Below, one piece after another: positions 1-61,876 of a stretch of 61,876 bases of DNA (positions are counted from its first letter, which is position 1; each line of letters opens with the position of its first letter). Under the pieces are notes generated by a model, which made no database searches, was not told the origin of the DNA, and worked only from the letters and a program-made list of their open reading frames with translations. The stretch comes from Planctomycetes bacterium GWF2_41_51 (GTDB lineage: Bacteria; Planctomycetota; Phycisphaerae; Sedimentisphaerales; UBA12454). Where the stretch lies: assembly GCA_001825665.1 (NCBI GenBank), contig MHXZ01000021.1, positions 1 through 61,876 on the forward strand. Direction: 5' to 3'. Both the position numbers and the translations under genes were made by a program.

Positions 1-96
1 CTGCTGCTGGACTCACAAGAGGCACATATACGAAATGACGCTATATTGAAAAAATATAACGTGTCTGCGTGGACTTATCCTGAGGAACAATTATGA
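1..96 (+). CDS. C-terminal end of an upstream gene, probably a paralog of the next gene
   Basis: An open frame runs in from the left edge of the window and stops with TGA at 94-96, giving the last 31 residues of a protein. It overlaps the ATG of the next gene as ATGA, a translational-coupling arrangement. The tail pattern (LLLDS, then an N/I/KYNV segment) resembles the C-terminus of the following protein (IVLDK, then SQNYGI). A tandem pair of related trypsin-fold/PDZ proteins is therefore likely. The rest of the gene lies outside the window, so the function cannot be read directly. Confidence 0.6.
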   Translation: MLLDSQEAHIRNDAILKKYNVSAWTYPEEQL

Positions 97-1556
97 AGAA
101 AATAATTATTATCATATTAGTTTGGCTTTCATCTTCTACAGTTTTCGCGAAAGATATTTCAGAAAAGCTGAAGAACTCAATAGTTTACCTGCAAATATCA
201 TATCACGGGTATGAGCAATATCAGCCGTGGAAAAACAAAGAGCTATCGGAAGGTTATGCAGTGGGCTGTGCGGTTGCAGGCAATAAAGTAATCACCCTTG
301 CATCGAATGTGGCAAACGCAGCGTTTATTCAGGCCAGGAAAGCTGACAAAAATGAATTTATACCCGCAAAAGTTTTAATTGCCGATTACGAAAGCAATCT
401 TGCGTTAATAGAGCTGGATGCCAATTCGCTCGGCAAACCGCTGGAAGCACTCAAGTTCAGCGAGAAATATGAAAAAGGCGCAGGCGTGAGTTTTTATTGG
501 CTTTCAGCAAGCGGACAAATGTACAACGGCAGAGGCTTTCTCGACAGAGTTACGGTTGACAGCGCATCGATATTCTATTCCAAAACATTAATGTTTGTTA
601 CGGCAGGAATCTCGGAGGCAACAAACCTCGGGCAGTTATACTGTCTTGGCGATAAACCGATTGGAATCGCAAGCTGGTCGGGCAAAGAAAAGGAAGCTGA
701 TATCATTCCAAGTAAATTTATTAACCGTTTTCTGAAAGACTTCGAAGACGGTTCTTATGACGGGATAGCGATGAAAGGATTCGAAACGTCAAATCTGCTC
801 GAGCCGGCGATGCGAAAATATTTAAAATTACCTGAGAACATAAATCACGGGGTGTATGTTTCGGACGTTTATACTATCGGAACCGGAAGCGATGTATTAA
901 AACAAGGAGATGTGCTGCTTACAATTGACGGCTATACAATCAATCCTTACGGAAGATATAAGGATAAGCAATTCGGTACGCTATTATTCGATAACCTCGT
1001 TACCTGTAAAACGGCGGGACAAAAGATAACGTTTGAAATATGGCGAGACGAAGAACTTAAAACAATTGAAGCGGCCGGCAGGAAATTCGATGTAACCGAC
1101 ATGCTTATTCCGTGGTATGAAGTTGACCGGCAGCCGGAATACGCGATTGTCGGCGGCTGTATACTGCAAAAACTTACGAGAAGCTATATGATGGCAAGAG
1201 GCGAGAAATGGGAAGGAATGGCGGAGTCTCATATCTATCATTATCTGCTGAATGAATCTTTTAAACCGAGCGATGAGCGGAAAGATGTTGTGATTTTGAG
1301 TTATTGCATGCCTGCGAATATCAACATCGGCTATCATAGTATGAGCCAGAATGTAGTTGATAAAATTAATGGGATGAAAATCGGCTCGATGAGTGATATT
1401 CCAAAGGCACTTGCTCAAAATCCTGAATCTAAATTCGATGTTATCGAATTCGAAATGGACGAACCTGCTATCGTGCTTGACAAGAGCCAGCTCGAATCCG
1501 CACAGCAATCAATATCGCAAAATTACGGAATAGATAAAAATATTAATATTGATTAA
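93..1556 (+). CDS. HtrA-like trypsin-fold/PDZ protein lacking the catalytic triad (pseudoprotease)
   Basis: This is an exported protein of 487 aa with a signal peptide of about 20 residues ending SSTVFA-K. Residues 30-220 read as a degenerate trypsin-like (DegP/HtrA) domain. The catalytic positions appear lost: the NNHVV segment of the family is LASNV here (His to Ser), TDLAV is SNLAL (Asp to Asn), and GNSGGP is NLGQLY (Ser to Leu). A PDZ-like domain follows at about 230-330 (GVYVSDV, LKQGDVLLTIDG). A second, weaker one lies near 400-460. The protein probably acts as an envelope binding or chaperone protein rather than an enzyme. The start is fixed by the ATGA overlap with the upstream frame. 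Confidence 0.75.
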   Translation: MKKIIIIILVWLSSSTVFAKDISEKLKNSIVYLQISYHGYEQYQPWKNKELSEGYAVGCAVAGNKVITLASNVANAAFIQARKADKNEFIPAKVLIADYESNLALIELDANSLGKPLEALKFSEKYEKGAGVSFYWLSASGQMYNGRGFLDRVTVDSASIFYSKTLMFVTAGISEATNLGQLYCLGDKPIGIASWSGKEKEADIIPSKFINRFLKDFEDGSYDGIAMKGFETSNLLEPAMRKYLKLPENINHGVYVSDVYTIGTGSDVLKQGDVLLTIDGYTINPYGRYKDKQFGTLLFDNLVTCKTAGQKITFEIWRDEELKTIEAAGRKFDVTDMLIPWYEVDRQPEYAIVGGCILQKLTRSYMMARGEKWEGMAESHIYHYLLNESFKPSDERKDVVILSYCMPANINIGYHSMSQNVVDKINGMKIGSMSDIPKALAQNPESKFDVIEFEMDEPAIVLDKSQLESAQQSISQNYGIDKNINID

Positions 1557-1576
1557 GGGACTTTTAATACGAAGGT

Positions 1577-1628
1577 TCGAGATTGCTTCGTCTCTCTGCC
1601 CCTAAAGGGCAAAGTTCCTCGCAATGAC
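1577..1628. repeat. REP-type hairpin repeat, copy 1
   Basis: The element starts with GATTGCTTCGTC (1581-1592) and ends with CCTCGCAATGAC (1617-1628). An internal hairpin TGCCC-CTAAA-GGGCA lies between them. A second copy with the same ends but a different inner hairpin lies at 2961-3015, on the other side of the LarA-like gene. The ends match a dispersed REP-like intergenic repeat family seen in many bacteria (recollection, not searched). Confidence 0.65.
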
Positions 1629-1644
1629 ATTTCCAAAGGATGAA

Positions 1645-2934
1645 ATGAATATCGACATATCATACGGAAGCGGTAAAGTCGGTTTCGATGTGCCAGAAAA
1701 GAATCTTGCAGGATTGATCCGGCCGGAGAAATCACAGAAGGATTTAACCGAGGCAGAGATTAATGCGGCAATAAGAGGAAGCAAATGCGCGAATAGTTTT
1801 AAGGATTCCATACAGGGGAAAAATTTGTGTGTTCTTGTTCCTGACGGGACACGCGACCTGCCGGTAAATACTGTTTTGGAATCGCTGGCGGAGTTTTTCG
1901 GTAGACCAAAGCATATCAGATTTATTATTTGCACAGGAACACATAATGCCAAAACAGAACGGAACGAAACGTTAATCAAGCAAATCAATTCACTAATGCA
2001 AACGAATGGTATAAAGAATTTCGATATCATAACGCACGATTGCGAAAAAGCTGAATTTATCGATGCAGGAACAACGAGCAGGCAAACGCCTGTGCTGTAT
2101 AATGCGGCAATCAGGGAAATGGACGTGTTTTTGGCACTTAGCGATGTAAAGCATCATTATTTTGCGGGATATTCAAATCCGGTAAAGAATTTCGTGCCGG
2201 GGATATGCTCTTATAAAACAACTGAACAAAATCACAGGCTAAGTCTCGATGAACGTTCACGATTCGGTGCGCATCCGTGGCATTTGTGCAGCGATTTTCA
2301 GAATAATCCCCTTGCGGCAGACCAGCTCGAAGGTGTAGAGAAAGTTTTGGGTACAAGAGATTTCTGGGCGGCGGTGATGATAAGCTCGAACTGCAAAATT
2401 AAATGGCTGCAATTCGGAAAAGCAAAAGATGTCGCGGGTGAGGCTTTCGGCAAGGCTGATGAATGGAACGTTTATGAGGTAAAGCCGGTAGAGAGAATGA
2501 TAGTTTCCTGCGGGGGAACGCCGAACGATATTGACCTTTATATCGCACAACGTGCTCTTGAATTGACGAAACAGGCGATTTTAGATGGGGGTGAGATTCT
2601 TTTTGTTTCAGCGTGCGACAAAGGAATCGGGGCAGAGAGAACTATGGAACATTTCTGGAATTTACTTGCAAAACCAATGGCTGAAATTTTCGAGGAAGTT
2701 AAAAATAAACCTTACAAATTATTCAGTCATAAGCCGCTGCGGTTTGCAGAGATGATAGGCAGACTAAGAAAATTGTGGCTATATTCGGAATTACCTGAAG
2801 AGACTGTTAAAACAAGCCATATGTGCCCTGCTTCGGATATACAAAAAATTGTCGAACAATGGATAGAAGAAAAACCGGAAGTTAAAATCCTTGTGGTTGA
2901 CGGCGCGAATAAATTGGCGCTGCGCGGGGTTTAA
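1645..2934 (+). CDS. LarA-like (DUF2088) nickel-pincer racemase/epimerase family protein
   Basis: This 429 aa protein belongs to the lactate racemase LarA / DUF2088 family. Visible family landmarks are DGTRDLP near residue 70 (the DxTR nucleotide/cofactor motif), CTGTH near 100, VKHHYFAGYSNPVK near 170-185 (His and the Lys that carries the cofactor in LarA) and a later QNH. The enzyme probably racemises or epimerises a 2-hydroxyacid. The substrate cannot be told. I place the start at ATG 1645 because AAGGA precedes it by a few bases. The earlier ATG at 1624 lies inside the REP-type repeat. The LarB/C/E genes that make the cofactor are not in this window. Confidence 0.75.
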   Translation: MNIDISYGSGKVGFDVPEKNLAGLIRPEKSQKDLTEAEINAAIRGSKCANSFKDSIQGKNLCVLVPDGTRDLPVNTVLESLAEFFGRPKHIRFIICTGTHNAKTERNETLIKQINSLMQTNGIKNFDIITHDCEKAEFIDAGTTSRQTPVLYNAAIREMDVFLALSDVKHHYFAGYSNPVKNFVPGICSYKTTEQNHRLSLDERSRFGAHPWHLCSDFQNNPLAADQLEGVEKVLGTRDFWAAVMISSNCKIKWLQFGKAKDVAGEAFGKADEWNVYEVKPVERMIVSCGGTPNDIDLYIAQRALELTKQAILDGGEILFVSACDKGIGAERTMEHFWNLLAKPMAEIFEEVKNKPYKLFSHKPLRFAEMIGRLRKLWLYSELPEETVKTSHMCPASDIQKIVEQWIEEKPEVKILVVDGANKLALRGV

Positions 2935-2960
2935 TGGCATCTCTAATAATTCGAAAACCT

Positions 2961-3015
2961 GAGATTGCTTCGTCATTTTTTGTGTCTAAAGCCACAAAAA
3001 AATCCTCGCAATGAC
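2961..3015. repeat. REP-type hairpin repeat, copy 2
   Basis: It has the same end sequences as the copy at 1577-1628 (GAGATTGCTTCGTC and CCTCGCAATGAC). The inner hairpin differs: TTTTTTGTG pairs with CACAAAAAA around TCTAAAGC. It sits between the convergent LarA-like and glycosyltransferase genes, where it could also work as a bidirectional transcription stop. Confidence 0.65.
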
Positions 3016-3031
3016 ATTTTTAGAGATAGCC

Positions 3032-4666
3032 TTAATTTTTACGTTCAAAAATCATCAGCCAGTTTTCTGATTGGACAGGCTGAGCAATAGAATCCCAGCG
3101 ATATACAGTACGCTGCTGGTCTTTGAAAATTTCAACAAGCCCAACCTGTTGATAATTCGCCGGGATGTAATTATCCGCCCATTCAAAAATATATCTTTCT
3201 GAACCGGGGACAGGAGTCCATGAATCCACTGTTTTGATGACAACAAAAAATTTAGGCTCATTTTTTTCTATCTGAGCAATCATTTCCTTCTGCATTTCGA
3301 GAGCATAAGGCTGCTTTTCCATAAGGGGATACGTGTAGATAAACGAAGTTGCGGAACGTCTCTGGGAATAAAAATAAATCTGCGGTTCAGAACCGAAGAC
3401 GGCAATCTTGTCGTCTTTGCCGGAATTTTCTTTGATGTATTTGGCTATTTTCAAAGTTTCAGGGAAAGGAAGGAATCCGAAATTGAATCTTGAAATAATT
3501 TCGGGGTCAGATTGTTTTAGATAATGTCTTTGACTGTAAAAGCACTGGAGCCAGGCAGTTAATATCAATAAAACCGGAATAAGCTTTTTTTTGTTATCCG
3601 ATTTCACAAATTTTGGTAACAAATCCTGAAAGGCGATAATGCCTGCCGCCGCTGAAACAGACAGCCATGGTAAAAACAAAACATAATAATGCGGTCTGAA
3701 GTACAGACCCGGTGTTACAGATAAAAATGAAAAGAAAAGGAAGGCGATGATGAAAAGACTATGTTTGCTAATCTGCCTGTTCCAAATGCCGCTTAAAAGT
3801 CCTGCAAAAGCAAAGAGCCAAATTGAAAACGCAAAAGGAACAACCATTTTTAAAGAAGTCTGAAAATTTGCAAACCCCTGTTTGATGGAAGTCAAACCGA
3901 CATAATGCCGGGCGTATTCGAATGTCCAGAACCAGAATTTTTCAAAAACGCCGCAATACCAGAGAATCAAACAAGTAATTAAAAAAGGCAAAACCGTGAA
4001 GAAAGAATAAATTAAAAATACAAATGAGAATTTTTTCCAGGATACCGGTTTGTTTTGAAAATGTTTGTAGAGCAAATAGAAAAAGCCAAAAAGGATAAAA
4101 GCCGCTCCGTGCTGCTTCATCAAAAATGCAATTCCTAAAAGCAAAGCACCGAAAATGAGATTTATAATTTTCCGTGAATCAGTAAACTTCATCAAAAGAA
4201 GAATTCCGGGAATAGCAAAGAAAATCACAAAGTTTTCAGCGTTTGCGGTTGCTTCGATGCGGCTGCTGATTGAAGTTATAGCAAAGAAAACTGCGGCGGC
4301 GACACCAGCGGCAGGCCCAAACAATCTTTTCGCGAGTAAAAAAAGAAAAACTATCGTTGCAGTATTGAGAATCAGAACGCCAAAGTGAATGGCTGATTGG
4401 GTCTGGCCAAAAACAGCCAAGATTACAGCATAGGCGGCGTAGATGCCGGGCATTTTCATATTATAGGCAAGAGAATACGGCGGAATGCCCTGGAGCATTA
4501 ACTGGCCGGCATAAGCGTACTCGCCTTCGTCGCGTTCGAGAGGGGTCGAGAGAAATCTGATCCTGATGATAATTGTGATGCTGATTAGAGCTATGAAAAG
4601 AAAGGCCAACAAAAATTTCTGTAAAGAATCGCTGGAATCTGAGGATTTTTGAACGTTTGCCGGCAC
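3032..4666 (-). CDS. GT39/PMT-type membrane glycosyltransferase (ArnT-like)
   Basis: This is a polytopic membrane protein of about 544 aa with roughly ten hydrophobic segments. The first periplasmic loop carries RDEGEYAYAGQ, the acidic motif of dolichyl/undecaprenyl-phosphate-sugar protein or lipid glycosyltransferases (PMT_2/GT39). The family moves a sugar from a polyprenyl phosphate to a lipid or protein on the outer face of the membrane. The acceptor is unknown. The open frame extends to 4753, but that would run through tRNA-Cys. The best in-frame start is GTG at 4666, preceded by AGGA seven bases upstream. Confidence 0.75.
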   Translation of the reverse strand: MPANVQKSSDSSDSLQKFLLAFLFIALISITIIIRIRFLSTPLERDEGEYAYAGQLMLQGIPPYSLAYNMKMPGIYAAYAVILAVFGQTQSAIHFGVLILNTATIVFLFLLAKRLFGPAAGVAAAVFFAITSISSRIEATANAENFVIFFAIPGILLLMKFTDSRKIINLIFGALLLGIAFLMKQHGAAFILFGFFYLLYKHFQNKPVSWKKFSFVFLIYSFFTVLPFLITCLILWYCGVFEKFWFWTFEYARHYVGLTSIKQGFANFQTSLKMVVPFAFSIWLFAFAGLLSGIWNRQISKHSLFIIAFLFFSFLSVTPGLYFRPHYYVLFLPWLSVSAAAGIIAFQDLLPKFVKSDNKKKLIPVLLILTAWLQCFYSQRHYLKQSDPEIISRFNFGFLPFPETLKIAKYIKENSGKDDKIAVFGSEPQIYFYSQRRSATSFIYTYPLMEKQPYALEMQKEMIAQIEKNEPKFFVVIKTVDSWTPVPGSERYIFEWADNYIPANYQQVGLVEIFKDQQRTVYRWDSIAQPVQSENWLMIFERKN

Positions 4667-4693
4667 TTTTACATCCTGAAATTGCTTTAAATA

Positions 4694-4767
4694 AGGCGGC
4701 GGTGGGATTCGAACCCACGGATAATGGTTTTGCAAACCATCGCCTTGGGCCACTTGGCTACGCCGCC
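4694..4767 (-). tRNA. tRNA-Cys (GCA)
   Basis: The acceptor stem GGCGGCG/CGCCGCC is perfect. The anticodon stem ATGGT/ACCAT encloses the loop TTGCAAA with anticodon GCA. The T arm GTGGG-TTCGAAT-CCCAC is intact and the discriminator base is U, as expected for Cys. CCA is not encoded. Confidence 0.95.
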
Positions 4768-4850
4768 ATTGATTGCCATAGAGTTCACAGAGTACACAGA
4801 GTTGATTATTTTATTAATTGCTCTGCGATCTCTGTGTTCTCCATACTAAA

Positions 4851-4933
4851 TGGGCCGGGTTGGAATCGAACCAACGTAGGCTTGCGCCAACGGGTTTACA
4901 GCCCGTCCCCTTTGGCCGCTCGGGCACCGACCC
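4851..4933 (-). tRNA. tRNA-Tyr (GTA)
   Basis: This is a class II tRNA with a long variable arm. The acceptor GGGTCGG pairs with CCGGCCC with one G-U. The anticodon loop CTGTAAA lies within stem ACGGG/CCCGT and reads GTA. The T arm is GTTGG-TTCGATT-CCAAC and the discriminator is A. CCA is not encoded. The 83 bp between this gene and tRNA-Cys hold an imperfect CACAGAG-rich inverted repeat. Confidence 0.95.
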
Positions 4934-5074
4934 AAATTATTGGAAATAAAAGGGTTAGGATAATCAACCCATGTAATAATCATTATACTTTTCAATAATT
5001 TTCCGCTAACTTTACATAAAATCGGCCTGTATTGCAAGAAGATTAATGATAAATCTATTTTTAGCCTTGAATTG

Positions 5075-6520
5075 CTATTTCTTCACAGAGGTTTCGGGGG
5101 ATATTTCCAAATAATCGCCGCCTCCGCCCAATACCGCATAAAACCTGACCTCGTTTGCAAGTCTGGTTAATTGCAGTGAAATAAGCCCCTGCTGTGCGCC
5201 ATAAAGCGAACGCTGAGCATCGAGGACGCTCAGGTAACTGTCAATCCCATTTAAATAGCGAGTGTTCGAAAGGCTGTATATTTTCTGCGCTGAATTAACT
5301 ATGGATTGCTGAGCATTTACCTGCTGATCCACAGTTCCCCGCACTGCGAGCGTATCTGCCACTTCCCTGAAGGCTATCTGGATTGCCCTTTCATACTCTG
5401 TCAGCGCGATTTTCTGAACTGATTTGCTAACTCTATGCGCCGCCCAGACCCGTGCATCAAAAATGGGGGTAACAATTTGAGGAGCGAAAAGCCATGTTCC
5501 ATTGCCTGAACCAAAGAGGCCGCTAAGTTCGTTACTTGCTGTTCCCACTGCGGTCGTCAGTGCAATTCGCGGGAAAAAGGCGGCACGCGCCGCTCCGACA
5601 AATGCATAAGCACCTTTTAGCTGGTATTCGGCAGCCATAATGTCCGGCCGCTGAAGGAGTACTTCCGAAGGAAGGCCCGGAGCTATATCTTTTGGGAGAC
5701 TTACAGTTTCCAAGTCATCCGGCAGCAGTTCGTCGGGCACAATAGAGCCGGCGAGAAGATTTAACGCATTTTGACCCTGCGCGGCGAATTGAGTATAGCG
5801 CGCAACATCCACGCGGGCAGCGTCAACCTGAGTTTGAGCTCTGCGCAAATCCAATTCATTCGAAATTTTAGCTTCGTATTGCCGATTAATTAAATTATAC
5901 ATATCCTGCTGCGTCTGGAGAGTGGACTGCGCCAATTTCAGATTTTCTTTATCAGCAGCAAGAGTCAGGTACACCCTTGCAGTTTCCGATATCAACGCAA
6001 TTTGCGCACTGCGGCGAGCCTCTACACTGGCAAGGTATTCCTGCAAAGCCTGTTTCTTGAGATTGTTGATTCGGCCAAAAAAATCAATCTCCCATGCAGT
6101 TATGCCAAGGTCAACACTATAGTAATGGTTTGTCCTGGAAACTCCGGGAGCCGTAAGGTCTGCGGCAGTTCTCTGCCTGCTTCCAATAGCCGCGGCATCA
6201 ACCACGGGGAAAAGTTCGGCACGCTGGACACCATAAATCGCCCTTGCTCTTTCAACGTTCAGGCCGGCAAGGCGGAGGTCCCGGTTATTATTGAGAGCTA
6301 TTTCAATAATTTTTTGAAGTTTCTGGTCGGTAAAGAAATCCTGCCACATAACATCTGCGGCTTTCGGCGCTTCCTGCGTCAATTTGCGATTGCGATTTGC
6401 GGGGCCATCAGGCCAGTCCTTCGGGATTGGGGCATCCGGTCTTGAGTACTGCGGAGCCATATTGCATCCATTTAAAAAGATGATTATTCCCAAAGGCAAA
6501 AATAAAAAATGTTTCTTCAT
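5075..6520 (-). CDS. Outer-membrane efflux lipoprotein (OprM/NodT family)
   Basis: This is the outer-membrane channel of a tripartite RND pump. The lipoprotein signal is MKKHFLFLP...LNGC, with the lipobox Cys about 19 residues from the start. The mature part shows the long alpha-barrel repeats of the family (ENLKLAQSTLQTQQ, SNELDLRRAQTQV, PGLPSEVLLQRPDI and the NTRYLNGIDSYLSVLDAQRSL ending). It is the last gene of the efflux operon, 30 bp after the pump gene. An upstream in-frame ATG at 6547 is possible. I prefer 6520 because it gives a standard short lipoprotein signal and has GGAT upstream. Confidence 0.88.
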   Translation of the reverse strand: MKKHFLFLPLGIIIFLNGCNMAPQYSRPDAPIPKDWPDGPANRNRKLTQEAPKAADVMWQDFFTDQKLQKIIEIALNNNRDLRLAGLNVERARAIYGVQRAELFPVVDAAAIGSRQRTAADLTAPGVSRTNHYYSVDLGITAWEIDFFGRINNLKKQALQEYLASVEARRSAQIALISETARVYLTLAADKENLKLAQSTLQTQQDMYNLINRQYEAKISNELDLRRAQTQVDAARVDVARYTQFAAQGQNALNLLAGSIVPDELLPDDLETVSLPKDIAPGLPSEVLLQRPDIMAAEYQLKGAYAFVGAARAAFFPRIALTTAVGTASNELSGLFGSGNGTWLFAPQIVTPIFDARVWAAHRVSKSVQKIALTEYERAIQIAFREVADTLAVRGTVDQQVNAQQSIVNSAQKIYSLSNTRYLNGIDSYLSVLDAQRSLYGAQQGLISLQLTRLANEVRFYAVLGGGGDYLEISPETSVKK

Positions 6521-6550
6521 GTCATTTATCCATCGATGAATTTTCATGTT

Positions 6551-9500
6551 TTAACCAGCTGTTATAACATTCTTGTTTTTGGCAAAGGTTTTTTCAATTA
6601 GTACATAGAATAATGGCGTAAACAAAACTACAAGAATCGTTCCTGTAACCATTCCGCCAAGCACGGCAGTACCAATCGCAACCATCGCTCCAGCGCCTGC
6701 TCCGGTACTAAAGGCCATAGGCAGCACAGACAAACCTGTAGTCGTTGAGGTCATAAGAATGGGTCTTAGACGAAGTTTTACGGCCTGGAGGGCGGCGTCA
6801 ACTAAACCTGTGCCGTTCGCGACTTCTGCCATTGCAAACTGTACAATCAAAATAGCATTTTTGGTTGCCAATCCGAGTGTGTTCAACAAACCAATTTGGA
6901 AATAGACGTCACTTGGCAAACCTCGTATCTTCGAGGCGAAAAAACCTCCAATGACGCCAAGAGGCAAAATCAACAGAACAGCAAAAGGCACGTCCCATTT
7001 TCCATACAATGCCGCCAAAAAAAGGAAAACTATCAGAATTGAAAATGTATACAGCAGACCTGTTTGTGAAGCGGACTGCCGTTCCTGATAGGAAAGCCCT
7101 GTCCAGTCAAATCCGAATCCCTGCGGCAGCTTTGCAGTAATATCTTCCATTGCCTGCATAGCCTGGCCGGAACTTCTGCCGGGTGCGGATTCACCCTGGA
7201 TATTCATGGCGGCAAAACCATTGAAACGCTCAAGCCTTGGAGAACCGCTGGCCCAATGGCTGGAAGCAAATGATGAAAAAGGAACCATTTTGCCGGAGGT
7301 GTTACGCACATAAATTTTTTCGAGATCGCCTGGCAGCATACGGTATGGAGCATCAGCCTGAACATACACTCTTTTGACGCGTCCTGCCTGTATAAAATCG
7401 TTGACATACGCGCTTCCGAACGAGGCTGAAATTGCATTATGAATAGCAGTGATCGGCAGGTTCTGAGCGCCAGCTTTTTCCCAATCTACATCGATACGAT
7501 ATTCCGGCACATCTTCCATTCCGTTGGGGCGGACTTTCGTCAGTCTCTTGTCCTGTGCGGCCATACCGAGAAGCTGGTTGCGTGCGTTCATCAAGGCATC
7601 GTGTCCGAGTCCGCCGCGGTCAACCAATTGAAAATCGAATCCCGTTGCAGTACCCAACTCAATGACAGAAGGCGGAGGAAAAGCAAAAACCAGAGCATTA
7701 CGTATTCTTGAAAATCGAGCCATAGCACGTCCGGCAACTGCTTTGACCCTTAATTCATCTCTGCCTCGCAAATTCCAATCTTTAAGCTTTATAAACACCA
7801 TACCATTATTCTGTGCGGTGCCGGAAAAGCTGGTACCCGCTATTGTCATGCAGGATTCTACAGCCTCTTTCTCATCTCCAAGAAAATATTCCTGTACTTC
7901 TTTTGCGACAGCCTGGGTTTGCTCCATTGTTGAACCTGTCGGCAAAATTATTTGAGAGAACAAAATTCCCTGATCTTCATCCGGTAAATAACTCGTGGGC
8001 ATTCGCATATAGAGTAATCCGAGGATGCCAACGATTATAAAATATATAATTACATATCGCAGTTTTCTGGCAAGTACATTTCCGATCAGCCTGACAAACC
8101 AATCGCGGAATCGATAGAAAATTTTATCGAACCACAGGAAAAACGGACGCAGAAACCAAATCTCACTTTCGGCAGCTTCGTGCCCTTTGAGAACCGGCTT
8201 AAGAATAGATGCGCACAGTACGGGCGTAAGTATCAGGGCAACTGCGACTGACAGAAGCATAGACGTAACAATAGTTACGGAAAACTGACGGTAAATGATT
8301 CCTGTTGAGCCGCTGAAAAATGCCATAGGGCCAAACAAAGCGGCGAGCACAAGGAAAAAGCCAATCAACGCACTGGTTACCTGACCCATTGATTTAGCTG
8401 TCGCCTCTTTAGGTGAAAGCCCTTCTTCACTCATAAGACGTTCAACATTCTCGACCACCACGATTGTATCATCAACCAACAATCCGATAGCAATCACCAT
8501 CGCAAACATTGTAAGCATATTTATGGAATATCCGAAAACCCCTAACGCAGCACAAGTTCCGAGAAGTACCACTGGTACAGAAATAGTGGGAATCAGCGTT
8601 GCCCTGATATTTCCCATAAATATAAGCATAACCAAAAAAACTAAAACGATAGCCTGAATCAGTGCCTTTACCGCTTCACCAATGGCAACTTTAACGAACG
8701 GCGTTGTGTCATAAGGATAAACGACTTTCACGCCCGGCGGAAAATAGCGGCTCATCTCCACAAGTTTGTCTTTAATGGCGTTGGCAGTGTTTAACGCATT
8801 AGCACCGGGGGTTTGCCGAATGGCCATGATAGCGGCGGGTTTGCCGTTGTAACGAGCTTCAATATCGTAGAATTCAGTTCCAAGCTCTGCCCTGCCGACA
8901 TCGCTAACACGCACGATGGAGCCGTCAGGATTTGTGCGCAGCGGAATGGCAGCGAACTCATCCGGCGTCTGCAGAAGGTTTTGAACAATGATGGAGGCAT
9001 TCAAACGCTGGCCTTCGACAGCGGGTATTCCACCAAACTGACCGGCAGAGACCTCGACATTGTACGCCCGCAAAGCCAAAATCACATCCTGAATTGTCAT
9101 TTGAAAATTAGTCAGTTTGTCGGGATTGAGCCAGATTCGCATGGCATATTGTGAACCGAAATTTTCAACTTCGCCGACACCAGGCACACGCGCCAGAACT
9201 TTTTCGAGAGTGGACTGGGCATAGTCTCGCAGGTCATTGCCGCTCATACTGTTGTCTTCGGAGACAAGACCTACAAGCAGAAGCCAGTTTCGTGTTGATT
9301 TGCTGACCTGAACTCCTGTTCGCTGTACTACCTCCGGAAGACTGGCCGTTGCGAGCTGGAGTTTGTTCTGAACTTTGGCCCATGCAATATCCGGGTCAGT
9401 GGCGGGCTTAAAAGTCAATTCGATACGCGAAGAACCGGAAGAATCACTCGTACCTGAAAGATACAGCATATCGTCAAAGCCGGTCATTTTCTGTTCGATG

Positions 9501-9694
9501 ATTTGTGTTACACTGTTTTCCACGGTCTGAGCCGAGGCTCCGGGATAGAAGGTTTCAATAGCTATTGCCGGGGGAGCAATCGGGGGATATTGTGAAATAG
9601 GCAGATTGTAAATAGCCAGACCGCCAAGCAGCATTATAATAATTGCAATAACCCATGCAAAAACCGGCCTATCAAGAAAGAATTTCGATAACAT
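6551..9694 (-). CDS. RND multidrug efflux pump, HAE1 (AcrB/MexB) family
   Basis: This 1047 aa inner-membrane proton antiporter has the usual family length and twelve membrane segments with two large periplasmic loops. The N-terminus (FFLDRPVFAWVIAIIIM, LPISQYPPIAPP) is typical of HAE1. The proton relay is present: the Asp-Asp pair in GLLVDDTIVVVEN (TM4) and the Lys in LGLATKNAILIV (TM10). It would export hydrophobic drugs or detergents with the adapter and channel encoded on either side. The gene follows the adapter gene by 15 bp. Confidence 0.93.
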   Translation of the reverse strand: MLSKFFLDRPVFAWVIAIIIMLLGGLAIYNLPISQYPPIAPPAIAIETFYPGASAQTVENSVTQIIEQKMTGFDDMLYLSGTSDSSGSSRIELTFKPATDPDIAWAKVQNKLQLATASLPEVVQRTGVQVSKSTRNWLLLVGLVSEDNSMSGNDLRDYAQSTLEKVLARVPGVGEVENFGSQYAMRIWLNPDKLTNFQMTIQDVILALRAYNVEVSAGQFGGIPAVEGQRLNASIIVQNLLQTPDEFAAIPLRTNPDGSIVRVSDVGRAELGTEFYDIEARYNGKPAAIMAIRQTPGANALNTANAIKDKLVEMSRYFPPGVKVVYPYDTTPFVKVAIGEAVKALIQAIVLVFLVMLIFMGNIRATLIPTISVPVVLLGTCAALGVFGYSINMLTMFAMVIAIGLLVDDTIVVVENVERLMSEEGLSPKEATAKSMGQVTSALIGFFLVLAALFGPMAFFSGSTGIIYRQFSVTIVTSMLLSVAVALILTPVLCASILKPVLKGHEAAESEIWFLRPFFLWFDKIFYRFRDWFVRLIGNVLARKLRYVIIYFIIVGILGLLYMRMPTSYLPDEDQGILFSQIILPTGSTMEQTQAVAKEVQEYFLGDEKEAVESCMTIAGTSFSGTAQNNGMVFIKLKDWNLRGRDELRVKAVAGRAMARFSRIRNALVFAFPPPSVIELGTATGFDFQLVDRGGLGHDALMNARNQLLGMAAQDKRLTKVRPNGMEDVPEYRIDVDWEKAGAQNLPITAIHNAISASFGSAYVNDFIQAGRVKRVYVQADAPYRMLPGDLEKIYVRNTSGKMVPFSSFASSHWASGSPRLERFNGFAAMNIQGESAPGRSSGQAMQAMEDITAKLPQGFGFDWTGLSYQERQSASQTGLLYTFSILIVFLFLAALYGKWDVPFAVLLILPLGVIGGFFASKIRGLPSDVYFQIGLLNTLGLATKNAILIVQFAMAEVANGTGLVDAALQAVKLRLRPILMTSTTTGLSVLPMAFSTGAGAGAMVAIGTAVLGGMVTGTILVVLFTPLFYVLIEKTFAKNKNVITAG

Positions 9695-9709
9695 TGATAT
9701 TACTCCGTT

Positions 9710-10924
9710 TTAGTTCTTAGTTGCAGAAATCTGAAAATTCTTTTCGTCCGTTGTCGCTGTGCCATCTTTTTGGGCAGTTTCAAACGGAACGGCTGTTACA
9801 GGAGCACCGGGCCCGACCTTTTGGTTACCCTCCACAATAACTCTATCGCCGGGATTAAGGCCGGACGAAACAAGCCATTTGTCCCCAATTGCCCGCTCAA
9901 GTGTGAGCATCCGCAGCTGTACCTTGTTTTCAGCATCCACTATAAACGCCATCGGCTCACCTTTTGGATTGCGGGATATCGCCTGCTGAGGAACAAGAAT
10001 GCCCTGCTCATTTACTCCTTCAGTAATAATGGCTCGCACGAACATGCCGGGCAGAAGTATGCTGTCAGGATTTGGGAAAACTACCCGCAGAATGACTGAC
10101 CCTGTTGTGGGGTCAACGGTAACATCCTGAAATTGAAGCTCTCCATCCAGAGGATATTCTGTTCGGTCTTCCATTATAAGTTTTACAATGCTCTGTTTAG
10201 TTTCATTGAGGTTGAGATAACCTGCTTTCATACTTCGCTGTAAACGCAGCAGTTCCGAAGTGGACTGGGGCACATCAACATAGATTGGATCAAGCTGCTG
10301 AATAATCGCCAATGCTGTAGGCTGATACGCAGTTACCAGCGCTCCATCTGTTACACTTGACCTTCCTATACGGCCGGGAATCGGAGCTGTAACACGAGTG
10401 TATCCTAAATTGATTTGCGCCATCTCCACAGAGGCTTTCCAATACTGTATCTCAGCTTCGGCCTGTTTCAGAGATGCGGAGGCGTCATCGTAGTCCTGCT
10501 GACTGATTGCATTGTCTTCAAGCAGATCACGATAACGCTCTGCCCTTGCCTTAATCGAAAGCAGGCCGGCCTGGGCTCTTGTCAGAGAAGCGTTTGCGTT
10601 ATCTAAGGCCGCCTGAAATGGTGCGGGGTCAATTTGATATAATACCTGACCTTCCTTAACAACAGAGCCTTCCGTAAACAAACGTTTCTGTATGATGCCA
10701 TTGACCTGCGGCCGGATTTCGGCGACACGAAACGCTGATGTTCTGCCGGGTAATTCGGTCGTAATAACCACCTTTTCGGGGTGCATGATAACGACTGCCA
10801 CTTCAGGTGCCATCTGTTGAGGTCCTTTTCTTCCACAGCCGGTTGTAATCAACAGTAAAAAGAAAATTGCCGGCAAAATGATTAAAGAAATTAAACGAGA
10901 ATATAAATAAGGTTTCGATTTCAT
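9710..10924 (-). CDS. RND efflux periplasmic adapter (AcrA/MexA family)
   Basis: This 404 aa membrane-fusion lipoprotein has a lipobox (LITTGC) around residue 30. It has the barrel-sandwich/lipoyl halves (VNGIIQKRLFTEGSVVKEG and INLGYTRVTAPIPGRIGRS) separated by a coiled-coil hairpin at about residues 110-170. A beta-barrel segment follows (LDPIYVDVPQSTSELLRL). It bridges the inner-membrane pump to the outer-membrane channel encoded downstream. It lies second in the operon, 18 bp after the TetR gene. Confidence 0.92.
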   Translation of the reverse strand: MKSKPYLYSRLISLIILPAIFFLLLITTGCGRKGPQQMAPEVAVVIMHPEKVVITTELPGRTSAFRVAEIRPQVNGIIQKRLFTEGSVVKEGQVLYQIDPAPFQAALDNANASLTRAQAGLLSIKARAERYRDLLEDNAISQQDYDDASASLKQAEAEIQYWKASVEMAQINLGYTRVTAPIPGRIGRSSVTDGALVTAYQPTALAIIQQLDPIYVDVPQSTSELLRLQRSMKAGYLNLNETKQSIVKLIMEDRTEYPLDGELQFQDVTVDPTTGSVILRVVFPNPDSILLPGMFVRAIITEGVNEQGILVPQQAISRNPKGEPMAFIVDAENKVQLRMLTLERAIGDKWLVSSGLNPGDRVIVEGNQKVGPGAPVTAVPFETAQKDGTATTDEKNFQISATKN

Positions 10925-10942
10925 TTTTGTTTAATTCTCCAA

Positions 10943-11581
10943 TTAAGCTTTGTTATTGTCATTGTTTTTATTCAGCACAGAATTCATAAAATAATTTTCT
11001 ATTTTCGAGAAGCCATCTTTGGCTTTTTCCTTGTCGAAATTTTCAGAAGATTCGAGGATAAATGCTTTCAATGTAGCACAAAGAGATAATGCGGCGATTT
11101 CGGCATGAACGCGTCTAAATATCTGCTTTTGAATACCGGTATTCAGAATAACCTCAAGTTTTCTTTGTATTGAAATATTTAAATCATTTGATAACTTTTG
11201 AGGCATGGGATTTACCAAAGTAAAGGTACCATATTGAGAAATATAAAGTTTTATCAACTCTATATTACTTTCCATTAATTCGATATGTGCCTGAATGAAG
11301 TCTGATATTTTTTTTTCTTCGGCTTCTTCGGAGTCTAAAAGTGGAATAAGCAACTGACCAAATTTTTCAATACCGACTTCCATCAGTTCAACGAAAAGCT
11401 GTTCTTTGCTTTCGAAGAAATTGTATAGCGTACCAACACCGAACTCCGACTTTTCAGCAATTTCCTGCATTGATACGTTATAAAATCCTTTTTCGGAGAA
11501 AAGCCTTATGGCCGAATCGAGTATTTCCTGTTTGTGTTTGCTTTTTTCTCTTTCACGCCTGGATAATTTAATATTGTCCAT
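10943..11581 (-). CDS. TetR/AcrR-family repressor of the efflux operon
   Basis: This 212 aa protein has an N-terminal TetR helix-turn-helix (ILDSAIRLFSEKGFYNVSMQEIAEKSEFGVGTLYNFF at about residues 22-58). The variable C-terminal domain probably binds a ligand of the pump. I place the start at ATG 11581, which has AAAGGA seven bases upstream, rather than at the longer frame start at 11605. It is the first gene of the RND operon, and a palindrome over its own promoter suggests autorepression. The inducer is unknown. Confidence 0.9.
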   Translation of the reverse strand: MDNIKLSRREREKSKHKQEILDSAIRLFSEKGFYNVSMQEIAEKSEFGVGTLYNFFESKEQLFVELMEVGIEKFGQLLIPLLDSEEAEEKKISDFIQAHIELMESNIELIKLYISQYGTFTLVNPMPQKLSNDLNISIQRKLEVILNTGIQKQIFRRVHAEIAALSLCATLKAFILESSENFDKEKAKDGFSKIENYFMNSVLNKNNDNNKA

Positions 11582-11624
11582 AATGGCATCCTTTAAACAT
11601 CGCATTTGAATTTAAAATCAAAAC

Positions 11625-11667
11625 ATGAATCTATATTCATTATACGAAAAAATATCCCACCATGCAA
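11625..11667 (-). promoter_or_regulatory. Promoter and candidate TetR operator of the efflux operon
   Basis: On the minus strand a -35 TTGCAT (11667-11662) is followed after 17 bp by a perfect -10 TATAAT (11644-11639). A perfect 16 bp palindrome, ATGAAT-CTAT-ATTCAT (11625-11640), starts at the -10 box and covers the expected transcription start. That is the classic place for a repressor site. Assignment to the TetR protein is by position only. Confidence 0.7.
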
Positions 11668-11776
11668 GAATTTTCACTCTTTAGGCCACTTTTTTTGAAA
11701 ATGTACCCCGAAACGCCACATTTAATGAATGCTTTAAGAATTGTATTGATGCAGATTTATACCCAGAATACCTGTA

Positions 11777-13168
11777 TTACCATTTGCCGGATTTTTTAAT
11801 TTCCGGTTTAGGCAAATCCTTTAATATTGAAGTAGATTTTTTCAGGACATCATCCGGCAGTTCATAATCAGAAAGTTTGCCGCTTAAATAGGCGCCATAA
11901 CCGCTAAGATCCATTAGGCCATGTCCGCTGTAATTAAATAAAATCACTTTTTCTTTGCCCTCTTCTCTTGCCTTGACTGCTTCATCGATTGCGGCGGCAA
12001 TAGCGTGGCTTGTTTCCGGTGCGCAGATAAAACCTTCTGTTTTTGCCCAGGTAAGAGCGGATTCATAACATTTAAGCTGATGATAAGCCGCTGGCTTTAA
12101 CAGGCCTTCGACTACAGCCTGGCAAACGAGCGGAGACATACCATGGTAACGCAGGCCTCCGGCATGAATGGGTTCGGGGACAAACGCGTGGCCGAGAGTG
12201 TGCATAGCCAAAAGCGGAGTCATACAAGCTGTGTCGCCATGGTCATAAGCAAATTCGCCTCGAGTCATAGTTGGACAGGCTTTGGGTTCGACAGGAATAA
12301 TCTCGATATTTGCGCCATTAATTTTATCGGCGGCAAACGGGAAAGCCAGGCCTGCGAAATTGCTTCCGCCTCCCGCACAGCCGATTACGACATCCGGATT
12401 TTTAATGCCAATCATCGCAAGCTGTTTTTTGGCTTCAAGGCCGATTATTGTCTGATGAAGCATAACGTGATTAAGAACGCTTCCCAGCGCGTATCGGGTT
12501 TGACCGGTTTTGTCGTGGACTGCGTCTTCTACCGCTTCCGATATAGCGATTCCGAGTGAACCGGGAGTGTTGGGCATTTCCTTGAGGATTTTCCGGCCGA
12601 ATTCTGTTTTGTTGCTCGGACTTGCGATACAGTTTGCGCCCCAAACCTCCATCATTAACTTTCGGAAAGGTTTCTGGTCAAAACTAATTCGAACCATATA
12701 GACTTTGCATTCGAGTCCAAACTGACTGCAAGCATAAGCTAAGGCAGAACCCCACTGGCCTGCACCTGTTTCTGTTGTTATTTTCTTTATGCCGGCAACC
12801 TTATTATAATAAGCCTGCGCTACGGCAGTATTTGGTTTGTGACTGCCTGCGGGACTTACGCTTTCATCTTTATAGAAAATTTTAGCCGGAGTCTTGAGGA
12901 ATTTTTCAAGTCGTCTTGCCCTGCGAAGCGGAGCGGGCCGCCATTGATACAGAATTTCAATCACTTCCTGCGGTATGTCAATCCAACGCTGCGTGCTGAC
13001 TTCCTGTTCGATGATGTTCATCGGAAATACAGGCGCCAGCATATCAGGAGATATTGGCTTGCCGTTGGGGCCAAGCGGCGGCTGAACGGGATTTGGTAAA
13101 TCGGCCGCGATGTTGTACCACTGTTTGGGTATGTCTTTTTCGCTTAACTGGATTTTTACTTCTTCCAT
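11777..13168 (-). CDS. trpB: TrpB2-type tryptophan synthase beta chain (PLP enzyme)
   Basis: This 463 aa protein has the TrpB2 layout: a long N-terminal extension ([15 protein letters not shown]), [12 protein letters not shown], the PLP-lysine motif GSHKPNTA, the GAGQWGSA loop and the phosphate-binding [11 protein letters not shown]. TrpB condenses indole with serine to give tryptophan. TrpB2 proteins often occur without a TrpA partner and may salvage indole or use other substrates. No trpA lies nearby. The gene is the last of an operon-like run 14 bp after uxaC. Confidence 0.9.
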
Positions 13169-13182
13169 TGTGATTCTCCTTA

Positions 13183-14595
13183 CTAATTTAGTTTCATACC
13201 AAAATAATTTTTCGCGTTATTGAAACTTATATTTTCGACCATTTGGCCGAGAAGATTCATATCGTTTGGAATTAAACCGCTTTGCACGTCATTGCCGAGG
13301 AGATTACATAAAATTCTGCGGAAATATTCGTGGCGGGGATAGGAAAGGAAACTTCGCGAATCCGTCAGCATACCGATAAACCTGCTTAAAAGGCCGAGAT
13401 TGGATAAAGCTGTCATCTGTTTTTCCATTCCGTCTTTCTGGTCAAGGAACCACCAGCCTGAGCCGAGCTGCATTTTGCCTGCGACAGAGCCATCCTGATA
13501 ACATCCAATTATTGTACCGAGAAGCTCGTTGTCGCGAGGATTGAGATTGTAAAGAATGGTTTTGGCAAGTTTGTTCTGCGCGTCGAGCCTATCGAGGAAT
13601 TTTACAAGCGGTCTGCCGATTTCAAAATCGCCGATGGAGTCGAAGCCAGTATCGGGGCCGAGGGAATTAAATAATCTTGTATTATTATTTCGCAAGGCTC
13701 CGAAATGGAACTGCTGAACCCAGCCTTTTTCGGCATCCATTAATGCAAATTCATATAGCATCGCTGATTTGAATTTCAGCATTTCCATACTATCAAGATT
13801 TTTGTCGTGACGAATCTTATCGAAGATTTTTTTGATTTCGCTATCGGTATAATCTTCGGCAAAAGCCGTTTCGAGGCCGTGGTCGCTAAGGCGGCAATTA
13901 TTCTGATGAAAATAATCGTGCCGTATTTTTATCGCTTCAATGTAATCATCAAAATCTTTTATTTCTTTGTCGGCAGCGGCAGAAAGTTTATCAATCCACT
14001 CATTTAAAGCTTTTATATTTTCAACTGCCATTCCCTTATCCGGACGCCATGCGGGATAAACTTTGATTTCAAAACCATCGGCAGCGATTTTCCTGTGATG
14101 GCGAAGGTCATCAATGGGGTCATCAGTTGTGCAGACGAGTTTTACGTTCATTTGGCGCATAATTCCGCGCGTACTGAATTTAGGCGATTTTAAAAGATCG
14201 CCGCATTTTTCATAAATTTCTTTTGCGGTTTCAGGAGATAAAAGTTTTGTTACTCCAAACGGCTTTTTGAGTTCCATGTGCGTCCAGTGATAGAGCGGGT
14301 TTCGCAAACAATGCGGAACCGTTTGAGCCCACATCTGGAACTTTTCCGAATCAGAGGCGCCGCCGGTACAATAGCGTTCTTCGACGCCGTTGGTTCTCAT
14401 TGCCCGCCATTTGTAATGGTCGCCATAAAGCCAGATTTGAGTTATATTCTCAAACCTGACATCATCGGCAATCTGCTGTACTGGCAAATGGCAATGATAA
14501 TCGTAAATCGGACATTTAGCCGCGTGCTCATGGTAAAGCTTTTTAGCGGTTTCAGTCTGTAATAAAAAATCTTCGTGAATAAATTCAGAAGACAT
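13183..14595 (-). CDS. uxaC: Glucuronate isomerase
   Basis: This 470 aa protein has the full length of UxaC, which converts D-glucuronate to fructuronate and galacturonate to tagaturonate. The amidohydrolase-like metal motif YDYHCHL is near residue 32. Other landmarks are [24 protein letters not shown] and [10 protein letters not shown] with LNPRDNE further on. Its ATG overlaps the metK stop codon as TAATG, so translation is probably coupled. No other uronate-degradation gene is in the window. Confidence 0.93.
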
Positions 14596-15803
14596 TATTT
14601 ATTTCCTTTCAGACCTAACGCCTTCCTCAATTTAGGAGCCATATCTGTTTTTTCCCATGTGAACGAATCGCCATCGGTTCTGCCGAAATGGCCGTGATAG
14701 GCTGTAACTTCGTAAATCGGGCGTTTCAGTTTGAGATGATCAATGATGCCCTTTGGCGTAAGCGGGAAAATATCCCTAATCACCTTTCGCAAATCAGCTT
14801 CATCGACTTTGGCAGTTCCCTGCGTTTCAACATGGACTGAAACAGGCTGAGCGAAACCAATCGCATAAGAGAGTTGAATTTCACAGACATCGGCTAAATC
14901 AGCAGCGACAATATTTTTCGCTACATATCTTGCCATATAACTTGCGGAACGGTCAACTTTTGACGGGTCTTTACCGCTGAAGCATCCGCCGCCATGAGCG
15001 CCCATACCGCCGTAGGTATCGACGATAATTTTTCTGCCGGTCAAGCCGCAATCACCTTTGGGGCCTCCGATAACAAATCTTCCAGTCGGATTGATGTGGA
15101 AGATAATTTCATTATCAACCATTTTCTTGGGCAGTACAGGAAGAATAATTTTTTTAATTATTTCACTGCGAAGCTTATTATATGCAATGTCCGGAGAATG
15201 CTGAGTCGAAACAACCACAGTGTGAATCCTATACGGTTTGCCATCTCTGTATTCAACTGTTACCTGGCTCTTGCCATCGGGTCTGAGCCAAGGCATTTTT
15301 TTATTTTCACGCATTTGTGCAAGTTTTGCCACAAGCGTATGCGCAAGCTGAATCGTCATCGGCATAAGCTGTGGTGTATCTTTGCAGGCAAAGCCAAACA
15401 TAATGCCCTGATCTCCGGCACCCTGTTCCTTGTGCAGTCCTGCGCCCTCGGTAACGCCTTGCGAAATATCCGGACTTTGTCTGCCCAGTCCGACAAGCAC
15501 GGCACAATTATCATAATCAAATCCCATAGCCGGGTCGTCATAACCAATATCCTTAATTACCCTGCGAACTATTGCGGGGATATCTACAACGGCGTTTGAA
15601 GTAATTTCGCCGGCAACCATGGCCATTCCTGTTTTTACGAGTGTTTCGCATGCAACTCTGCTATTTTTGTCCTGTGCCAAATGAGCATCAAGGATTGCGT
15701 CGGATATACGGTCTGCCACTTTATCGGGGTGGCCCATAGTTACAGATTCGCTGGTAAATAGATAATTATTATTGCTGCTTTTGCGGGTAATGTGTTTCGG
15801 CAT
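14595..15803 (-). CDS. metK: S-adenosylmethionine synthetase
   Basis: This 402 aa enzyme makes SAM from methionine and ATP. Diagnostic motifs are [17 protein letters not shown] near residue 25, [13 protein letters not shown] near 130 and the glycine-rich [23 protein letters not shown] near 265-290. AGGAGG-type spacing precedes the ATG. It lies 19 bp after the DUF547 gene, which leaves no room for a SAM riboswitch directly upstream. Regulation would therefore act at the promoter of the DUF547 gene or inside that gene. Confidence 0.95.
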
Positions 15804-15822
15804 AAAACCTCCTTATTAAAAA

Positions 15823-16779
15823 TTAATCCTGTAAGTCGTTAAGTTTCCAATTATATTTCAAATATTCGATGGTATATGTTCCCTGCTTTAAATATTGAGC
15901 ATTAGATGGGGAGACATAATCCTTTACAAAGTTAAGCACCGCCCTGTCCACAGGCTCTCTTTCTCTGAAGAGCTTGTTGGTTCCAAATTGCTTCAAAAAG
16001 ACTTCTTCGTGCGATTTATACATTTTGAAAATCGGCGAAAGATAAACTATATTAGCGGGCTGATCTATTTTCAAACCATCCGGGCGGGAAAAATAATTCT
16101 TTACCTGTTCATCAAGCTGCTCATCAAGAACTTTACCTACATAAGGCTCATTTCTCAATGCAGCGCTGCTTATCGTTCCATAATTTACCGCGAAACAGAT
16201 TCTCGGGTCTTCGAATCTGCCAAGAAGCGCATCTCTTTCAATCTCCTCGAGCGTATACTGGATGCCCATTATCATAAAAAATGTATCATCACGAAGTCCG
16301 CGAATGTGCATAACGCTGTCGGCCGGGTAAAAAAGCAGCATAAATCGAGATGGACTAATCGGGTAGTTATCAATGATGCCTTTTAAAGTACAGAGATTGT
16401 AAGCATTAATCCAAAAAGCTATTTTTTCATTTCTTGACCAGGTAATATAAACTTCAGGCTCAACATTGGCGAGATCACGCATCGCCCTATTTAATTCACT
16501 TCTAAATCTTCTTAATTTCGCATAATTCACATACCCATTTTGGTTTACGTAGTCTTTAAGGAGTTTAGTGAAACCGAGATTGAAAGCGTCACCGCTGATA
16601 TAATTTTGCGGTGTATTCGGACCCTCAACTTCTGCGGCGTTTAAAAGTTCGCTGCTGTTATTTATTTCATTGATGCTGTTTTGATCGTTCAAATTTGATT
16701 GAGCATTGGAGTCTGTCCGAGCGTAGATAAGACTAACGCTTATAAATAGTGAAATAATAATAAATATCCATTTATACAT
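15823..16779 (-). CDS. Exported DUF547 protein
   Basis: This secreted protein of about 318 aa has a signal peptide (MYKWIFIIISLFISVSLIYA). The DUF547 domain spans about residues 70-300, with the typical core WINAYNLCTLKGIIDNYP, the FAVNYGTISSAAL segment and YNWKLND near the end. The biochemical function of DUF547 is not known. A papain/transglutaminase-like fold has been suggested for parts of the family. The start at 16779 is chosen because AAGGA lies five bases upstream and the signal peptide begins there. It leads the run DUF547-metK-uxaC-trpB. Confidence 0.8.
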   Translation of the reverse strand: MYKWIFIIISLFISVSLIYARTDSNAQSNLNDQNSINEINNSSELLNAAEVEGPNTPQNYISGDAFNLGFTKLLKDYVNQNGYVNYAKLRRFRSELNRAMRDLANVEPEVYITWSRNEKIAFWINAYNLCTLKGIIDNYPISPSRFMLLFYPADSVMHIRGLRDDTFFMIMGIQYTLEEIERDALLGRFEDPRICFAVNYGTISSAALRNEPYVGKVLDEQLDEQVKNYFSRPDGLKIDQPANIVYLSPIFKMYKSHEEVFLKQFGTNKLFREREPVDRAVLNFVKDYVSPSNAQYLKQGTYTIEYLKYNWKLNDLQD

Positions 16780-16924
16780 ATAATCCTTGCCTATAATTTT
16801 CAATCTTTCAACTTATATAAGTAATTGAGGCACAAATTCTAATAGATTCGTATTAAATTACCAGCCAAAATTTATTTTAAATGGCCTATAAAGAGTACAA
16901 AATGATAGAATTATCGAAATAACC

Positions 16925-16953
16925 TTGACATAACCCTGTATTTTGTTTAGTTT
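16925..16953 (+). promoter_or_regulatory. Candidate promoter for the secreted helical protein
   Basis: TTGACA (16925-16930) is followed after 17 bp by TAGTTT (16948-16953), about 50 bp before the ATG at 17000. The -35 box is perfect and the -10 box is weak. The 220 bp between the divergent genes (16780-16999) hold no other clear signal. Confidence 0.35.
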
Positions 16954-16999
16954 TGACCTTTGATTTTACCTATTTTAAGTTTATGGGAATTATACAATT

Positions 17000-18100
17000 A
17001 TGATAAAAAAATATACCCTTTTAATTGGATTACTCTTGCCGGCATTAATCAGTTCAACCTGGGCTGTAAGCGCAGCGAAAATTGATGCCGTCAGAAACAA
17101 AGAAACCATAGCAGATACCGATAGTGCTGTAATAGAAGAATTTTTAAGTGAGGTTTTTACAGAACTATTTGCAAAGTCCGACTTTTCAGACGCCGCTGCA
17201 CTGAGAACATCGATTATCAGCAAAAGCACTTCCGCTAACCAGAGCGGGCAAATACTCTACGGCCCGAAATACATATCAGCGGCCGAGGGTGAACTGTCGA
17301 AAGCTTTAAAAAAAGTTAACGCACTTGCCGATGGTAACCGTAAGACGATATTAACCACCAATTTGCTGCTCATAATAAATGACCTGGCGAATTACGAGAC
17401 ATCCAAGTTGGCTCTCGATTATCTCGGAAATCCCAACGTAATGATTCGCTACTGGGCAGTAAACAGCGTTACAAATCCAAATGTAGTTAAACAGCTTAAT
17501 GAGAATTCAGAAGACGCAAGAAATAACTTCGCTCAAAAACTCCTTAAAACGGCACAAGCGGAACAATCATCGGATATCCTGATTATTCTTGCGCAATCAG
17601 CAGACATTAAAGCTCCGGCGGTAAATGAAATTTTGACGACAATCGCACAGAAAAGAGTAGACCTTTATCTTTCGTGGAATGTTAGTGATGAAATAACAGA
17701 TGAAGCGGTATTAAAAGCATTGGCGGATAGAAGTAAAGCGAATACCGAAAGTACAAAGACGATGGGTAAGTACTTTGCTACACTTTATTCCCTGATGATA
17801 CAACGATATGTTCTCGGAGAACAGACTCTAAATGAAGCCGGCAAAACAAGCCTGATTTCCGCGATTGCACAATCTGAAAGAAATATGACGGCTTTTGTGC
17901 CTGACTGGAATGCCAATTTCAGAAGAGCAATCGAAAAAGGCGGTGCATCTGCCCTGCTTATCGAGCATGATGTACTATTCGGTTCGGCCGGTGCTGCTGG
18001 AAAATTGCCGGCAGCGATAGGATTTGATTATGGCAAGAATGCTGATGGTTCAGCTATCACGGTACCACCTGTATTGTCAAAGCCGATAGCAGCAAAATAA
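17000..18100 (+). CDS. Secreted alpha-helical protein of unknown function
   Basis: This 366 aa protein has a signal peptide (MIKKYTLLIGLLLPALISSTWA). The mature chain is predicted to be almost all helical. It includes a HEAT-like stretch at about residues 120-160 (ALDYLGNPNVMIRYWAVNSV) and a second helical block at 170-300. I do not recognise a named family. It sits just upstream of the peptide-importer genes on the same strand with a 40 bp gap, so co-transcription is possible. No Shine-Dalgarno sequence is obvious before the ATG. Confidence 0.6.
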   Translation: MIKKYTLLIGLLLPALISSTWAVSAAKIDAVRNKETIADTDSAVIEEFLSEVFTELFAKSDFSDAAALRTSIISKSTSANQSGQILYGPKYISAAEGELSKALKKVNALADGNRKTILTTNLLLIINDLANYETSKLALDYLGNPNVMIRYWAVNSVTNPNVVKQLNENSEDARNNFAQKLLKTAQAEQSSDILIILAQSADIKAPAVNEILTTIAQKRVDLYLSWNVSDEITDEAVLKALADRSKANTESTKTMGKYFATLYSLMIQRYVLGEQTLNEAGKTSLISAIAQSERNMTAFVPDWNANFRRAIEKGGASALLIEHDVLFGSAGAAGKLPAAIGFDYGKNADGSAITVPPVLSKPIAAK

Positions 18101-18140
18101 ACGGATTTTAAATATTGTTGCATTGTGGAGGTTTGATTTG

Positions 18141-19871
18141 ATGAACGGACGCTCAGCCTCAAAAGGAATCTTTGTATTAATCCTGCTCATCGTCATTCTA
18201 TTTTTACAGCTTCTGTCCAAATTACAAGTCAACTATTTCAATCAGCGACTCGATTCAATTGAAAAAACAATTTTTAACACTCCGCCGGAAAGAATACGTG
18301 CAAAGACTATTGAGTCTATAGAGGATGAAGGCGACTGGCTAATCTGGGCTTTGCCTGTCGAACCAAAAACACTTAACCTTATTTCAGTTAACGTTGATAT
18401 ATACGCAAGATGGATGATGTTCGAAAATGTTTTCGAACCTTTGATGGCGTACGATTACGATGAAATCAAATTGAAGCCGATGCTTGCGGAAAGTTATGAA
18501 ATGTCCCCGAATGGGCTTGAGATTATATTCAAATTGAGGGACGATGTTTATTTTTCTGACGGAGTTCCCATAACCGCCGATGATGTACTTTTTACTTATA
18601 ATACAATTATCAATCCTCTAATAGATGCGGCCGATTTGGCTCAGTTGTTTATTGAAGTTAAAAGTTTAGAGAAAATCGATGCCAAGACCGTGCGTTTTAA
18701 GTTTCACCGTCCATATTTTAAGGCACTCGAAATCGCATCGTTTACTCACATTGGAATATTTCCGAAACATATTTATGATTTTAAGGACGCACAGGATTTT
18801 AACAGGCGGATATCGAATCCTGTCGGCAGCGGGCCTTATGTTTTTGAAAGATGGGATGTCGGCGAGAAAGTCAGCTTTCGCAGAAATGAAAATTACTGGA
18901 GAGACCCCTCCGCGTCTCATCCGAAAATTGAAAGAGTTATTTATAAATTCATTATCAACGACAAGGCAAGAATCCAAGCAATTCGCAGCGGCGATGTCGA
19001 TATGATTATTCCCGCGCCGGAACAATATGTTGATGTGATTAAGGATGAAAATTTTGTAAAAGATTTTAAATGCCTTGCGTATTGGAGTCCGGGCACACCA
19101 TTTTATTATATAGGCTGGAATCAGGATATGCCTTTTTTCGCAGACCGCAATGTCAGGCTTGCGATGACGCAGATGATAGACCGAAAGGCTATTTTGCAGC
19201 ATATCCTAAAAGGCAGCGGCAAAGAAATCACAGGCCCATACTATTTATATAGTAAAGAAAACGACCCGAATATCGAGCCTTGGCCTTACGACCCTGCTGC
19301 GGCAATGAAGATGCTTGACGACGCCGGATGGAAAGATACCAACGGCGATGGAATCCGAGATAAGAATGGCATTCCATTCAGGTTCAAGTTTTCATACTCG
19401 GCTGACTATGTTTTGTATCAGAATATAGCGAATATCATAAAAGATTCGGCAGCTAAAATCGGGGTTGAGCTGACCCCTGAACCGGTCGAATGGTCTGTTC
19501 TGATAACACGACTTCCAGACCATAAATTCGAATCGGTGATTATCGGCTGGGGCGGCGATATAATACAAGACAACTACCAGCTTTTTCACTCTTCACAGAC
19601 GGTTAACAGAGGGTCTAATTACGTCAATTTCAAAAATGCAGAAGCGGACAAGCTGATGGAAGAGATACGCCGAACTATTGACGATGAAAAACGTATTGAG
19701 TTGAGCCGAAAACTGCACGGAATGCTTCATTATGAACAGCCTTATACTTTTCTGTTCACGAGGCCGACCTATCGCATTATAGCGCCAAGGTTTGAAAACG
19801 TGATTGTTCACAAACTCGGTCTTAAAGAAGAGGAATGGTTTGTGCCGAAAGATAAACAGAAATATAAATAA
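18141..19871 (+). CDS. Peptide ABC transporter substrate-binding protein (SBP family 5), copy 1
   Basis: This 576 aa solute-binding protein belongs to the DppA/OppA family. An N-terminal membrane anchor (GIFVLILLIVILFLQLL) takes the place of a lipobox. Family landmarks are the LAESYEMSPNGLEIIFKLRDDVYFSDG block, NPVGSGPYVFERW, and a C-terminal QPYTFLFTRPTYR. A DNGDGIRD-like calcium-loop motif (TNGDGIRDKNG) lies near residue 400. The start is ATG 18141 with GGAGG nine bases upstream. A second, related binding protein follows, and both precede one set of permease and ATPase genes. Confidence 0.88.
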   Translation: MNGRSASKGIFVLILLIVILFLQLLSKLQVNYFNQRLDSIEKTIFNTPPERIRAKTIESIEDEGDWLIWALPVEPKTLNLISVNVDIYARWMMFENVFEPLMAYDYDEIKLKPMLAESYEMSPNGLEIIFKLRDDVYFSDGVPITADDVLFTYNTIINPLIDAADLAQLFIEVKSLEKIDAKTVRFKFHRPYFKALEIASFTHIGIFPKHIYDFKDAQDFNRRISNPVGSGPYVFERWDVGEKVSFRRNENYWRDPSASHPKIERVIYKFIINDKARIQAIRSGDVDMIIPAPEQYVDVIKDENFVKDFKCLAYWSPGTPFYYIGWNQDMPFFADRNVRLAMTQMIDRKAILQHILKGSGKEITGPYYLYSKENDPNIEPWPYDPAAAMKMLDDAGWKDTNGDGIRDKNGIPFRFKFSYSADYVLYQNIANIIKDSAAKIGVELTPEPVEWSVLITRLPDHKFESVIIGWGGDIIQDNYQLFHSSQTVNRGSNYVNFKNAEADKLMEEIRRTIDDEKRIELSRKLHGMLHYEQPYTFLFTRPTYRIIAPRFENVIVHKLGLKEEEWFVPKDKQKYK

Positions 19872-19892
19872 ATCGTGAAGCGGTTGAGGTTG

Positions 19893-19985
19893 CCCCTAAA
19901 GGGGTTTTCACTGCGCTTCAACGAGGCTCGTATCGGAAACGTAGTCCGGTTAAACGTAATGAGAAGCGTAACCATAGCCGAAGGT
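19893..19985. repeat. Structured intercistronic repeat, copy A
   Basis: It lies between the two binding-protein genes. It has a short hairpin CCCC-TAAA-GGGG (19893-19904) followed by TTTT. A block at 19924-19985 (GGCTCGTATCGGAAACGTAG...) is clearly related to 21769-21827. Such elements between genes of an ABC operon often set the relative amounts of binding protein and membrane parts. That role is inferred here. Confidence 0.5.
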
Positions 19986-20014
19986 CAGAAAAATTTAAAA
20001 GGAAAAGGTTTAAT

Positions 20015-21745
20015 ATGAATAATCGTTCCGGGATATTTACATTTTTATTGTTCATCCTGCTGTTTGGGATGATCGGCTTGCAGATTTTATCGATGATTCA
20101 GTCTGACAGGCTGTACGAAAGATTGAACACTCTTCTTGAAGCTGTTTCCGGAAGACAGATGACTTCCTACAGAACAGAATCGAGCACAGACAGCGGCAGC
20201 AAATATCCCGGCGATGAAGGCGACTGGCTGATAGAGTCAATATCCGGAGAACCGGCCACACTTAATGAATTAGTAGAATCTTCAACATGGTCAACAAGGT
20301 GGATTGTCAGCGGGAACATTTTTGAACCTATGGTTGCATACGAGCCTAATGAGTTTAAGTTAAGAGGGATTTTAGCTGAGAAATTTTCAATTTCCGATGA
20401 TGGTCTGGAAATTTATTTTAAGTTAAAAGATAATATTCATTTTTCCGATGGAACGCCTGTCACAACTGATGATGTTATTTTTACATTTGAGACAATAACA
20501 GATCCCAATATCGATGCTGCTGGTTACGCAAATTATTTCCAGGATGTCGACAAGTATGAAAAAATCAACGATAAAGAAATTAAATTTCATATGAAAAAAG
20601 TTTATTTTCTATCGCTTGAATTTTTAGGCGGCATGCCGATACATCCAAAACACGTGTATGCTTTTAAAAATGCTAATGAATTTAATACAAGGGTAAGCAA
20701 TCCAGTGGGAACGGGCCCCTACATATTTGGAAAATGGGACACTGGTCAGCAGGTAGTTTTAAATCGAAATGAAAACTACTGGGATGAAAAACCAAAGATA
20801 CGAAAAAAAGTCTATAAGTTTATAACTAATGACACCGCAGCTTTACAGGCCCTTCAGGCAGGAGAGATTGATTATCTTCGTCCTTTGCCGGAGCAATTTG
20901 GTGAGAAAAGCAAAGATAAGGAATTTAACAAAAACTTTTACTGCTTATCATATTGGGCCGCCGGCAATACCGGCTATTTCTGGGTAGGCTGGAACCAGGC
21001 AAGGCCGTTTTTTGCTGACAAAAAAGTGCGATTAGCTATGACGCTTCTTTTGGATAGAGAGGCAATAAAAGAACACGTCTTGCGCAATCCTGATGCTCAG
21101 ATTCCTACCGGACCTTTTTATATATACGGCCCACAAAATGATCCGAATATCAAACCGTGGCCTTACGATCCGCAAAAAGCCGCTAAACTGCTCGATGAGG
21201 CCGGCTGGAAAGATACTGATGGCGATGGAATCCGTGATAAAAATGGTATTCCTTTCAAATTCAATTATATGATTGCAAGCGGACTGGTTTTGCATGAACA
21301 AGTAGCTAAACTTTTAAAAGACACTGCCGCAAGGGTAGGCATAGAAGTAACACTCGACCCATATGAATGGTCTGTGTTTACCAAAAAAGTACAGGAGCGT
21401 AGTTTCGATGCGCTGAGTATGGCATGGGGAGGCGGAGTTAAAAGTGACCCATACCAAATATGGCACTCTTCTCAAATTGAGAATGGCTCGAACTATGTGC
21501 GTTTTAATAATCCCGAAGCTGATGCTCTTATTGAAGAAGCAAGACAGACACTGGATGATGATAAACGCAATGTTCTTTACCATCGTTTTCATAAAATTCT
21601 TCACGAAGAACAACCTTATACTTTTATTTATACAAGGCCTGAACAGCGATTCCTTAATAAACGATTTAGTAATGTCAAGATCTACAAGCTTGGAATTGAC
21701 GAACTTGAATGGTATGTACCCAAAGAAAAGCAGCGATATAAATAA
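20015..21745 (+). CDS. Peptide ABC transporter substrate-binding protein (SBP family 5), copy 2
   Basis: This 576 aa paralog of the preceding binding protein has the same layout: an N-terminal membrane anchor (TFLLFILLFGMIGLQIL), YPGDEGDWLI, FKLKDNIHFSDGTPVTTDDV, NPVGTGPYIFGKW, TDGDGIRDKNGIPF and QPYTFIYTRPEQR. AAAAGGAAAAGG precedes the ATG. The two proteins probably give one importer two ligand ranges. The sequence divergence suggests an old duplication. Confidence 0.88.
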   Translation: MNNRSGIFTFLLFILLFGMIGLQILSMIQSDRLYERLNTLLEAVSGRQMTSYRTESSTDSGSKYPGDEGDWLIESISGEPATLNELVESSTWSTRWIVSGNIFEPMVAYEPNEFKLRGILAEKFSISDDGLEIYFKLKDNIHFSDGTPVTTDDVIFTFETITDPNIDAAGYANYFQDVDKYEKINDKEIKFHMKKVYFLSLEFLGGMPIHPKHVYAFKNANEFNTRVSNPVGTGPYIFGKWDTGQQVVLNRNENYWDEKPKIRKKVYKFITNDTAALQALQAGEIDYLRPLPEQFGEKSKDKEFNKNFYCLSYWAAGNTGYFWVGWNQARPFFADKKVRLAMTLLLDREAIKEHVLRNPDAQIPTGPFYIYGPQNDPNIKPWPYDPQKAAKLLDEAGWKDTDGDGIRDKNGIPFKFNYMIASGLVLHEQVAKLLKDTAARVGIEVTLDPYEWSVFTKKVQERSFDALSMAWGGGVKSDPYQIWHSSQIENGSNYVRFNNPEADALIEEARQTLDDDKRNVLYHRFHKILHEEQPYTFIYTRPEQRFLNKRFSNVKIYKLGIDELEWYVPKEKQRYK

Positions 21746-21761
21746 CCATAAAACGGAATAA

Positions 21762-21827
21762 GGTTGCGCGGCTTGTATCGGAAAAACGTATTCCGATAAA
21801 CGAAACGAGCAGCGTAACCGCAACCGA
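21762..21827. repeat. Structured intercistronic repeat, copy B
   Basis: It lies between binding protein 2 and the first permease gene. An outer 7 bp stem GGTTGCG/CGCAACC (21762-21768 and 21819-21825) encloses a perfect 8 bp hairpin TATCGGAA/TTCCGATA (21776-21783 and 21791-21798). The sequence matches copy A over about 60 bases with scattered differences, several of which preserve pairing. Confidence 0.55.
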
Positions 21828-21841
21828 AAAACGAAAAAGTT

Positions 21842-22840
21842 ATGACTACATACATAATAAGACGAATACTGCTGATGATACCGACGATTCTGGGCATAAC
21901 CATAATGGTTTTTGCTATAAGCAGAATGGCGCCGGGTGACCCCGTTAGTCTTGCTATGGGGCCGGGCGGACAGATGGATGCGCAGCGCGCCGCCGATGTG
22001 CGAAAAGCACGCATGGCATTATACGGCCTTGATAAGCCTGTTCACATTCAATATCTTACCTGGCTCAAACGCGTTGTTAAACTGGATTTCGGCGATTCAA
22101 TCAAACATCATCAGCCTGTGATTAACCTGATTGCAAAAAGATTGCCGGTTACAATCACGCTGAACGTAATTTCGATTTTAATCATCTATGCGATATCAAT
22201 TCCGCTAGGCGTTTTGACGGCGGTAAAGCAAGGCAAGTTCACAGACAAGGCAAGCTCGATAGTCTTATTTATGTTATGGTCGCTGCCGAGTATGTGGGTC
22301 GGCCAGATGCTCATCGGTTATTTGTGCGGGCCGACATTTAAAAACTGGTTTCCGCCTGCGGGACTAAGCAGTAATTTCGCAGAATCGCTGCCGTTCTTTC
22401 CGTGGCTTGCAGACAGACTGTGGCATCTGACTCTGCCGGTGATTTGTCTGAGCTATTCGGGATTTGCATATTTGACAAAGCAGGTGCGGGCGGGAATGCT
22501 CGATAATCTGCGAAGCGATTATATAAGAACGGCACGCGCCAAAGGTCTGGGCAACTGGACGGTCATATTCCGCCACGCGTTCAGGAACAGTATTATTCCT
22601 GTGATTACAATTATGGCGACTCTGCTGCCGGCGATGATTGGCGGCTCGGTTATTATCGAAAGTATTTTCAGTATCCCGGGTATGGGCAGGCTTGCGTTCG
22701 AAGCGATTACGACGCGTGATTACAACGTCGTGATGGCAGTTGCCACAATCGTCGGCTTTCTCGACCTTATCGGTTTGCTGCTTGCAGATATCGCCTACGC
22801 AATCGCTGACCCGCGTATAAGTTTTGAAAAAATGGAATAA
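21842..22840 (+). CDS. dppB: Peptide ABC transporter permease, DppB/OppB family
   Basis: This 332 aa inner-membrane permease starts with TTYIIRRILLMIPTILGITIMVF and has six membrane segments. The ABC-binding EAA loop near residues 220-245 reads RSDYIRTARAKGLGNWTVIFRHAFRNSIIPV. It pairs with the DppC-type permease that follows 11 bp later to form the translocation path. Confidence 0.92.
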   Translation: MTTYIIRRILLMIPTILGITIMVFAISRMAPGDPVSLAMGPGGQMDAQRAADVRKARMALYGLDKPVHIQYLTWLKRVVKLDFGDSIKHHQPVINLIAKRLPVTITLNVISILIIYAISIPLGVLTAVKQGKFTDKASSIVLFMLWSLPSMWVGQMLIGYLCGPTFKNWFPPAGLSSNFAESLPFFPWLADRLWHLTLPVICLSYSGFAYLTKQVRAGMLDNLRSDYIRTARAKGLGNWTVIFRHAFRNSIIPVITIMATLLPAMIGGSVIIESIFSIPGMGRLAFEAITTRDYNVVMAVATIVGFLDLIGLLLADIAYAIADPRISFEKME

Positions 22841-22851
22841 ATTAAGCACGA

Positions 22852-24057
22852 ATGAACACGAATATAAAAAAGATAAAAAAAGAATGGGGAACATCATACG
22901 GACAGCTTGTCTGGCATCAGTTTACTAAAAACGCCGCGAACATAGTCTGTATGTGGTTTATAATCATTCTGTTTACGATTGCGGTGTTTGCTCCTTTTAT
23001 CGCTAATGATAAGCCGTTTATGATTCGTATAGATGGCAATTCGTATTTTCCGCTTTTTGAAACGCTGACTGCCAACGATTATTCGGTTTTCCTTGCCGCC
23101 GGTACTTTTGCCGCTTTGGTTTTACTAGTCAGGCGGAACGCTAAAAAGGTTGACCCGTTTCTGCGGTCATCTGTCCTGGCAAAACAAATTTATCTCTGCT
23201 CTGCGATATTGGTTATCGGCATAATACTTTTGCAGGTTTTTGTGCCGCGAAAACTTGACGCGACAGATTACAAATCAATGATTGCAAGCGGTAATGCTTC
23301 CAGCGCCGTCTTTCCGATTGTGCCTTATGGCTACGCTCGCACGGATATTAAGGTAAGTCAGCAGAAACCAACCAAAGAGCATTGGCTCGGCACGGACGAT
23401 GTCGGCTCGGACGTTCTTTGCAGGCTTATTCACGGAACGCGAGTTTCGCTTTCTGTCGGTTTTGTCGCAGTCGGGATTTCGAGTGTTATCGGAATTATTT
23501 TTGGCGCGGTGATGGGATACTTCGGCGGTAAAGTCGATTTTCTTGGAATGCGTTTGCTTGAAATTATGATGTCGGTACCGACGTTCTTTTTGATTATTAC
23601 TATCGTGGCGTTTTTCCCGCGAAGTCTTTTTAATATTATGATTATCATCGGCATAACAAGCTGGACTGGCGATGCGAGATTTGTGCGTGCTGAATTTTTC
23701 AAGCTTCGCAATCAGGATTTCGTACAGGCCGCGATTTCACTTGGCCTGCCGCTAAGAAGCATCTTATTCAGGCATATGCTGCCCAACGGCATTGCACCTG
23801 TTCTTGTAAATCTGACATTCGGTATCGCAGGCGCGATATTTATCGAATCGGCATTGAGCTTTCTTGGCTTCGGAGTCGCCCCGCCGACACCGAGTTGGGG
23901 ACAGATGCTCAGCACCGGTGTAAGTACATCCGGCCAGTTTTTATGGTGGCTGACATTATTCCCCGGTCTTGCGATATTTTTCACCGTTACAGCTTATAAC
24001 CTGCTCGGCGAAGGTCTGCGTGATGCGATCGACCCGAAATTAAGAAAGGCAGTATGA
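22852..24057 (+). CDS. dppC: Peptide ABC transporter permease, DppC/OppC family, with extra membrane segments
   Basis: This 401 aa protein is about 100 residues longer than the usual DppC. After the first membrane segment there is an insert at about residues 60-150 with two more hydrophobic stretches (LAAGTFAALVLLV and ICSAILVIGIILLQVF type). The standard core then begins at HWLGTDDVGSDVLCRLIHGTRVSL. The EAA loop is FVQAAISLGLPLRSILFRHMLPNG. The gene ends overlapping the next ATG by four bases. Confidence 0.9.
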   Translation: MNTNIKKIKKEWGTSYGQLVWHQFTKNAANIVCMWFIIILFTIAVFAPFIANDKPFMIRIDGNSYFPLFETLTANDYSVFLAAGTFAALVLLVRRNAKKVDPFLRSSVLAKQIYLCSAILVIGIILLQVFVPRKLDATDYKSMIASGNASSAVFPIVPYGYARTDIKVSQQKPTKEHWLGTDDVGSDVLCRLIHGTRVSLSVGFVAVGISSVIGIIFGAVMGYFGGKVDFLGMRLLEIMMSVPTFFLIITIVAFFPRSLFNIMIIIGITSWTGDARFVRAEFFKLRNQDFVQAAISLGLPLRSILFRHMLPNGIAPVLVNLTFGIAGAIFIESALSFLGFGVAPPTPSWGQMLSTGVSTSGQFLWWLTLFPGLAIFFTVTAYNLLGEGLRDAIDPKLRKAV

Positions 24058-25049
24058 CCGATAGCACCAAAATTTTATCTGTTCAAAATCTTTCGACATT
24101 TTTCGAAACCGAACAAGGCACGGCAAAATCTGTGCAGGATGTTTCGTTTGATATCGAAAGAGGCAAGACCCTTGCGCTTGTCGGTGAAAGCGGCTGCGGA
24201 AAAAGTGTTACCGCCCTTTCGATTATGCGGCTGATTCCAACTCCACCGGGAAGAATTGCATCTGGAAAAATATTTTTCAGAGAGCATAACATTCTCGAAT
24301 ATACAGAAAAAATGATGCGGAAAATTCGCGGCAACAAAATCGGAATGATTTTTCAGGAACCGATGACGAGCCTTAATCCAGTTTATACAATCGGTGCACA
24401 GATAACCGAAACGATTACGCTGCATCAGAAAAAAACCGACCAGCAGGCATGGGCACTGGCTGAAGAAATGCTTGCCAAAGTTCATATTCCTGACCCTGCC
24501 CGCAGACTCACCGAATATCCGCACCTGCTTTCCGGCGGTATGCGTCAGAGAGTTATGATTGCGATGGCGATTTCCTGCAAACCGGCACTTTTGATTGCCG
24601 ATGAACCGACGACTGCGCTGGACGTTACAATCCAGGCCCAGATTCTCGATTTGCTCGATGAACTTCAGCAGAGTGAAAATATGAGCATTCTTTTGATTAC
24701 TCACGACCTCGGCGTTGTTGCGCAACGAGCCGATGATGTCGCTGTGATGTATGCTTCGAAAATAGTCGAAAAATGCTCATGCGGCGAACTTTTTAAAAAT
24801 CCGCTGCATCCTTATACGCAGGGATTATTAAATTCACTGCCGCAGTTGGGGGCAAATCAGAAAAGATTAAATACAATTTCCGGCAATGTTCCTGAACCAA
24901 TGAGTTTCCCATCAGGCTGTAAGTTCCATCCTCGCTGCCCTGTTGGATGCAATGATAAAAGATGCCAGACCGTTGAACCTGAATTAAGGGAAGTATCAGA
25001 AAATCATTTTGCCGCCTGCTGGTATGCACCGGGATATGAAAAGAAATAA
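24054..25049 (+). CDS. dppD: Peptide ABC transporter ATPase, DppD/OppD family
   Basis: This 331 aa ATPase has Walker A GESGCGKS near residue 44, the signature LSGGMRQRV near 160, Walker B LLIADEPTTALD and the switch ITHD. The oligopeptide-type C-terminal extension carries four cysteines (CKFHPRCPVGCNDKRC), which in relatives bind an iron-sulfur cluster. The ATG overlaps the stop of the permease gene (ATGA). Confidence 0.93.
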   Translation: MTDSTKILSVQNLSTFFETEQGTAKSVQDVSFDIERGKTLALVGESGCGKSVTALSIMRLIPTPPGRIASGKIFFREHNILEYTEKMMRKIRGNKIGMIFQEPMTSLNPVYTIGAQITETITLHQKKTDQQAWALAEEMLAKVHIPDPARRLTEYPHLLSGGMRQRVMIAMAISCKPALLIADEPTTALDVTIQAQILDLLDELQQSENMSILLITHDLGVVAQRADDVAVMYASKIVEKCSCGELFKNPLHPYTQGLLNSLPQLGANQKRLNTISGNVPEPMSFPSGCKFHPRCPVGCNDKRCQTVEPELREVSENHFAACWYAPGYEKK

Positions 25050-25050
25050 T

Positions 25051-26016
25051 ATGACTGAAAATAATTCCATCTTAAAAGTTGAAAATTTAAAGACCTGGTT
25101 TCCGATAAAAAAAGGTCTGCTCAGAAGAACTGTCGGCTTCGTGCGGGCAGTCGATGATGTTAGTTTCGAGATTCCGGCCGGCAGCACTTTCGGACTCGTA
25201 GGTGAAAGCGGTTCGGGAAAAACTACAGCCGCAAGAACGATTGCAAGACTAATTCCTTCGACTGACGGCAAAGTCTATTTCGAAGGAAAAGATATTCTGC
25301 ACCTGCACCAGTCGAAGCTGCGGAAAATTCGTAAAAATATTTCGATTGTCTTTCAAGACCCGTACAGTTCACTGAATCCGAGAATGACTGTCGGTTCGAT
25401 TGTTGCCGAGCCGTTGAAAATCCACAATATCGCAAAGGGTTCCGAGATGATTGACAGGATTGCAATGCTTTTGGAAAAAGTGGGATTATCGGCAAGTCAC
25501 ATCAATCGCTATCCTCATGAATTTTCCGGAGGTCAGCGTCAGAGGATCGGCATAGCAAGGGCGCTTGCACTGGAGCCGAAGATTGTTATTTGCGATGAGC
25601 CGGTAAGTGCGCTGGACGTTTCGATTCAGTCTCAGATTTTGAACCTTCTCAAAGATTTGCAGGAACAGTTTAACTTAACTTATCTTTTTATCGCTCACGA
25701 TTTGTCGGTAGTGGAGTTTATAAGTAATACCGTTGCAGTAATGTACCTGGGCAAAATTGTTGAAATTGCACCTGCGCCGGTACTGTACGAAAAACCTTTA
25801 CATCCATATACGAAATTGCTGTTAAGTGCGATTCCCCGCCCTGTTCCGGAGCGGAAAAAACCATCTGCACAGACAGAAGCCCCCAGTTCGGCAAGCCCCC
25901 AAGGCTGCCCATTTCTTGGCAGATGCCCTGTTTCAGACGGTTTTTGCTGTAAAGCTATCCCCCCGCTGCAGGAATTTGAGCCGGGTCATAGTGCCGCCTG
26001 TTTTAAAATGCACTGA
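25051..26016 (+). CDS. dppF: Peptide ABC transporter ATPase, DppF/OppF family
   Basis: This 321 aa ATPase partners DppD. Walker A is GESGSGKT, the signature is FSGGQRQRI and Walker B is IVICDEPVSALD. The C-terminal cysteine cluster (GCPFLGRCPVSDGFCC) is present. I start it at ATG 25051, one base after the dppD stop and just before the conserved NSILKVENLKTWFP. A longer in-frame start at 25009 would overlap dppD by 40 bp and is less likely. This is the last gene of the importer operon. Confidence 0.92.
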   Translation: MTENNSILKVENLKTWFPIKKGLLRRTVGFVRAVDDVSFEIPAGSTFGLVGESGSGKTTAARTIARLIPSTDGKVYFEGKDILHLHQSKLRKIRKNISIVFQDPYSSLNPRMTVGSIVAEPLKIHNIAKGSEMIDRIAMLLEKVGLSASHINRYPHEFSGGQRQRIGIARALALEPKIVICDEPVSALDVSIQSQILNLLKDLQEQFNLTYLFIAHDLSVVEFISNTVAVMYLGKIVEIAPAPVLYEKPLHPYTKLLLSAIPRPVPERKKPSAQTEAPSSASPQGCPFLGRCPVSDGFCCKAIPPLQEFEPGHSAACFKMH

Positions 26017-26089
26017 TTTGATGTAAAATCTCTCGACTTTTCTGCCGATAGTCATTATAATATATTATTCTCATAGTTTATTCTTATAT

Positions 26090-26452
26090 ATGACCGACTG
26101 TAATATTACTAAAATAACGACCGAAAAAACAGTAACGACGATTTCATTCAATGTCGCAAGTCTAACGGCAGGCGCAGATATGGATTTTGTTGCCAGGCAA
26201 ATTTCTGAACTTATCGCCAATCAAAAACCGAAAAATCTGCTCGTCGATTTTTCCGGTGTTAAATTTTTCTCTTCACAAACCCTTGGCATACTGCTCGATG
26301 CGAAAAAAAAACTTTCCACTCAAAATGCAAATGTGATTATCAGCGGAATCAATCCGCAGCTTTACCGTGTTTTCAAAATTACTAATCTTGATAAATTATT
26401 CAGTTTTTATCCGGATGCGCAAAGCGCTATCAGCGAGCTGACGAAAAAGTAA
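26090..26452 (+). CDS. STAS-domain protein (anti-sigma factor antagonist type)
   Basis: This 120 aa protein is a single STAS domain. The core strand-helix unit LLVDFSGVKFFSSQTLGILLDAKKKL contains the serine that in SpoIIAA-type antagonists is phosphorylated by the anti-sigma kinase (FSSQTLG here). It probably takes part in a partner-switching circuit. No matching kinase or phosphatase is in the window. A short dyad TTCCGT-CATT-ACGGAA lies just after it at 26462-26477. Confidence 0.8.
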   Translation: MTDCNITKITTEKTVTTISFNVASLTAGADMDFVARQISELIANQKPKNLLVDFSGVKFFSSQTLGILLDAKKKLSTQNANVIISGINPQLYRVFKITNLDKLFSFYPDAQSAISELTKK

Positions 26453-26495
26453 AGAATATGGTTCCGTCATTACGGAATTATTGAAAGGAGAAAGT

Positions 26496-26951
26496 ATGGA
26501 AACTGTAAAACAATTCTCGATTTTTATGATAAATAAGCCCGGCATATTGTCTCACATACTCGACGAATTTGCCAAGGCGAAAATCAATATCAACGCCCTT
26601 ACTGTTATGGATTCCGTCGAACACGGAGTTTTGCGTATTGTGCCCGAATCAGCCGACAAAATGCGTGCCGTTCTTACCAAAGTCAACATACAATTCAATG
26701 AAACCGAAGTTCTTTGCGTAACCTTGCCGAACAAATCGGGCGCGTTCGCTTCCGTAACAGATAAATTGGCGAAGGCTCATATCAATATCGCTTATGCGTA
26801 TGTAACATCAGGCGCTAAAGGCGGCAAAACCACTGCAGTGCTGAAAGTTGCAGATGTGAAAAAAGCAATGAAAGTTCTTAAAGGCGCAGGCGCCCTCGGC
26901 GGAGACGCCCGTCTGCTTGAACGCCGTTCTATTTCGGCAAGAAAAGGCTGA
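26496..26951 (+). CDS. Tandem ACT-domain protein
   Basis: This 151 aa protein has two ACT domains at about residues 5-70 and 72-140 (FSIFMINKPGILSHILDEFAKAKININAL and VTLPNKSGAFASVTDKLAKAHINIAYAY). ACT pairs normally bind amino acids and regulate an enzyme or act alone as sensors. The start is ATG 26496 with AAAGGAG upstream. No enzyme fused to it or next to it tells which amino acid is sensed. Confidence 0.82.
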   Translation: METVKQFSIFMINKPGILSHILDEFAKAKININALTVMDSVEHGVLRIVPESADKMRAVLTKVNIQFNETEVLCVTLPNKSGAFASVTDKLAKAHINIAYAYVTSGAKGGKTTAVLKVADVKKAMKVLKGAGALGGDARLLERRSISARKG

Positions 26952-26974
26952 GAAAAAAATAACAAAAAACATAC

Positions 26975-27003
26975 TTGACATTCGGCCGCTTGAAATATAC
27001 CAT
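26975..27003 (+). promoter_or_regulatory. Strong candidate promoter for an orphan short transcript
   Basis: TTGACA (26975-26980), a 17 bp spacer and TACCAT (26998-27003) form a near-consensus housekeeping promoter. Transcription would begin near 27010. It directs a short unit that ends at the terminator at 27172-27208, before any large reading frame. Confidence 0.55.
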
Positions 27004-27009
27004 TCTCGA

Positions 27010-27208
27010 CTTATAAAATTTTATTTGGATTTTTAATGTTCAAAGTTAAGCACAACAGGCAAAATCATTTTACAAGCCGCAAAGCGGGCGTGGTTGCGGT
27101 CTGCCTTTTTATTATGCAGTTGTATAAGGAGAATAATCCCTAAAAGACTTTGAACATATTATGAATTATATAAAGCCTTGCAGGGAAATAAAACTGCAAG
27201 GCTTTTTT
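27010..27208 (+). ncRNA. Candidate structured small RNA or leader (about 200 nt)
   Basis: Between a good promoter and an intrinsic terminator lies a segment bounded by an 11 bp inverted repeat: ATGTTCAAAGT (27036-27046) and ACTTTGAACAT (27147-27157). Inner pairings include AGGCA/TGCCT and CCGC-AAA-GCGG. A 35-codon reading frame (27036-27143) fills the same space but has only a weak ribosome site, so it may be incidental. The unit could be an independent RNA or a terminating leader that controls the methyltransferase gene beginning at 27231. I could not match it to a known RNA family. Confidence 0.45.
27172..27208 (+). terminator. Intrinsic terminator
   Basis: A 12 bp stem AAAGCCTTGCAG/CTGCAAGGCTTT (27172-27183 and 27194-27205) with a 10-base loop is followed by a T run. 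It lies 23 bp upstream of the methyltransferase ATG, so it either ends the small RNA or works as an attenuator. Confidence 0.8.
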
Positions 27209-27230
27209 ATTTGCCTGAAAGGAAATTCTT

Positions 27231-27980
27231 ATGAGAAAAAAACAAAGCTGGTATGAAGACGAAAAATTCTGGAAAGACACTTCGCCGATTATCTTTAATG
27301 AAAAGATATTGGCATGTGCCACTGATGAAATTAAGCAGCTTATTAAGGTTATCGGTATGCGCAAAGGTTCTAAAGTACTTGATTTGTGCTGCGGAATCGG
27401 CAGACATTCGATAGAACTTGCCCGCAAAGGATTTAAGGTTGTCGGCGTTGACCTGACAGAACAATATCTGAACAAGGCACGCAAACAAGCCCGCGCAGAA
27501 GGTCTGAATGTAGATTTTGTCCGTGACGATATGAGACGGTTCTGCCAGCTCGAATATTTCGATGCGGCAATCAATATGTACACTGCTTTCGGTTATTTCG
27601 AGAACCCGGCTGATGACAGGCGTGTTCTAAGCAATGTTTATTATTCACTGCGTAAAGGCGGAACGCTGATAATTCAAACAATGAGCAAGGAAGTTCTTGC
27701 GCGTATTTTTCAAGCTCGAGACTGGTATCGCCAGAACGGTAAGATCATCCTTGAAGAACGTACACTGCGGGATAACTGGTCATGGATAGACTGCACGTGG
27801 ACAGTTTTGGATAAAAACAAAAGATACGAATATAAATTCGGCCATCGAATTTATTCAGCGGCAGAACTGACCGCCCTGCTTAAAGATTGTGGATTCGGGT
27901 CTGTAAAAATTTATAGTGATTTCAACGGCTGCGATTACGACCAAAATGCAAAAAGATTAATCGCAGTTGCGAAAAAATAA
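27231..27980 (+). CDS. Class I SAM-dependent methyltransferase
   Basis: This 249 aa Rossmann methyltransferase has SAM motif I VLDLCCGIGRHS near residue 50, motif II VVGVDLT and the acidic FVRDDMR. The INMYTAFGYF post-motif lies near 118. The C-terminal half (FGHRIYSAAELTALLKDCGF) is typical of the broad Methyltransf_25 group. The substrate is unknown. AAAGGA precedes the ATG, and the gene sits directly behind a terminator hairpin, which would fit attenuation control. Confidence 0.82.
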   Translation: MRKKQSWYEDEKFWKDTSPIIFNEKILACATDEIKQLIKVIGMRKGSKVLDLCCGIGRHSIELARKGFKVVGVDLTEQYLNKARKQARAEGLNVDFVRDDMRRFCQLEYFDAAINMYTAFGYFENPADDRRVLSNVYYSLRKGGTLIIQTMSKEVLARIFQARDWYRQNGKIILEERTLRDNWSWIDCTWTVLDKNKRYEYKFGHRIYSAAELTALLKDCGFGSVKIYSDFNGCDYDQNAKRLIAVAKK

Positions 27981-28178
27981 TATCAGTACAGATAAAATGA
28001 GCTTGATTACATTTATATTAATAAATAGTCTTAAAGGTTTAAGGGATTCAGATGAAAATGCTGAGTCTGCAAAGAAACCGCAGACGGACCTTTTGAAAAA
28101 AATTGCCTGCAGGACGTCAAAATTCATCCTCAGGTCCGCCCGCATCAATAATTTACAAAGAAACTCGAGAATATAAAA
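27981..28178. other. Intergenic segment with several hairpins
   Basis: The 200 bp between the two methyltransferase genes can form TCTGC/GCAGA (28066-28084) and CGGACC/GGTCCG (about 28084-28137). A CCTGCAGG palindrome lies inside the second. A 69-codon frame across it has no ribosome site and an unconvincing composition. I call no gene here. Confidence 0.3.
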
Positions 28179-28886
28179 ATGGCTAAAACACCAAAATGGC
28201 AGTATGATGAGTTTAAGCATTGCGGCGTGGATTTTTCCAACCCCGCGGAAGTTGAAAGTTACGAAGAAACGCATCGGCAGATGCGCGATTTCAAAAAGGA
28301 AACACAGGATATTGTCAAGGCAGTTGGAATCAGCGGCAAAGATACCATCATAGATTTCGGCTGCGGAACTGGGGCGTTTACTTTTAATGCCGCGGATAAA
28401 TGCAGGAAAATATATGCTGTGGATGTTTCAAAGGCAATGCTGAATTTTTGCAAAAAGAAATGTCGAAAGGCAAAAATCGAAAACGTGGAATTTTTTCGCG
28501 CAGGTTTTTTGACTTATGAGCACAATGCAAAACCTGTAGACGCGATTGTAACGAAACTGGCTTTGCATCATTTGCCGGATTTCTGGAAACTTGTCGCATT
28601 GAGACGTTTGGCAGCGATGATAAAGAAAGGCGGTAAACTCTACCTTTCCGACATAGTGTATTCTTTCGATATCAAAAATTATGAAAAATCTGTGCAGCGA
28701 TGGATAAGGAAAACTGTTGACAAAGGTGATTTAGATTTTAAAAGAAGAATCGAGGTACATATCGGGCAGGAATTCAGTACAATGGACTGGATTATGGAAA
28801 AATTATTTGAAACCGCCGGTTTTAAAATAATAAAACGTGATTATAAAGAAGGCTTCTTTGCGAATTATCTATACCATAAAATATAA
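28179..28886 (+). CDS. Class I SAM-dependent methyltransferase
   Basis: This 235 aa protein has SAM motif I IIDFGCGTGAFT near residue 50, IYAVDVSKAML, and KLALHHLPDFW as the post-motif III region. It resembles YcgJ/Methyltransf_11 proteins. The C-terminal third is lysine-rich. It is followed 21 bp later by the DUF885 gene. The substrate is unknown. Confidence 0.82.
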   Translation: MAKTPKWQYDEFKHCGVDFSNPAEVESYEETHRQMRDFKKETQDIVKAVGISGKDTIIDFGCGTGAFTFNAADKCRKIYAVDVSKAMLNFCKKKCRKAKIENVEFFRAGFLTYEHNAKPVDAIVTKLALHHLPDFWKLVALRRLAAMIKKGGKLYLSDIVYSFDIKNYEKSVQRWIRKTVDKGDLDFKRRIEVHIGQEFSTMDWIMEKLFETAGFKIIKRDYKEGFFANYLYHKI

Positions 28887-28907
28887 ATGGATATCATCGG
28901 AGAATAT

Positions 28908-30668
28908 ATGAAAAAATCAAATTTAACTATCACGATTCTGTTGTGCTTCGCTTCCTTTGGCTGCTGTAACGATTCAAATTCGGCAACGAAGCAGCTTTAT
29001 AAATTGTTTGATGAACAGCTTGAATTCAGCTTGCGCGAAAATCCGGTGTTTGCGACTTCTTATGGTGATCACAGGTTCGACGACAAATTGGCGCAAGTTT
29101 CTCTCGAAGATGTGGAACGGAGAAACAAACAGGCAGAGATATTTCTGGCTGCCTTGAAATCAATCGACCGGCGTCAATTATCGCAGAAAGATAAATTGAA
29201 TTATGATTTGGCTAAAAGACTACTCGAAGAAGGTATAAAATGGTTCGAGCTGCAATCCTATCTTATGCCGATCGATCAGATGGGTGGGTTTTATACTGGG
29301 TTTGCAAGATTGTCGGAGAACCTCAGTTTCAAAACAGTTCAGCATTACGAAAATTATATAAAACGTCTGAACGCCTTTAAATCCTATACAGAGCAGCATT
29401 TGGGCATCATGCGCATCGGCATAAAAGAAGAAATGGTTCCGCCAAAAGTAATTTTGCGCCAAATACCGCAAAGCATCGAATCTTTGATTGCACAGGATAT
29501 AAATGAAAGCGTGCTTTATGAGCCATTTAAAAATTTTCCTCCAGCTTTCAACCAATCGCAGGTTGAGCAGCTCCATTCAAAGGGCAAGCAGGCGATTCAG
29601 GAGGTTGTAAGACCTGCTTATAAGAAGATTTTGGAATTTGTTACGGATGAATATATTCACGCAGGCAGAGATGAGATTTCTATTTACGGGCTGCCAAATG
29701 GGGGGGAATATTACCGGCAGTCAATTCGGGATTATACAACGCTGGAACTTTCACCTGAAACAATTCACGAAATTGGAAAATCTGAAGTTGCGCGAATTAA
29801 AAAAGAAATGATGGAACTGATTGAAAGGACAGATTTTAAAGGAAATTTCAAGGAGTTTAAAAACTATATTCAAACCAATAAAAGATTTCGTGCTGATAGT
29901 GCAGAGGAAATGCTTATGCAGGTTGCGTGGATAATGAAAAAAACTGATGGGGAATTGCCTAAGTTTTTCAAAGTGCTGCCGCGAATGCCAGTTGGCATTA
30001 AAAAAGTCCCATCATATACAGAAGCAACATCGCCGATAGCATATTATTCAAGCCCTTCTTTAGATAAAACAAGAGCCGGTTTTTATTATGTCAATACGTA
30101 TGATGTGATAAATAAGTCTTTATATAATTTAACTGCCACAACTCTTCACGAAACTAATCCCGGCCATCATCTTCAAATTGCACTTGCGCATGAGATAAAT
30201 GATGTGCCATTATTCAGGAGAATGGCAGGTTTTACTGCTTATACCGAAGGATGGGCTTTATATGCAGAACAGGTTGGAGAGGAAATGGGCATATACGAAG
30301 ATGAATACAGCAGATTTGGTAAGTTAGATAATGATATGTGGCGTGCTTGCCGATTGGTCGTGGATACCGGCATACATCATTTTGGCTGGCCGCGTCAAAA
30401 AGCGATAGATTATATGCTCGAGAACACATCGCTGGATAAAGATAATGTGATTGTCGAGGTAAATCGCTATATCGCTTGGCCGGGCCAGGCTTTAAGCTAT
30501 AAAATCGGAGAACTGAAAATATTAGAACTACGAAAAAAGGCAGAAAAACAGCTCGTCGGCAAATTTGATATTCGAGAATTCCACAATGTTATTTTGCGCC
30601 AAGGCGCCCTGCCGCTTGATATTCTCCAGCAAAAAGTTGAGCAGTGGCTTTCAAGCGTTCAAAATTGA
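28908..30668 (+). CDS. DUF885 lipoprotein (putative zinc peptidase)
   Basis: This 586 aa lipoprotein has a signal ending in a Cys (LLCFASFGCC). The DUF885 family is thought to be metallopeptidase-like. The zinc motif HETNPGHHLQ is visible near residue 410, followed by TEGWALYAEQVG, which supplies the third ligand Glu, and by AWPGQALSYKIG. The start is ATG 28908 with GGAGAA upstream. Its 3' end overlaps the convergent rhombosortase gene by 80 bp. Confidence 0.85.
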   Translation: MKKSNLTITILLCFASFGCCNDSNSATKQLYKLFDEQLEFSLRENPVFATSYGDHRFDDKLAQVSLEDVERRNKQAEIFLAALKSIDRRQLSQKDKLNYDLAKRLLEEGIKWFELQSYLMPIDQMGGFYTGFARLSENLSFKTVQHYENYIKRLNAFKSYTEQHLGIMRIGIKEEMVPPKVILRQIPQSIESLIAQDINESVLYEPFKNFPPAFNQSQVEQLHSKGKQAIQEVVRPAYKKILEFVTDEYIHAGRDEISIYGLPNGGEYYRQSIRDYTTLELSPETIHEIGKSEVARIKKEMMELIERTDFKGNFKEFKNYIQTNKRFRADSAEEMLMQVAWIMKKTDGELPKFFKVLPRMPVGIKKVPSYTEATSPIAYYSSPSLDKTRAGFYYVNTYDVINKSLYNLTATTLHETNPGHHLQIALAHEINDVPLFRRMAGFTAYTEGWALYAEQVGEEMGIYEDEYSRFGKLDNDMWRACRLVVDTGIHHFGWPRQKAIDYMLENTSLDKDNVIVEVNRYIAWPGQALSYKIGELKILELRKKAEKQLVGKFDIREFHNVILRQGALPLDILQQKVEQWLSSVQN

Positions 30669-31224
30669 AAATAATAAATATTAAGCTGCCGCCGATTAAA
30701 CCACCTGCGTGAGCAACAGCGATTGGTGAGCCGATTAAGCCGCTATGCATAAAATCGAAGAACATCTTTCCTGTTGCAGCTTCCAGGCTGCATTTGGCTG
30801 CAAGTAATAACAACAAAATAATTCCTGTCATACGATTTGTTTTTTCGGCAGAAGTGCAGAATATCATTTCCATTGCACATATACACATCAAGCCGTGACC
30901 GATGCCGGAAAGGCCGCAATAACCAACTGAATTTATTTTCGGCAGAACAATAACTGCCGCAAGCAAACTAGAAAGACCGCACACGACAACATATACCGTT
31001 CTCCTGAACCGGCTCGGCTCGGCAATCTGTGAATAAAGTACAAGAAAAGCTGATGCGTCCAACACCAGATGATACCAACTTACATGTATGAAAGGATGAG
31101 TTATTATCTGCAGCCAGTTTGAGGTCGACGTAAATATCAATTCTTCAAACAAGCCGCCGAAAGCTAAAGGTATGTTCAAAAGAACAATCGCTGCTGCATA
31201 GACATATATTTCCCATCTTTTCAT
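30589..31224 (-). CDS. Rhombosortase-type rhomboid intramembrane protease
   Basis: This polytopic protein of about 211 aa has roughly six membrane segments. It carries the rhomboid/rhombosortase marks: HPFIHVSWYHLVLDASAFLVL near residue 45, the catalytic-serine motif GLSGIGHGL near 105 and the histidine motif AVAHAGGLIGG near 170. Rhombosortases cleave proteins bearing a short glycine-rich, hydrophobic, basic C-terminal tail. Such a protein is encoded immediately upstream (31287-33305), 62 bp away. AAAGGAG lies six bases before ATG 31224, which decides the start. Confidence 0.75.
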   Translation of the reverse strand: MKRWEIYVYAAAIVLLNIPLAFGGLFEELIFTSTSNWLQIITHPFIHVSWYHLVLDASAFLVLYSQIAEPSRFRRTVYVVVCGLSSLLAAVIVLPKINSVGYCGLSGIGHGLMCICAMEMIFCTSAEKTNRMTGIILLLLLAAKCSLEAATGKMFFDFMHSGLIGSPIAVAHAGGLIGGSLIFIIFNFERLKATAQLFAGEYQAAGRLGAK

Positions 31225-31286
31225 TTTATACTCCTTTCGAAGCCGCCGACGCATACATACGCCGACGGCTTCGGTTAATTGAATAA

Positions 31287-33305
31287 TTATTTCTGTTGTC
31301 TTCTGCGTTTGAGATATAACGTCAATGCCAGGAAAACAGGACCGACTGGACCGGTTCCGACATTCGGAGAAGGAAGACCTTTGAATGCGCCCGTTTGACC
31401 ATTTTGATTATCTACTCTGTAATTTTTTACTGGGGCATTTTGGCGAGCTTGTTGCGCCTGACGCTCGGAATTAACACGGTCAGCATTTTTTCGCTGAATA
31501 CCCAATTCTTCCATTTCAATTTCCGCAACAACAAGCATAGATGTATAATCTGTAACCAGGGAATATTCGGTGCCCAATTCAACTATCTGTTTTCGCAAAG
31601 CTTCTGTTTCGCCATTCTCGCGAATATCCTTCATAACATCTTCAATGCCGGACAATGCCCACAGCCGTTCTATTTCAGGATTGTCAATATCAACGTCAGG
31701 CAATTGAGCGGTACAAGTCCATGACTGCGGGACGCCGGAAATCTTCGCCTTTAATTCAATCTGCACATCACCTGTCCCGTCAAATTGACCGAACATAACA
31801 AGCTGCTGCCCCTGGTAAAGATTGCCGATTTTTTTAGCCGTAAGATTTTTAACTTTCTCGCCATGGAATTCTAATTCAACATCATGCATATTTTCAAAAA
31901 GAATCTTTGCCTTTGCCTGGAGGATTCTGCCGACAATATCATCGGATGTTGATATGTTCATTGCAAAGCCGCCCGACTCTTCGGCGAGCCTGTCCATAAG
32001 AGGCTGATTTGCGCTGTTGCCGATTACGAATGTGAACAGACGGATGTCATATTTCCTGAGCAAATTAATGAATTGCTTATGTTCGGTATTTCCTACATTT
32101 GCAACTCCATCTGTAACCAGTATCACACTTGTCGTGCGGTCATCGTCAAGGCCGCCATAAGCCATTTCAAGACCAGCATAAAGATTCGTACTCCCGTCTG
32201 CATCGATTGATTTGATTGTTTCTATGATACTCTGAATATTTTCAGGTGTTGCCTGAATATATCCCCCGCTCAAATCCGAAGCATTGTGATTGAAAGTAAT
32301 TATACGGAAACGGTCATTTGGAGACATTTTGCCGATAACCTTTGATACTCCGTCAGCAAGAGAAACAATTTTTCCACCGCTCATACTGCCGGATTTATCC
32401 AGAACAAAAACCCAATCAACTCCTTCAGAAATTCTCTTGAGATCTGCCGCCGGCGTAACTACAACCATGAAAGTTCCGGTAGAATTAACATTTTCTCTGT
32501 ATGGGATGAGTTCAACTCTGGCTGGAACCTTATCATCAAGCCTGTAATAAACGATTATATCTTTATTAAGCGAATCACCTTCCGGACTTTCAATCATTAC
32601 ATGATAATTAGTATTATAATCAGGCTGATTAGCATCCTTAGCGATTTTTTCGATTACAGCTTTGTTCACATAATCAGGTACTCTGACATCCTTCACAGGA
32701 AAAGCAGATTTTAATTCAAGATCGAATTTAAATGACTCCTCTACCTGGTCATCTACCGACCAGAATGCTATGCGTTCCTCGTCAACACCGCCCTCAGCTA
32801 ATGGATAAACATATCTGCCGATGTTCAAATCTATTTCTATCGGCTGATAATACACCAACCGCACTCTTGTCTCGGCATTCGCCCTGACTGGATACACAGA
32901 AACATCGAATGTTTTATAATCATCCTTCTCAGCCAATGCTGTGTCATTACCTTTTTGGATTTGCTCTTCATGGATTTTCTTGGCTATTTCTTTTTCCAGC
33001 ACTTCACCAACAATTTCATTGCCGTTGATCCATAAGCTTAATTCAGAAAGACTTGCCTGTTTTGGAACGGGAAAAGAATAAATTGCCCGCAGGTCCGATG
33101 TTCCATAATTAAAAAACACCTGGTCAACTTCAGTCCTTGCAAAACCGTTGTTGATAGTCACATTAACGGTATGAGATTTTATTTTGACATCGTTTTTGTC
33201 GCCGCCTTCAATCGGTTTTAACAGACCGGCCGCAAACGATGCTGCTGAAATCACAAACAGCACCAACATAACCCCAGCTACTCTTGTTTCATTTTTTCTC
33301 AACAT
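31287..33305 (-). CDS. VIT/von Willebrand A domain surface protein with a C-terminal sorting tail
   Basis: This 672 aa protein has a signal peptide in the first ~30 residues. A VIT domain (about 40-170) and a vWA domain (about 290-460) follow, with an intact metal-binding MIDAS motif (VFVLDKSGSMSG; later TDGVAN). A helical region and a linker of polar residues come next. The last 27 residues form a tripartite tail: a GTGPVG glycine motif, a hydrophobic stretch PVFLALTLYL and KRRRQQK. This is the kind of signal cut by rhombosortase or archaeosortase-type enzymes. VIT-vWA proteins are known partners of dedicated sortases in other bacteria. Here the partner appears to be the adjacent rhombosortase. 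Confidence 0.85.
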   Translation of the reverse strand: MLRKNETRVAGVMLVLFVISAASFAAGLLKPIEGGDKNDVKIKSHTVNVTINNGFARTEVDQVFFNYGTSDLRAIYSFPVPKQASLSELSLWINGNEIVGEVLEKEIAKKIHEEQIQKGNDTALAEKDDYKTFDVSVYPVRANAETRVRLVYYQPIEIDLNIGRYVYPLAEGGVDEERIAFWSVDDQVEESFKFDLELKSAFPVKDVRVPDYVNKAVIEKIAKDANQPDYNTNYHVMIESPEGDSLNKDIIVYYRLDDKVPARVELIPYRENVNSTGTFMVVVTPAADLKRISEGVDWVFVLDKSGSMSGGKIVSLADGVSKVIGKMSPNDRFRIITFNHNASDLSGGYIQATPENIQSIIETIKSIDADGSTNLYAGLEMAYGGLDDDRTTSVILVTDGVANVGNTEHKQFINLLRKYDIRLFTFVIGNSANQPLMDRLAEESGGFAMNISTSDDIVGRILQAKAKILFENMHDVELEFHGEKVKNLTAKKIGNLYQGQQLVMFGQFDGTGDVQIELKAKISGVPQSWTCTAQLPDVDIDNPEIERLWALSGIEDVMKDIRENGETEALRKQIVELGTEYSLVTDYTSMLVVAEIEMEELGIQRKNADRVNSERQAQQARQNAPVKNYRVDNQNGQTGAFKGLPSPNVGTGPVGPVFLALTLYLKRRRQQK

Positions 33306-33361
33306 TTTTTTTACTCCTTAAATAAGATTAATAAATTTATGACAACATCAACTTACATAAA

Positions 33362-33376
33362 GCAATGGCCGTGCCA
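33362..33376 (-). promoter_or_regulatory. Sigma-54 promoter of the VIT-vWA/rhombosortase operon
   Basis: On the minus strand TGGCACG (33376-33370) is followed after four bases by TTGCT, giving the exact GG-N10-GC spacing of sigma-54 (-24/-12) promoters and an almost perfect consensus. The start would be near 33350, about 45 bases before the ATG. A divergent sigma-54 activator gene starts 120 bp away. Dyads CATAAG/CTTATG (33391-33419) and CATAT/ATATG (33421-33446) lie upstream as possible activator sites. Confidence 0.8.
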
Positions 33377-33461
33377 AACGAAACACTTTCCATAAGCAAT
33401 TATATTCAAAATACTTATGACATATAGAAACAATGATCCTGATATGAACAAAACAATATTA

Positions 33462-33498
33462 TTGACAAATTATGCACATTGATATACATTATATGTAT
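33462..33498 (+). promoter_or_regulatory. Candidate promoter and palindrome at the activator start
   Basis: TTGACA (33462-33467), 17 bp and TACATT (33485-33490) would place the start of transcription close to the ATG at 33497. A perfect palindrome ATACAT-TAT-ATGTAT (33484-33498) covers the -10 region and the first base of the gene. It could be an autoregulatory site. No Shine-Dalgarno sequence precedes the ATG, consistent with a leaderless message. Confidence 0.4.
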
Positions 33499-34984
33499 GG
33501 CAACACTAAAACTCATACCATCCGACAGGGCATTTTTCTTGCTCGTTTCAAACGCAGTATTTGCAAATCCTTTCAGCTTAAAACGAGAAGAAATTGACAA
33601 AAAAATAGCCGCAAGTTCAGAGAATCAGTCGTTTAAAGAACTTATTGCCCAGGCTTCGGCACAAATCAGTAAAAGATTGCAGCAGCTTGACATCAATGGA
33701 ACGATTAAAATTAATGATTTTAGAGAATCAGACCGTTACATTATGCGAAACGTATTTCTTTTCGATGTTTTCCATAAATTTAAAAACAGGTTCGATGATA
33801 TTATTTTAAAACAAATCGCCGCTGGAAATGAACCTATTCAGGTACCGTTTGCAAAAGAAGCCCTGACTCTTCTTACCAAACGTGGTTTAGACTCTTCTGC
33901 TGCCAATGAATGCTTCTCCCTGTTTTATCAAATTCGTCGTGCTTTTCATTTTATCGAAAGAGGTCTTATAGGCCAGAGCAACTCCATGAGACAGCTTCGA
34001 ATGAATCTGTGGAATAATATTTTCACACACGATATCGGCTATTATGAACGATATATCATTGATAAGATGGAAGACTTTTCTACCCTGCTGCTTGGCCCTA
34101 CAGGCTGCGGCAAAGGCGCAGCAGCGGCGGCAATAGGGAGAAGCGGGTTTATTCATTTTGATGAAAAGAAGAATGTATTCGCCGAAAGCTTCACTAAATC
34201 TTTTGTGCCAATCAATTTATCGCAATATCCAGAAAGCCTGATTGAATCAGAATTATTCGGACATTCCAAAGGTGCATTTACAGGTGCTACAACCGCACAT
34301 AACGGGCTTTTTGCTTTGTGCGGAAGATACGGCTCAGTATTCCTCGATGAAATCGGCGATATTAATATACAGATGCAAATCAAACTCTTGAAAATACTGG
34401 AGGAACGCATTTTCAGCCCGGTCGGCAGTCATGAAAAAATAAAATTTCAGGGCAGAGTAATCGCAGCAACTAACAAATCAATAGCCAATTTGCGAAAACA
34501 GAATAAATTTCGAGATGACTTCTACTACAGATTGTGTTCAGACTGCATCACAGTGCCCTCGCTCCAACAGCGAATACAGGAAAACCCACAGGAAATTGAC
34601 GAGCTGATTACATATACAATTGAACGTATCACAGGACATAAAGCTGATGAATTGGCGCAAGCAGTCAAAGAAGTCATAGATAAAAATCTTCCCAAAGATT
34701 ACAGTTGGCCCGGAAATGTAAGAGAATTGGCGCAATGTATAAGAAGAGTTATCATAAAACGTCATTATGCCGGCGACATAATATCAAAACCTGATGATGC
34801 AAAATCAAAACTTTTTTTGGATATCGAAGAAGGACAAATCAGCGCTGAAAATTTATTGGCAAACTATTGTGCTTTAATTTATGAGAAATACAGTACTTAT
34901 GAAGATGTGGCTAAAATAACAAAGTTAGACAGAAGAACTGTTAAAAAGTATATTCAAAAATACAACCAAGAGAATACCGGCTGA
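33497..34984 (+). CDS. Sigma-54-dependent transcriptional activator with a novel sensory domain
   Basis: This 495 aa protein is a bacterial enhancer-binding protein. The AAA+ domain (about residues 175-410) has the Walker A LLLGPTGCGKG, the sigma-54 contact loop GAFTGAT, Walker B GSVFLDEIGD and the arginine-finger region FRDDFYYRL. A C-terminal helix-turn-helix reads YEDVAKITKLDRRTVKKYI. The first 170 residues are helical and match no receiver, GAF or PAS domain I know, so the signal is unknown. The gene is divergent from a strong sigma-54 promoter and is the likely activator of the VIT-vWA/rhombosortase operon. Confidence 0.88.
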   Translation: MATLKLIPSDRAFFLLVSNAVFANPFSLKREEIDKKIAASSENQSFKELIAQASAQISKRLQQLDINGTIKINDFRESDRYIMRNVFLFDVFHKFKNRFDDIILKQIAAGNEPIQVPFAKEALTLLTKRGLDSSAANECFSLFYQIRRAFHFIERGLIGQSNSMRQLRMNLWNNIFTHDIGYYERYIIDKMEDFSTLLLGPTGCGKGAAAAAIGRSGFIHFDEKKNVFAESFTKSFVPINLSQYPESLIESELFGHSKGAFTGATTAHNGLFALCGRYGSVFLDEIGDINIQMQIKLLKILEERIFSPVGSHEKIKFQGRVIAATNKSIANLRKQNKFRDDFYYRLCSDCITVPSLQQRIQENPQEIDELITYTIERITGHKADELAQAVKEVIDKNLPKDYSWPGNVRELAQCIRRVIIKRHYAGDIISKPDDAKSKLFLDIEEGQISAENLLANYCALIYEKYSTYEDVAKITKLDRRTVKKYIQKYNQENTG

Positions 34985-34993
34985 TTTTTCGAT

Positions 34994-36856
34994 TTATTCA
35001 ACTGTAACGCTTTTTGCGAGATTTCTTGGTTTATCGACATCGTGGCCGCGAAGAACTGCCGCGTGATAAGCCAGAATCTGTAACGGCACAACCGTAACCA
35101 TTGGTTGAAGCTCTTCAGGAACTTCAGGAACGGGAATCAGAAAATCTGCGTATTGTTTGATATTTTCATCGCCCTGATTTGCTACGACGATTGTTCTGCC
35201 GCCTCGGGCACGAACTTCTTCTATGTTGCCGATAATTTTTTCATACTGCGAACATCTGGTGGCAATGAAAACAGCGGGCATACCGTTGTTAATGAGAGCG
35301 ATGGGGCCGTGCTTCATTTCGGCAGCGGGGAGGCCTTCGGCGTGAATATAACTGATTTCTTTTAATTTTAGCGCACCTTCCAACGCTACCGGATAATTAA
35401 ATCCACGGCCTAAAAACAGCCAATTTTCCCTCTCACATGTCGCTTCGGCAATCTTTTTTATATCTTCTGATAAAGCAAGGACTTGCTCAATTTTTGAAGG
35501 TATTTTCGAAAGCTCATCAATATAGAATTTAGCCTGTTCGCTGCCTAAATGACGGCGTCTGCCCAATTCTATTGCAAGCATAGCAAGCACAGCTACTTGC
35601 GCAGTGAATGCCTTTGTGCTGGCAACGCCAATTTCCGGCCCGACTCTCAAATAAACTCCCGTATCGGTAGTCCTTGCTATTGTCGAACCTACGACATTTA
35701 CAATTCCTAAAGTAAGTGCGCCGCGTTCCTTAGCCTGCTCAACTGCGGCAAGAGTATCGGCGGTTTCGCCGGACTGGCTAATCGCGATTATTATCGTATT
35801 GTCTTCGATAATCGGATTGCGATACCTAAATTCACTGGCATACTGGGTTTCCGTGTTGATTCGCGCTAACTGCTCAATCAAAAATTCGCCAATCAAACCG
35901 GCGTGCCAGGCAGTTCCGCAAGCGTTGATTATAATTCTTTTGGCTCTGGTAATCTCCCGCCAGTAATTGCTTATGCCGCCAAGGATTATACGATTATCCC
36001 GCATATCCAGACGGCCGCCAAGGCACGTTGTTAAGGCTTTTGGCTGCTCGCAAATTTCCTTGAGCATAAAATGGCCGAAACCATCCAGCTCAATCGCATC
36101 GAGCGAAAACTCAAGCTGCTTCATTTCCTTGTGTATTTCAATGTTATCTATCGTCTTGGTGCTAAAGCCTTTGGGCGTAATCGTAACCATTTCATTGTCA
36201 GATAAATATATAACCTGTGTTGTATGCTGGACAATCGCGGCGGCATCGGAAGCAATTATATATTCGTTTTTGCCGAGGCCTAAAATTAACGGACTGCCCT
36301 TCTTTGCGCCAATGAGCATATCAGGAAAATCGGTGCAAACTAGTGCCAAGCCATAAGTTCCAACAAGCTCATTCAAAGCGTGCTGAACGGCCCATTCGAA
36401 ACGATTAAGATTTTCGTGCGGGCAATCCTTACCATCGGGATTCGAATATAAATAGCCGATTAAATTTGCTATAACTTCTGTATCTGTCTGACTTTGGAAT
36501 GTGCAGCCTTTGCCGATCAAAAAGGTTTTTAAGGCTGTGTAATTTTCAATAATACCGTTGTGAGCTAAAGCGATTTTTCCGGTGTAATCCAGGTGCGGGT
36601 GAGCATTTATTGTATTCGGCTCGCCATGGGTAGCCCAGCGAGTGTGGCCTATCCCAAGTATTTCCACCGGGTTAGGCTTGGCGAGCATTGATTCGAGAAC
36701 GCTGATCCGGCCGCTTGATTTGGTAATATTTAAAGTATGGTCATTGATTAAGCCGACACCGGCAGAGTCGTAACCCCTGTACTCTAAACGCTTTAGGCCT
36801 TCAATCAAAATCGGCTGGGCCGGCTGATTACCCAGATAAGCAACTATACCGCACAT
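34994..36856 (-). CDS. glmS: Glutamine-fructose-6-phosphate aminotransferase (isomerising)
   Basis: This 620 aa enzyme makes glucosamine-6-phosphate, the first step to amino-sugar precursors of the envelope. It starts at ATG 36856 with GAGGT upstream, which places the catalytic Cys at position 2 (MCGIVAYLG). The open frame continues upstream but would run towards tRNA-Pro, so that extension is not used. Two SIS domains are visible (about 300-430 and 470-600; ISQSGETADTLA, STKAFTAQVAV). The C-terminus is DKPRNLAKSVTVE as in the family. No glmS ribozyme is apparent upstream. Confidence 0.95.
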   Translation of the reverse strand: MCGIVAYLGNQPAQPILIEGLKRLEYRGYDSAGVGLINDHTLNITKSSGRISVLESMLAKPNPVEILGIGHTRWATHGEPNTINAHPHLDYTGKIALAHNGIIENYTALKTFLIGKGCTFQSQTDTEVIANLIGYLYSNPDGKDCPHENLNRFEWAVQHALNELVGTYGLALVCTDFPDMLIGAKKGSPLILGLGKNEYIIASDAAAIVQHTTQVIYLSDNEMVTITPKGFSTKTIDNIEIHKEMKQLEFSLDAIELDGFGHFMLKEICEQPKALTTCLGGRLDMRDNRIILGGISNYWREITRAKRIIINACGTAWHAGLIGEFLIEQLARINTETQYASEFRYRNPIIEDNTIIIAISQSGETADTLAAVEQAKERGALTLGIVNVVGSTIARTTDTGVYLRVGPEIGVASTKAFTAQVAVLAMLAIELGRRRHLGSEQAKFYIDELSKIPSKIEQVLALSEDIKKIAEATCERENWLFLGRGFNYPVALEGALKLKEISYIHAEGLPAAEMKHGPIALINNGMPAVFIATRCSQYEKIIGNIEEVRARGGRTIVVANQGDENIKQYADFLIPVPEVPEELQPMVTVVPLQILAYHAAVLRGHDVDKPRNLAKSVTVE

Positions 36857-36984
36857 AGTTTTTACCTCAAAAGATATAAGATTTTTACGAAGTAAGCCAT
36901 TATATCGGCTAAAATCAAAATGTAAATAATCAAAGTCTCTATTGCAAAGATGGCGTAAGTATAGTAAAATCCTAAACATAATTA

Positions 36985-37059
36985 CGGGGTGTAGCTCAGC
37001 TTGGCTAGAGCGTCTGGTTTGGGACCAGAAGGCCGTAGGTTCGAATCCTATCACCCCGA
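36985..37059 (+). tRNA. tRNA-Pro (TGG), integration site of the genomic island
   Basis: The acceptor CGGGGTG/CACCCCG is perfect. The anticodon loop TTTGGGA within TCTGG/CCAGA reads TGG. The T arm contains TTCGAAT and the discriminator is A. The last 22 bases are repeated at 49915-49936, so integration of the island kept the tRNA intact. The integrase gene ends inside this tRNA on the other strand. Confidence 0.95.
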
Positions 37060-38408
37060 TTTTTATCCAAAAATTGGATGTTGGATTTTTCGGCCAACAA
37101 TGCACTTTCCTTGCTGTTTACACCGCCAAAACCATCATTTCCTAAAAGAGTAGCATTTTGTGAATTGTCAAGAATTGTCAAGTTCTGTTTATCTTCGTGG
37201 GCAGTTTTTGGGCAGTTATTTTCTACGCTGCAATCATCCGTTCCGGTCTTGGCTAATGCCTCTTGTTTAACAACGAAATCGGGCAGGCTTTCAATTGCTT
37301 GTTGAGATTGCCCAACGTAAAGGTGTGTGTATCTTTGCATCGTCAATAAGTTTGAATGTCTCATTATGGATTGTATAACCTTTGGATTAACGCCCGTCTG
37401 AATCAATAAACTGGCTGTAGTATGTCTTAAACTGTGAAAGTCTGCATATCTGCCAGCTTCATCTTCGTATTCAATCCCTGCCGCTTTCAAATCAACCTGT
37501 ATCATTAAAGATCCCTTGCCCTCTCTAAGTGAAAAGGCCATTGACTGCGGAGTTTTATTTCGCAGGAAGTCTTTTAACATTGCCGATGTTGATTGTCTCA
37601 GGGGAAGTACAGCCCCGCGCCTTGCCTTTTCGTTTTCATCCCTGACAGTAACGCTATTGTTCTTGAAATCAAAGTCTGATACTTTTAACGTCTTTATTTC
37701 GTTGTATCTAAGACCATCTTCAACGGCCAAGCGGTAAATCAACGCCCTTTCCTTACCGGTTATTTTCCTAAATGGCTTTCCGTTTTCTGCTGTCAGTATC
37801 AGCTTTGCAACATCATCAGCGGTCAAAGCTCTGCGGGGATGGCGCTGGTCGGATTGCAGAACTCTTGGCAATTCAATCAATCCGAAATTGTTTTTAGGCA
37901 TCTTACCGTTATCTTGCAGCCACTTTGTGAATTGCTTAAAACCGGCTATATATTCTTTTTTAGTTTTAGCGGATATTGTCAATCCGTTTACATAGGCAAT
38001 AAAAGCATTGGCGTCTAAATCAGAAATCACATTGAAGCTGCATTTTTTACATACACGGTTTATAAGATTCTTGATGTTGAATAAATACAGTTCAGATACC
38101 CGCTTAATTTTCAAACTTTCAATGAAGTCTTTTATATGTTCGGATAACTGGTTTTTGCCTGCCGTTCTCGATGTCGAAACCAAACCTGCAATCGCAAGTT
38201 TCCTGACAATCCGTGTCGGCAGGCAATCAACAGCCTTTTGCAAATCTTGAGATATAACATCATCGCTCTGGCGTATATCAATTAACCGGTCGATGGTATC
38301 ACCGAGCCGTTGACTTTGTTTTTCGGTTTTAAAGGCTACCATCCTGTAACGTACATCCCGAAAGCGGAAATCTAAGTAGAACTTTTTATCGCTCTTAAAG
38401 ACTTTCAT
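37005..38408 (-). CDS. int: Tyrosine site-specific integrase of the island
   Basis: This 467 aa protein has a core-binding domain at about residues 90-190 and a catalytic domain at 195-380. The catalytic residues are visible as EDGLRYNEIKTL (Arg), HSLRHTTASLL (His-x-x-Arg), MRHSN (His) and QRYTHL (nucleophile Tyr). A polar tail of about 80 residues follows. The gene runs through the attL core and stops inside tRNA-Pro. In the excised circle the frame would end sooner, after RTDS, so integration changes its C-terminus. Its start overlaps the stop of the upstream regulator gene. Confidence 0.93.
   Translation of the reverse strand: MKVFKSDKKFYLDFRFRDVRYRMVAFKTEKQSQRLGDTIDRLIDIRQSDDVISQDLQKAVDCLPTRIVRKLAIAGLVSTSRTAGKNQLSEHIKDFIESLKIKRVSELYLFNIKNLINRVCKKCSFNVISDLDANAFIAYVNGLTISAKTKKEYIAGFKQFTKWLQDNGKMPKNNFGLIELPRVLQSDQRHPRRALTADDVAKLILTAENGKPFRKITGKERALIYRLAVEDGLRYNEIKTLKVSDFDFKNNSVTVRDENEKARRGAVLPLRQSTSAMLKDFLRNKTPQSMAFSLREGKGSLMIQVDLKAAGIEYEDEAGRYADFHSLRHTTASLLIQTGVNPKVIQSIMRHSNLLTMQRYTHLYVGQSQQAIESLPDFVVKQEALAKTGTDDCSVENNCPKTAHEDKQNLTILDNSQNATLLGNDGFGGVNSKESALLAEKSNIQFLDKNRGDRIRTYGLLVPNQTL
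37038..37059. repeat. attL core (3' end of tRNA-Pro)
   Basis: This is the left copy of a 22 bp perfect direct repeat starting GGTTCGAATCC and ending CACCCCGA. It forms the T arm and acceptor 3' strand of tRNA-Pro. The right copy is at 49915-49936. Confidence 0.9.
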
Positions 38409-38596
38409 TTTTTGCCCTTAGATTTTACAAGTTCGAGACCGAAATATTTACATAGCATATCAGCAGTTTCGCAACAAAGGTCTTTGCCTTGCATTGCCTT
38501 GCATAGCTGGCTTTGTGAAACGCCCGATTCCTTTGCTATGACATATCGGCTTTTGCCGCTTTTCTCAATCACTTTTTTAATGGTTTCTAAAATCAT
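38405..38596 (-). CDS. Small Cro/CI-type (XRE) regulator
   Basis: This 63 aa protein is a single helix-turn-helix of the XRE class (SRYVIAKESGVSQSQLCKAMQGKDL, then TADMLCKYFGLEL). It overlaps the integrase start as ATGA and so is co-translated with it. It could control integrase expression or excision. Confidence 0.8.
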   Translation of the reverse strand: MILETIKKVIEKSGKSRYVIAKESGVSQSQLCKAMQGKDLCCETADMLCKYFGLELVKSKGKK

Positions 38597-38712
38597 AATG
38601 ATATGTTACCTCTTTGCTTTCTTATTGTCAAGTAATTATCTGCCAGCCTTTGTAATTGTTATTCCGAAATCAGCCATTACATGGGCCTTTGAGGTTAATT
38701 AAGAAATAAAAC

Positions 38713-39303
38713 TTACTTAAAATAAGCATAATATACGCTTATAACACCTGCTTCATCGCCCGTAGAGCCGTCAGCATCCGTAATCTCGCAATAAATCCAT
38801 TCGTAGCCGCAATTATAGCCAAACAGCTTAGCTGTTCTATCGCCGCCTGCTGCGTCTGCTACCTGAAACGTTTCTGGTGTGCCTTGTGTTGTTATTGTTA
38901 ATGTGTCAGCCCAAAACTTATTTGTTGCTGCTGTGCCAGTGTGAGGATACTTAACCACTGCTTGCGTGCCAAGTACGCCTGTCCCCTCGGCTATTAGCTC
39001 GGCCATACCATTGTTACTTCGCCAAGCCCATATTTTATAACCAAAGGTTTTATCTGCCGCCGCCCCGCCGCAGAAATAGAAAACTAAGTTTTTCTTTCTC
39101 TGGTCAATATTAAGATTGTCGAGCATGACCGCGCCAGCCGGTTTACTTGCAAAATCACCGCCTGTAGTTAAACCTATTAGCTCGCTGTTTTCATCGGCCT
39201 CGGCCCTCAAAAGATATAAAGGGACGGCCGTAGTAGGCCCCGCCGCATTTGCGAAAACATTAAAACTCATCAATAACACTAATCCTAAAATTACCTTTTT
39301 CAT
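38713..39303 (-). CDS. Exported island protein of unknown function
   Basis: This 196 aa protein has a clear signal peptide (MKKVILGLVLLMSFNVFANA). The mature part is predicted mostly beta, with two Cys pairs (CGG and CGYEWIYC). I do not recognise the fold. AAAGGA lies before the ATG. It is the third of three exported proteins read in the same direction (41380 to 38713), likely one transcript. Confidence 0.65.
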   Translation of the reverse strand: MKKVILGLVLLMSFNVFANAAGPTTAVPLYLLRAEADENSELIGLTTGGDFASKPAGAVMLDNLNIDQRKKNLVFYFCGGAAADKTFGYKIWAWRSNNGMAELIAEGTGVLGTQAVVKYPHTGTAATNKFWADTLTITTQGTPETFQVADAAGGDRTAKLFGYNCGYEWIYCEITDADGSTGDEAGVISVYYAYFK

Positions 39304-39324
39304 TTGTAAAATCCTTTAAAAAAA

Positions 39325-40905
39325 TTATCTATTCTGTTTAATACAATCTTCGTCCGTTAAAATTGTGCTACTTCGCTTTATTCGTTTCACAGGACTAAAC
39401 CTGCTGGGTATAACAACATCTTCATTGCCTTTGGCTTCAAGCCACTGGATAGAATCAACATCGCCGGTAATTGTCGGCGTGTGCTTGTCATCTGCTATCG
39501 ATGTCCCGCTGCCCTCGTCAAACATAAAACGAACAATAGGAACAACAGGAGAAAAACCTACAGCGTCCGCTGATTGTTCTCTTGGTTCTGGTGGATAGCC
39601 TACAACGAATAAAAGTTTTAAATCTAAAGAAGCCCCTTCGCATCCATCATAGAAACGTAATCTATCAAACTCTCCAATGAAATTTGGCTTGCCGGGTACT
39701 TGTCCAATTATTACCGGTGCCGAATTTGTATAATCTGCGATAGGCTGATTCAGGTAGCTATTGCTATACTCCCAGCCATCGCCATCTACCATTGTGCCGA
39801 AAACCGAAACATTTCCATCTTTCCTGCTGAATCCAAAAGCGTGCCATCTGCCATCATCAACACGATACGCATCTGTTCTGCCATATCCGATGGCTACGCC
39901 ATTAGGCTGAATAAGATAGAATCCAAATCTTCCATTTTCAATACATGCGTAATAACCCGGCCCGCTTCCGGTTCTTTTATAGAACAATCCACAGGTTGCC
40001 TGCATCGTGCGAAAATAAAAACATATTCCTACGCCGCTAAAAACGTCCATTGTGTCCAATGAATCGTTTATTGTTACAATTTCATTACCTGTAAATGTTA
40101 GACTATCTGCTGAATTTGCGACTACATTAACATCCATCGTTGCCGTGTTACTGTAATATGTTCCGTCAAAACCTTTATAATCAAAAGTCTTGTGTCCTGT
40201 GGTAAAAAATCTACCTACAATCGTACTGCTATATTCAGGAATTGTATAAGGCAGCATTGACGATGTAATAAAATCGGCATATTCTGGAGTCGCAACAAGA
40301 ATACCATTGGATGGTAAAGAGGTTATAACATATTGAAGCTGTTCGGTATTATCATCATTGGTAACACCAAGTGATAAATCAATATAACAATCCTCAAAAA
40401 CAGGTGTGCATGGTTCTGCAATTGCCGCCTCGTTTATGTCCGGCACAAGACTTATAAATACCGCATTAACGTCCTTATTTGCATCCATCACAATTGTAGC
40501 AGGATTTGTACTACCGGCCAAATCACCGTTCCAGCTTTGAAACGCATAGCCGCTGCCAGGTACTGCCATTAAAATAACTTCGCTGCCCTGTATGTAATCG
40601 AGTTCATCTGGCGTTATCATTACACTACCATTTGTCGCTGAAACGATTGTTAGTGTATATCTCTCTGGTTCCGGTGCTGGCAAACTTCCCCCAACATATC
40701 CGCCAGCCATCAAAGCGAAGTCTACAAAATTTACATTACCATCTTCATTAAAATCACAGTTCGGGTCTGCAACTGGAGAATCAAGCCAATAACTACAAAA
40801 CGTATTTACGTCATTTGCCTCTACTCCGCCGCTGCTGCCAAAATCACCAGTAACAGCATAGCTCCATCCTGCGAACAGTAAAATTATAAAAAGTATCTTC
40901 TTCAC
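39325..40905 (-). CDS. Secreted protein: dockerin-like repeat, InlB-type beta repeat and LamG domain
   Basis: This 526 aa protein begins at GTG 40905, with GGGAGG eight bases upstream and a signal peptide KKILFIILLFAGWSYA directly after. A dockerin-like pair follows (VEANDVNTFCSYWL, then CDFNEDGNVNFVDFALMAGGY). A bacterial-repeat domain (YTLTIVSATNGSVMI...SWNGDLAGS) comes next, and a LamG/concanavalin-like domain at about 290-450 (DGRWHAFGFSRKDGNVSVF, GEFDRLRFYDG). It is a host-type cell-surface protein carried on the island, as cargo or as an altered host surface or receptor protein. Confidence 0.78.
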   Translation of the reverse strand: MKKILFIILLFAGWSYAVTGDFGSSGGVEANDVNTFCSYWLDSPVADPNCDFNEDGNVNFVDFALMAGGYVGGSLPAPEPERYTLTIVSATNGSVMITPDELDYIQGSEVILMAVPGSGYAFQSWNGDLAGSTNPATIVMDANKDVNAVFISLVPDINEAAIAEPCTPVFEDCYIDLSLGVTNDDNTEQLQYVITSLPSNGILVATPEYADFITSSMLPYTIPEYSSTIVGRFFTTGHKTFDYKGFDGTYYSNTATMDVNVVANSADSLTFTGNEIVTINDSLDTMDVFSGVGICFYFRTMQATCGLFYKRTGSGPGYYACIENGRFGFYLIQPNGVAIGYGRTDAYRVDDGRWHAFGFSRKDGNVSVFGTMVDGDGWEYSNSYLNQPIADYTNSAPVIIGQVPGKPNFIGEFDRLRFYDGCEGASLDLKLLFVVGYPPEPREQSADAVGFSPVVPIVRFMFDEGSGTSIADDKHTPTITGDVDSIQWLEAKGNEDVVIPSRFSPVKRIKRSSTILTDEDCIKQNR

Positions 40906-40906
40906 T

Positions 40907-41380
40907 TTACAGCCCTCCCAATTCTGGTTCGGTTGTAAACACTTCAAAAACCCATTCATTCAACTCTTGCAATTGAGCTATTTCGTTGGGGTCTGTAATA
41001 TTCGGGTCTGTGGCTATTTCATTTATAGTTTTGACGAACTGGTTGTTCTGTTCTTTCTTTTTAATATCATTACAATCCACAGTTTCGCATACCTTGTCCA
41101 CAACTTCTTTAATTGGCGGGTCTGGTATTCCGGTGTCTGTGCCTAATGCGTTTACATCCTTAACGATATTACTTGATTCTGCTGCGACTTCATTGAGATC
41201 TGCGATTCTCTCTGTCAAAATAGCGTCAAAAGTGCCTGAATAAGTCTTTGTTTTAAGTGCTGCCTTTTTAGCTGGCAATTCGTTAATTCTTGCCTGCAAA
41301 GCTACCCGGCGTTCCTCGATGGTATCAGCCAATACGACCGCCGCCAACACTAAAGTTACTACTAAAATCCATCTTTTCAT
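40907..41380 (-). CDS. Small exported coiled-coil protein
   Basis: This 157 aa protein has a signal peptide (MKRWILVVTLVLAAVVLA). A charged helical region follows (TIEERRVALQARINELPAKKAALK) with a Cys-x6-Cys pair (CETVDC). No family is recognised. AAGGAAAA precedes the ATG. Its stop is one base before the GTG of the dockerin-like protein, so the two are translationally linked. Confidence 0.6.
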   Translation of the reverse strand: MKRWILVVTLVLAAVVLADTIEERRVALQARINELPAKKAALKTKTYSGTFDAILTERIADLNEVAAESSNIVKDVNALGTDTGIPDPPIKEVVDKVCETVDCNDIKKKEQNNQFVKTINEIATDPNITDPNEIAQLQELNEWVFEVFTTEPELGGL

Positions 41381-41402
41381 AATTTGTTTTCCTTAAAAAT
41401 TG

Positions 41403-42212
41403 TTAATATTTTTTCTTTAATTTTTGCAGTCTTTTATCATTGCCGGATAAATTTAAAATCTGACAAGCACCTGCAATACGGCTTAAAATTCTCTGATCAA
41501 AACCCTTGCCCAACTCTTCAACAGTTTTGTTAGTACTAAGGAATGTAGGCAGCATAAAATTAATCCTATGGTCGAGAACGTTAAACAATGTCCGAAGGCT
41601 AAAATCGCTTTCAGTGTTAAGACTGGCTGTTGTGCCTAAATCATCAATGAATAAAAAACGAACACTTTTAAGTTTATGGAGAATTTGAGATTCGCTTAAA
41701 CTGTTTCCCGAATATGAAGCGCGTATGTCGGACAATAAATCTTCATAACGATAAAAAATAACATAGTTCTGCCGACAAATGAGATATCTGGCAAAGGCAT
41801 AAAGCGAGTAAGTTTTCCCGCAACCAACAGAACCACTCAAAAGCAGCCCTTCGAAGGGCTTTCTTGCAAGAAAAGTTTTCTTGATTATTTCGGCTACATT
41901 GCGAATATGCGAATCTCGATAAAGAGGCGGCACAACAAAAGAAATTGCATCACGTAATTTTTGTGATTTCAACTTTCTTTGTGCGCGAACCTGCGTTCGT
42001 TCTTCAGTAATCTTACGTTCGGGACTGTTAAAACAATCCTGACAAAGCAAACCGAAACATTCTGTATCACCAACACGACCAAGCGGTCTGCGCGGCCTGC
42101 TATTGCATTGTTGACAAAGTTTAGCGTCAGACTGCGACGGTTTGCCCGAATCCACTTTCAACAGGGACTCGATAATCACGTCGTTCAGGTTTTGAGAATT
42201 TGTTTTTTTCAT
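41403..42212 (-). CDS. DnaC/IstB-type helicase-loader ATPase
   Basis: This 269 aa AAA+ protein is of the phage DnaC kind. An N-terminal zinc-binding segment (CQQCNSRP...CFGLLCQDC) is followed by Walker A LLLSGSVGCGKT near residue 130 and Walker B VRFLFIDDLGTT near 180. It probably loads the host replicative helicase at the island origin. Its start lies 86 bp inside the preceding replication gene. An internal start at a TTG or GTG codon before the zinc segment is possible. Confidence 0.8.
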   Translation of the reverse strand: MKKTNSQNLNDVIIESLLKVDSGKPSQSDAKLCQQCNSRPRRPLGRVGDTECFGLLCQDCFNSPERKITEERTQVRAQRKLKSQKLRDAISFVVPPLYRDSHIRNVAEIIKKTFLARKPFEGLLLSGSVGCGKTYSLYAFARYLICRQNYVIFYRYEDLLSDIRASYSGNSLSESQILHKLKSVRFLFIDDLGTTASLNTESDFSLRTLFNVLDHRINFMLPTFLSTNKTVEELGKGFDQRILSRIAGACQILNLSGNDKRLQKLKKKY

Positions 42213-42804
42213 TTTTTCTATCCCAACTTAAAATCGTAAAATAATGACTTTTATACTTATATCCTTTTGACCCGATGCCGTTATTTAGTTCTGTGATTTT
42301 TTCTTTCAGGATTGCTTCTCCAAACTGGTCAAGTAGTTTTCTGTATTCCTCGTCAGTCAGGTAAACAAAATCAAGATACTTTGTTTTAGCTTCGGGTGTA
42401 TGTGGTTCCTTTTTATGGTTACTTTTATATGGTTTATTTTCAGTACTATTTTTTAAGTCAATTACTGACTGATTTTTTAAGTCAATACTGACTGATTTTT
42501 TAATACAATTAGATTCTATTGACTGATTTTTTAAGTCAATTACGCTGTACCTGTTGCTATGCCCCCGGCCCCGTTTTTGGGGTTTCTGAATTGAAATTTT
42601 TTTGTTCTTGGCAAGACGTGCTATGCTATTTTGAACAGTATTGAGATTTAAATTTAAATCAATCGCAATAGTTCGCTCGGCAGGCCAGCAATGTCCATTT
42701 CCTCCTTGCCGCCATAAGAGATACTGCGCAATGAGTTTATCTGTTGGATTTAAAACCTTATCTATGAGTAAATCTATCGGAGTTTTCAGATAATTCTCGT
42801 TCAC
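42127..42804 (-). CDS. Phage-type replication initiator (winged HTH plus DnaD-like C-terminus)
   Basis: In this 225 aa protein residues 1-85 form a winged helix (PTDKLIAQYLLWRQGGNGHCWPAERTIAIDLNLNLNTVQNSIARL). A repetitive linker (SVIDLKNQS units) is encoded by iteron-like DNA. The C-terminus YLTDEEYRKLLDQFG...GSKGYKYKSHYFTILSW is the motif of phage replisome-organiser proteins. It probably binds the repeats in its own gene as the origin and recruits helicase through the DnaC-like protein encoded next. Confidence 0.8.
   Translation of the reverse strand: MNENYLKTPIDLLIDKVLNPTDKLIAQYLLWRQGGNGHCWPAERTIAIDLNLNLNTVQNSIARLAKNKKISIQKPQKRGRGHSNRYSVIDLKNQSIESNCIKKSVSIDLKNQSVIDLKNSTENKPYKSNHKKEPHTPEAKTKYLDFVYLTDEEYRKLLDQFGEAILKEKITELNNGIGSKGYKYKSHYFTILSWDRKNEKNKFSKPERRDYRVPVESGFGQTVAV
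42443..42540. repeat. Iteron-like direct repeats, candidate replication origin
   Basis: Four copies of a 20-21 bp unit close to TGACTGATTTTTTAAGTCAA start at about 42443, 42466, 42489 and 42520. The first copy is diverged at its 5' end and the third differs at AATAC. They are AT-rich, in one orientation, and lie within the initiator gene, as in lambdoid O genes and many satellites. Confidence 0.65.
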
Positions 42805-42951
42805 CTGATCGCCCCCGCAAACTGACAGGATGATATTTTCACTTGACCGCGATGCCTCTGTGTGCTAAAAATATTTCTGTAAAAGCTATGAAAAATTCTT
42901 CGTGCCTGCCGCCGCCTTCGCCAAAAGGTCTGCGGCTTTTTTATTTTCTGC

Positions 42952-43149
42952 TTAGTTTTCATTTGTTTTACCTTTCAAAAAGTTCTCAATATCAGTTCGT
43001 AACCAGTACCGCCTTTTGCCGATTACCTTACGAGCAGGCGGGAGTTCTTCACAGGCTAACCACTGATAGCAGGTTTCACGGGACACGCCCAAAAACGCGC
43101 TCAGCTTGGTTAGGTTCAAAATCGCAGGTAAGTTGCTAACATCAAGCAT
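42952..43149 (-). CDS. Excisionase/AlpA-type HTH protein
   Basis: This 65 aa protein is a MerR-like winged HTH of the excisionase family (LTKLSAFLGVSRETCYQWLACEELPPARKVIGKRRYWLRTDIENFL). Such proteins act as the directionality factor for the integrase or as an AlpA activator. It lies upstream of the replication gene on the same strand. Confidence 0.8.
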   Translation of the reverse strand: MLDVSNLPAILNLTKLSAFLGVSRETCYQWLACEELPPARKVIGKRRYWLRTDIENFLKGKTNEN

Positions 43150-43181
43150 TAACGGCCAGCCCTTTCTTGTGTAGGGTTGCT

Positions 43182-43307
43182 CAATGCTGTTGATTTTCGG
43201 GGTTTTCGGTTATAGTATTCCTGTTCTGCCTTAGCCAATGCTTTGGCCGCCCTGATTATCTCACTTATGGCAGCAACTGCTTTTTCTTTTGCTTTTTCGT
43301 TTCTCAT
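43182..43307 (-). CDS. Possible 41-residue helical small protein
   Basis: An ATG at 43307 opens a 41-codon frame rich in Ala, Lys and Glu (EKAKEKAVAAISEIIRAAKALAKAEQEYYNR). It would form one amphipathic helix. It lies on the same strand as its neighbours between two HTH genes. No ribosome site is visible, so this call is weak. Confidence 0.3.
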
Positions 43308-43461
43308 GCACGTAGATTAACAAAAAAACTTTCAGACAAATTTACGGAAAATATGAGCGGTAAAAATAAATTAAAAATCGCTTATAATGATTGAAAAAGG
43401 GGGAAAAATTAGTAATAAAAAAATATTTGGCAAATATCAGGCAAATATCAGTAAGATATTT

Positions 43462-44751
43462 CTATTTGCATTGCCTGTTCTTTTTTATCTCCTCTTGTCT
43501 TGCCCGCTGTTCAAAAGCTTCATCACTAAAATGGTCGATAGGTCTCAGATTTTTTAGGTATTGTTCAAAATCCTGTGTATAAACCTTAGCCCTATGGGTT
43601 TTTGTGTTTTTCATCCATCGAATAGTATTGCCGGACTTCCTTAAAAGTTTACTTAAAGTAGGTGCAGATATTTTTTTCTCTGACATTTTGATGGCTATGG
43701 AGCTTGATATATAATTTGGAGTATCATCTCTCCATTTTTGTTCCTTTGTTGATGGATTTATTTCTTTGTCGCTATCTGGTTGCGTTCCTTCTGATGGGTT
43801 TTCAAGGCTGGTTTTGTTGCTGGCTATCTGTTGCGCCTCTATTTCTATTTTGTACCGTAGTTTTTTCATTTCTTGTATTATATTTTCCAATGGAAGCAAT
43901 CTCCATTTGAGCGATTCCCCATAATTCCTTATAGTTCCATCATAGGGATACATCAATATCTCAATTTCATCTATCAGAGATTGTATATCTTCCGGCCAAT
44001 ATTCTTTAGGTTTTATTTTGGCTATTTCATAATTATTCAGTGATTCTTTGATTCCGTCTATCCGCAAACTGCGTTTAGCTTCTTCGGTAAACTCTCTTGC
44101 TGGTTTACCATAAAGTATTTCATCCTGTGAAGGCAATATCGGTTTTTGAGGTTTTTTTGGCTTATCAGTATTTTCTGATGGTTCGGTGATTTTTCCATTA
44201 ACATTGCCAATTTCTTTTAATGTTTTGTTTACAAAATCTGTTTGTTTTGATTTTAAGGTTTCGAGTTTTTCGATTATTTCAGAAATAACTTCTAAGGTTG
44301 GTTGTATTTTATCATCCTCAGCTTGCCGCCTGGAAAGGTCGGACCAAAAATCCTTGTGAGACATACAAACCAAAAGCTCTGTCCAATCCGTGTAATCCTC
44401 TGTGGTAACACTGGCAAAATTTTCCATAACGCTACGATGATTAACAAGAACCTCTTTGGCAAACTGATTTTGAAATGCCTCTTTCAAAACATCATTATTG
44501 AAAGGATATAAGCATTGCTGGAATATTTTGAGAAGTTCGTTAAAACGTTGTTTTTCAGGTGACCAGCGTGGCTTTCTTATTCTATTCCGAACCATCATAA
44601 AGCGATACTTGGCGGATTCAATAAGGGATTGATGCGGATATTTGCTCAGCCTGCCAAGTTTTTTTTCTTCATCAAGTTGACGGTCGATTTCAGAATTCCA
44701 GAAAATGGGATTGAGTTCTTCAAGAACTTGCCTTAAACGCATTATATCCAT
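43462..44751 (-). CDS. Large island protein with a C-terminal winged HTH, function unknown
   Basis: This 429 aa protein is hydrophilic and predicted helical. Residues 1-190 are rich in charged and aromatic residues. A Pro/Lys-rich linker follows (KPKKPQKPILPS near 200). The last 80 residues include a likely HTH (KKISAPTLSKLLRKSGNTIRWMK). I recognise no catalytic motif. By position among regulators and replication genes it may be a regulator or a replication accessory protein. Confidence 0.6.
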   Translation of the reverse strand: MDIMRLRQVLEELNPIFWNSEIDRQLDEEKKLGRLSKYPHQSLIESAKYRFMMVRNRIRKPRWSPEKQRFNELLKIFQQCLYPFNNDVLKEAFQNQFAKEVLVNHRSVMENFASVTTEDYTDWTELLVCMSHKDFWSDLSRRQAEDDKIQPTLEVISEIIEKLETLKSKQTDFVNKTLKEIGNVNGKITEPSENTDKPKKPQKPILPSQDEILYGKPAREFTEEAKRSLRIDGIKESLNNYEIAKIKPKEYWPEDIQSLIDEIEILMYPYDGTIRNYGESLKWRLLPLENIIQEMKKLRYKIEIEAQQIASNKTSLENPSEGTQPDSDKEINPSTKEQKWRDDTPNYISSSIAIKMSEKKISAPTLSKLLRKSGNTIRWMKNTKTHRAKVYTQDFEQYLKNLRPIDHFSDEAFEQRARQEEIKKNRQCK

Positions 44752-44784
44752 TTTTTACTTGTCCTTTTTCGTACCTGCTTAAGT

Positions 44785-44982
44785 TCAATATACCGGAGTT
44801 TCAGTTTCAGCCGCTTCAACTATCAACTTGTCAAAGCTCGCAGCCCTGTACTTTTCTTGTTTACCGATTCGAACAACCTGTAATCCCTTAGCTTTCAAAA
44901 TATATTGCTTTCGCCAAAAAGTTGACCTGCTGATCCCTAGCTTTTTGCATATGTCATTTTTTGATAGAAGTTTTTCTGTCAT
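44785..44982 (-). CDS. AlpA-like small HTH protein
   Basis: This 65 aa protein has an HTH beginning LSKNDICKKLGISRSTFWRKQYIL and a basic wing (VRIGKQEKYRAASFDKL). It resembles phage and satellite AlpA/Cox regulators. It is encoded 33 bp upstream of the large HTH protein on the same strand, just after a terminator. Confidence 0.75.
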   Translation of the reverse strand: MTEKLLSKNDICKKLGISRSTFWRKQYILKAKGLQVVRIGKQEKYRAASFDKLIVEAAETETPVY

Positions 44983-44994
44983 TCACAATGTCCT

Positions 44995-45028
44995 AAAAAT
45001 CAGGGCAGGCGGTTAAACCTGCCCTGAT
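44995..45028 (-). terminator. Intrinsic terminator after the 116 aa gene
   Basis: An 11 bp stem ATCAGGGCAGG/CCTGCCCTGAT (44999-45009 and 45018-45028) has an 8-base loop. On the minus strand it is followed by a T run. It ends transcription of the gene at 45045-45395 and separates it from the regulator/replication block. Confidence 0.8.
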
Positions 45029-45044
45029 CCCTGAATCGTTTGTT

Positions 45045-45395
45045 TTATTTAAGGTTCATACCGCTAAGAAAAGCTACCCATTCACAAACGGGCGCGACTT
45101 CGCTTTCGTAGTCCAATTTATCCCTATGTCCATCAATAACCGGTTTTATTCTTTCATATAACCGGTTCATAATAGATTTTGCAAGGGCGGGTCTTTGTCC
45201 ACTTAATGTAATCTTTAGAAGCGCGTACGATGTTGCTGCGCAGTCCAGTGTCAGGTTGTTGTTGCTCAGGGCGTTGTCTAAGAACTGAACGTCTTTTAAT
45301 GATTTGGCAACGATGGGATTAATGATTTGCCTGAGCTGTGATTTTACTTTTTTTGTGTTCTTTACTGCCTTAGTTCCTTTTGCTAATAGTTTCAT
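45045..45395 (-). CDS. Helical island protein of unknown function
   Basis: This 116 aa basic, helical protein (GTKAVKNTKKVKSQLRQIINP at the N-terminus, then DCAATSYALLKI and EWVAFLSGMN) is not recognised. It has a strong ribosome site (AAAGGAG), its own terminator and a structured leader, so it is probably a single-gene transcript. High expression is suggested by those signals. Confidence 0.6.
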   Translation of the reverse strand: MKLLAKGTKAVKNTKKVKSQLRQIINPIVAKSLKDVQFLDNALSNNNLTLDCAATSYALLKITLSGQRPALAKSIMNRLYERIKPVIDGHRDKLDYESEVAPVCEWVAFLSGMNLK

Positions 45396-45406
45396 AATAA
45401 ACTCCT

Positions 45407-45526
45407 TTAAAATATAGGTGGACAGGGAATAATGACGCCTATTAGCAGCGCGGTCGTCCTTACAGATAGACCTACCCTGTCCGTTAATTTTGGTTTAAAC
45501 AAACGATATGATGCTAATAGTTTCAT
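45407..45526 (-). CDS. Short reading frame sharing its start with the 116 aa gene
   Basis: A 39-codon frame begins with the same 17 bp as the next gene (MKLLA in both), a direct repeat of TGCTAATAGTTTCATAA at 45381-45397 and about 45512-45528. It has a hydrophobic ending (ALLIGVIIPCPPIF) and no ribosome site. It may be a leader peptide or only a trace of a partial duplication. Confidence 0.3.
   Translation of the reverse strand: MKLLASYRLFKPKLTDRVGLSVRTTALLIGVIIPCPPIF
45420..45482 (-). promoter_or_regulatory. Candidate structured 5' leader
   Basis: On the minus strand GGACAGGG and CCCTGTCC (45482-45475 and 45427-45420) close a 63 nt domain. Inner pairings are possible, such as GGTC/GACC. 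It ends 25 bases before the ATG at 45395, just ahead of the AAAGGAG ribosome site. Its nature (protein-binding leader, riboswitch-like or chance) is open. Confidence 0.35.
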
Positions 45527-45645
45527 AACGGTATTGTCGCTGGTTTTTTTAAAAAGTCAAATACTTTTCTTAAAGAAAGTAAAAATATTTTCCAGTATGA
45601 AACAAAATGCCACAAAAGGGATGTCGAAATATGGGAAAATTATGC

Positions 45646-45674
45646 TTGCAAACCTGCGATAAAAGGCATAATTA
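45646..45674 (+). promoter_or_regulatory. Candidate promoter of the paired small genes
   Basis: TTGCAA (45646-45651), a 17 bp spacer and TAATTA (45669-45674) would start transcription next to the ATG at 45680, giving a nearly leaderless message. This region divides the minus-strand replication block from the plus-strand block of the island. Confidence 0.35.
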
Positions 45675-45679
45675 ATAAT

Positions 45680-45919
45680 ATGCTTTTAACCTTAAAACAG
45701 TTCGTTGAGAAGTATAAAGACCTGAACCTTACAATCGGCTGTATGAGAATGGCAATTTATAGAGGGCATCTATTGGCCATTAAAACATCAAATCATTGCT
45801 GGCAAGTTGACCCTAAAGACGTGCTTAGCTGGCTTTCAAATATTAACCATAACAATCCAGCGGCAATTAGAAAGCTGAACGAAATTTTCTATTCTGAAAA
45901 ATTCATAGGCAATGAATGA
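45680..45919 (+). CDS. Small excisionase-fold-like protein, first of a tandem pair
   Basis: This 79 aa protein shares with the next gene product the pattern LxLxQFVxxxK, GCMRMAIYRGHLLAIK, PKDVLSWL and NPAAIRKLNEIFY. The middle resembles an HTH with a wing, as in excisionases. The function is unknown. It overlaps the next ATG (ATGA). No ribosome site is visible. Confidence 0.55.
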   Translation: MLLTLKQFVEKYKDLNLTIGCMRMAIYRGHLLAIKTSNHCWQVDPKDVLSWLSNINHNNPAAIRKLNEIFYSEKFIGNE

Positions 45920-46284
45920 GCAAAAAAAGGCTAACTCTTGCGCAATTTGTTAAGCACCCTAAATATAAACAGTTGAATATAACGGCCGGTTGTTTAGCAA
46001 ATGTAATTAAAAGAGGGCAACTATCTGCGTTTAAACACCCTGAGCAACCATTAAAGATAGCCCCGGACGATGTTTTTAGATGGTTAGTCAAGCTGAATAA
46101 AGGCAATCCAAAAGCAATACAAAAGCTAAACCAGATATTTTACGGTACAGATTTCTATGCAGAGCAAGAGCAGGAAATGATTGCAAAGCTAACAGAAAGA
46201 TACGAAAATTTATTAGTTTGCACCCCAGAGATGGTTAATAGGATAATGAGCGATAAAATACGCCGCAAGTCCCGGAAACCATAA
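45916..46284 (+). CDS. Small excisionase-fold-like protein, second of a tandem pair
   Basis: This 122 aa paralog of the preceding protein has LTLAQFVKHPKYKQLNITAGCLANVIKRGQLSAFK, PDDVFRWLVKLN and NPKAIQKLNQIFY. It adds a helical, charged C-terminus of about 40 residues. The coupled pair suggests a heterodimeric DNA-binding regulator. I recognise no named family. Confidence 0.6.
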   Translation: MSKKRLTLAQFVKHPKYKQLNITAGCLANVIKRGQLSAFKHPEQPLKIAPDDVFRWLVKLNKGNPKAIQKLNQIFYGTDFYAEQEQEMIAKLTERYENLLVCTPEMVNRIMSDKIRRKSRKP

Positions 46285-46460
46285 TTATCAATGACATTTT
46301 TCGATAGAACAAATAAATTTATTTTATCAGCCTTTATTATAGGTTTTTAGGACAAAAAGGCAAATAATCAGCCCTATAAATCGACTTGTTTATTCCCCTA
46401 AAATCTGATATTATATTTCTACAATTAAATGTTTAAGTAACGAGTTTTAGGAGAAAAAAT

Positions 46461-46859
46461 ATGAAAAGAATGTGGATATTTGTGGTGGTGACAATTTTAT
46501 CGGCCTTCATTACCGGCTGTGGTGAAGGTGATGCAGTTACCATCAGGACGGAGAACAGACTGAACATATCAAAAATCAGCTTAGGTATGACAAGACCGGA
46601 AGTTCTGGAACTCATGGGTGATAAAAGCGCCAGGACAAGCTTCGGCAAAAACGCAGTTACGGTAACAAATCCATATCGAAGCGAACTTAGGCAGGCAAAC
46701 GGCCAGAATTATGAGGTACTTTATTATTACACGCATCAAGACCAAAAGGATTGGCCCGGGAAGCGGTTTAAAATACTTGAACGTGAATTGACTCCAGTGG
46801 TGTTAAAAGAAGATAAAGTCATTGGATGGGGAAATAAGTTTTTATCAGATTTAAGATAA
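46461..46859 (+). CDS. Small lipoprotein with a BamE/DUF3192-like segment
   Basis: This 132 aa protein has a lipobox signal (VVTILSAFITGC). The first part of the mature chain, ISKISLGMTRPEVLELMGDKS, has the form of the SmpA/BamE and DUF3192 helix unit. The rest is beta-rich. It would sit in the envelope. It is one of three plus-strand envelope genes on the island, with AGGAGA before the ATG. Confidence 0.65.
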   Translation: MKRMWIFVVVTILSAFITGCGEGDAVTIRTENRLNISKISLGMTRPEVLELMGDKSARTSFGKNAVTVTNPYRSELRQANGQNYEVLYYYTHQDQKDWPGKRFKILERELTPVVLKEDKVIGWGNKFLSDLR

Positions 46860-46885
46860 ACGAGATTCTATAAGGCGTGTGAGAC

Positions 46886-47320
46886 ATGAAAAAGTTTTTT
46901 TTCTGTGCATTTATTCTTTTAATGATTGTTTTCTTGGTTTCAACGGTGAGCCTTCTTTTGCTTGCACACGATTATGATCTATTCGATGATGATGTCGGCA
47001 TATGGGGATCGGCCTATGCAATATTTCTTGTTTTTTTGATATGGTTCGGGCATGTCTTTTTTAAATACAAACAGGTTCTGCTTGCATTCGTTCTAATTCT
47101 GATTGTAATTTCCTGCCTATTTCCACCGTGGCAGGATATTTATCAAGAATATCGAGGTGGTATCAAAAATTGCAAACCTGCGGGGTATGGGTTTATAGTC
47201 GTACCACCTGACTGTGCCAATTTTATTGATTTTGGTAGGCTCGGCTTGCAAATAGGATTATTGGTATTTATTGGCTGTTGCGTGAGATACTCTGGATATA
47301 TATTTCATCAGGAAAAATAA
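46886..47320 (+). CDS. Membrane protein with four predicted segments
   Basis: This 144 aa protein has hydrophobic stretches at about residues 5-27, 42-60, 66-84 and 117-137. A soluble loop with two Cys residues (GIKNCKPAGYGFIVVPPDCANF) lies between the third and fourth. It is not recognised. It lies between two lipoprotein genes and could be an envelope partner of them. Confidence 0.6.
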   Translation: MKKFFFCAFILLMIVFLVSTVSLLLLAHDYDLFDDDVGIWGSAYAIFLVFLIWFGHVFFKYKQVLLAFVLILIVISCLFPPWQDIYQEYRGGIKNCKPAGYGFIVVPPDCANFIDFGRLGLQIGLLVFIGCCVRYSGYIFHQEK

Positions 47321-47353
47321 AAAACATTAACAATTTTTTTTAGGGAGATTGAT

Positions 47354-48289
47354 ATGAAAAAAACAATAGTAATATCAATAATAGCAGTTTTCGTGACAGG
47401 GTGTAATGAGGCAAATCAAAAACGAAAACCTTTTGCAAGTACAGACTTAAAACTTGGTATGCAATTTAGCCAAGTGGAGCAAATATGCAATGGAACTATG
47501 GAGTTAGTGTCTTCCGAAACGATACCCGATTCCAATGGTTGCTCTAAAACAATTTATCGTATGTGGCCGAACGAAACAAAAACTCCAATTGGCATTAGAT
47601 GTATCGCCGGCACACCTTCTGCTGTTTGGGCTGGCGGTAAGGATATCAGGCCGTACTTGCTTACATTTACCACTTATCCGCCGCTGACAAAAGAAGACGT
47701 GGACAAACTGATTGAACTTGGAAAAATTGACCCCAATAATCAGGAGACCGCCTATAAAGTATTTGTCGGCTTTGTTTATAACCCGCTTGTCGATGCCCGC
47801 ATTGATACTGAAGGATACCAAAGGCAATTAGCGGAATATCAGCAATACCTTGCAAATTGGCAAAAAATAACTGAACAAAGGCAACCACCTACAGTGCTTC
47901 ATCTGGATACGCAGCCAGTGATTATACAACAATTTGATAATTCTCTGGGGGCAATCAACATCAATAAATATAACCCTAATTCACTTGCAAATCCGTATGG
48001 CGCTGGGAGTCCGTACAAATCAGACGGATTAATGAACCCTTATAGTCAATACGGAAGCCCTTATAGTAATAAATCCTGGCGAAATCCCTATGCTACGGAC
48101 GCTCCGAAACTTTATGACTCTCAAGGTAATTACCGGGGTAAATTAAGCTCTAATCCTTACGATCCAGAATCCACGTCCAATCCATATGGCAGATATGGAA
48201 GTCGCTATTCGCCGGATAGCATCAATAACCCTTATGGTACCGGGAATCCATATTCCAACGAACCAATTTTTGTGATTCCCTCTCCATAG
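47354..48289 (+). CDS. Lipoprotein with a C-terminal Asn-Pro-Tyr repeat region
   Basis: This 311 aa lipoprotein (signal ending FVTGC) has an N-terminal BamE-like unit (TDLKLGMQFSQVEQICNG). A middle region is rich in Gln and Tyr. The C-terminal 110 residues carry repeated NPYG/NPYS, GSPY and SNPY units. The repeat tail is low complexity and probably extended at the cell surface. AGGGAG precedes the ATG. The function is unknown. Confidence 0.65.
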   Translation: MKKTIVISIIAVFVTGCNEANQKRKPFASTDLKLGMQFSQVEQICNGTMELVSSETIPDSNGCSKTIYRMWPNETKTPIGIRCIAGTPSAVWAGGKDIRPYLLTFTTYPPLTKEDVDKLIELGKIDPNNQETAYKVFVGFVYNPLVDARIDTEGYQRQLAEYQQYLANWQKITEQRQPPTVLHLDTQPVIIQQFDNSLGAININKYNPNSLANPYGAGSPYKSDGLMNPYSQYGSPYSNKSWRNPYATDAPKLYDSQGNYRGKLSSNPYDPESTSNPYGRYGSRYSPDSINNPYGTGNPYSNEPIFVIPSP

Positions 48290-48746
48290 AAGTTTAGCAA
48301 TCACAAGGGATAAAATAGCAGTATCAATCCCTATCATTTTTTTGATTTACATGGCTTTGTGATGGTAATGTTCCAATCGCCATTTAAGCCGTTATTTATG
48401 AGGCATTGTTTCTCAATTACTAATAAATTCCTCAAAGACCTAAAAAAGTCAGGATGACCCTTGCCCTAATTTGTTAAAATATCTTCACTCGCGTCTAGGG
48501 GGAAACGCTATCAGTTCATCTTTCCCACAACCTAGATTCATACGATTTTCTACAAAAAGCCATGCCTTTTTACATGTAAGAGAATTCATTTTTAGCTTGA
48601 AATCGGCGCTTTAGATATTTCTAAAGGCCCGAAAAAGTCTGACTTTTCTGACTCTTTGAGAAAAATTCCACAAACCCTTTTTTATATGTAAGAATATTCA
48701 GGTTTTATTTCATAAATCATAGAAGTTTTTGGCCGATTTTTACGCA
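48290..48746. other. Gene-poor stretch with decayed coding repeats
   Basis: No convincing gene lies here. Two segments resemble the start of the small frame at 48747: 48434-48454 (CAAAGACCTAAAAAAGTCAGG) and about 48620-48645. When translated they give K-x-L/P-KKSG-like peptides. A second repeat, ATGTAAGA plus ATTCA, occurs at about 48572 and 48686. The stretch looks like worn copies of a short unit. Confidence 0.35.
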
Positions 48747-48959
48747 ATGAACCAAACAATTACAAAAGGTTTTCCCAAAGACCCAAAAAAGTCCGGGGTT
48801 TGTTCGATTATCAATAGTCGCTTCAAAGTGGCTGAAGAGTCTGGATATGTTAAGAAAAATATAAATCTTGATTTGGTCCTAAACACATTTAAACAGCTTT
48901 ATATTGAATTTTCCCCTGACCCCTACCAAGTATCGGATTTCAAAAATGGCATTTTTTAA
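48747..48959 (+). CDS. Short hypothetical island protein
   Basis: This 70-codon frame (starting MNQTITKGFPKDPKKSG) follows two degenerate copies of its first part. It has no clear ribosome site. The middle (SGYVKKNINLDLVLNTFKQLYIEF) would be helical. It may be real or a relic. Confidence 0.3.
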   Translation: MNQTITKGFPKDPKKSGVCSIINSRFKVAEESGYVKKNINLDLVLNTFKQLYIEFSPDPYQVSDFKNGIF

Positions 48960-49101
48960 GTTATTGTTAAATAACAACTTATAAACAGCAAAAAGGTGTT
49001 AACTGTGGCGCGTAGTAATTCCTGCAAAATATTTTATCGTTCTTGTAACAAAGGTAACAAAACCCTACATTTTAAAAAACAAAAAATGATTAATTAGCGG
49101 G

Positions 49102-49410
49102 TCAAAATGTTCGCCGCTTGCCCCGAAAACAAAAGCCAGCAGGTAGATTACTGACTCGTTCTATTCGCCTGTCTATCAGTTCTTTAATATAAAATTCAAT
49201 AAAGGGTTTGCGTTTCAATTCGTACCCTATCCATCGGGCTGAATGAGGGGAAAACTTAGCTCTTATCGCCGCCTGTGTTGCGTTAAAGTCGATTAGATAC
49301 TCTAAACAAAAGTTATATCGCTTCGGGGTCATATTGACCGCCAAGATTATATTTAGGCTTTGAGGGTCTTTCACTTTTTCGATTATGGCGGTTTTTATAA
49401 AACTGTGCAT
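49102..49410 (-). CDS. terS: Small-terminase-like DNA-binding protein (Terminase_2 type)
   Basis: This protein is up to 102 aa, or 76 aa if it starts at ATG 49332, which fits the family start better (MTPKRYNF). The segment RYNFCLEYLIDFNATQAAIRAKFSPHSARWIGYELKRKPFIEFYI follows the small-terminase HTH pattern of phage and SaPI TerS closely. It is shorter than a usual TerS (about 150 aa) and lacks most of the oligomerisation region, so it may be truncated. It is the hallmark gene for a satellite that redirects helper-phage packaging. Confidence 0.7.
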   Translation of the reverse strand: MHSFIKTAIIEKVKDPQSLNIILAVNMTPKRYNFCLEYLIDFNATQAAIRAKFSPHSARWIGYELKRKPFIEFYIKELIDRRIERVSNLPAGFCFRGKRRTF

Positions 49411-49778
49411 ATTTTGATTTTTCGGCGTTTTCTATAATCTCGATACGCCTGCTTTCTTCGGTTTTCGGCACATTTACGGCAAAGTCTTTGACGTGGTTTC
49501 AATGCCTGCCCGCAAGAGCAGATCCTTGCCTGATTTGCTTTGGCCGGCATGTATTGGAAATTGGTTTTTTTAGTATAATCAGTCAAGATGTTTTCAAACC
49601 CTAACTGTGCTGCTGTCGGCAAAACGGCTCTTTCAAAATAAGAACATCGCTCGCAGCTCTCGACTTTACACTTATTGCCGAATATACAACCGCCGCGATC
49701 TCGGTCGTAATTGGCACAACCTGCCAGCCTGTTCGAAATATCCCCTTTGATAAACCTGATTAGTCCGCAAGTTTTCAT
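49395..49778 (-). CDS. Cysteine-rich zinc-ribbon protein next to terS
   Basis: This 127 aa protein has two cysteine clusters. One is at residues 20-45 (GCANY...GGCIFGNKCKVESCERC), possibly iron-sulfur or zinc binding. A C-terminal zinc ribbon (CSCGQALKPRQRLCRKC) is followed by a very basic tail (RRKQAYRDYRKRRK). The end overlaps the terS frame by 16 bp. The nucleic-acid role is inferred from the basic tail. Confidence 0.6.
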   Translation of the reverse strand: MKTCGLIRFIKGDISNRLAGCANYDRDRGGCIFGNKCKVESCERCSYFERAVLPTAAQLGFENILTDYTKKTNFQYMPAKANQARICSCGQALKPRQRLCRKCAENRRKQAYRDYRKRRKIKICTVL

Positions 49779-49914
49779 TTACCCTGTTCCTGCTGATTTC
49801 CGGATTGACTGTTTTCATTGGTTTTCGGGGCTTTTGGGCAGTTTTTGGCCAGTTGACTATATTGCATTTACCTTAAATCCTTATTTAACAAATCCTTATG
49901 TTTTTTTAGCTATC

Positions 49915-49936
49915 GGTTCGAATCCTATCACCCCGA
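49915..49936. repeat. attR core
   Basis: This is a perfect 22 bp copy of the tRNA-Pro 3' end (37038-37059), with the flanking base on each side different. It marks the right end of the island. Confidence 0.9.
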
Positions 49937-50561
49937 CTGCTTTCAAGCAGGTAAACTATGGCCTCGTTTATCTGTTTTTCACGCTCCCGTTGGTCGCTCG
50001 ATTATTGTTAATCGCAAGAAATTCAAAACAAATGCCAGTTGGCCCCACTGCCTTTAGGCAGGTAAACTAAAACAAAGATGCGTTTGCCTGCGCTTTTCAC
50101 TCCGCTTGGTCGCTTGGTTCAAATCGGAAAAATGCGCAGGTAAAAAATTGCGCGTTTTGGTGAAGTAAAAAAATTTTTAGTTTTCATAAGTCCTTATTTT
50201 ACGTTCATCAAACGAAAACGCCTAAAAATACGTAAATAAAAGACTTATGAGCGATTTTCGAAAAATGAACGACTGTAAACAGCTATCAATGCCCCGCTTG
50301 TAACGTTTTTAAAAGAAATGAAAAAAAATTAAAAAAATTGTATTTATTTCGATGAAAAATTAAAAAAAATGGTATGAAAAGTATATCAAAATGAAGCGTT
50401 TTCTATAGAGGTTCAGGGGAGAGAATTGCTGCTATCGTAGCCAATTCTACAGGGCAGGCGACGGCGCCAAGACACTAAGAAAATTTAAAATGCCACATAG
50501 CTTCCCAAAGCCGTGTACTTCGACAGCTAATATTTTGTGAAAATCTAAGAATAGCATAATC
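49937..50561. other. Intergenic region right of the island
   Basis: I see no gene here. Two imperfect copies of a ~70 bp unit occur: 49931-50000 (hairpin CTGC/GCAG, then GTAAACTA, then a TTTTCAC...TGGTCGCT ending) and 50043-50117 (CTGCC-TTTA-GGCAG, GTAAACTA, same ending). The rest, 50160-50400, is AT-rich with A/T runs. The copies resemble a dispersed intergenic repeat. Confidence 0.5.
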
Positions 50562-50918
50562 TCATTTTTTTTCCGAGTCGGAACGAGACTGGTTTTTCCA
50601 TCGGCATTGATTGCCCTTTCCTGTCTGAGAAATTTCAATATGTCCGCCCTCGATTTTAATTGCCTTACCATTCACAAGGGAATCTGCGATTTTTTTATTT
50701 GCCGAATCGATGATCCTGCCGAAAGTCTGTCTTGAAACTGACATCTTTGCTGCGGCATCGGCCTGATAAAGGCCTTCAAGATAAGCGAGCCTGATAGCTT
50801 CGAGTTCATCGACTGTCAAAACAGTCTGCTCAAGACACGACATCGGTACGCCTCTTGGTTTGAAATAGACGACCGAAGGCATTTGTGCAATAATTCTTTG
50901 ATTTACGGGTCTTGGCAT
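50562..50918 (-). CDS. DUF134 DNA-binding regulator
   Basis: This 118 aa protein belongs to the DUF134 family: PRP at the N-terminus, [45 protein letters not shown] as the HTH (about 35-75), and [18 protein letters not shown]. Family members often sit beside NifX-like and MinD-like genes, as here. It is the last gene of the run and a candidate for binding the palindrome at the promoter (55015-55034). Confidence 0.88.
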
Positions 50919-50930
50919 AATCGTCCTGTA

Positions 50931-51269
50931 TTAATGGTCACAGGCGTTTTTACCAGATACAAGCTCATCATTCAAGAATTGTTTTATAACTTCATCGGCA
51001 TCCTGCGGCTCTATTCCGGCTATCACATTTACATCGCTTTGATTTAACAGGTCAACAGCTCTTTGGCCGATTCCACAGGTAATAAGGCAATTAACGCCCA
51101 TTTCTTTGAGCCATTTCGGTAAAACTCCGGGTTCGTGCGGCGGCGGTATTACCAATTGTTTACTAATGACTGTTTTTGAATTCTTGTCCACATCAGCGAA
51201 TAGAAAATTTTCACTATGTCCGAAATGCTGAGAAACTTTGTTCGCGATAAGAGGCATTGCTATCTTCAT
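50931..51269 (-). CDS. NifX/NifB-type (dinitrogenase iron-molybdenum cofactor) domain protein
   Basis: This 112 aa single-domain protein of the Nitro_FeMo-Co family reads MKIAMPLIANKVSQHFGHSENF, CLITCGIGQRAVDLL and VNVIAGI. It ends in a Cys/His pair (NACDH). The family carries metal or Fe-S clusters. No nitrogenase genes are here, so a general metal or cluster role is more likely. A second copy is near the start of the run. Confidence 0.85.
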   Translation of the reverse strand: MKIAMPLIANKVSQHFGHSENFLFADVDKNSKTVISKQLVIPPPHEPGVLPKWLKEMGVNCLITCGIGQRAVDLLNQSDVNVIAGIEPQDADEVIKQFLNDELVSGKNACDH

Positions 51270-51305
51270 TTTTAATTTCCTTTTCTAAAAAAACTTATAA
51301 TTATT

Positions 51306-52301
51306 TCAGGCAAATTCATACAAAATTTTCTGCCATATAGTTTTTATTTTTTCCGCAATTTCGCAGTCAGTATATTCGATAAGCGCAGCTTTCATTAATT
51401 GTGCTTTTGTGAAAGCTTCATCGTAGGGTATTTTTCCTATAACTTTCAGGCCGAGTTCAGCGGCTTGTTGTTCGATAATGCCGCTCATTTCGGGATTAAT
51501 GTCCGCTTTATTAATGCACACTAACGTTTTAATTTTGAAATTACTGGTAAGCTTTGCTACTCTTTCCAAGTCGTGTTTGCCTGAAAGTGTAGGCTCTGTT
51601 ACCACAAGAACCAAATCGGCTCCGGTAATTGATGCGATAACGGGGCAACCGATTCCGGGGGAGCCGTCGATAATTATTAAATCTTTATTTTGTTCTTCAG
51701 CGATTTTTTTTGCTTCTTTTCGAATCAATGTTACAAGTTTGCCGCTGTTTTCTTCAGCAATTCCTAATTTGGCGTGTACCATGGGTCCGAAGCGCGTATC
51801 CGATATGAACCATTCACCATTAACAACTAATCTAAAATCAATAGCGTTTACCGGGCAGAACTCTACGCAGACTTTGCATCCCTGGCAAGCGAAAGAGTCG
51901 ATTCTGAAGATTGTTGAGCCGGCCAAACCCATCGACTGCTGCATTTCACGGATAAGCGTCCGGTCTCGAACAGAGCAGGAACGTTTGCAATGTTCACAGT
52001 TTTCACAATCTTTTAAACCTGATGCCGTCTCATCAGCATTATCATCCTGCACGACGGCTCCAAATCTACAATGTGACAGGCATACGCCGCAACCGATACA
52101 TTTATCAGTATGAATAAATGCTTTTTTTCCACCTGAAAAATCTGACCTCTTCCTTATCGTCGGCGACAAGACCAGATGCAAATCGGCAGCATCGACATCG
52201 CAATCGGCAATCACGGAATTTTGAGCCAATGACGCAAATGCAGCAGCAATGCTTGTTTTGCCTGTCCCCCCTTTACCGCTGATTATGACTAATTCTTTCA
52301 T
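51306..52301 (-). CDS. MinD-type ATPase with inserted ferredoxin domain, copy 2
   Basis: This 331 aa protein has a deviant Walker A (SGKGGTGKTSIAAAF) at the N-terminus. Two 4Fe-4S motifs are inserted at about residues 70-180 (CIGCGVCLSHCRFGAV and CQGCKVCVEFCPVNAI), with extra cysteines between them (CENCEHCKRSC). The ATPase core (IIDGSPGIGCPV) then resumes. The family is thought to act in Fe-S or metallocofactor delivery. The start overlaps the paralog stop by four bases. Confidence 0.87.
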   Translation of the reverse strand: MKELVIISGKGGTGKTSIAAAFASLAQNSVIADCDVDAADLHLVLSPTIRKRSDFSGGKKAFIHTDKCIGCGVCLSHCRFGAVVQDDNADETASGLKDCENCEHCKRSCSVRDRTLIREMQQSMGLAGSTIFRIDSFACQGCKVCVEFCPVNAIDFRLVVNGEWFISDTRFGPMVHAKLGIAEENSGKLVTLIRKEAKKIAEEQNKDLIIIDGSPGIGCPVIASITGADLVLVVTEPTLSGKHDLERVAKLTSNFKIKTLVCINKADINPEMSGIIEQQAAELGLKVIGKIPYDEAFTKAQLMKAALIEYTDCEIAEKIKTIWQKILYEFA

Positions 52302-53149
52302 AAATTTTTTCTGAGCTTTTGTATGTCTTCATATAATTTTAAAAACTTCTGCCTATAATCGGGTATTGCCTCTACTATCATCACGCCGCGTGAATAATTT
52401 TCTGCAATCTTTCGGTCATCGGGTATTTGCAAAAGCACTTCAATATTCTCTTTTTTACAATAATTTATTACCGAATCGTCTCCGATGCCATTTCTGTTTA
52501 TCGCAACAGCGAAGGGTATTTTTAATTGGCGTATCATACCAACTGCCAATTCCAAATCGTTGAGGCCAAAGGGAGTGGGTTCTGTTACAAGCAGAACAAA
52601 ATCGCTGCCCTTTACCGCTGTAATTACAGGACACGAAGTTCCGGGCGGCGCGTCTATAATATTAATTATGTCCTCTTGTATTTGCTTTTTGATATGTCTT
52701 ATCAATGCGGGAGTCTGGATTGCTCCTATGTCGAGTTTGCCGCGGCCAAAATATACACCGTTTGACTTGCCGAATTGTGCTGTTCCGATTTTACGCTGTT
52801 TTTCAGTAATAGCTCCAGACGGGCAGATTGCGATACATCCGCCGCAGGAATGGCATAAATTCTCAAAAACTAAAACATCGTTTTGCGAGCTGATGATTGC
52901 ACAGTATTGACAAAGCTGTCCGCATTTTCCACAACCGGTGCATTTTTTTAAATCTACTTCGGGCACCCCTACTGTAACATCTTCAGTGGTTTCAATATTC
53001 GGCTTTAAAAAAATATGTCCGTTAGGTTCTTCGGCATCACAATCAAGATATTGAACCTGTTGGCCAGCGATAGCCAGCGACATTGCGAGATTCGTTGATA
53101 TCGTGGTTTTGCCGGTACCGCCTTTTCCGCTTGCGACAGAAATAATCAT
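52298..53149 (-). CDS. MinD-type ATPase with inserted ferredoxin domain, copy 1
   Basis: This 283 aa paralog of the next gene product has Walker A SGKGGTGKTTISTNLA. The ferredoxin motifs are CTGCGKCGQLCQYCAI and CHSCGGCIAICPSGAI, and the core continues as IIDAPPGTSCPV. It probably forms a heterodimer with the other copy. The ATGA overlap and matched size support a two-subunit device. Confidence 0.87.
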   Translation of the reverse strand: MIISVASGKGGTGKTTISTNLAMSLAIAGQQVQYLDCDAEEPNGHIFLKPNIETTEDVTVGVPEVDLKKCTGCGKCGQLCQYCAIISSQNDVLVFENLCHSCGGCIAICPSGAITEKQRKIGTAQFGKSNGVYFGRGKLDIGAIQTPALIRHIKKQIQEDIINIIDAPPGTSCPVITAVKGSDFVLLVTEPTPFGLNDLELAVGMIRQLKIPFAVAINRNGIGDDSVINYCKKENIEVLLQIPDDRKIAENYSRGVMIVEAIPDYRQKFLKLYEDIQKLRKNL

Positions 53150-53153
53150 AGGC

Positions 53154-53783
53154 TTAGTTAAGTTCCTTCCCGGCTATAAGAACATATTGATGTATGCTCC
53201 CTGCTTTTTTTATTGAGAAACCTTTTTCCTTAAGGTATGCTTCAATATCCGAAATCGCTGCGCTGCCGGTTGAATGGGTTTTCCCTTCAAGGGCGTGAAT
53301 TTTGTCAATGACAGCAAAACCCTCTGGGGTAAAATCACTTAAAACAAGTTTGCCTTTATTCGAGAGAATCCGAATCAACTCATCTATGACTTTGTAAGGA
53401 TTCTGCAAATGATGCAGAGTTTTAATAGAGAAAATTATATCAAAGCTGCCATCAGCAAAGCTTGTTCGTTGTGCATCTTCTATTCTAAAATCGATATTTT
53501 TTTCGAGATCGTAATATGCTGAATTAAGCTTAGCGAAATGCAGTTCTTCCTGCGAAATATCGAAAGCAGTAAAAGAATATCCCTGTTTTGCCAGAGCAAT
53601 TGCAAAATGTCCTTTACCGGTTCCTGCTTCGAGGATCCTGCCATAAAGAGGTTTTGCCTGTTCAAGGACAAAACTTCGTTCTTTGTCTATATCATAGCCA
53701 AAACTCTGGTATAGTTTTTTTCGCTCCTGATATTTTTTAAAATTATCCAGCACTTCTTTTTCCAATTGACTTCCTTTATTCAA
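53154..53783 (-). CDS. Class I SAM-dependent methyltransferase
   Basis: This 209 aa protein has SAM motif I ILEAGTGKGHFAIAL near residue 50, FTAFDISQEEL, FRIEDAQ and SIKTLHHLQNP as landmarks of Methyltransf_11. Its start overlaps the arginine decarboxylase end by 8 bp and its end lies 4 bp before the MinD-type gene. The substrate is unknown, and a small molecule or metal is possible given the neighbours. Confidence 0.83.
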   Translation of the reverse strand: MNKGSQLEKEVLDNFKKYQERKKLYQSFGYDIDKERSFVLEQAKPLYGRILEAGTGKGHFAIALAKQGYSFTAFDISQEELHFAKLNSAYYDLEKNIDFRIEDAQRTSFADGSFDIIFSIKTLHHLQNPYKVIDELIRILSNKGKLVLSDFTPEGFAVIDKIHALEGKTHSTGSAAISDIEAYLKEKGFSIKKAGSIHQYVLIAGKELN

Positions 53784-54336
53784 ACAAAAATACCGCTAAG
53801 GCAAGCGTGGTTGTCCATTCGTTTTTCCTGCCAATTGCTGTCTGAGTAATATTTGTAGTTTTAATAATCAGCCCGCTTGACTTATATGCCTGTTCTTTTT
53901 CCGACCATGCTTTAGTGGGGTCTACTTCAAAACCAAGCGTTGTGCCGAGCATTTCTGCGGCTAAATCTTCGGACATATCTCCGGCCTGTTTTTCGTTCAT
54001 ACCGTGAGCGTGTACTTCACTTAAATATCCCCAGTTGTTGTCATCTTTCGGGAGGGCAACGCCAATCGAGGTGGCGACAATTCTGCCATATTCATTTGTA
54101 TCCGCTCTTGCCATTACACAATAACAGATGCTTCCGGGCACAAGCATTCTTAATCCTTTTTCCCTGCTGATAATTTTGCATTTTGGAGGAAGAATCGAAG
54201 ACACCTGCACAAGATTCTGATGCGCTACTCCGGCCTGACGCAGGGCGTTTTCAAAAGATTTCAACTGGTGCCTGTGATGACCAACACCTTTTGTCAGAAA
54301 AACCTTTTTGGGAACAAGATTAAGTTTTTCATGCAT
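53776..54336 (-). CDS. Pyruvoyl-dependent arginine decarboxylase
   Basis: This 186 aa protein matches the pyruvoyl-type arginine decarboxylase: FLTKGVGHHRHQLKSFENALR, then NLVQVSSILPPKC. The second Ser of VSS is the self-cleavage site that makes the pyruvoyl group. EVHAHGMNEKQAGDMSEDLAAEML and FGFEVDP-type endings complete it. It turns arginine into agmatine for polyamine synthesis. Its place inside a MinD/NifX/DUF134 run is unusual. Confidence 0.9.
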   Translation of the reverse strand: MHEKLNLVPKKVFLTKGVGHHRHQLKSFENALRQAGVAHQNLVQVSSILPPKCKIISREKGLRMLVPGSICYCVMARADTNEYGRIVATSIGVALPKDDNNWGYLSEVHAHGMNEKQAGDMSEDLAAEMLGTTLGFEVDPTKAWSEKEQAYKSSGLIIKTTNITQTAIGRKNEWTTTLALAVFLFE

Positions 54337-54378
54337 TATTGTGACTCCTTCACAATTAAGCCAAAAGTTAATTCCTTA

Positions 54379-54696
54379 CTAACAGTTTTCTCCGGCCGAT
54401 TTGAGCGCATCTTCAACAGTGCCTTTAATTCCGGTGCGAATTTTTATATTCGCGGCAGTAAGCAGTTGTTCAGCTTTTGGGCCACAGCTGCCGGTCAAAA
54501 CAATTTCCGGTTTTATTTTGATGACTTTCTGAGCAGAAGCAATTCCTGCCCCTGTTAGTGCATTTGCATTATCATTTTCGATTGCTTCGAAACCATCTGT
54601 TTCGGTATCGGCAATTATGAAATAAGCCGCTCTTCCGAAATGTTCATCTACTTTTGCCGAAAGAACAGGCGCAGCCGCAGTGATTAAAATTTTCAT
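54379..54696 (-). CDS. NifX/NifB-type domain protein, copy 1
   Basis: This 105 aa Nitro_FeMo-Co family protein reads MKILITAAAPVLSAKVDEHFGRAAYF, GIASAQKVIKIKPEIVLTGSCGP and NIKIRTGIKGTV. It ends in Cys. It is the second gene of the run after the DUF5320 gene and is related to the copy at 50931-51269. Confidence 0.85.
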   Translation of the reverse strand: MKILITAAAPVLSAKVDEHFGRAAYFIIADTETDGFEAIENDNANALTGAGIASAQKVIKIKPEIVLTGSCGPKAEQLLTAANIKIRTGIKGTVEDALKSAGENC

Positions 54697-54719
54697 TTTA
54701 TAAAAAATCCTTCTACTTT

Positions 54720-54986
54720 TCAGTCTTTCAATTGCTCAATTTGCGATTTTATTTCTTTAAGTTCCGCTTCGAGAATTTCGGCGTCTTGCCGCAAAGACTG
54801 CAATTGATGTTCTTTTGTTATAACCGGAGCTGGTTGAAACCGGGGGTTTCTTGCTCCAAAACGATTTCTTAAGCCCATACCACGGCCTCTGCCGAATCCG
54901 CCGGCTACAAATCCTGTACAGCGTCCCAAGCCCCGGCCAGTCATTGGCCCTGCTCCCATTGGACCTGTTCCATTACCAGATGGCAT
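54720..54986 (-). CDS. DUF5320 small glycine-rich protein
   Basis: This 88 aa protein has the DUF5320 pattern: MPSGNGTGPMGAGPMTGRGLGRCTG, a Gly/Arg-rich middle, then a C-terminal coiled coil (LRQDAEILEAELKEIKSQIEQL). The family nearly always sits with NifX-like and MinD-like genes. It is the first gene of the run, 20 bp after the predicted transcription start. Confidence 0.85.
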   Translation of the reverse strand: MPSGNGTGPMGAGPMTGRGLGRCTGFVAGGFGRGRGMGLRNRFGARNPRFQPAPVITKEHQLQSLRQDAEILEAELKEIKSQIEQLKD

Positions 54987-55013
54987 TTTTGTACTCCTTA
55001 AAAAGTTTCTACC

Positions 55014-55042
55014 ATTATGAGCTTATGCTCATAACTTGTCAA
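55014..55042 (-). promoter_or_regulatory. Promoter with 20 bp palindrome for the DUF5320-DUF134 run
   Basis: On the minus strand TTGACA (55042-55037), 17 bp and CATAAT (55019-55014) make a near-consensus promoter. A perfect palindrome TTATGAGC-TTAT-GCTCATAA (55015-55034) fills the spacer and -10 box, as for a repressor or a MerR-type regulator. The run's own DUF134 protein is a candidate binder. Confidence 0.75.
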
Positions 55043-55217
55043 GAGGAAAAACATATTTTTTTAGAGTCATGATTGACCTGAAATGAATAATTAAGCGGCA
55101 AATAGCAGAAAGATTGAGATAACATCTCACGGGACAAGATTGAGGAAATGTGAAATGCAGAAATAGAGATTTCTAAATGAGATATATTAAGGTTTAATAT
55201 AAACTAAACCCATAAGA

Positions 55218-55238
55218 TTGAATATTGTACATATTCAA
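55218..55238. promoter_or_regulatory. Inverted repeat upstream of the chemoreceptor gene
   Basis: TTGAATAT-TGTAC-ATATTCAA is a perfect 8-5-8 dyad about 115 bp before the chemoreceptor ATG. A smaller dyad GGTTTA/TAAACC lies at 55191-55210. Both may be regulator sites. Confidence 0.4.
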
Positions 55239-55352
55239 GATATAATTTTCTTTTTAATTTATGCACTTCAATAAATAAGCCGAAAAAAAGGATGATGCAA
55301 CATATCAGCATTTTGAAAATCACAGACAAAATTATTAAGTGAGGAAAATAAA

Positions 55353-56906
55353 ATGTTTAAGAATTTAACGATTGGAAAAAAAATCGCATTTGGGTTTGCT
55401 TTGGTTCTAATACTAACTGCTATTATGTCGTTTGCGGGAGTATTCCAAATCAGCGCAGTGGATAATGGTGTGCAGGATATTGAGAATGTTCATATGCCGC
55501 TTATCATAGTACTGAGAACAACAGATGCTGCCAGTTATGCACAATACCTGCATTTAAGTGAGTACGCTGCTAATGAAAAGAAATCAGATTTGGAAGCTTT
55601 TGCCGAACGCAGTAAAGAAGCTCTCGAAGCTCTTACAAATGCTGAAGAGATTATCGCAAAAGATAAAGAACTTGCTGCGATGGGATGGCGAGACGCTATA
55701 AATCAAGTTTCAAATGAATACGGTGCTTATAGCGCAAATTGTCAAAAATTAATTGCGATACTTCAAGACACAGCAAAGAACGAAGAAATGATTAAAGCGG
55801 GCGCTTATAGTGTACATGCTTCGTTCGAACCTTTTATGGAAAAATTAGACGCATTTATTGCCAAGAATGAAGAAGAGGCAAACCGAGTTACTGAAAATTG
55901 CGCAAGTGTAGCGAATTCAGCAAAGATGATGCTGATTAGTATCGGTGCGGCATCGATAATCATAGGGACAATTCTTGCTTTCTTTATTTCCAGAGGTGTA
56001 ATCAGGGCTTTGAAGAGAATTATTACCAGCCTTACGGAAGGTTCCCAGCAGGTAGCATCGGCATCGGGTCAGGTATCGAGCGCTTCGCAATCTCTCGCTG
56101 AAGGAGCTACAGAACAAGCGGCAGGTCTTGAGGAAACATCTTCAAGTCTTGAAGAGATGTCTTCAATGACAAAACAAAATGCTGACAACGCTCAACAGGC
56201 AAACACTCTCGCATCGGAAGCTCGCAAAGCTGCAAACGAAGGCACGGAAGCGATGAATAGAATGAGCAGCGCGATTAAGGATATTCAAAAATCATCTGAT
56301 GAAACAGCAAAGATTATCAAGGTCATCGATGAAATAGCTTTCCAGACTAACCTCCTTGCATTGAATGCGGCAGTTGAAGCTGCTCGTGCAGGTGAAGCTG
56401 GCAAGGGCTTTGCAGTTGTCGCTGAAGAAGTTCGCAACTTGGCAATGCGTTCAGCGGAAGCAGCGAAGAACACTGCCAATATGATTGAAGAATCTGTAAA
56501 GAATTCAAAGAACGGCGTTGATATAGCTACAGAAGTCGGCAAAGTTCTTGAAGAGATAGTACAGGGCATCGGCAAAACAACCGACTTGGTCGGTGAGATA
56601 GCTGCCGCTTCATCTGAGCAGGCACAAGGCATTGATCAAGTCAATACCGCTGTCGCACAGATGGATAAAGTAACGCAGCAGAACGCAGCGAATGCTGAAG
56701 AGTCAGCGAGCGCATCAGAAGAACTAAGCGCACAAGCTGAACAGATGAACAGCATAGTACAAGAGCTGGTAAATCTTGTCGGCGGAGCTTCGGTAAATAA
56801 TCAGCAAAACAGCTTCAGAGAGAAAGCTCACCAGTCTGCATCAAAACAGACACATAAGTTGACAAGTTTTGACCATACGATTCACTCATCCCGGGTATTC
56901 GCATAA
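55353..56906 (+). CDS. Methyl-accepting chemotaxis protein
   Basis: This 517 aa protein has a membrane segment ([21 protein letters not shown]) and a periplasmic four-helix bundle sensor at about residues 30-190. A second membrane segment ([20 protein letters not shown]) follows. The signalling domain has the conserved hairpin tip [43 protein letters not shown] precedes the ATG. The ligand is unknown. No cheA/cheW cluster is adjacent, so it is an orphan receptor. Confidence 0.92.
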
Positions 56907-56924
56907 CTGTTCTAAACGAAATAT

Positions 56925-57347
56925 TTATTTTGAGAGGGACAGGAGGAAGTCGCGGATCTGGCCGGCGATTTTTACGAGGTCGTCAAACGTTGTAGGCTTG
57001 ACTAAATAAAGGCATCGGCTTATATCGAAACCTTCGAGAACATCACGGTCGGCGTTTGAAGAGGTAAGAACAACCAATGGGATATTCATCAGGTTCGCAT
57101 CATTTTTGATTTCCTTCATAATGTCGCGGCCTGAGACTCCGGGCAAATTCAAATCAAGAATAATCAGGTCTGGACGAGAAGCACGCTGATATCGCCCTCG
57201 AAGTAAAAGGTAATTCAGGGCATCAGTACCATCGCTGAGGACGTCTATGCGATGAGTAAGGCCGACCTGGGCGAAAGCTTCCTTTATCAAAAGAATATCG
57301 CCAATGCTGTCTTCGACCCAAAGGATTTTTAAATCATCTTTTTTCAT
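56925..57347 (-). CDS. Single-domain response regulator (Rcp1-like)
   Basis: This 140 aa protein is a lone receiver domain with acidic pair VEDSIGD near residue 12, phospho-acceptor Asp in LIILDLNLPG near 68, TSSNADRD and the Lys in YLVKPTTFDD. The DSxGDxxL start and insert are typical of Rcp1-type regulators that pair with hybrid or phytochrome-like kinases. No kinase gene lies in the window. Confidence 0.9.
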   Translation of the reverse strand: MKKDDLKILWVEDSIGDILLIKEAFAQVGLTHRIDVLSDGTDALNYLLLRGRYQRASRPDLIILDLNLPGVSGRDIMKEIKNDANLMNIPLVVLTSSNADRDVLEGFDISRCLYLVKPTTFDDLVKIAGQIRDFLLSLSK

Positions 57348-57428
57348 TAAAGTTCTTTAATAAGATACCACTTGAGAGGTATATTCTAATCAGGCAATTT
57401 TATGAAATGTACGGTGGATAGTCAATTA

Positions 57429-59909
57429 TTATTGCAGCCAATGTAAAGCGAATTCAGCCAGGTCGAGGAAGTTGATTATTCCATCGGCATTGGGCTGGGG
57501 CGCGATATCTGCTGACGGAGTGCCTGGGGTCTGGAGCCATTGATTCGCCATTATAGAAAGGTCAGCAAAATCTACTACACAATCGGGATGAAAATCTGCG
57601 ATGCCGGCACATTGTTTTGAATAGACAAGGTCTGACCACGGACTTTCGGATAAATCATTTTGCGCTCTGACCCTATACCAGTAAGTTTGGCCGCTGGTTA
57701 GGCCGCAGAATTCACAACTTGTACCAATTATGGATTCAATGCTGCTTTCAATCGCTTCAAAAGATGAATCTGTGGAACACTGGGCGTGATAAGTTTGCGC
57801 GTAAGGAATTGTGTTCCATGAAATTGTGTTGCACAGGCCCGGCGTAGTATCCGGTTCGGCATCGATGATTGGTGATTGGAGTTCGGGCATGCAAATTGTA
57901 AAAATAACATTAGGTACGTTGGCACTGCATGAAACTGCCGGGGAAGATGTGCCTGACCAATTTAGCGGGTCGCCGTAAGCGCTGTTTGAATTCGCGTAAA
58001 CGGTTCTGTTTCCGCCTGGGATGGAGGATTTGCATTCGCCCGAAGTTAAGCCGGAAGAATTGTTAAAACTGAAATCGACTAAAAGATTGTCAGTGCCGTT
58101 GTATTCGAAAGGAGTATCAAAATTAAAGATGCGCCAGCCAGTCTGGCCTTTCGGTTCATCGGACTGGTAAACGATTGTCCAATCATTAGACTCTAATGCG
58201 CAGGAAGTGTAAACGCTTTTTGATGTATGTTTCATACGAATCGTCCAGTCGTTTAAATCCAAACCCGGAGCAGTGGTGACGAAAAGCTGTAAAGCGGAGA
58301 TGATGCCGTAAGAGCCGATTTCGTCTGCGAGATAAATTACCTGCGTTCTGCTGTCGTGGTAAAATGTTCGCAACGGATAATTCCATTCTGATGAGGCTGA
58401 GCCTATCGCGGGGTATTGGCAGCCATCGAGGGTTTCAATTGCATTTGCGAGATTGACGCGGGGCTTTGTGATTGCGACTTTCGGGTCTGTGAGATAATCG
58501 CCAGTCGAAGCGAGTATGCTTCTGACCTGGGCGGGAGTGAGGAAATTGCCCGTGATATTAATTGCGGCAGACTGGAGACAGGCGACGGCTCCTGCGGCAT
58601 AGGGAGCGGCTGCGGAAGTTCCGCCGAAAGAAGTGTAATAATCGCCGGTAGTGTAACCTGATGCACCGACAATGTCTGTTGTGTGGGCGCGATTGGAGGG
58701 AGCGAAGAGGTCGAGAATCGAAGCGGAGTTTGAATATGAAGTAACCATATCGGCATACGTGGAATCTGAAGCAGACCAGTCTGTTGAACAACCAGCCGAT
58801 GGGGACTTTGTCGCGCAGGAAGATGAATCGACGCAGACGGTAACGGTGCCAAAGGATGAATCGTAAACTGCGCCGACGGCGATGGTGTTTATGAGGCATG
58901 AAGGGGAAGTAATTTGAGTGCAATAGCCATCGTTGCCGGAGGAGACTAAAATTGTAATGCCGGCGGAAACGGCGTTGTTGGCGGCGGCGGAATATGAAGA
59001 ATAAGAATTGTCGCAATATGAAGAATAACCGGTGCTGCTGCCGAGGCTTGTGCTGATGACGAGGATTGGATTTTCGGGGTCATCGTATTTGTGTGAGACG
59101 CACCAATCCCAGGCGGCGATGACTTTGTCACTGTAAATTGTTCCTGCGCTGTTTTCAACTTTGAGGGCGTAAATTTTAGAGGCCGGTGCGACGCCTCCGA
59201 TGTAACTGCCTGTTGAGCCGAGGTCGCCAGCGGCAATGCCGGCACAGGATGTTCCGTGCGCATCGTTTGTAGAAGGATACGGGATTGAATCTGAATCGCC
59301 GAAGTCGTAGCCGCCGATGACTTTAGCGTTTGGGAACTCCGCTTCGCCGAGCATCGGATGCGTGTAGTCAACGCCCGTATCGCAAATCGCGATGGCGACG
59401 CCCTGACCATCATAGGTTGAACGATATACAGATGCGTTCATTAAGGGGATGCCCTGCGCGAGATGCTTTTGCATGATTTCAACGGGTTCGATGGATTTGA
59501 CGTTTGGGTCTGCCAATAAAACATCAAGGGCTTCGGGGGTTAGTTCGCAGGAAAAAGCGGCGTGATTTTCGAAACGCGAGCGAAGTTTCAAATGGCGAGA
59601 ATTGAATTTGTTCAAGATTTTATTTTGGCGGTCTTTAACCTGCGCGTGCAATTTTTTAAGTGAATCTTTTGAACGCCAATTAACTTTTTTGTGCTCCAGC
59701 ATTTCGGGGCGGCGAAGATTGACGATGACTTTAATCTTATCTGAAGAATCTTCTAATTGGGCAAAAATTTTGTCAGGATTGAGAAGTTTATCTTCAAGGA
59801 TTGTTTCAGGGCAATTGCAATCTGAAGCGGAGCGTGAATCAGAAACCAGAACGGTAATAAACAAAACCGTTAATAAAAACAGCTTGATTTTTATTTTCGA
59901 TGCCGGCAT
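57429..59909 (-). CDS. Secreted subtilisin-family protease with dockerin-like tail
   Basis: This 826 aa protein has a signal peptide in the first 28 residues and an inhibitor_I9-like prosegment to about 140. The S8 catalytic domain shows the triad in AICDTGVDYTHP (Asp), NDAHGTSCAG (His) and FGGTSAAAPYA (Ser). A jelly-roll-like region follows. A FN3-like segment lies at about 680-765. The last 55 residues form a dockerin-like repeat pair (CVVDFADLSIMANQWL and DGIINFLDLAEFALHWL). It is probably a surface or secreted scavenging protease. Confidence 0.9.
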   Translation of the reverse strand: MPASKIKIKLFLLTVLFITVLVSDSRSASDCNCPETILEDKLLNPDKIFAQLEDSSDKIKVIVNLRRPEMLEHKKVNWRSKDSLKKLHAQVKDRQNKILNKFNSRHLKLRSRFENHAAFSCELTPEALDVLLADPNVKSIEPVEIMQKHLAQGIPLMNASVYRSTYDGQGVAIAICDTGVDYTHPMLGEAEFPNAKVIGGYDFGDSDSIPYPSTNDAHGTSCAGIAAGDLGSTGSYIGGVAPASKIYALKVENSAGTIYSDKVIAAWDWCVSHKYDDPENPILVISTSLGSSTGYSSYCDNSYSSYSAAANNAVSAGITILVSSGNDGYCTQITSPSCLINTIAVGAVYDSSFGTVTVCVDSSSCATKSPSAGCSTDWSASDSTYADMVTSYSNSASILDLFAPSNRAHTTDIVGASGYTTGDYYTSFGGTSAAAPYAAGAVACLQSAAINITGNFLTPAQVRSILASTGDYLTDPKVAITKPRVNLANAIETLDGCQYPAIGSASSEWNYPLRTFYHDSRTQVIYLADEIGSYGIISALQLFVTTAPGLDLNDWTIRMKHTSKSVYTSCALESNDWTIVYQSDEPKGQTGWRIFNFDTPFEYNGTDNLLVDFSFNNSSGLTSGECKSSIPGGNRTVYANSNSAYGDPLNWSGTSSPAVSCSANVPNVIFTICMPELQSPIIDAEPDTTPGLCNTISWNTIPYAQTYHAQCSTDSSFEAIESSIESIIGTSCEFCGLTSGQTYWYRVRAQNDLSESPWSDLVYSKQCAGIADFHPDCVVDFADLSIMANQWLQTPGTPSADIAPQPNADGIINFLDLAEFALHWLQ

Positions 59910-60007
59910 TGTTATATTATACCTTAAAGCGAATTTCTAATCAATAAAGGTTAGCTGAAATAAAGATATTTTAAATCAGCGAATTAAAGCATTTAAGTAT
60001 AAGAGAT

Positions 60008-61759
60008 TCAATTATCGAACTGAATGTCGCTTAAGACTAACTGGACAGAAGGGTTACCGTAAAAATTGTCAATCTGGGCTTCGAAGGCGATGTTGAAAAA
60101 TTCGTTTTCGAGTACCTTTTTTTCGAGATGAGCCATTCCAAAACCAATGCAGCGGAGACTTGCGGAATTGTCGGAGATGACTAATTGCAGATGGTCGCCA
60201 TTGACGCCGACTTTTTTAGGGGAAGCGGAAAGCCTGACACCCCTTGCGGCGAAAACCGGCGCGGGATTGCCTCGGCCGAATGGGCCGAGAGATGAAAATA
60301 ATCTTACCGCGGGAACTGATAAATCTTTGAGTGAGCAGACGGCATCGATTTCGAGTCTGCTGATGAATTCAGAATCTTTCCAATTTGAGGCGGCGTAATT
60401 TTCAAAGGCTTGCGAGAAGTCGTCGATTTTCGCGGCATCGATAGTTAAACCTGCGGCCATAGCGTGTCCGCCAAAAGTATTCAACTGTTCTTTGCAGGAT
60501 GTGATTGCCTGGAGGATGTCAAAACCTTCGATGGAACGCGCGGAGCCTTGTGAACGGCCATTGGAAATATTGAAAAGGATTGTCGGTTTGTAAAATTTAT
60601 CGACTAATCTTGCGGCGACGATTCCAATGACGCCGGTGTGCCAGTCATCGCTGGAAAGGACGATTGTTTTGCGGTCGGGATGATTTAGGCCGCGTTCGGC
60701 CATCATCGCACAGGCGTGCTTGACGATTTTCTTTTCAAGCTGCTGGCGCTGCTTGTTCTGTTCTTTCAAGTACTCGGCGATTCGAATCGCTTTTAAACTG
60801 TTGTCGCTGGTCAGAAGCTCGACGGCGAGACGGGCGTGGCCCATTCTTCCGGCGGCGTTTAGAACCGGAGCAAGGCAATAGCCCATGTGGAAACTGTCGA
60901 TAGCCTGCCCTTTTATGTTTGCGGCGGCGATGAGGGCTTCTATGCCGGGGAGTTTTGAATCTGCGATTGCGCGAAGGCCGAAACTGCTGATGATCCTGTT
61001 TTCGCCTCGAAGGTCAACGACATCGGCAATTGTGCCCATTGCGGCAAATATTGTTGCGTTAATCAGATATTGACGCAGATGCTGGGGAGTTGTCCCACCG
61101 CCCTTTAGGCGATTGACGACTGCCCACGCAAGTTTGAAGGCGACTGCTGCGCCGGAACTTGACTGGGCGGGATAATTCGGGTCGAGATTGGGATGTACAA
61201 TGGCGACAGCTTCGGGAAGCCGGCCATCGGGTGAAGGACGGTGATGGTCGGTGATAATTAAATCCAGACCTTTTTCACGCGCAAAAGGCGTAGTTTTGAA
61301 AGCGGTTATGCCGCAATCGACGCTGATGAGCAGGTTCGCCCCGCCTGCGATAATCTGTTCTATCGCCTCGATGTTCAGGCCGTAGCCTTCGTCGATGCGA
61401 TGAGGAATATAATAATCGACTTCGGCGCCGAGAAGCCGGAAAAGGCCGTGCAGAATTGATACGGCGGTAATGCCGTCAACATCGTAATCGCCGTAAATCA
61501 CAATCCTCTGCTTTTCTTTTATGGCTTTTTCTATCCGGTCAACAGCGGGAATAACGCCGGGCATAAGCTCGGGTTCGATCAGGTCGGAGAGTTTGGGATT
61601 GAGAAAGGTTCGGGCCTCTTCGATGGTTGTAATCTGCCGATTATAAAGAATCTGGGCCAAAACAGGGGAAATTTTCAGTTCATTTATGAGAGAGGCAGAC
61701 TGGGGCTGAGCGGGGAAAATTTGCCATTCGACCTTCTGCATCCTTGCCGATAAACGCAT
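60008..61759 (-). CDS. recJ: Single-stranded-DNA-specific exonuclease RecJ
   Basis: This 583 aa protein is a DHH-family 5'-3' exonuclease used in recombination and mismatch repair. The motifs are GDYDVDGITAVSIL near residue 98, SVDCGITA, IITDHHRP and VHPNLDP. A DHHA1 domain (DDWHTGVIGIVAARL, GGHAMAAGL) and an OB-fold end follow. The length is standard. The gene is the last complete one in the window, with AT-rich upstream DNA. Confidence 0.94.
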   Translation of the reverse strand: MRLSARMQKVEWQIFPAQPQSASLINELKISPVLAQILYNRQITTIEEARTFLNPKLSDLIEPELMPGVIPAVDRIEKAIKEKQRIVIYGDYDVDGITAVSILHGLFRLLGAEVDYYIPHRIDEGYGLNIEAIEQIIAGGANLLISVDCGITAFKTTPFAREKGLDLIITDHHRPSPDGRLPEAVAIVHPNLDPNYPAQSSSGAAVAFKLAWAVVNRLKGGGTTPQHLRQYLINATIFAAMGTIADVVDLRGENRIISSFGLRAIADSKLPGIEALIAAANIKGQAIDSFHMGYCLAPVLNAAGRMGHARLAVELLTSDNSLKAIRIAEYLKEQNKQRQQLEKKIVKHACAMMAERGLNHPDRKTIVLSSDDWHTGVIGIVAARLVDKFYKPTILFNISNGRSQGSARSIEGFDILQAITSCKEQLNTFGGHAMAAGLTIDAAKIDDFSQAFENYAASNWKDSEFISRLEIDAVCSLKDLSVPAVRLFSSLGPFGRGNPAPVFAARGVRLSASPKKVGVNGDHLQLVISDNSASLRCIGFGMAHLEKKVLENEFFNIAFEAQIDNFYGNPSVQLVLSDIQFDN

Positions 61760-61876
61760 TATTTACCTTATTTTAAATTTAATATTTTAGGGTATCTCTA
61801 AAAATTAGTATTTTTATGTGCATTTCAATGCACTTACGATTATTTTAGCTCTTTGGCATTCAAATATATTATTCCA

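Follow-up and report, generated by a model that had tools for sequence, protein, structure and literature searches.

A VIT-vWA/rhombosortase pair with a probable sigma-54 switch of its own in Planctomycetota

The pairing of a rhombosortase with a single adjacent target has been reported before (Haft and Varghese 2011, PMC3237569), in work that also illustrates VIT/vWA proteins whose tails are GlyGly-CTERM rather than LPXTG or PEP-CTERM (Figure 3C) and lists Rhodopirellula baltica and Opitutus terrae among its organisms. The model for the chemistry is VesB of Vibrio cholerae, whose Gly-motif tail is cut by rhombosortase and whose new C-terminus receives a glycerophosphoethanolamine-containing moiety; that system has many targets, distant genes and a known type II secretion partner (PMC6219818). 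A sortase system of marine Proteobacteria (TIGR03784/TIGR03788) likewise places one VIT-vWA protein beside its own sorting enzyme, and the PEP-CTERM/exosortase system with PrsK/PrsR (Haft 2006, PMC1569441) combines C-terminal sorting with sigma-54 promoters that have, some 63 nt upstream, a conserved activator motif. We analysed a 61,876-nucleotide stretch of Planctomycetes bacterium GWF2_41_51 (the window) in which a rhombosortase, a VIT-vWA protein and, in divergent orientation, a sigma-54 enhancer-binding protein (EBP) are encoded side by side. This observation is confirmed: open reading frames, Pfam and TIGRFAM models and the promoter match place every element where a preliminary description had put it, and its reading of the locus as a sigma-54-controlled rhombosortase/VIT-vWA unit is supported. 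The pairing itself is present but not novel, being already in PMC3237569. Regulator and promoter are absent from that account, and we found no description in the literature of the regulator, its operator or its second target set.

The VIT-vWA gene (31287..33305, minus strand) encodes a 672-residue surface protein with a Sec signal peptide, VIT and vWA domains (Pfam matches of 6.5e-30 and 9.1e-17, with the vWA DxSxS motif intact) and a sorting tail. The tail of the protein reads PNVGTGPVGPVFLALTLYLKRRRQQK; the C-terminal tail PSPNVGTGPVGPVFLALTLYLKRRRQQK (31287..31373, minus strand) consists of a Gly motif, a hydrophobic stretch and an Arg cluster. Thirty aligned tails share the tripartite GlyGly-CTERM layout of Gly motif, hydrophobic stretch and basic end on a secreted protein; two Gly are invariant and a Pro nearly so, and the window tail is atypical in having GTG in place of the Gly run. 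The GlyGly-CTERM model TIGR03501 misses the window tail at E-values up to 10 and matched none of the eight related VIT-vWA proteins scanned. The tail is thus, by its sequence, a GlyGly-CTERM look-alike of variant form, and unlike the tails of PMC3237569 the Planctomycetota version, GGGG-A-[IL]-D-P (GTGPVGP in the window), escapes that model. Domain matches and tail alignment confirm the VIT/vWA protein with a Gly-motif/hydrophobic/Arg tail that had been proposed, and the further claim of a single substrate is borne out by each genome having just one strong tail of this kind. The body of the protein is homologous to the marine proteobacterial family (217.9 bits), but falls under the TIGR03788 cut-off of 551.65 bits and lacks LPXTG, and the adjoining enzyme is of rhomboid rather than sortase type. 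Several secretins are encoded in the genome, none scoring above the GspD cut-off, so we name no secretion partner for the protein.

The rhombosortase gene lies downstream on the same strand (30589..31224), an arrangement kept in 30 sampled Planctomycetota genomes. The full open reading frame spans 30589-31254, and we revise the start to 31224, where AAAGGAG stands 7 nt ahead of an ATG, giving a protein of about 211 residues. A 16-bp RNA hairpin (31238..31273, minus strand; fold -30.1 kcal/mol, z -6.8) is found between the two genes, immediately 5' of this ribosome-binding site. The protein matches Pfam Rhomboid (1.7e-9) and scores 85.7 bits against TIGR03902, above the cut-off of 84. Its catalytic candidates, the Ser of GLSG and the His of AHAGG, are conserved (Ser106/His172 invariant, A4), and its AlphaFold model has a rhomboid fold with a Ser-His dyad, resembling GlpG/iRhom; the best fold matches, iRhom2 and GlpG, have probabilities of 0.97-1.00, but Foldseek E-values of just 0.04-0.16. 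A PDB sequence search with the protein gave no match. Model comparison and fold agree with the identity first proposed for this protease, and on sequence and structural model it is a true rhombosortase, for which Gly-motif cleavage and lipid transfer are predicted. We think it unlikely that the enzyme is instead an ordinary hydrolytic rhomboid, with the VIT-vWA protein released to the medium or degraded rather than anchored. That reading would accommodate a TIGR03902 score barely above the cut-off, the unusual GTG of the tail and the finding that VesB is set free when cut by GlpG (PMC6219818), but the score is well over those of most other rhomboids in the sampled genomes, and phylum-wide one-to-one pairing with tail-bearing substrates is a hallmark of dedicated sorting systems.

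The distribution of the pair was determined in 392 Planctomycetota genomes. At loose E-values TIGR03902 matches nearly every genome, owing to generic rhomboids, and we therefore counted a match only if it exceeded the cut-off or lay next to a VIT-vWA gene. The pair is present in 30 genomes, and the EBP in 20 of these vs 24 of the 362 others (Fisher p 1.5e-14; 9e-14 when the window genome is left out), with exactly one family member in each of the 44 EBP-bearing genomes. In 15 cases the three genes adjoin with the EBP divergent, a linkage seen repeatedly and in many families, and Verrucomicrobiota also carry the trio, their DNA showing the same switch sites. Conservation of the trio, on which the preliminary description had staked its reading, is thus found in both phyla, and the recurrence of genes and switch sites points to an uncharacterised regulator family. 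This family is wider than the VIT-vWA/rhombosortase operon, its VIT-linked members being scattered over the tree. The EBP is undetectable in 10 of the 30 pair-bearing genomes and several trio loci have no obvious -24/-12 element or palindrome; either some genomes do without EBP control or the motifs have drifted apart.

The EBP gene (33497..34984, plus strand; ATG at 33497 preferred over TTG at 33479) encodes 495 residues comprising a helical N-domain, an AAA+ domain with GAFTGA (Sigma54_activat, 1.2e-42) and a C-terminal HTH (LDRRTVKK), confirming the divergent activator reported next to the pair. All 15 aligned members retain Walker A, Walker B and a loop of the GAFTGA type, and the genome encodes sigma-54 (rpoN). 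The all-helical N-domain (residues ~1-190; 33497..34087, plus strand) carries an NPF motif and an FTHD-containing linker and is modelled by AlphaFold with a pLDDT of 88. As had been claimed, no family can be assigned to it: Pfam gave no match for the window member and none that is credible among 49 members, searching PDB sequences with a profile yielded nothing, and fold searches found no convincing PDB match, the best values being E 1.3 (Foldseek) and Z 5.2 (VIA-align). In its order of N-terminal domain, AAA+ and HTH the protein is like RtcR and other single-component EBPs; RtcR is its best NCBIfam match, but at 184.9 bits, over the AAA+ region only, it is far under the cut-off of 650, and the N-domain of the window protein is without a Pfam match. 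It also differs from PrsR (TIGR02915, 161.6 bits vs a cut-off of 502.6) in lacking a receiver domain; PrsR acts as a response regulator and has a kinase partner and a TTTACA-ending operator, in a system with many targets and an exosortase.

A predicted -24/-12 promoter, TGGCACGGCCATTGCT (33361..33376, minus strand), precedes the pair and agrees with the sigma-54 consensus at 12/12 positions. A slightly looser pattern would be expected 0.12 times in the window, and the 4.83-Mb genome holds six perfect matches including this one. Relatives carry the element before VIT-vWA on the same strand and with identical spacing: GGCAC-N7-GC occurs in 14/29 loci vs 1.2 in shuffles, with none on the opposite strand and at most four at any other spacing. 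No sigma-70-like site was found on the minus strand of the intergenic region. The near-perfect promoter and sigma-54 control previously proposed thus hold computationally, and transcription of the pair is predicted to start near 33350.

The preliminary description missed both a conserved operator in this region and the wider targets of the EBP family. The palindrome TACATTATATGTA (33485..33497), a putative upstream activating site, lies at the EBP start, at a distance of about 122 bp from the -24/-12 promoter, and conforms to a TACAT-N3-ATGTA pattern common to EBP loci, with at least nine of ten positions matched in 47/102 loci vs 0.9 when shuffled. The palindrome is mostly 109-128 bp upstream of the promoter, and the distances form clusters at 109-115 and 123-128 bp that differ by roughly a helical turn. 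A degenerate second copy, GACAAATTATGCA (33464..33476), 21 bp from the first, is weak alone, but EBP loci as a whole show an excess of secondary matches at -21/-22. Where the EBP is encoded elsewhere in the genome, three of five VIT promoters still have an operator-like site at the correct distance. That the EBP acts at several sites in the window genome was considered and rejected as far as perfect sites go, since each of the remaining four perfect palindromes is inside an ORF and has no consensus-like sigma-54 element nearby. Judging by position and conservation, the EBP probably recognises TACAT-N3-ATGTA. Both copies overlap its own predicted sigma-70-type promoter, TTGACA-N17-TACATT (33462..33490, plus strand), so that it probably binds there to activate the pair and repress itself; its transcript would be leaderless or nearly so. 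The comparisons show that EBP gene, palindrome at its start and predicted -24/-12 promoter facing away form a conserved regulatory cassette ahead of the pair.

We consider it probable that the pair forms a two-gene operon dedicated to surface anchoring and controlled by a sigma-54 switch of its own. EBP dimers would occupy TACAT-N3-ATGTA, probably as two copies 21 bp apart, covering the -35/-10 of their own gene and so keeping EBP levels low. A signal received through the helical N-domain would cause oligomerisation, and the oligomer would loop across ~120 bp to open the sigma-54 promoter. The VIT-vWA protein would then be exported by Sec, held by its C-terminal helix and cleaved by the rhombosortase at the Gly motif. 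By analogy with VesB, its new C-terminus may be joined to a glycerophosphoethanolamine-containing moiety, keeping it on the envelope surface; phosphatidylethanolamine anchoring is carried over here from V. cholerae.

The EBP could instead be a mere neighbour, an orphan whose regulatory targets lie elsewhere (lysophospholipid recycling, for example), with the pair driven by another EBP or constitutively. Its closest relatives (same order, at most 58% identity) do face LplT-Aas/hydrolase/radical-SAM operons, not VIT-vWA, and a third of pair-bearing genomes lack it, but operator and sigma-54 site share one intergenic region at a conserved distance, the operator is the only one of the genome's five perfect palindromes to adjoin a sigma-54 site, and the divergent linkage recurs across many families. 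Action in trans on the genome's own LplT-Aas operon was considered and rejected, as neither the operator nor a good sigma-54 site is present there, and we rate the neighbour explanation as quite improbable. That the EBP chiefly represses its own gene and the pair, sigma-54 dependence being vestigial, would suit an operator overlying its promoter and start codon but is very hard to reconcile with the intact ATPase and GAFTGA-type motifs and the fixed spacing of the sigma-54 sites.

Elsewhere the EBP family faces lysophospholipid-recycling genes (an LplT-Aas fusion), where both promoter and palindrome recur. Gene sizes in the divergent operon of same-order genomes had led to a guess of RND efflux, which was discarded when Pfam identified radical-SAM, hydrolase and acyltransferase genes. 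The association with lysophospholipid recycling suggests that the signal concerns membrane phospholipid or envelope state. A broader reading, offered tentatively as a possibility, is that an unrecognised family of sigma-54 activators, with its own helical N-domain and TACAT-N3-ATGTA operator, senses membrane phospholipid state in at least Planctomycetota, Verrucomicrobiota, Acidobacteriota and Methylomirabilota, driving lysophospholipid recycling (LplT-Aas and a phospholipase-like hydrolase) in some lineages and the rhombosortase module in others, the window lineage having re-targeted the switch from the former to the latter. If this is true, the module's own chemistry may consume phosphatidylethanolamine.

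Since dedicated rhombosortase pairs were recognised in 2011 there has been no idea of when they are switched on, and the conserved regulator, with its readable operator, makes their timing directly testable. It also provides two independent sets of target genes from which to guess the signal of the uncharacterised N-domain, and it suggests that the anchoring of surface proteins is tied to the upkeep of membrane phospholipids in phyla whose regulation is little understood.

The VIT-vWA surface-protein gene of the window (31287-33305, reverse strand) lies upstream of a rhomboid gene on the same strand (30589-31224 from its likely start; the longest ORF begins at 31254), and the gene for a sigma-54 enhancer-binding protein (EBP; 33497-34984, forward strand) diverges from this pair. 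The preliminary description took the protease for a rhombosortase, and this identity holds: the protein passes the TIGR03902 model, by a narrow margin (85.7 against a cut-off of 84 bits), all 16 relatives compared keep the catalytic Ser and His, and the protein's AlphaFold model (pLDDT 78) looks like GlpG and iRhom. In the VIT-vWA protein the DxSxS site is intact, and a signal peptide and a tripartite C-terminal tail are present. The EBP retains GAFTGA and the two Walker motifs. A very stable 16-bp hairpin (31238-31273; -30 kcal/mol, z -6.8) separates the stop codon of the VIT-vWA gene from the ribosome-binding site of the rhombosortase gene and could fix the substrate:enzyme ratio. The rhombosortase gene and a convergent DUF885 gene share 80 bp where their 3' ends meet (30589-30668). 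Adjoining the trio region, and separate from it, is an integrated element of some 12.9 kb (37039-49940). An exact copy of the 3' end of tRNA-Pro (36985-37059), at least 21 bp long, is present at 49916; a tyrosine recombinase gene (37005-38408) lies directly against the tRNA, and the element contains replication-type genes. Two secreted proteins, one LamG-like (39325-40959) and one subtilisin-like (57429-59909), carry dockerin-like Asp/Asn repeats as read by eye.

TIGR03902 was matched above its cut-off in 31 of 392 Planctomycetota genomes, and neighbours were mapped with profiles built here around these 31 and nine weaker matches. In thirty genomes a VIT-vWA gene adjoins the rhombosortase gene, upstream and on the same strand. 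All 30 tails can be aligned: two glycines are invariant and a proline almost so (consensus GGGGG-A-x-D-P; GTGPVGP in the window's protein), and then come hydrophobic residues and an Arg/Lys end. A tail profile, trained on the same tails that it was used to count, gave a single strong match in 13 of 14 genomes, always the rhombosortase-linked VIT-vWA protein, and the earlier claim of a single substrate therefore stands; in the remaining genome both the tail and the rhombosortase are present twice. The EBP N-domain occurs in exactly one copy in each of 44 of the 392 genomes, namely 20 of the 30 with the pair versus 24 of the 362 without it (Fisher p 1.5e-14, or 9e-14 when the window's genome is left out; these values are optimistic because the genomes share kinship). 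In 15 of the 20 genomes having both, the EBP gene is adjacent and divergent, which confirms co-occurrence of the trio. A scan of named genomes returned 285 EBP relatives, and among the best 80, which were read, trios appear in Planctomycetota and Verrucomicrobiota (e.g. Opitutaceae).

The near-perfect -24/-12 promoter described earlier proves to be a perfect consensus, and its spacing is conserved: GGCAC-N7-GC precedes the VIT-vWA gene at 14 of 29 loci, where block shuffles give 1.2, the count at any other spacing is no higher than 4, and the opposite strand of these 29 upstream regions has no GGCAC-N7-GC. The window's genome encodes rpoN, and other perfect matches in it precede what we take, from our reading of the proteins, to be a glnK/amtB operon, an operon for the flagellar hook and a gene for a small heat-shock protein, all usual sigma-54 targets. 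The preliminary description overlooked a conserved operator, which is added here. An unbiased count of dyads across 95 upstream regions of EBP genes gave one overwhelming result: TACA-N5-TGTA is present in 32 of them, compared with 0.25 after shuffling. The longer form TACAT-N3-ATGTA, with no more than one mismatch in its 10 positions, is found in 47 of 102 regions (0.9 after shuffling), mostly at the EBP start codon or just ahead of it. Distances from operator to sigma-54 site fall into two clusters, 109-115 and 123-128 bp, that differ by one helical turn (the window's distance is about 122 bp), and weaker second copies are enriched at 21-22 and 11 bp from the first. In the window the predicted operator is a perfect palindrome (33485-33497). 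Because it covers the -10 of the predicted EBP promoter (TTGACA-N17-TACATT) and touches the ATG, self-repression and a nearly leaderless EBP transcript are likely. Five perfect palindromes occur in the window's genome, only one of them beside a sigma-54 site. In five genomes the EBP and the pair are on different contigs, and three of these nevertheless have an operator-like site suitably spaced from the VIT promoter (P 0.017, 0.057 and 0.007).

The EBP family also faces other genes. Its identified divergent partners include, in other lineages, the lysophospholipid-recycling fusion LplT-Aas (26 loci; above the PRK08633 equivalog cut-off in all three examples scanned), B12 radical-SAM genes (about a dozen loci), phospholipase-like hydrolases and a fatty-acid desaturase, and many more EBP loci face genes outside this tally. 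The sigma-54 spacing signal is present at non-VIT loci too (26 of 79 against 4.9). On a Nitrospinota contig (L075:3-3191) the gene divergent from an EBP of the family encodes a rhombotarget lipoprotein (TIGR04179, 328 bits), which has its own rhombosortase; this is another type of rhombosortase target adjoining the family. In a FastTree phylogeny VIT-linked EBPs are scattered among the others, with at least eight changes forced by well-supported branches, and those nearest to the window's EBP are same-order proteins facing LplT-Aas. At three loci of that order (L186, L187 and L188), where the operator is perfect and a sigma-54 site is present, the genes opposite the EBP are of the radical-SAM, phospholipase-like and LplT-Aas kinds; these partners likely form a lysophospholipid-repair operon under sigma-54 control. 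The window's genome still has LplT-Aas and a hydrolase, on contig C58, where there is neither an operator nor a good sigma-54 site. The simplest reading is that the EBP switch was handed from one gene set to another.

Haft and Varghese (PMC3237569) described dedicated rhombosortase/target pairs encoded side by side, R. baltica and O. terrae among the examples, as well as GlyGly-CTERM, PEP-CTERM or LPXTG tails on VIT/vWA targets. For PEP-CTERM proteins of Proteobacteria, sigma-54 control with an activator motif, acting via PrsK/PrsR, was reported (Haft et al., 2006; PMC1569441). Among the open-access papers searched, none linked GlyGly-CTERM to sigma-54, or rhomboids to both Planctomycetes and sigma-54; this is not proof of absence, because only open-access papers were covered. 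A 2025 survey of sigma-54 regulons mentions neither rhombosortase, von Willebrand nor sorting.

Gene content, conservation and the geometry of promoter and operator are shown here. In V. cholerae, the rhombosortase leaves the second Gly of the GlyGly motif exposed, and the C-terminal end so formed bears a group that contains glycerophosphoethanolamine and possibly derives from phosphatidylethanolamine (PMC6219818); by analogy, the VIT-vWA protein would be cut and modified in the same way. The two recurrent target sets of the EBP would then be lysophospholipid recycling and lipid-coupled anchoring. Because both act on ethanolamine phospholipids, this association suggests that the EBP would sense membrane phospholipid or the state of the envelope.
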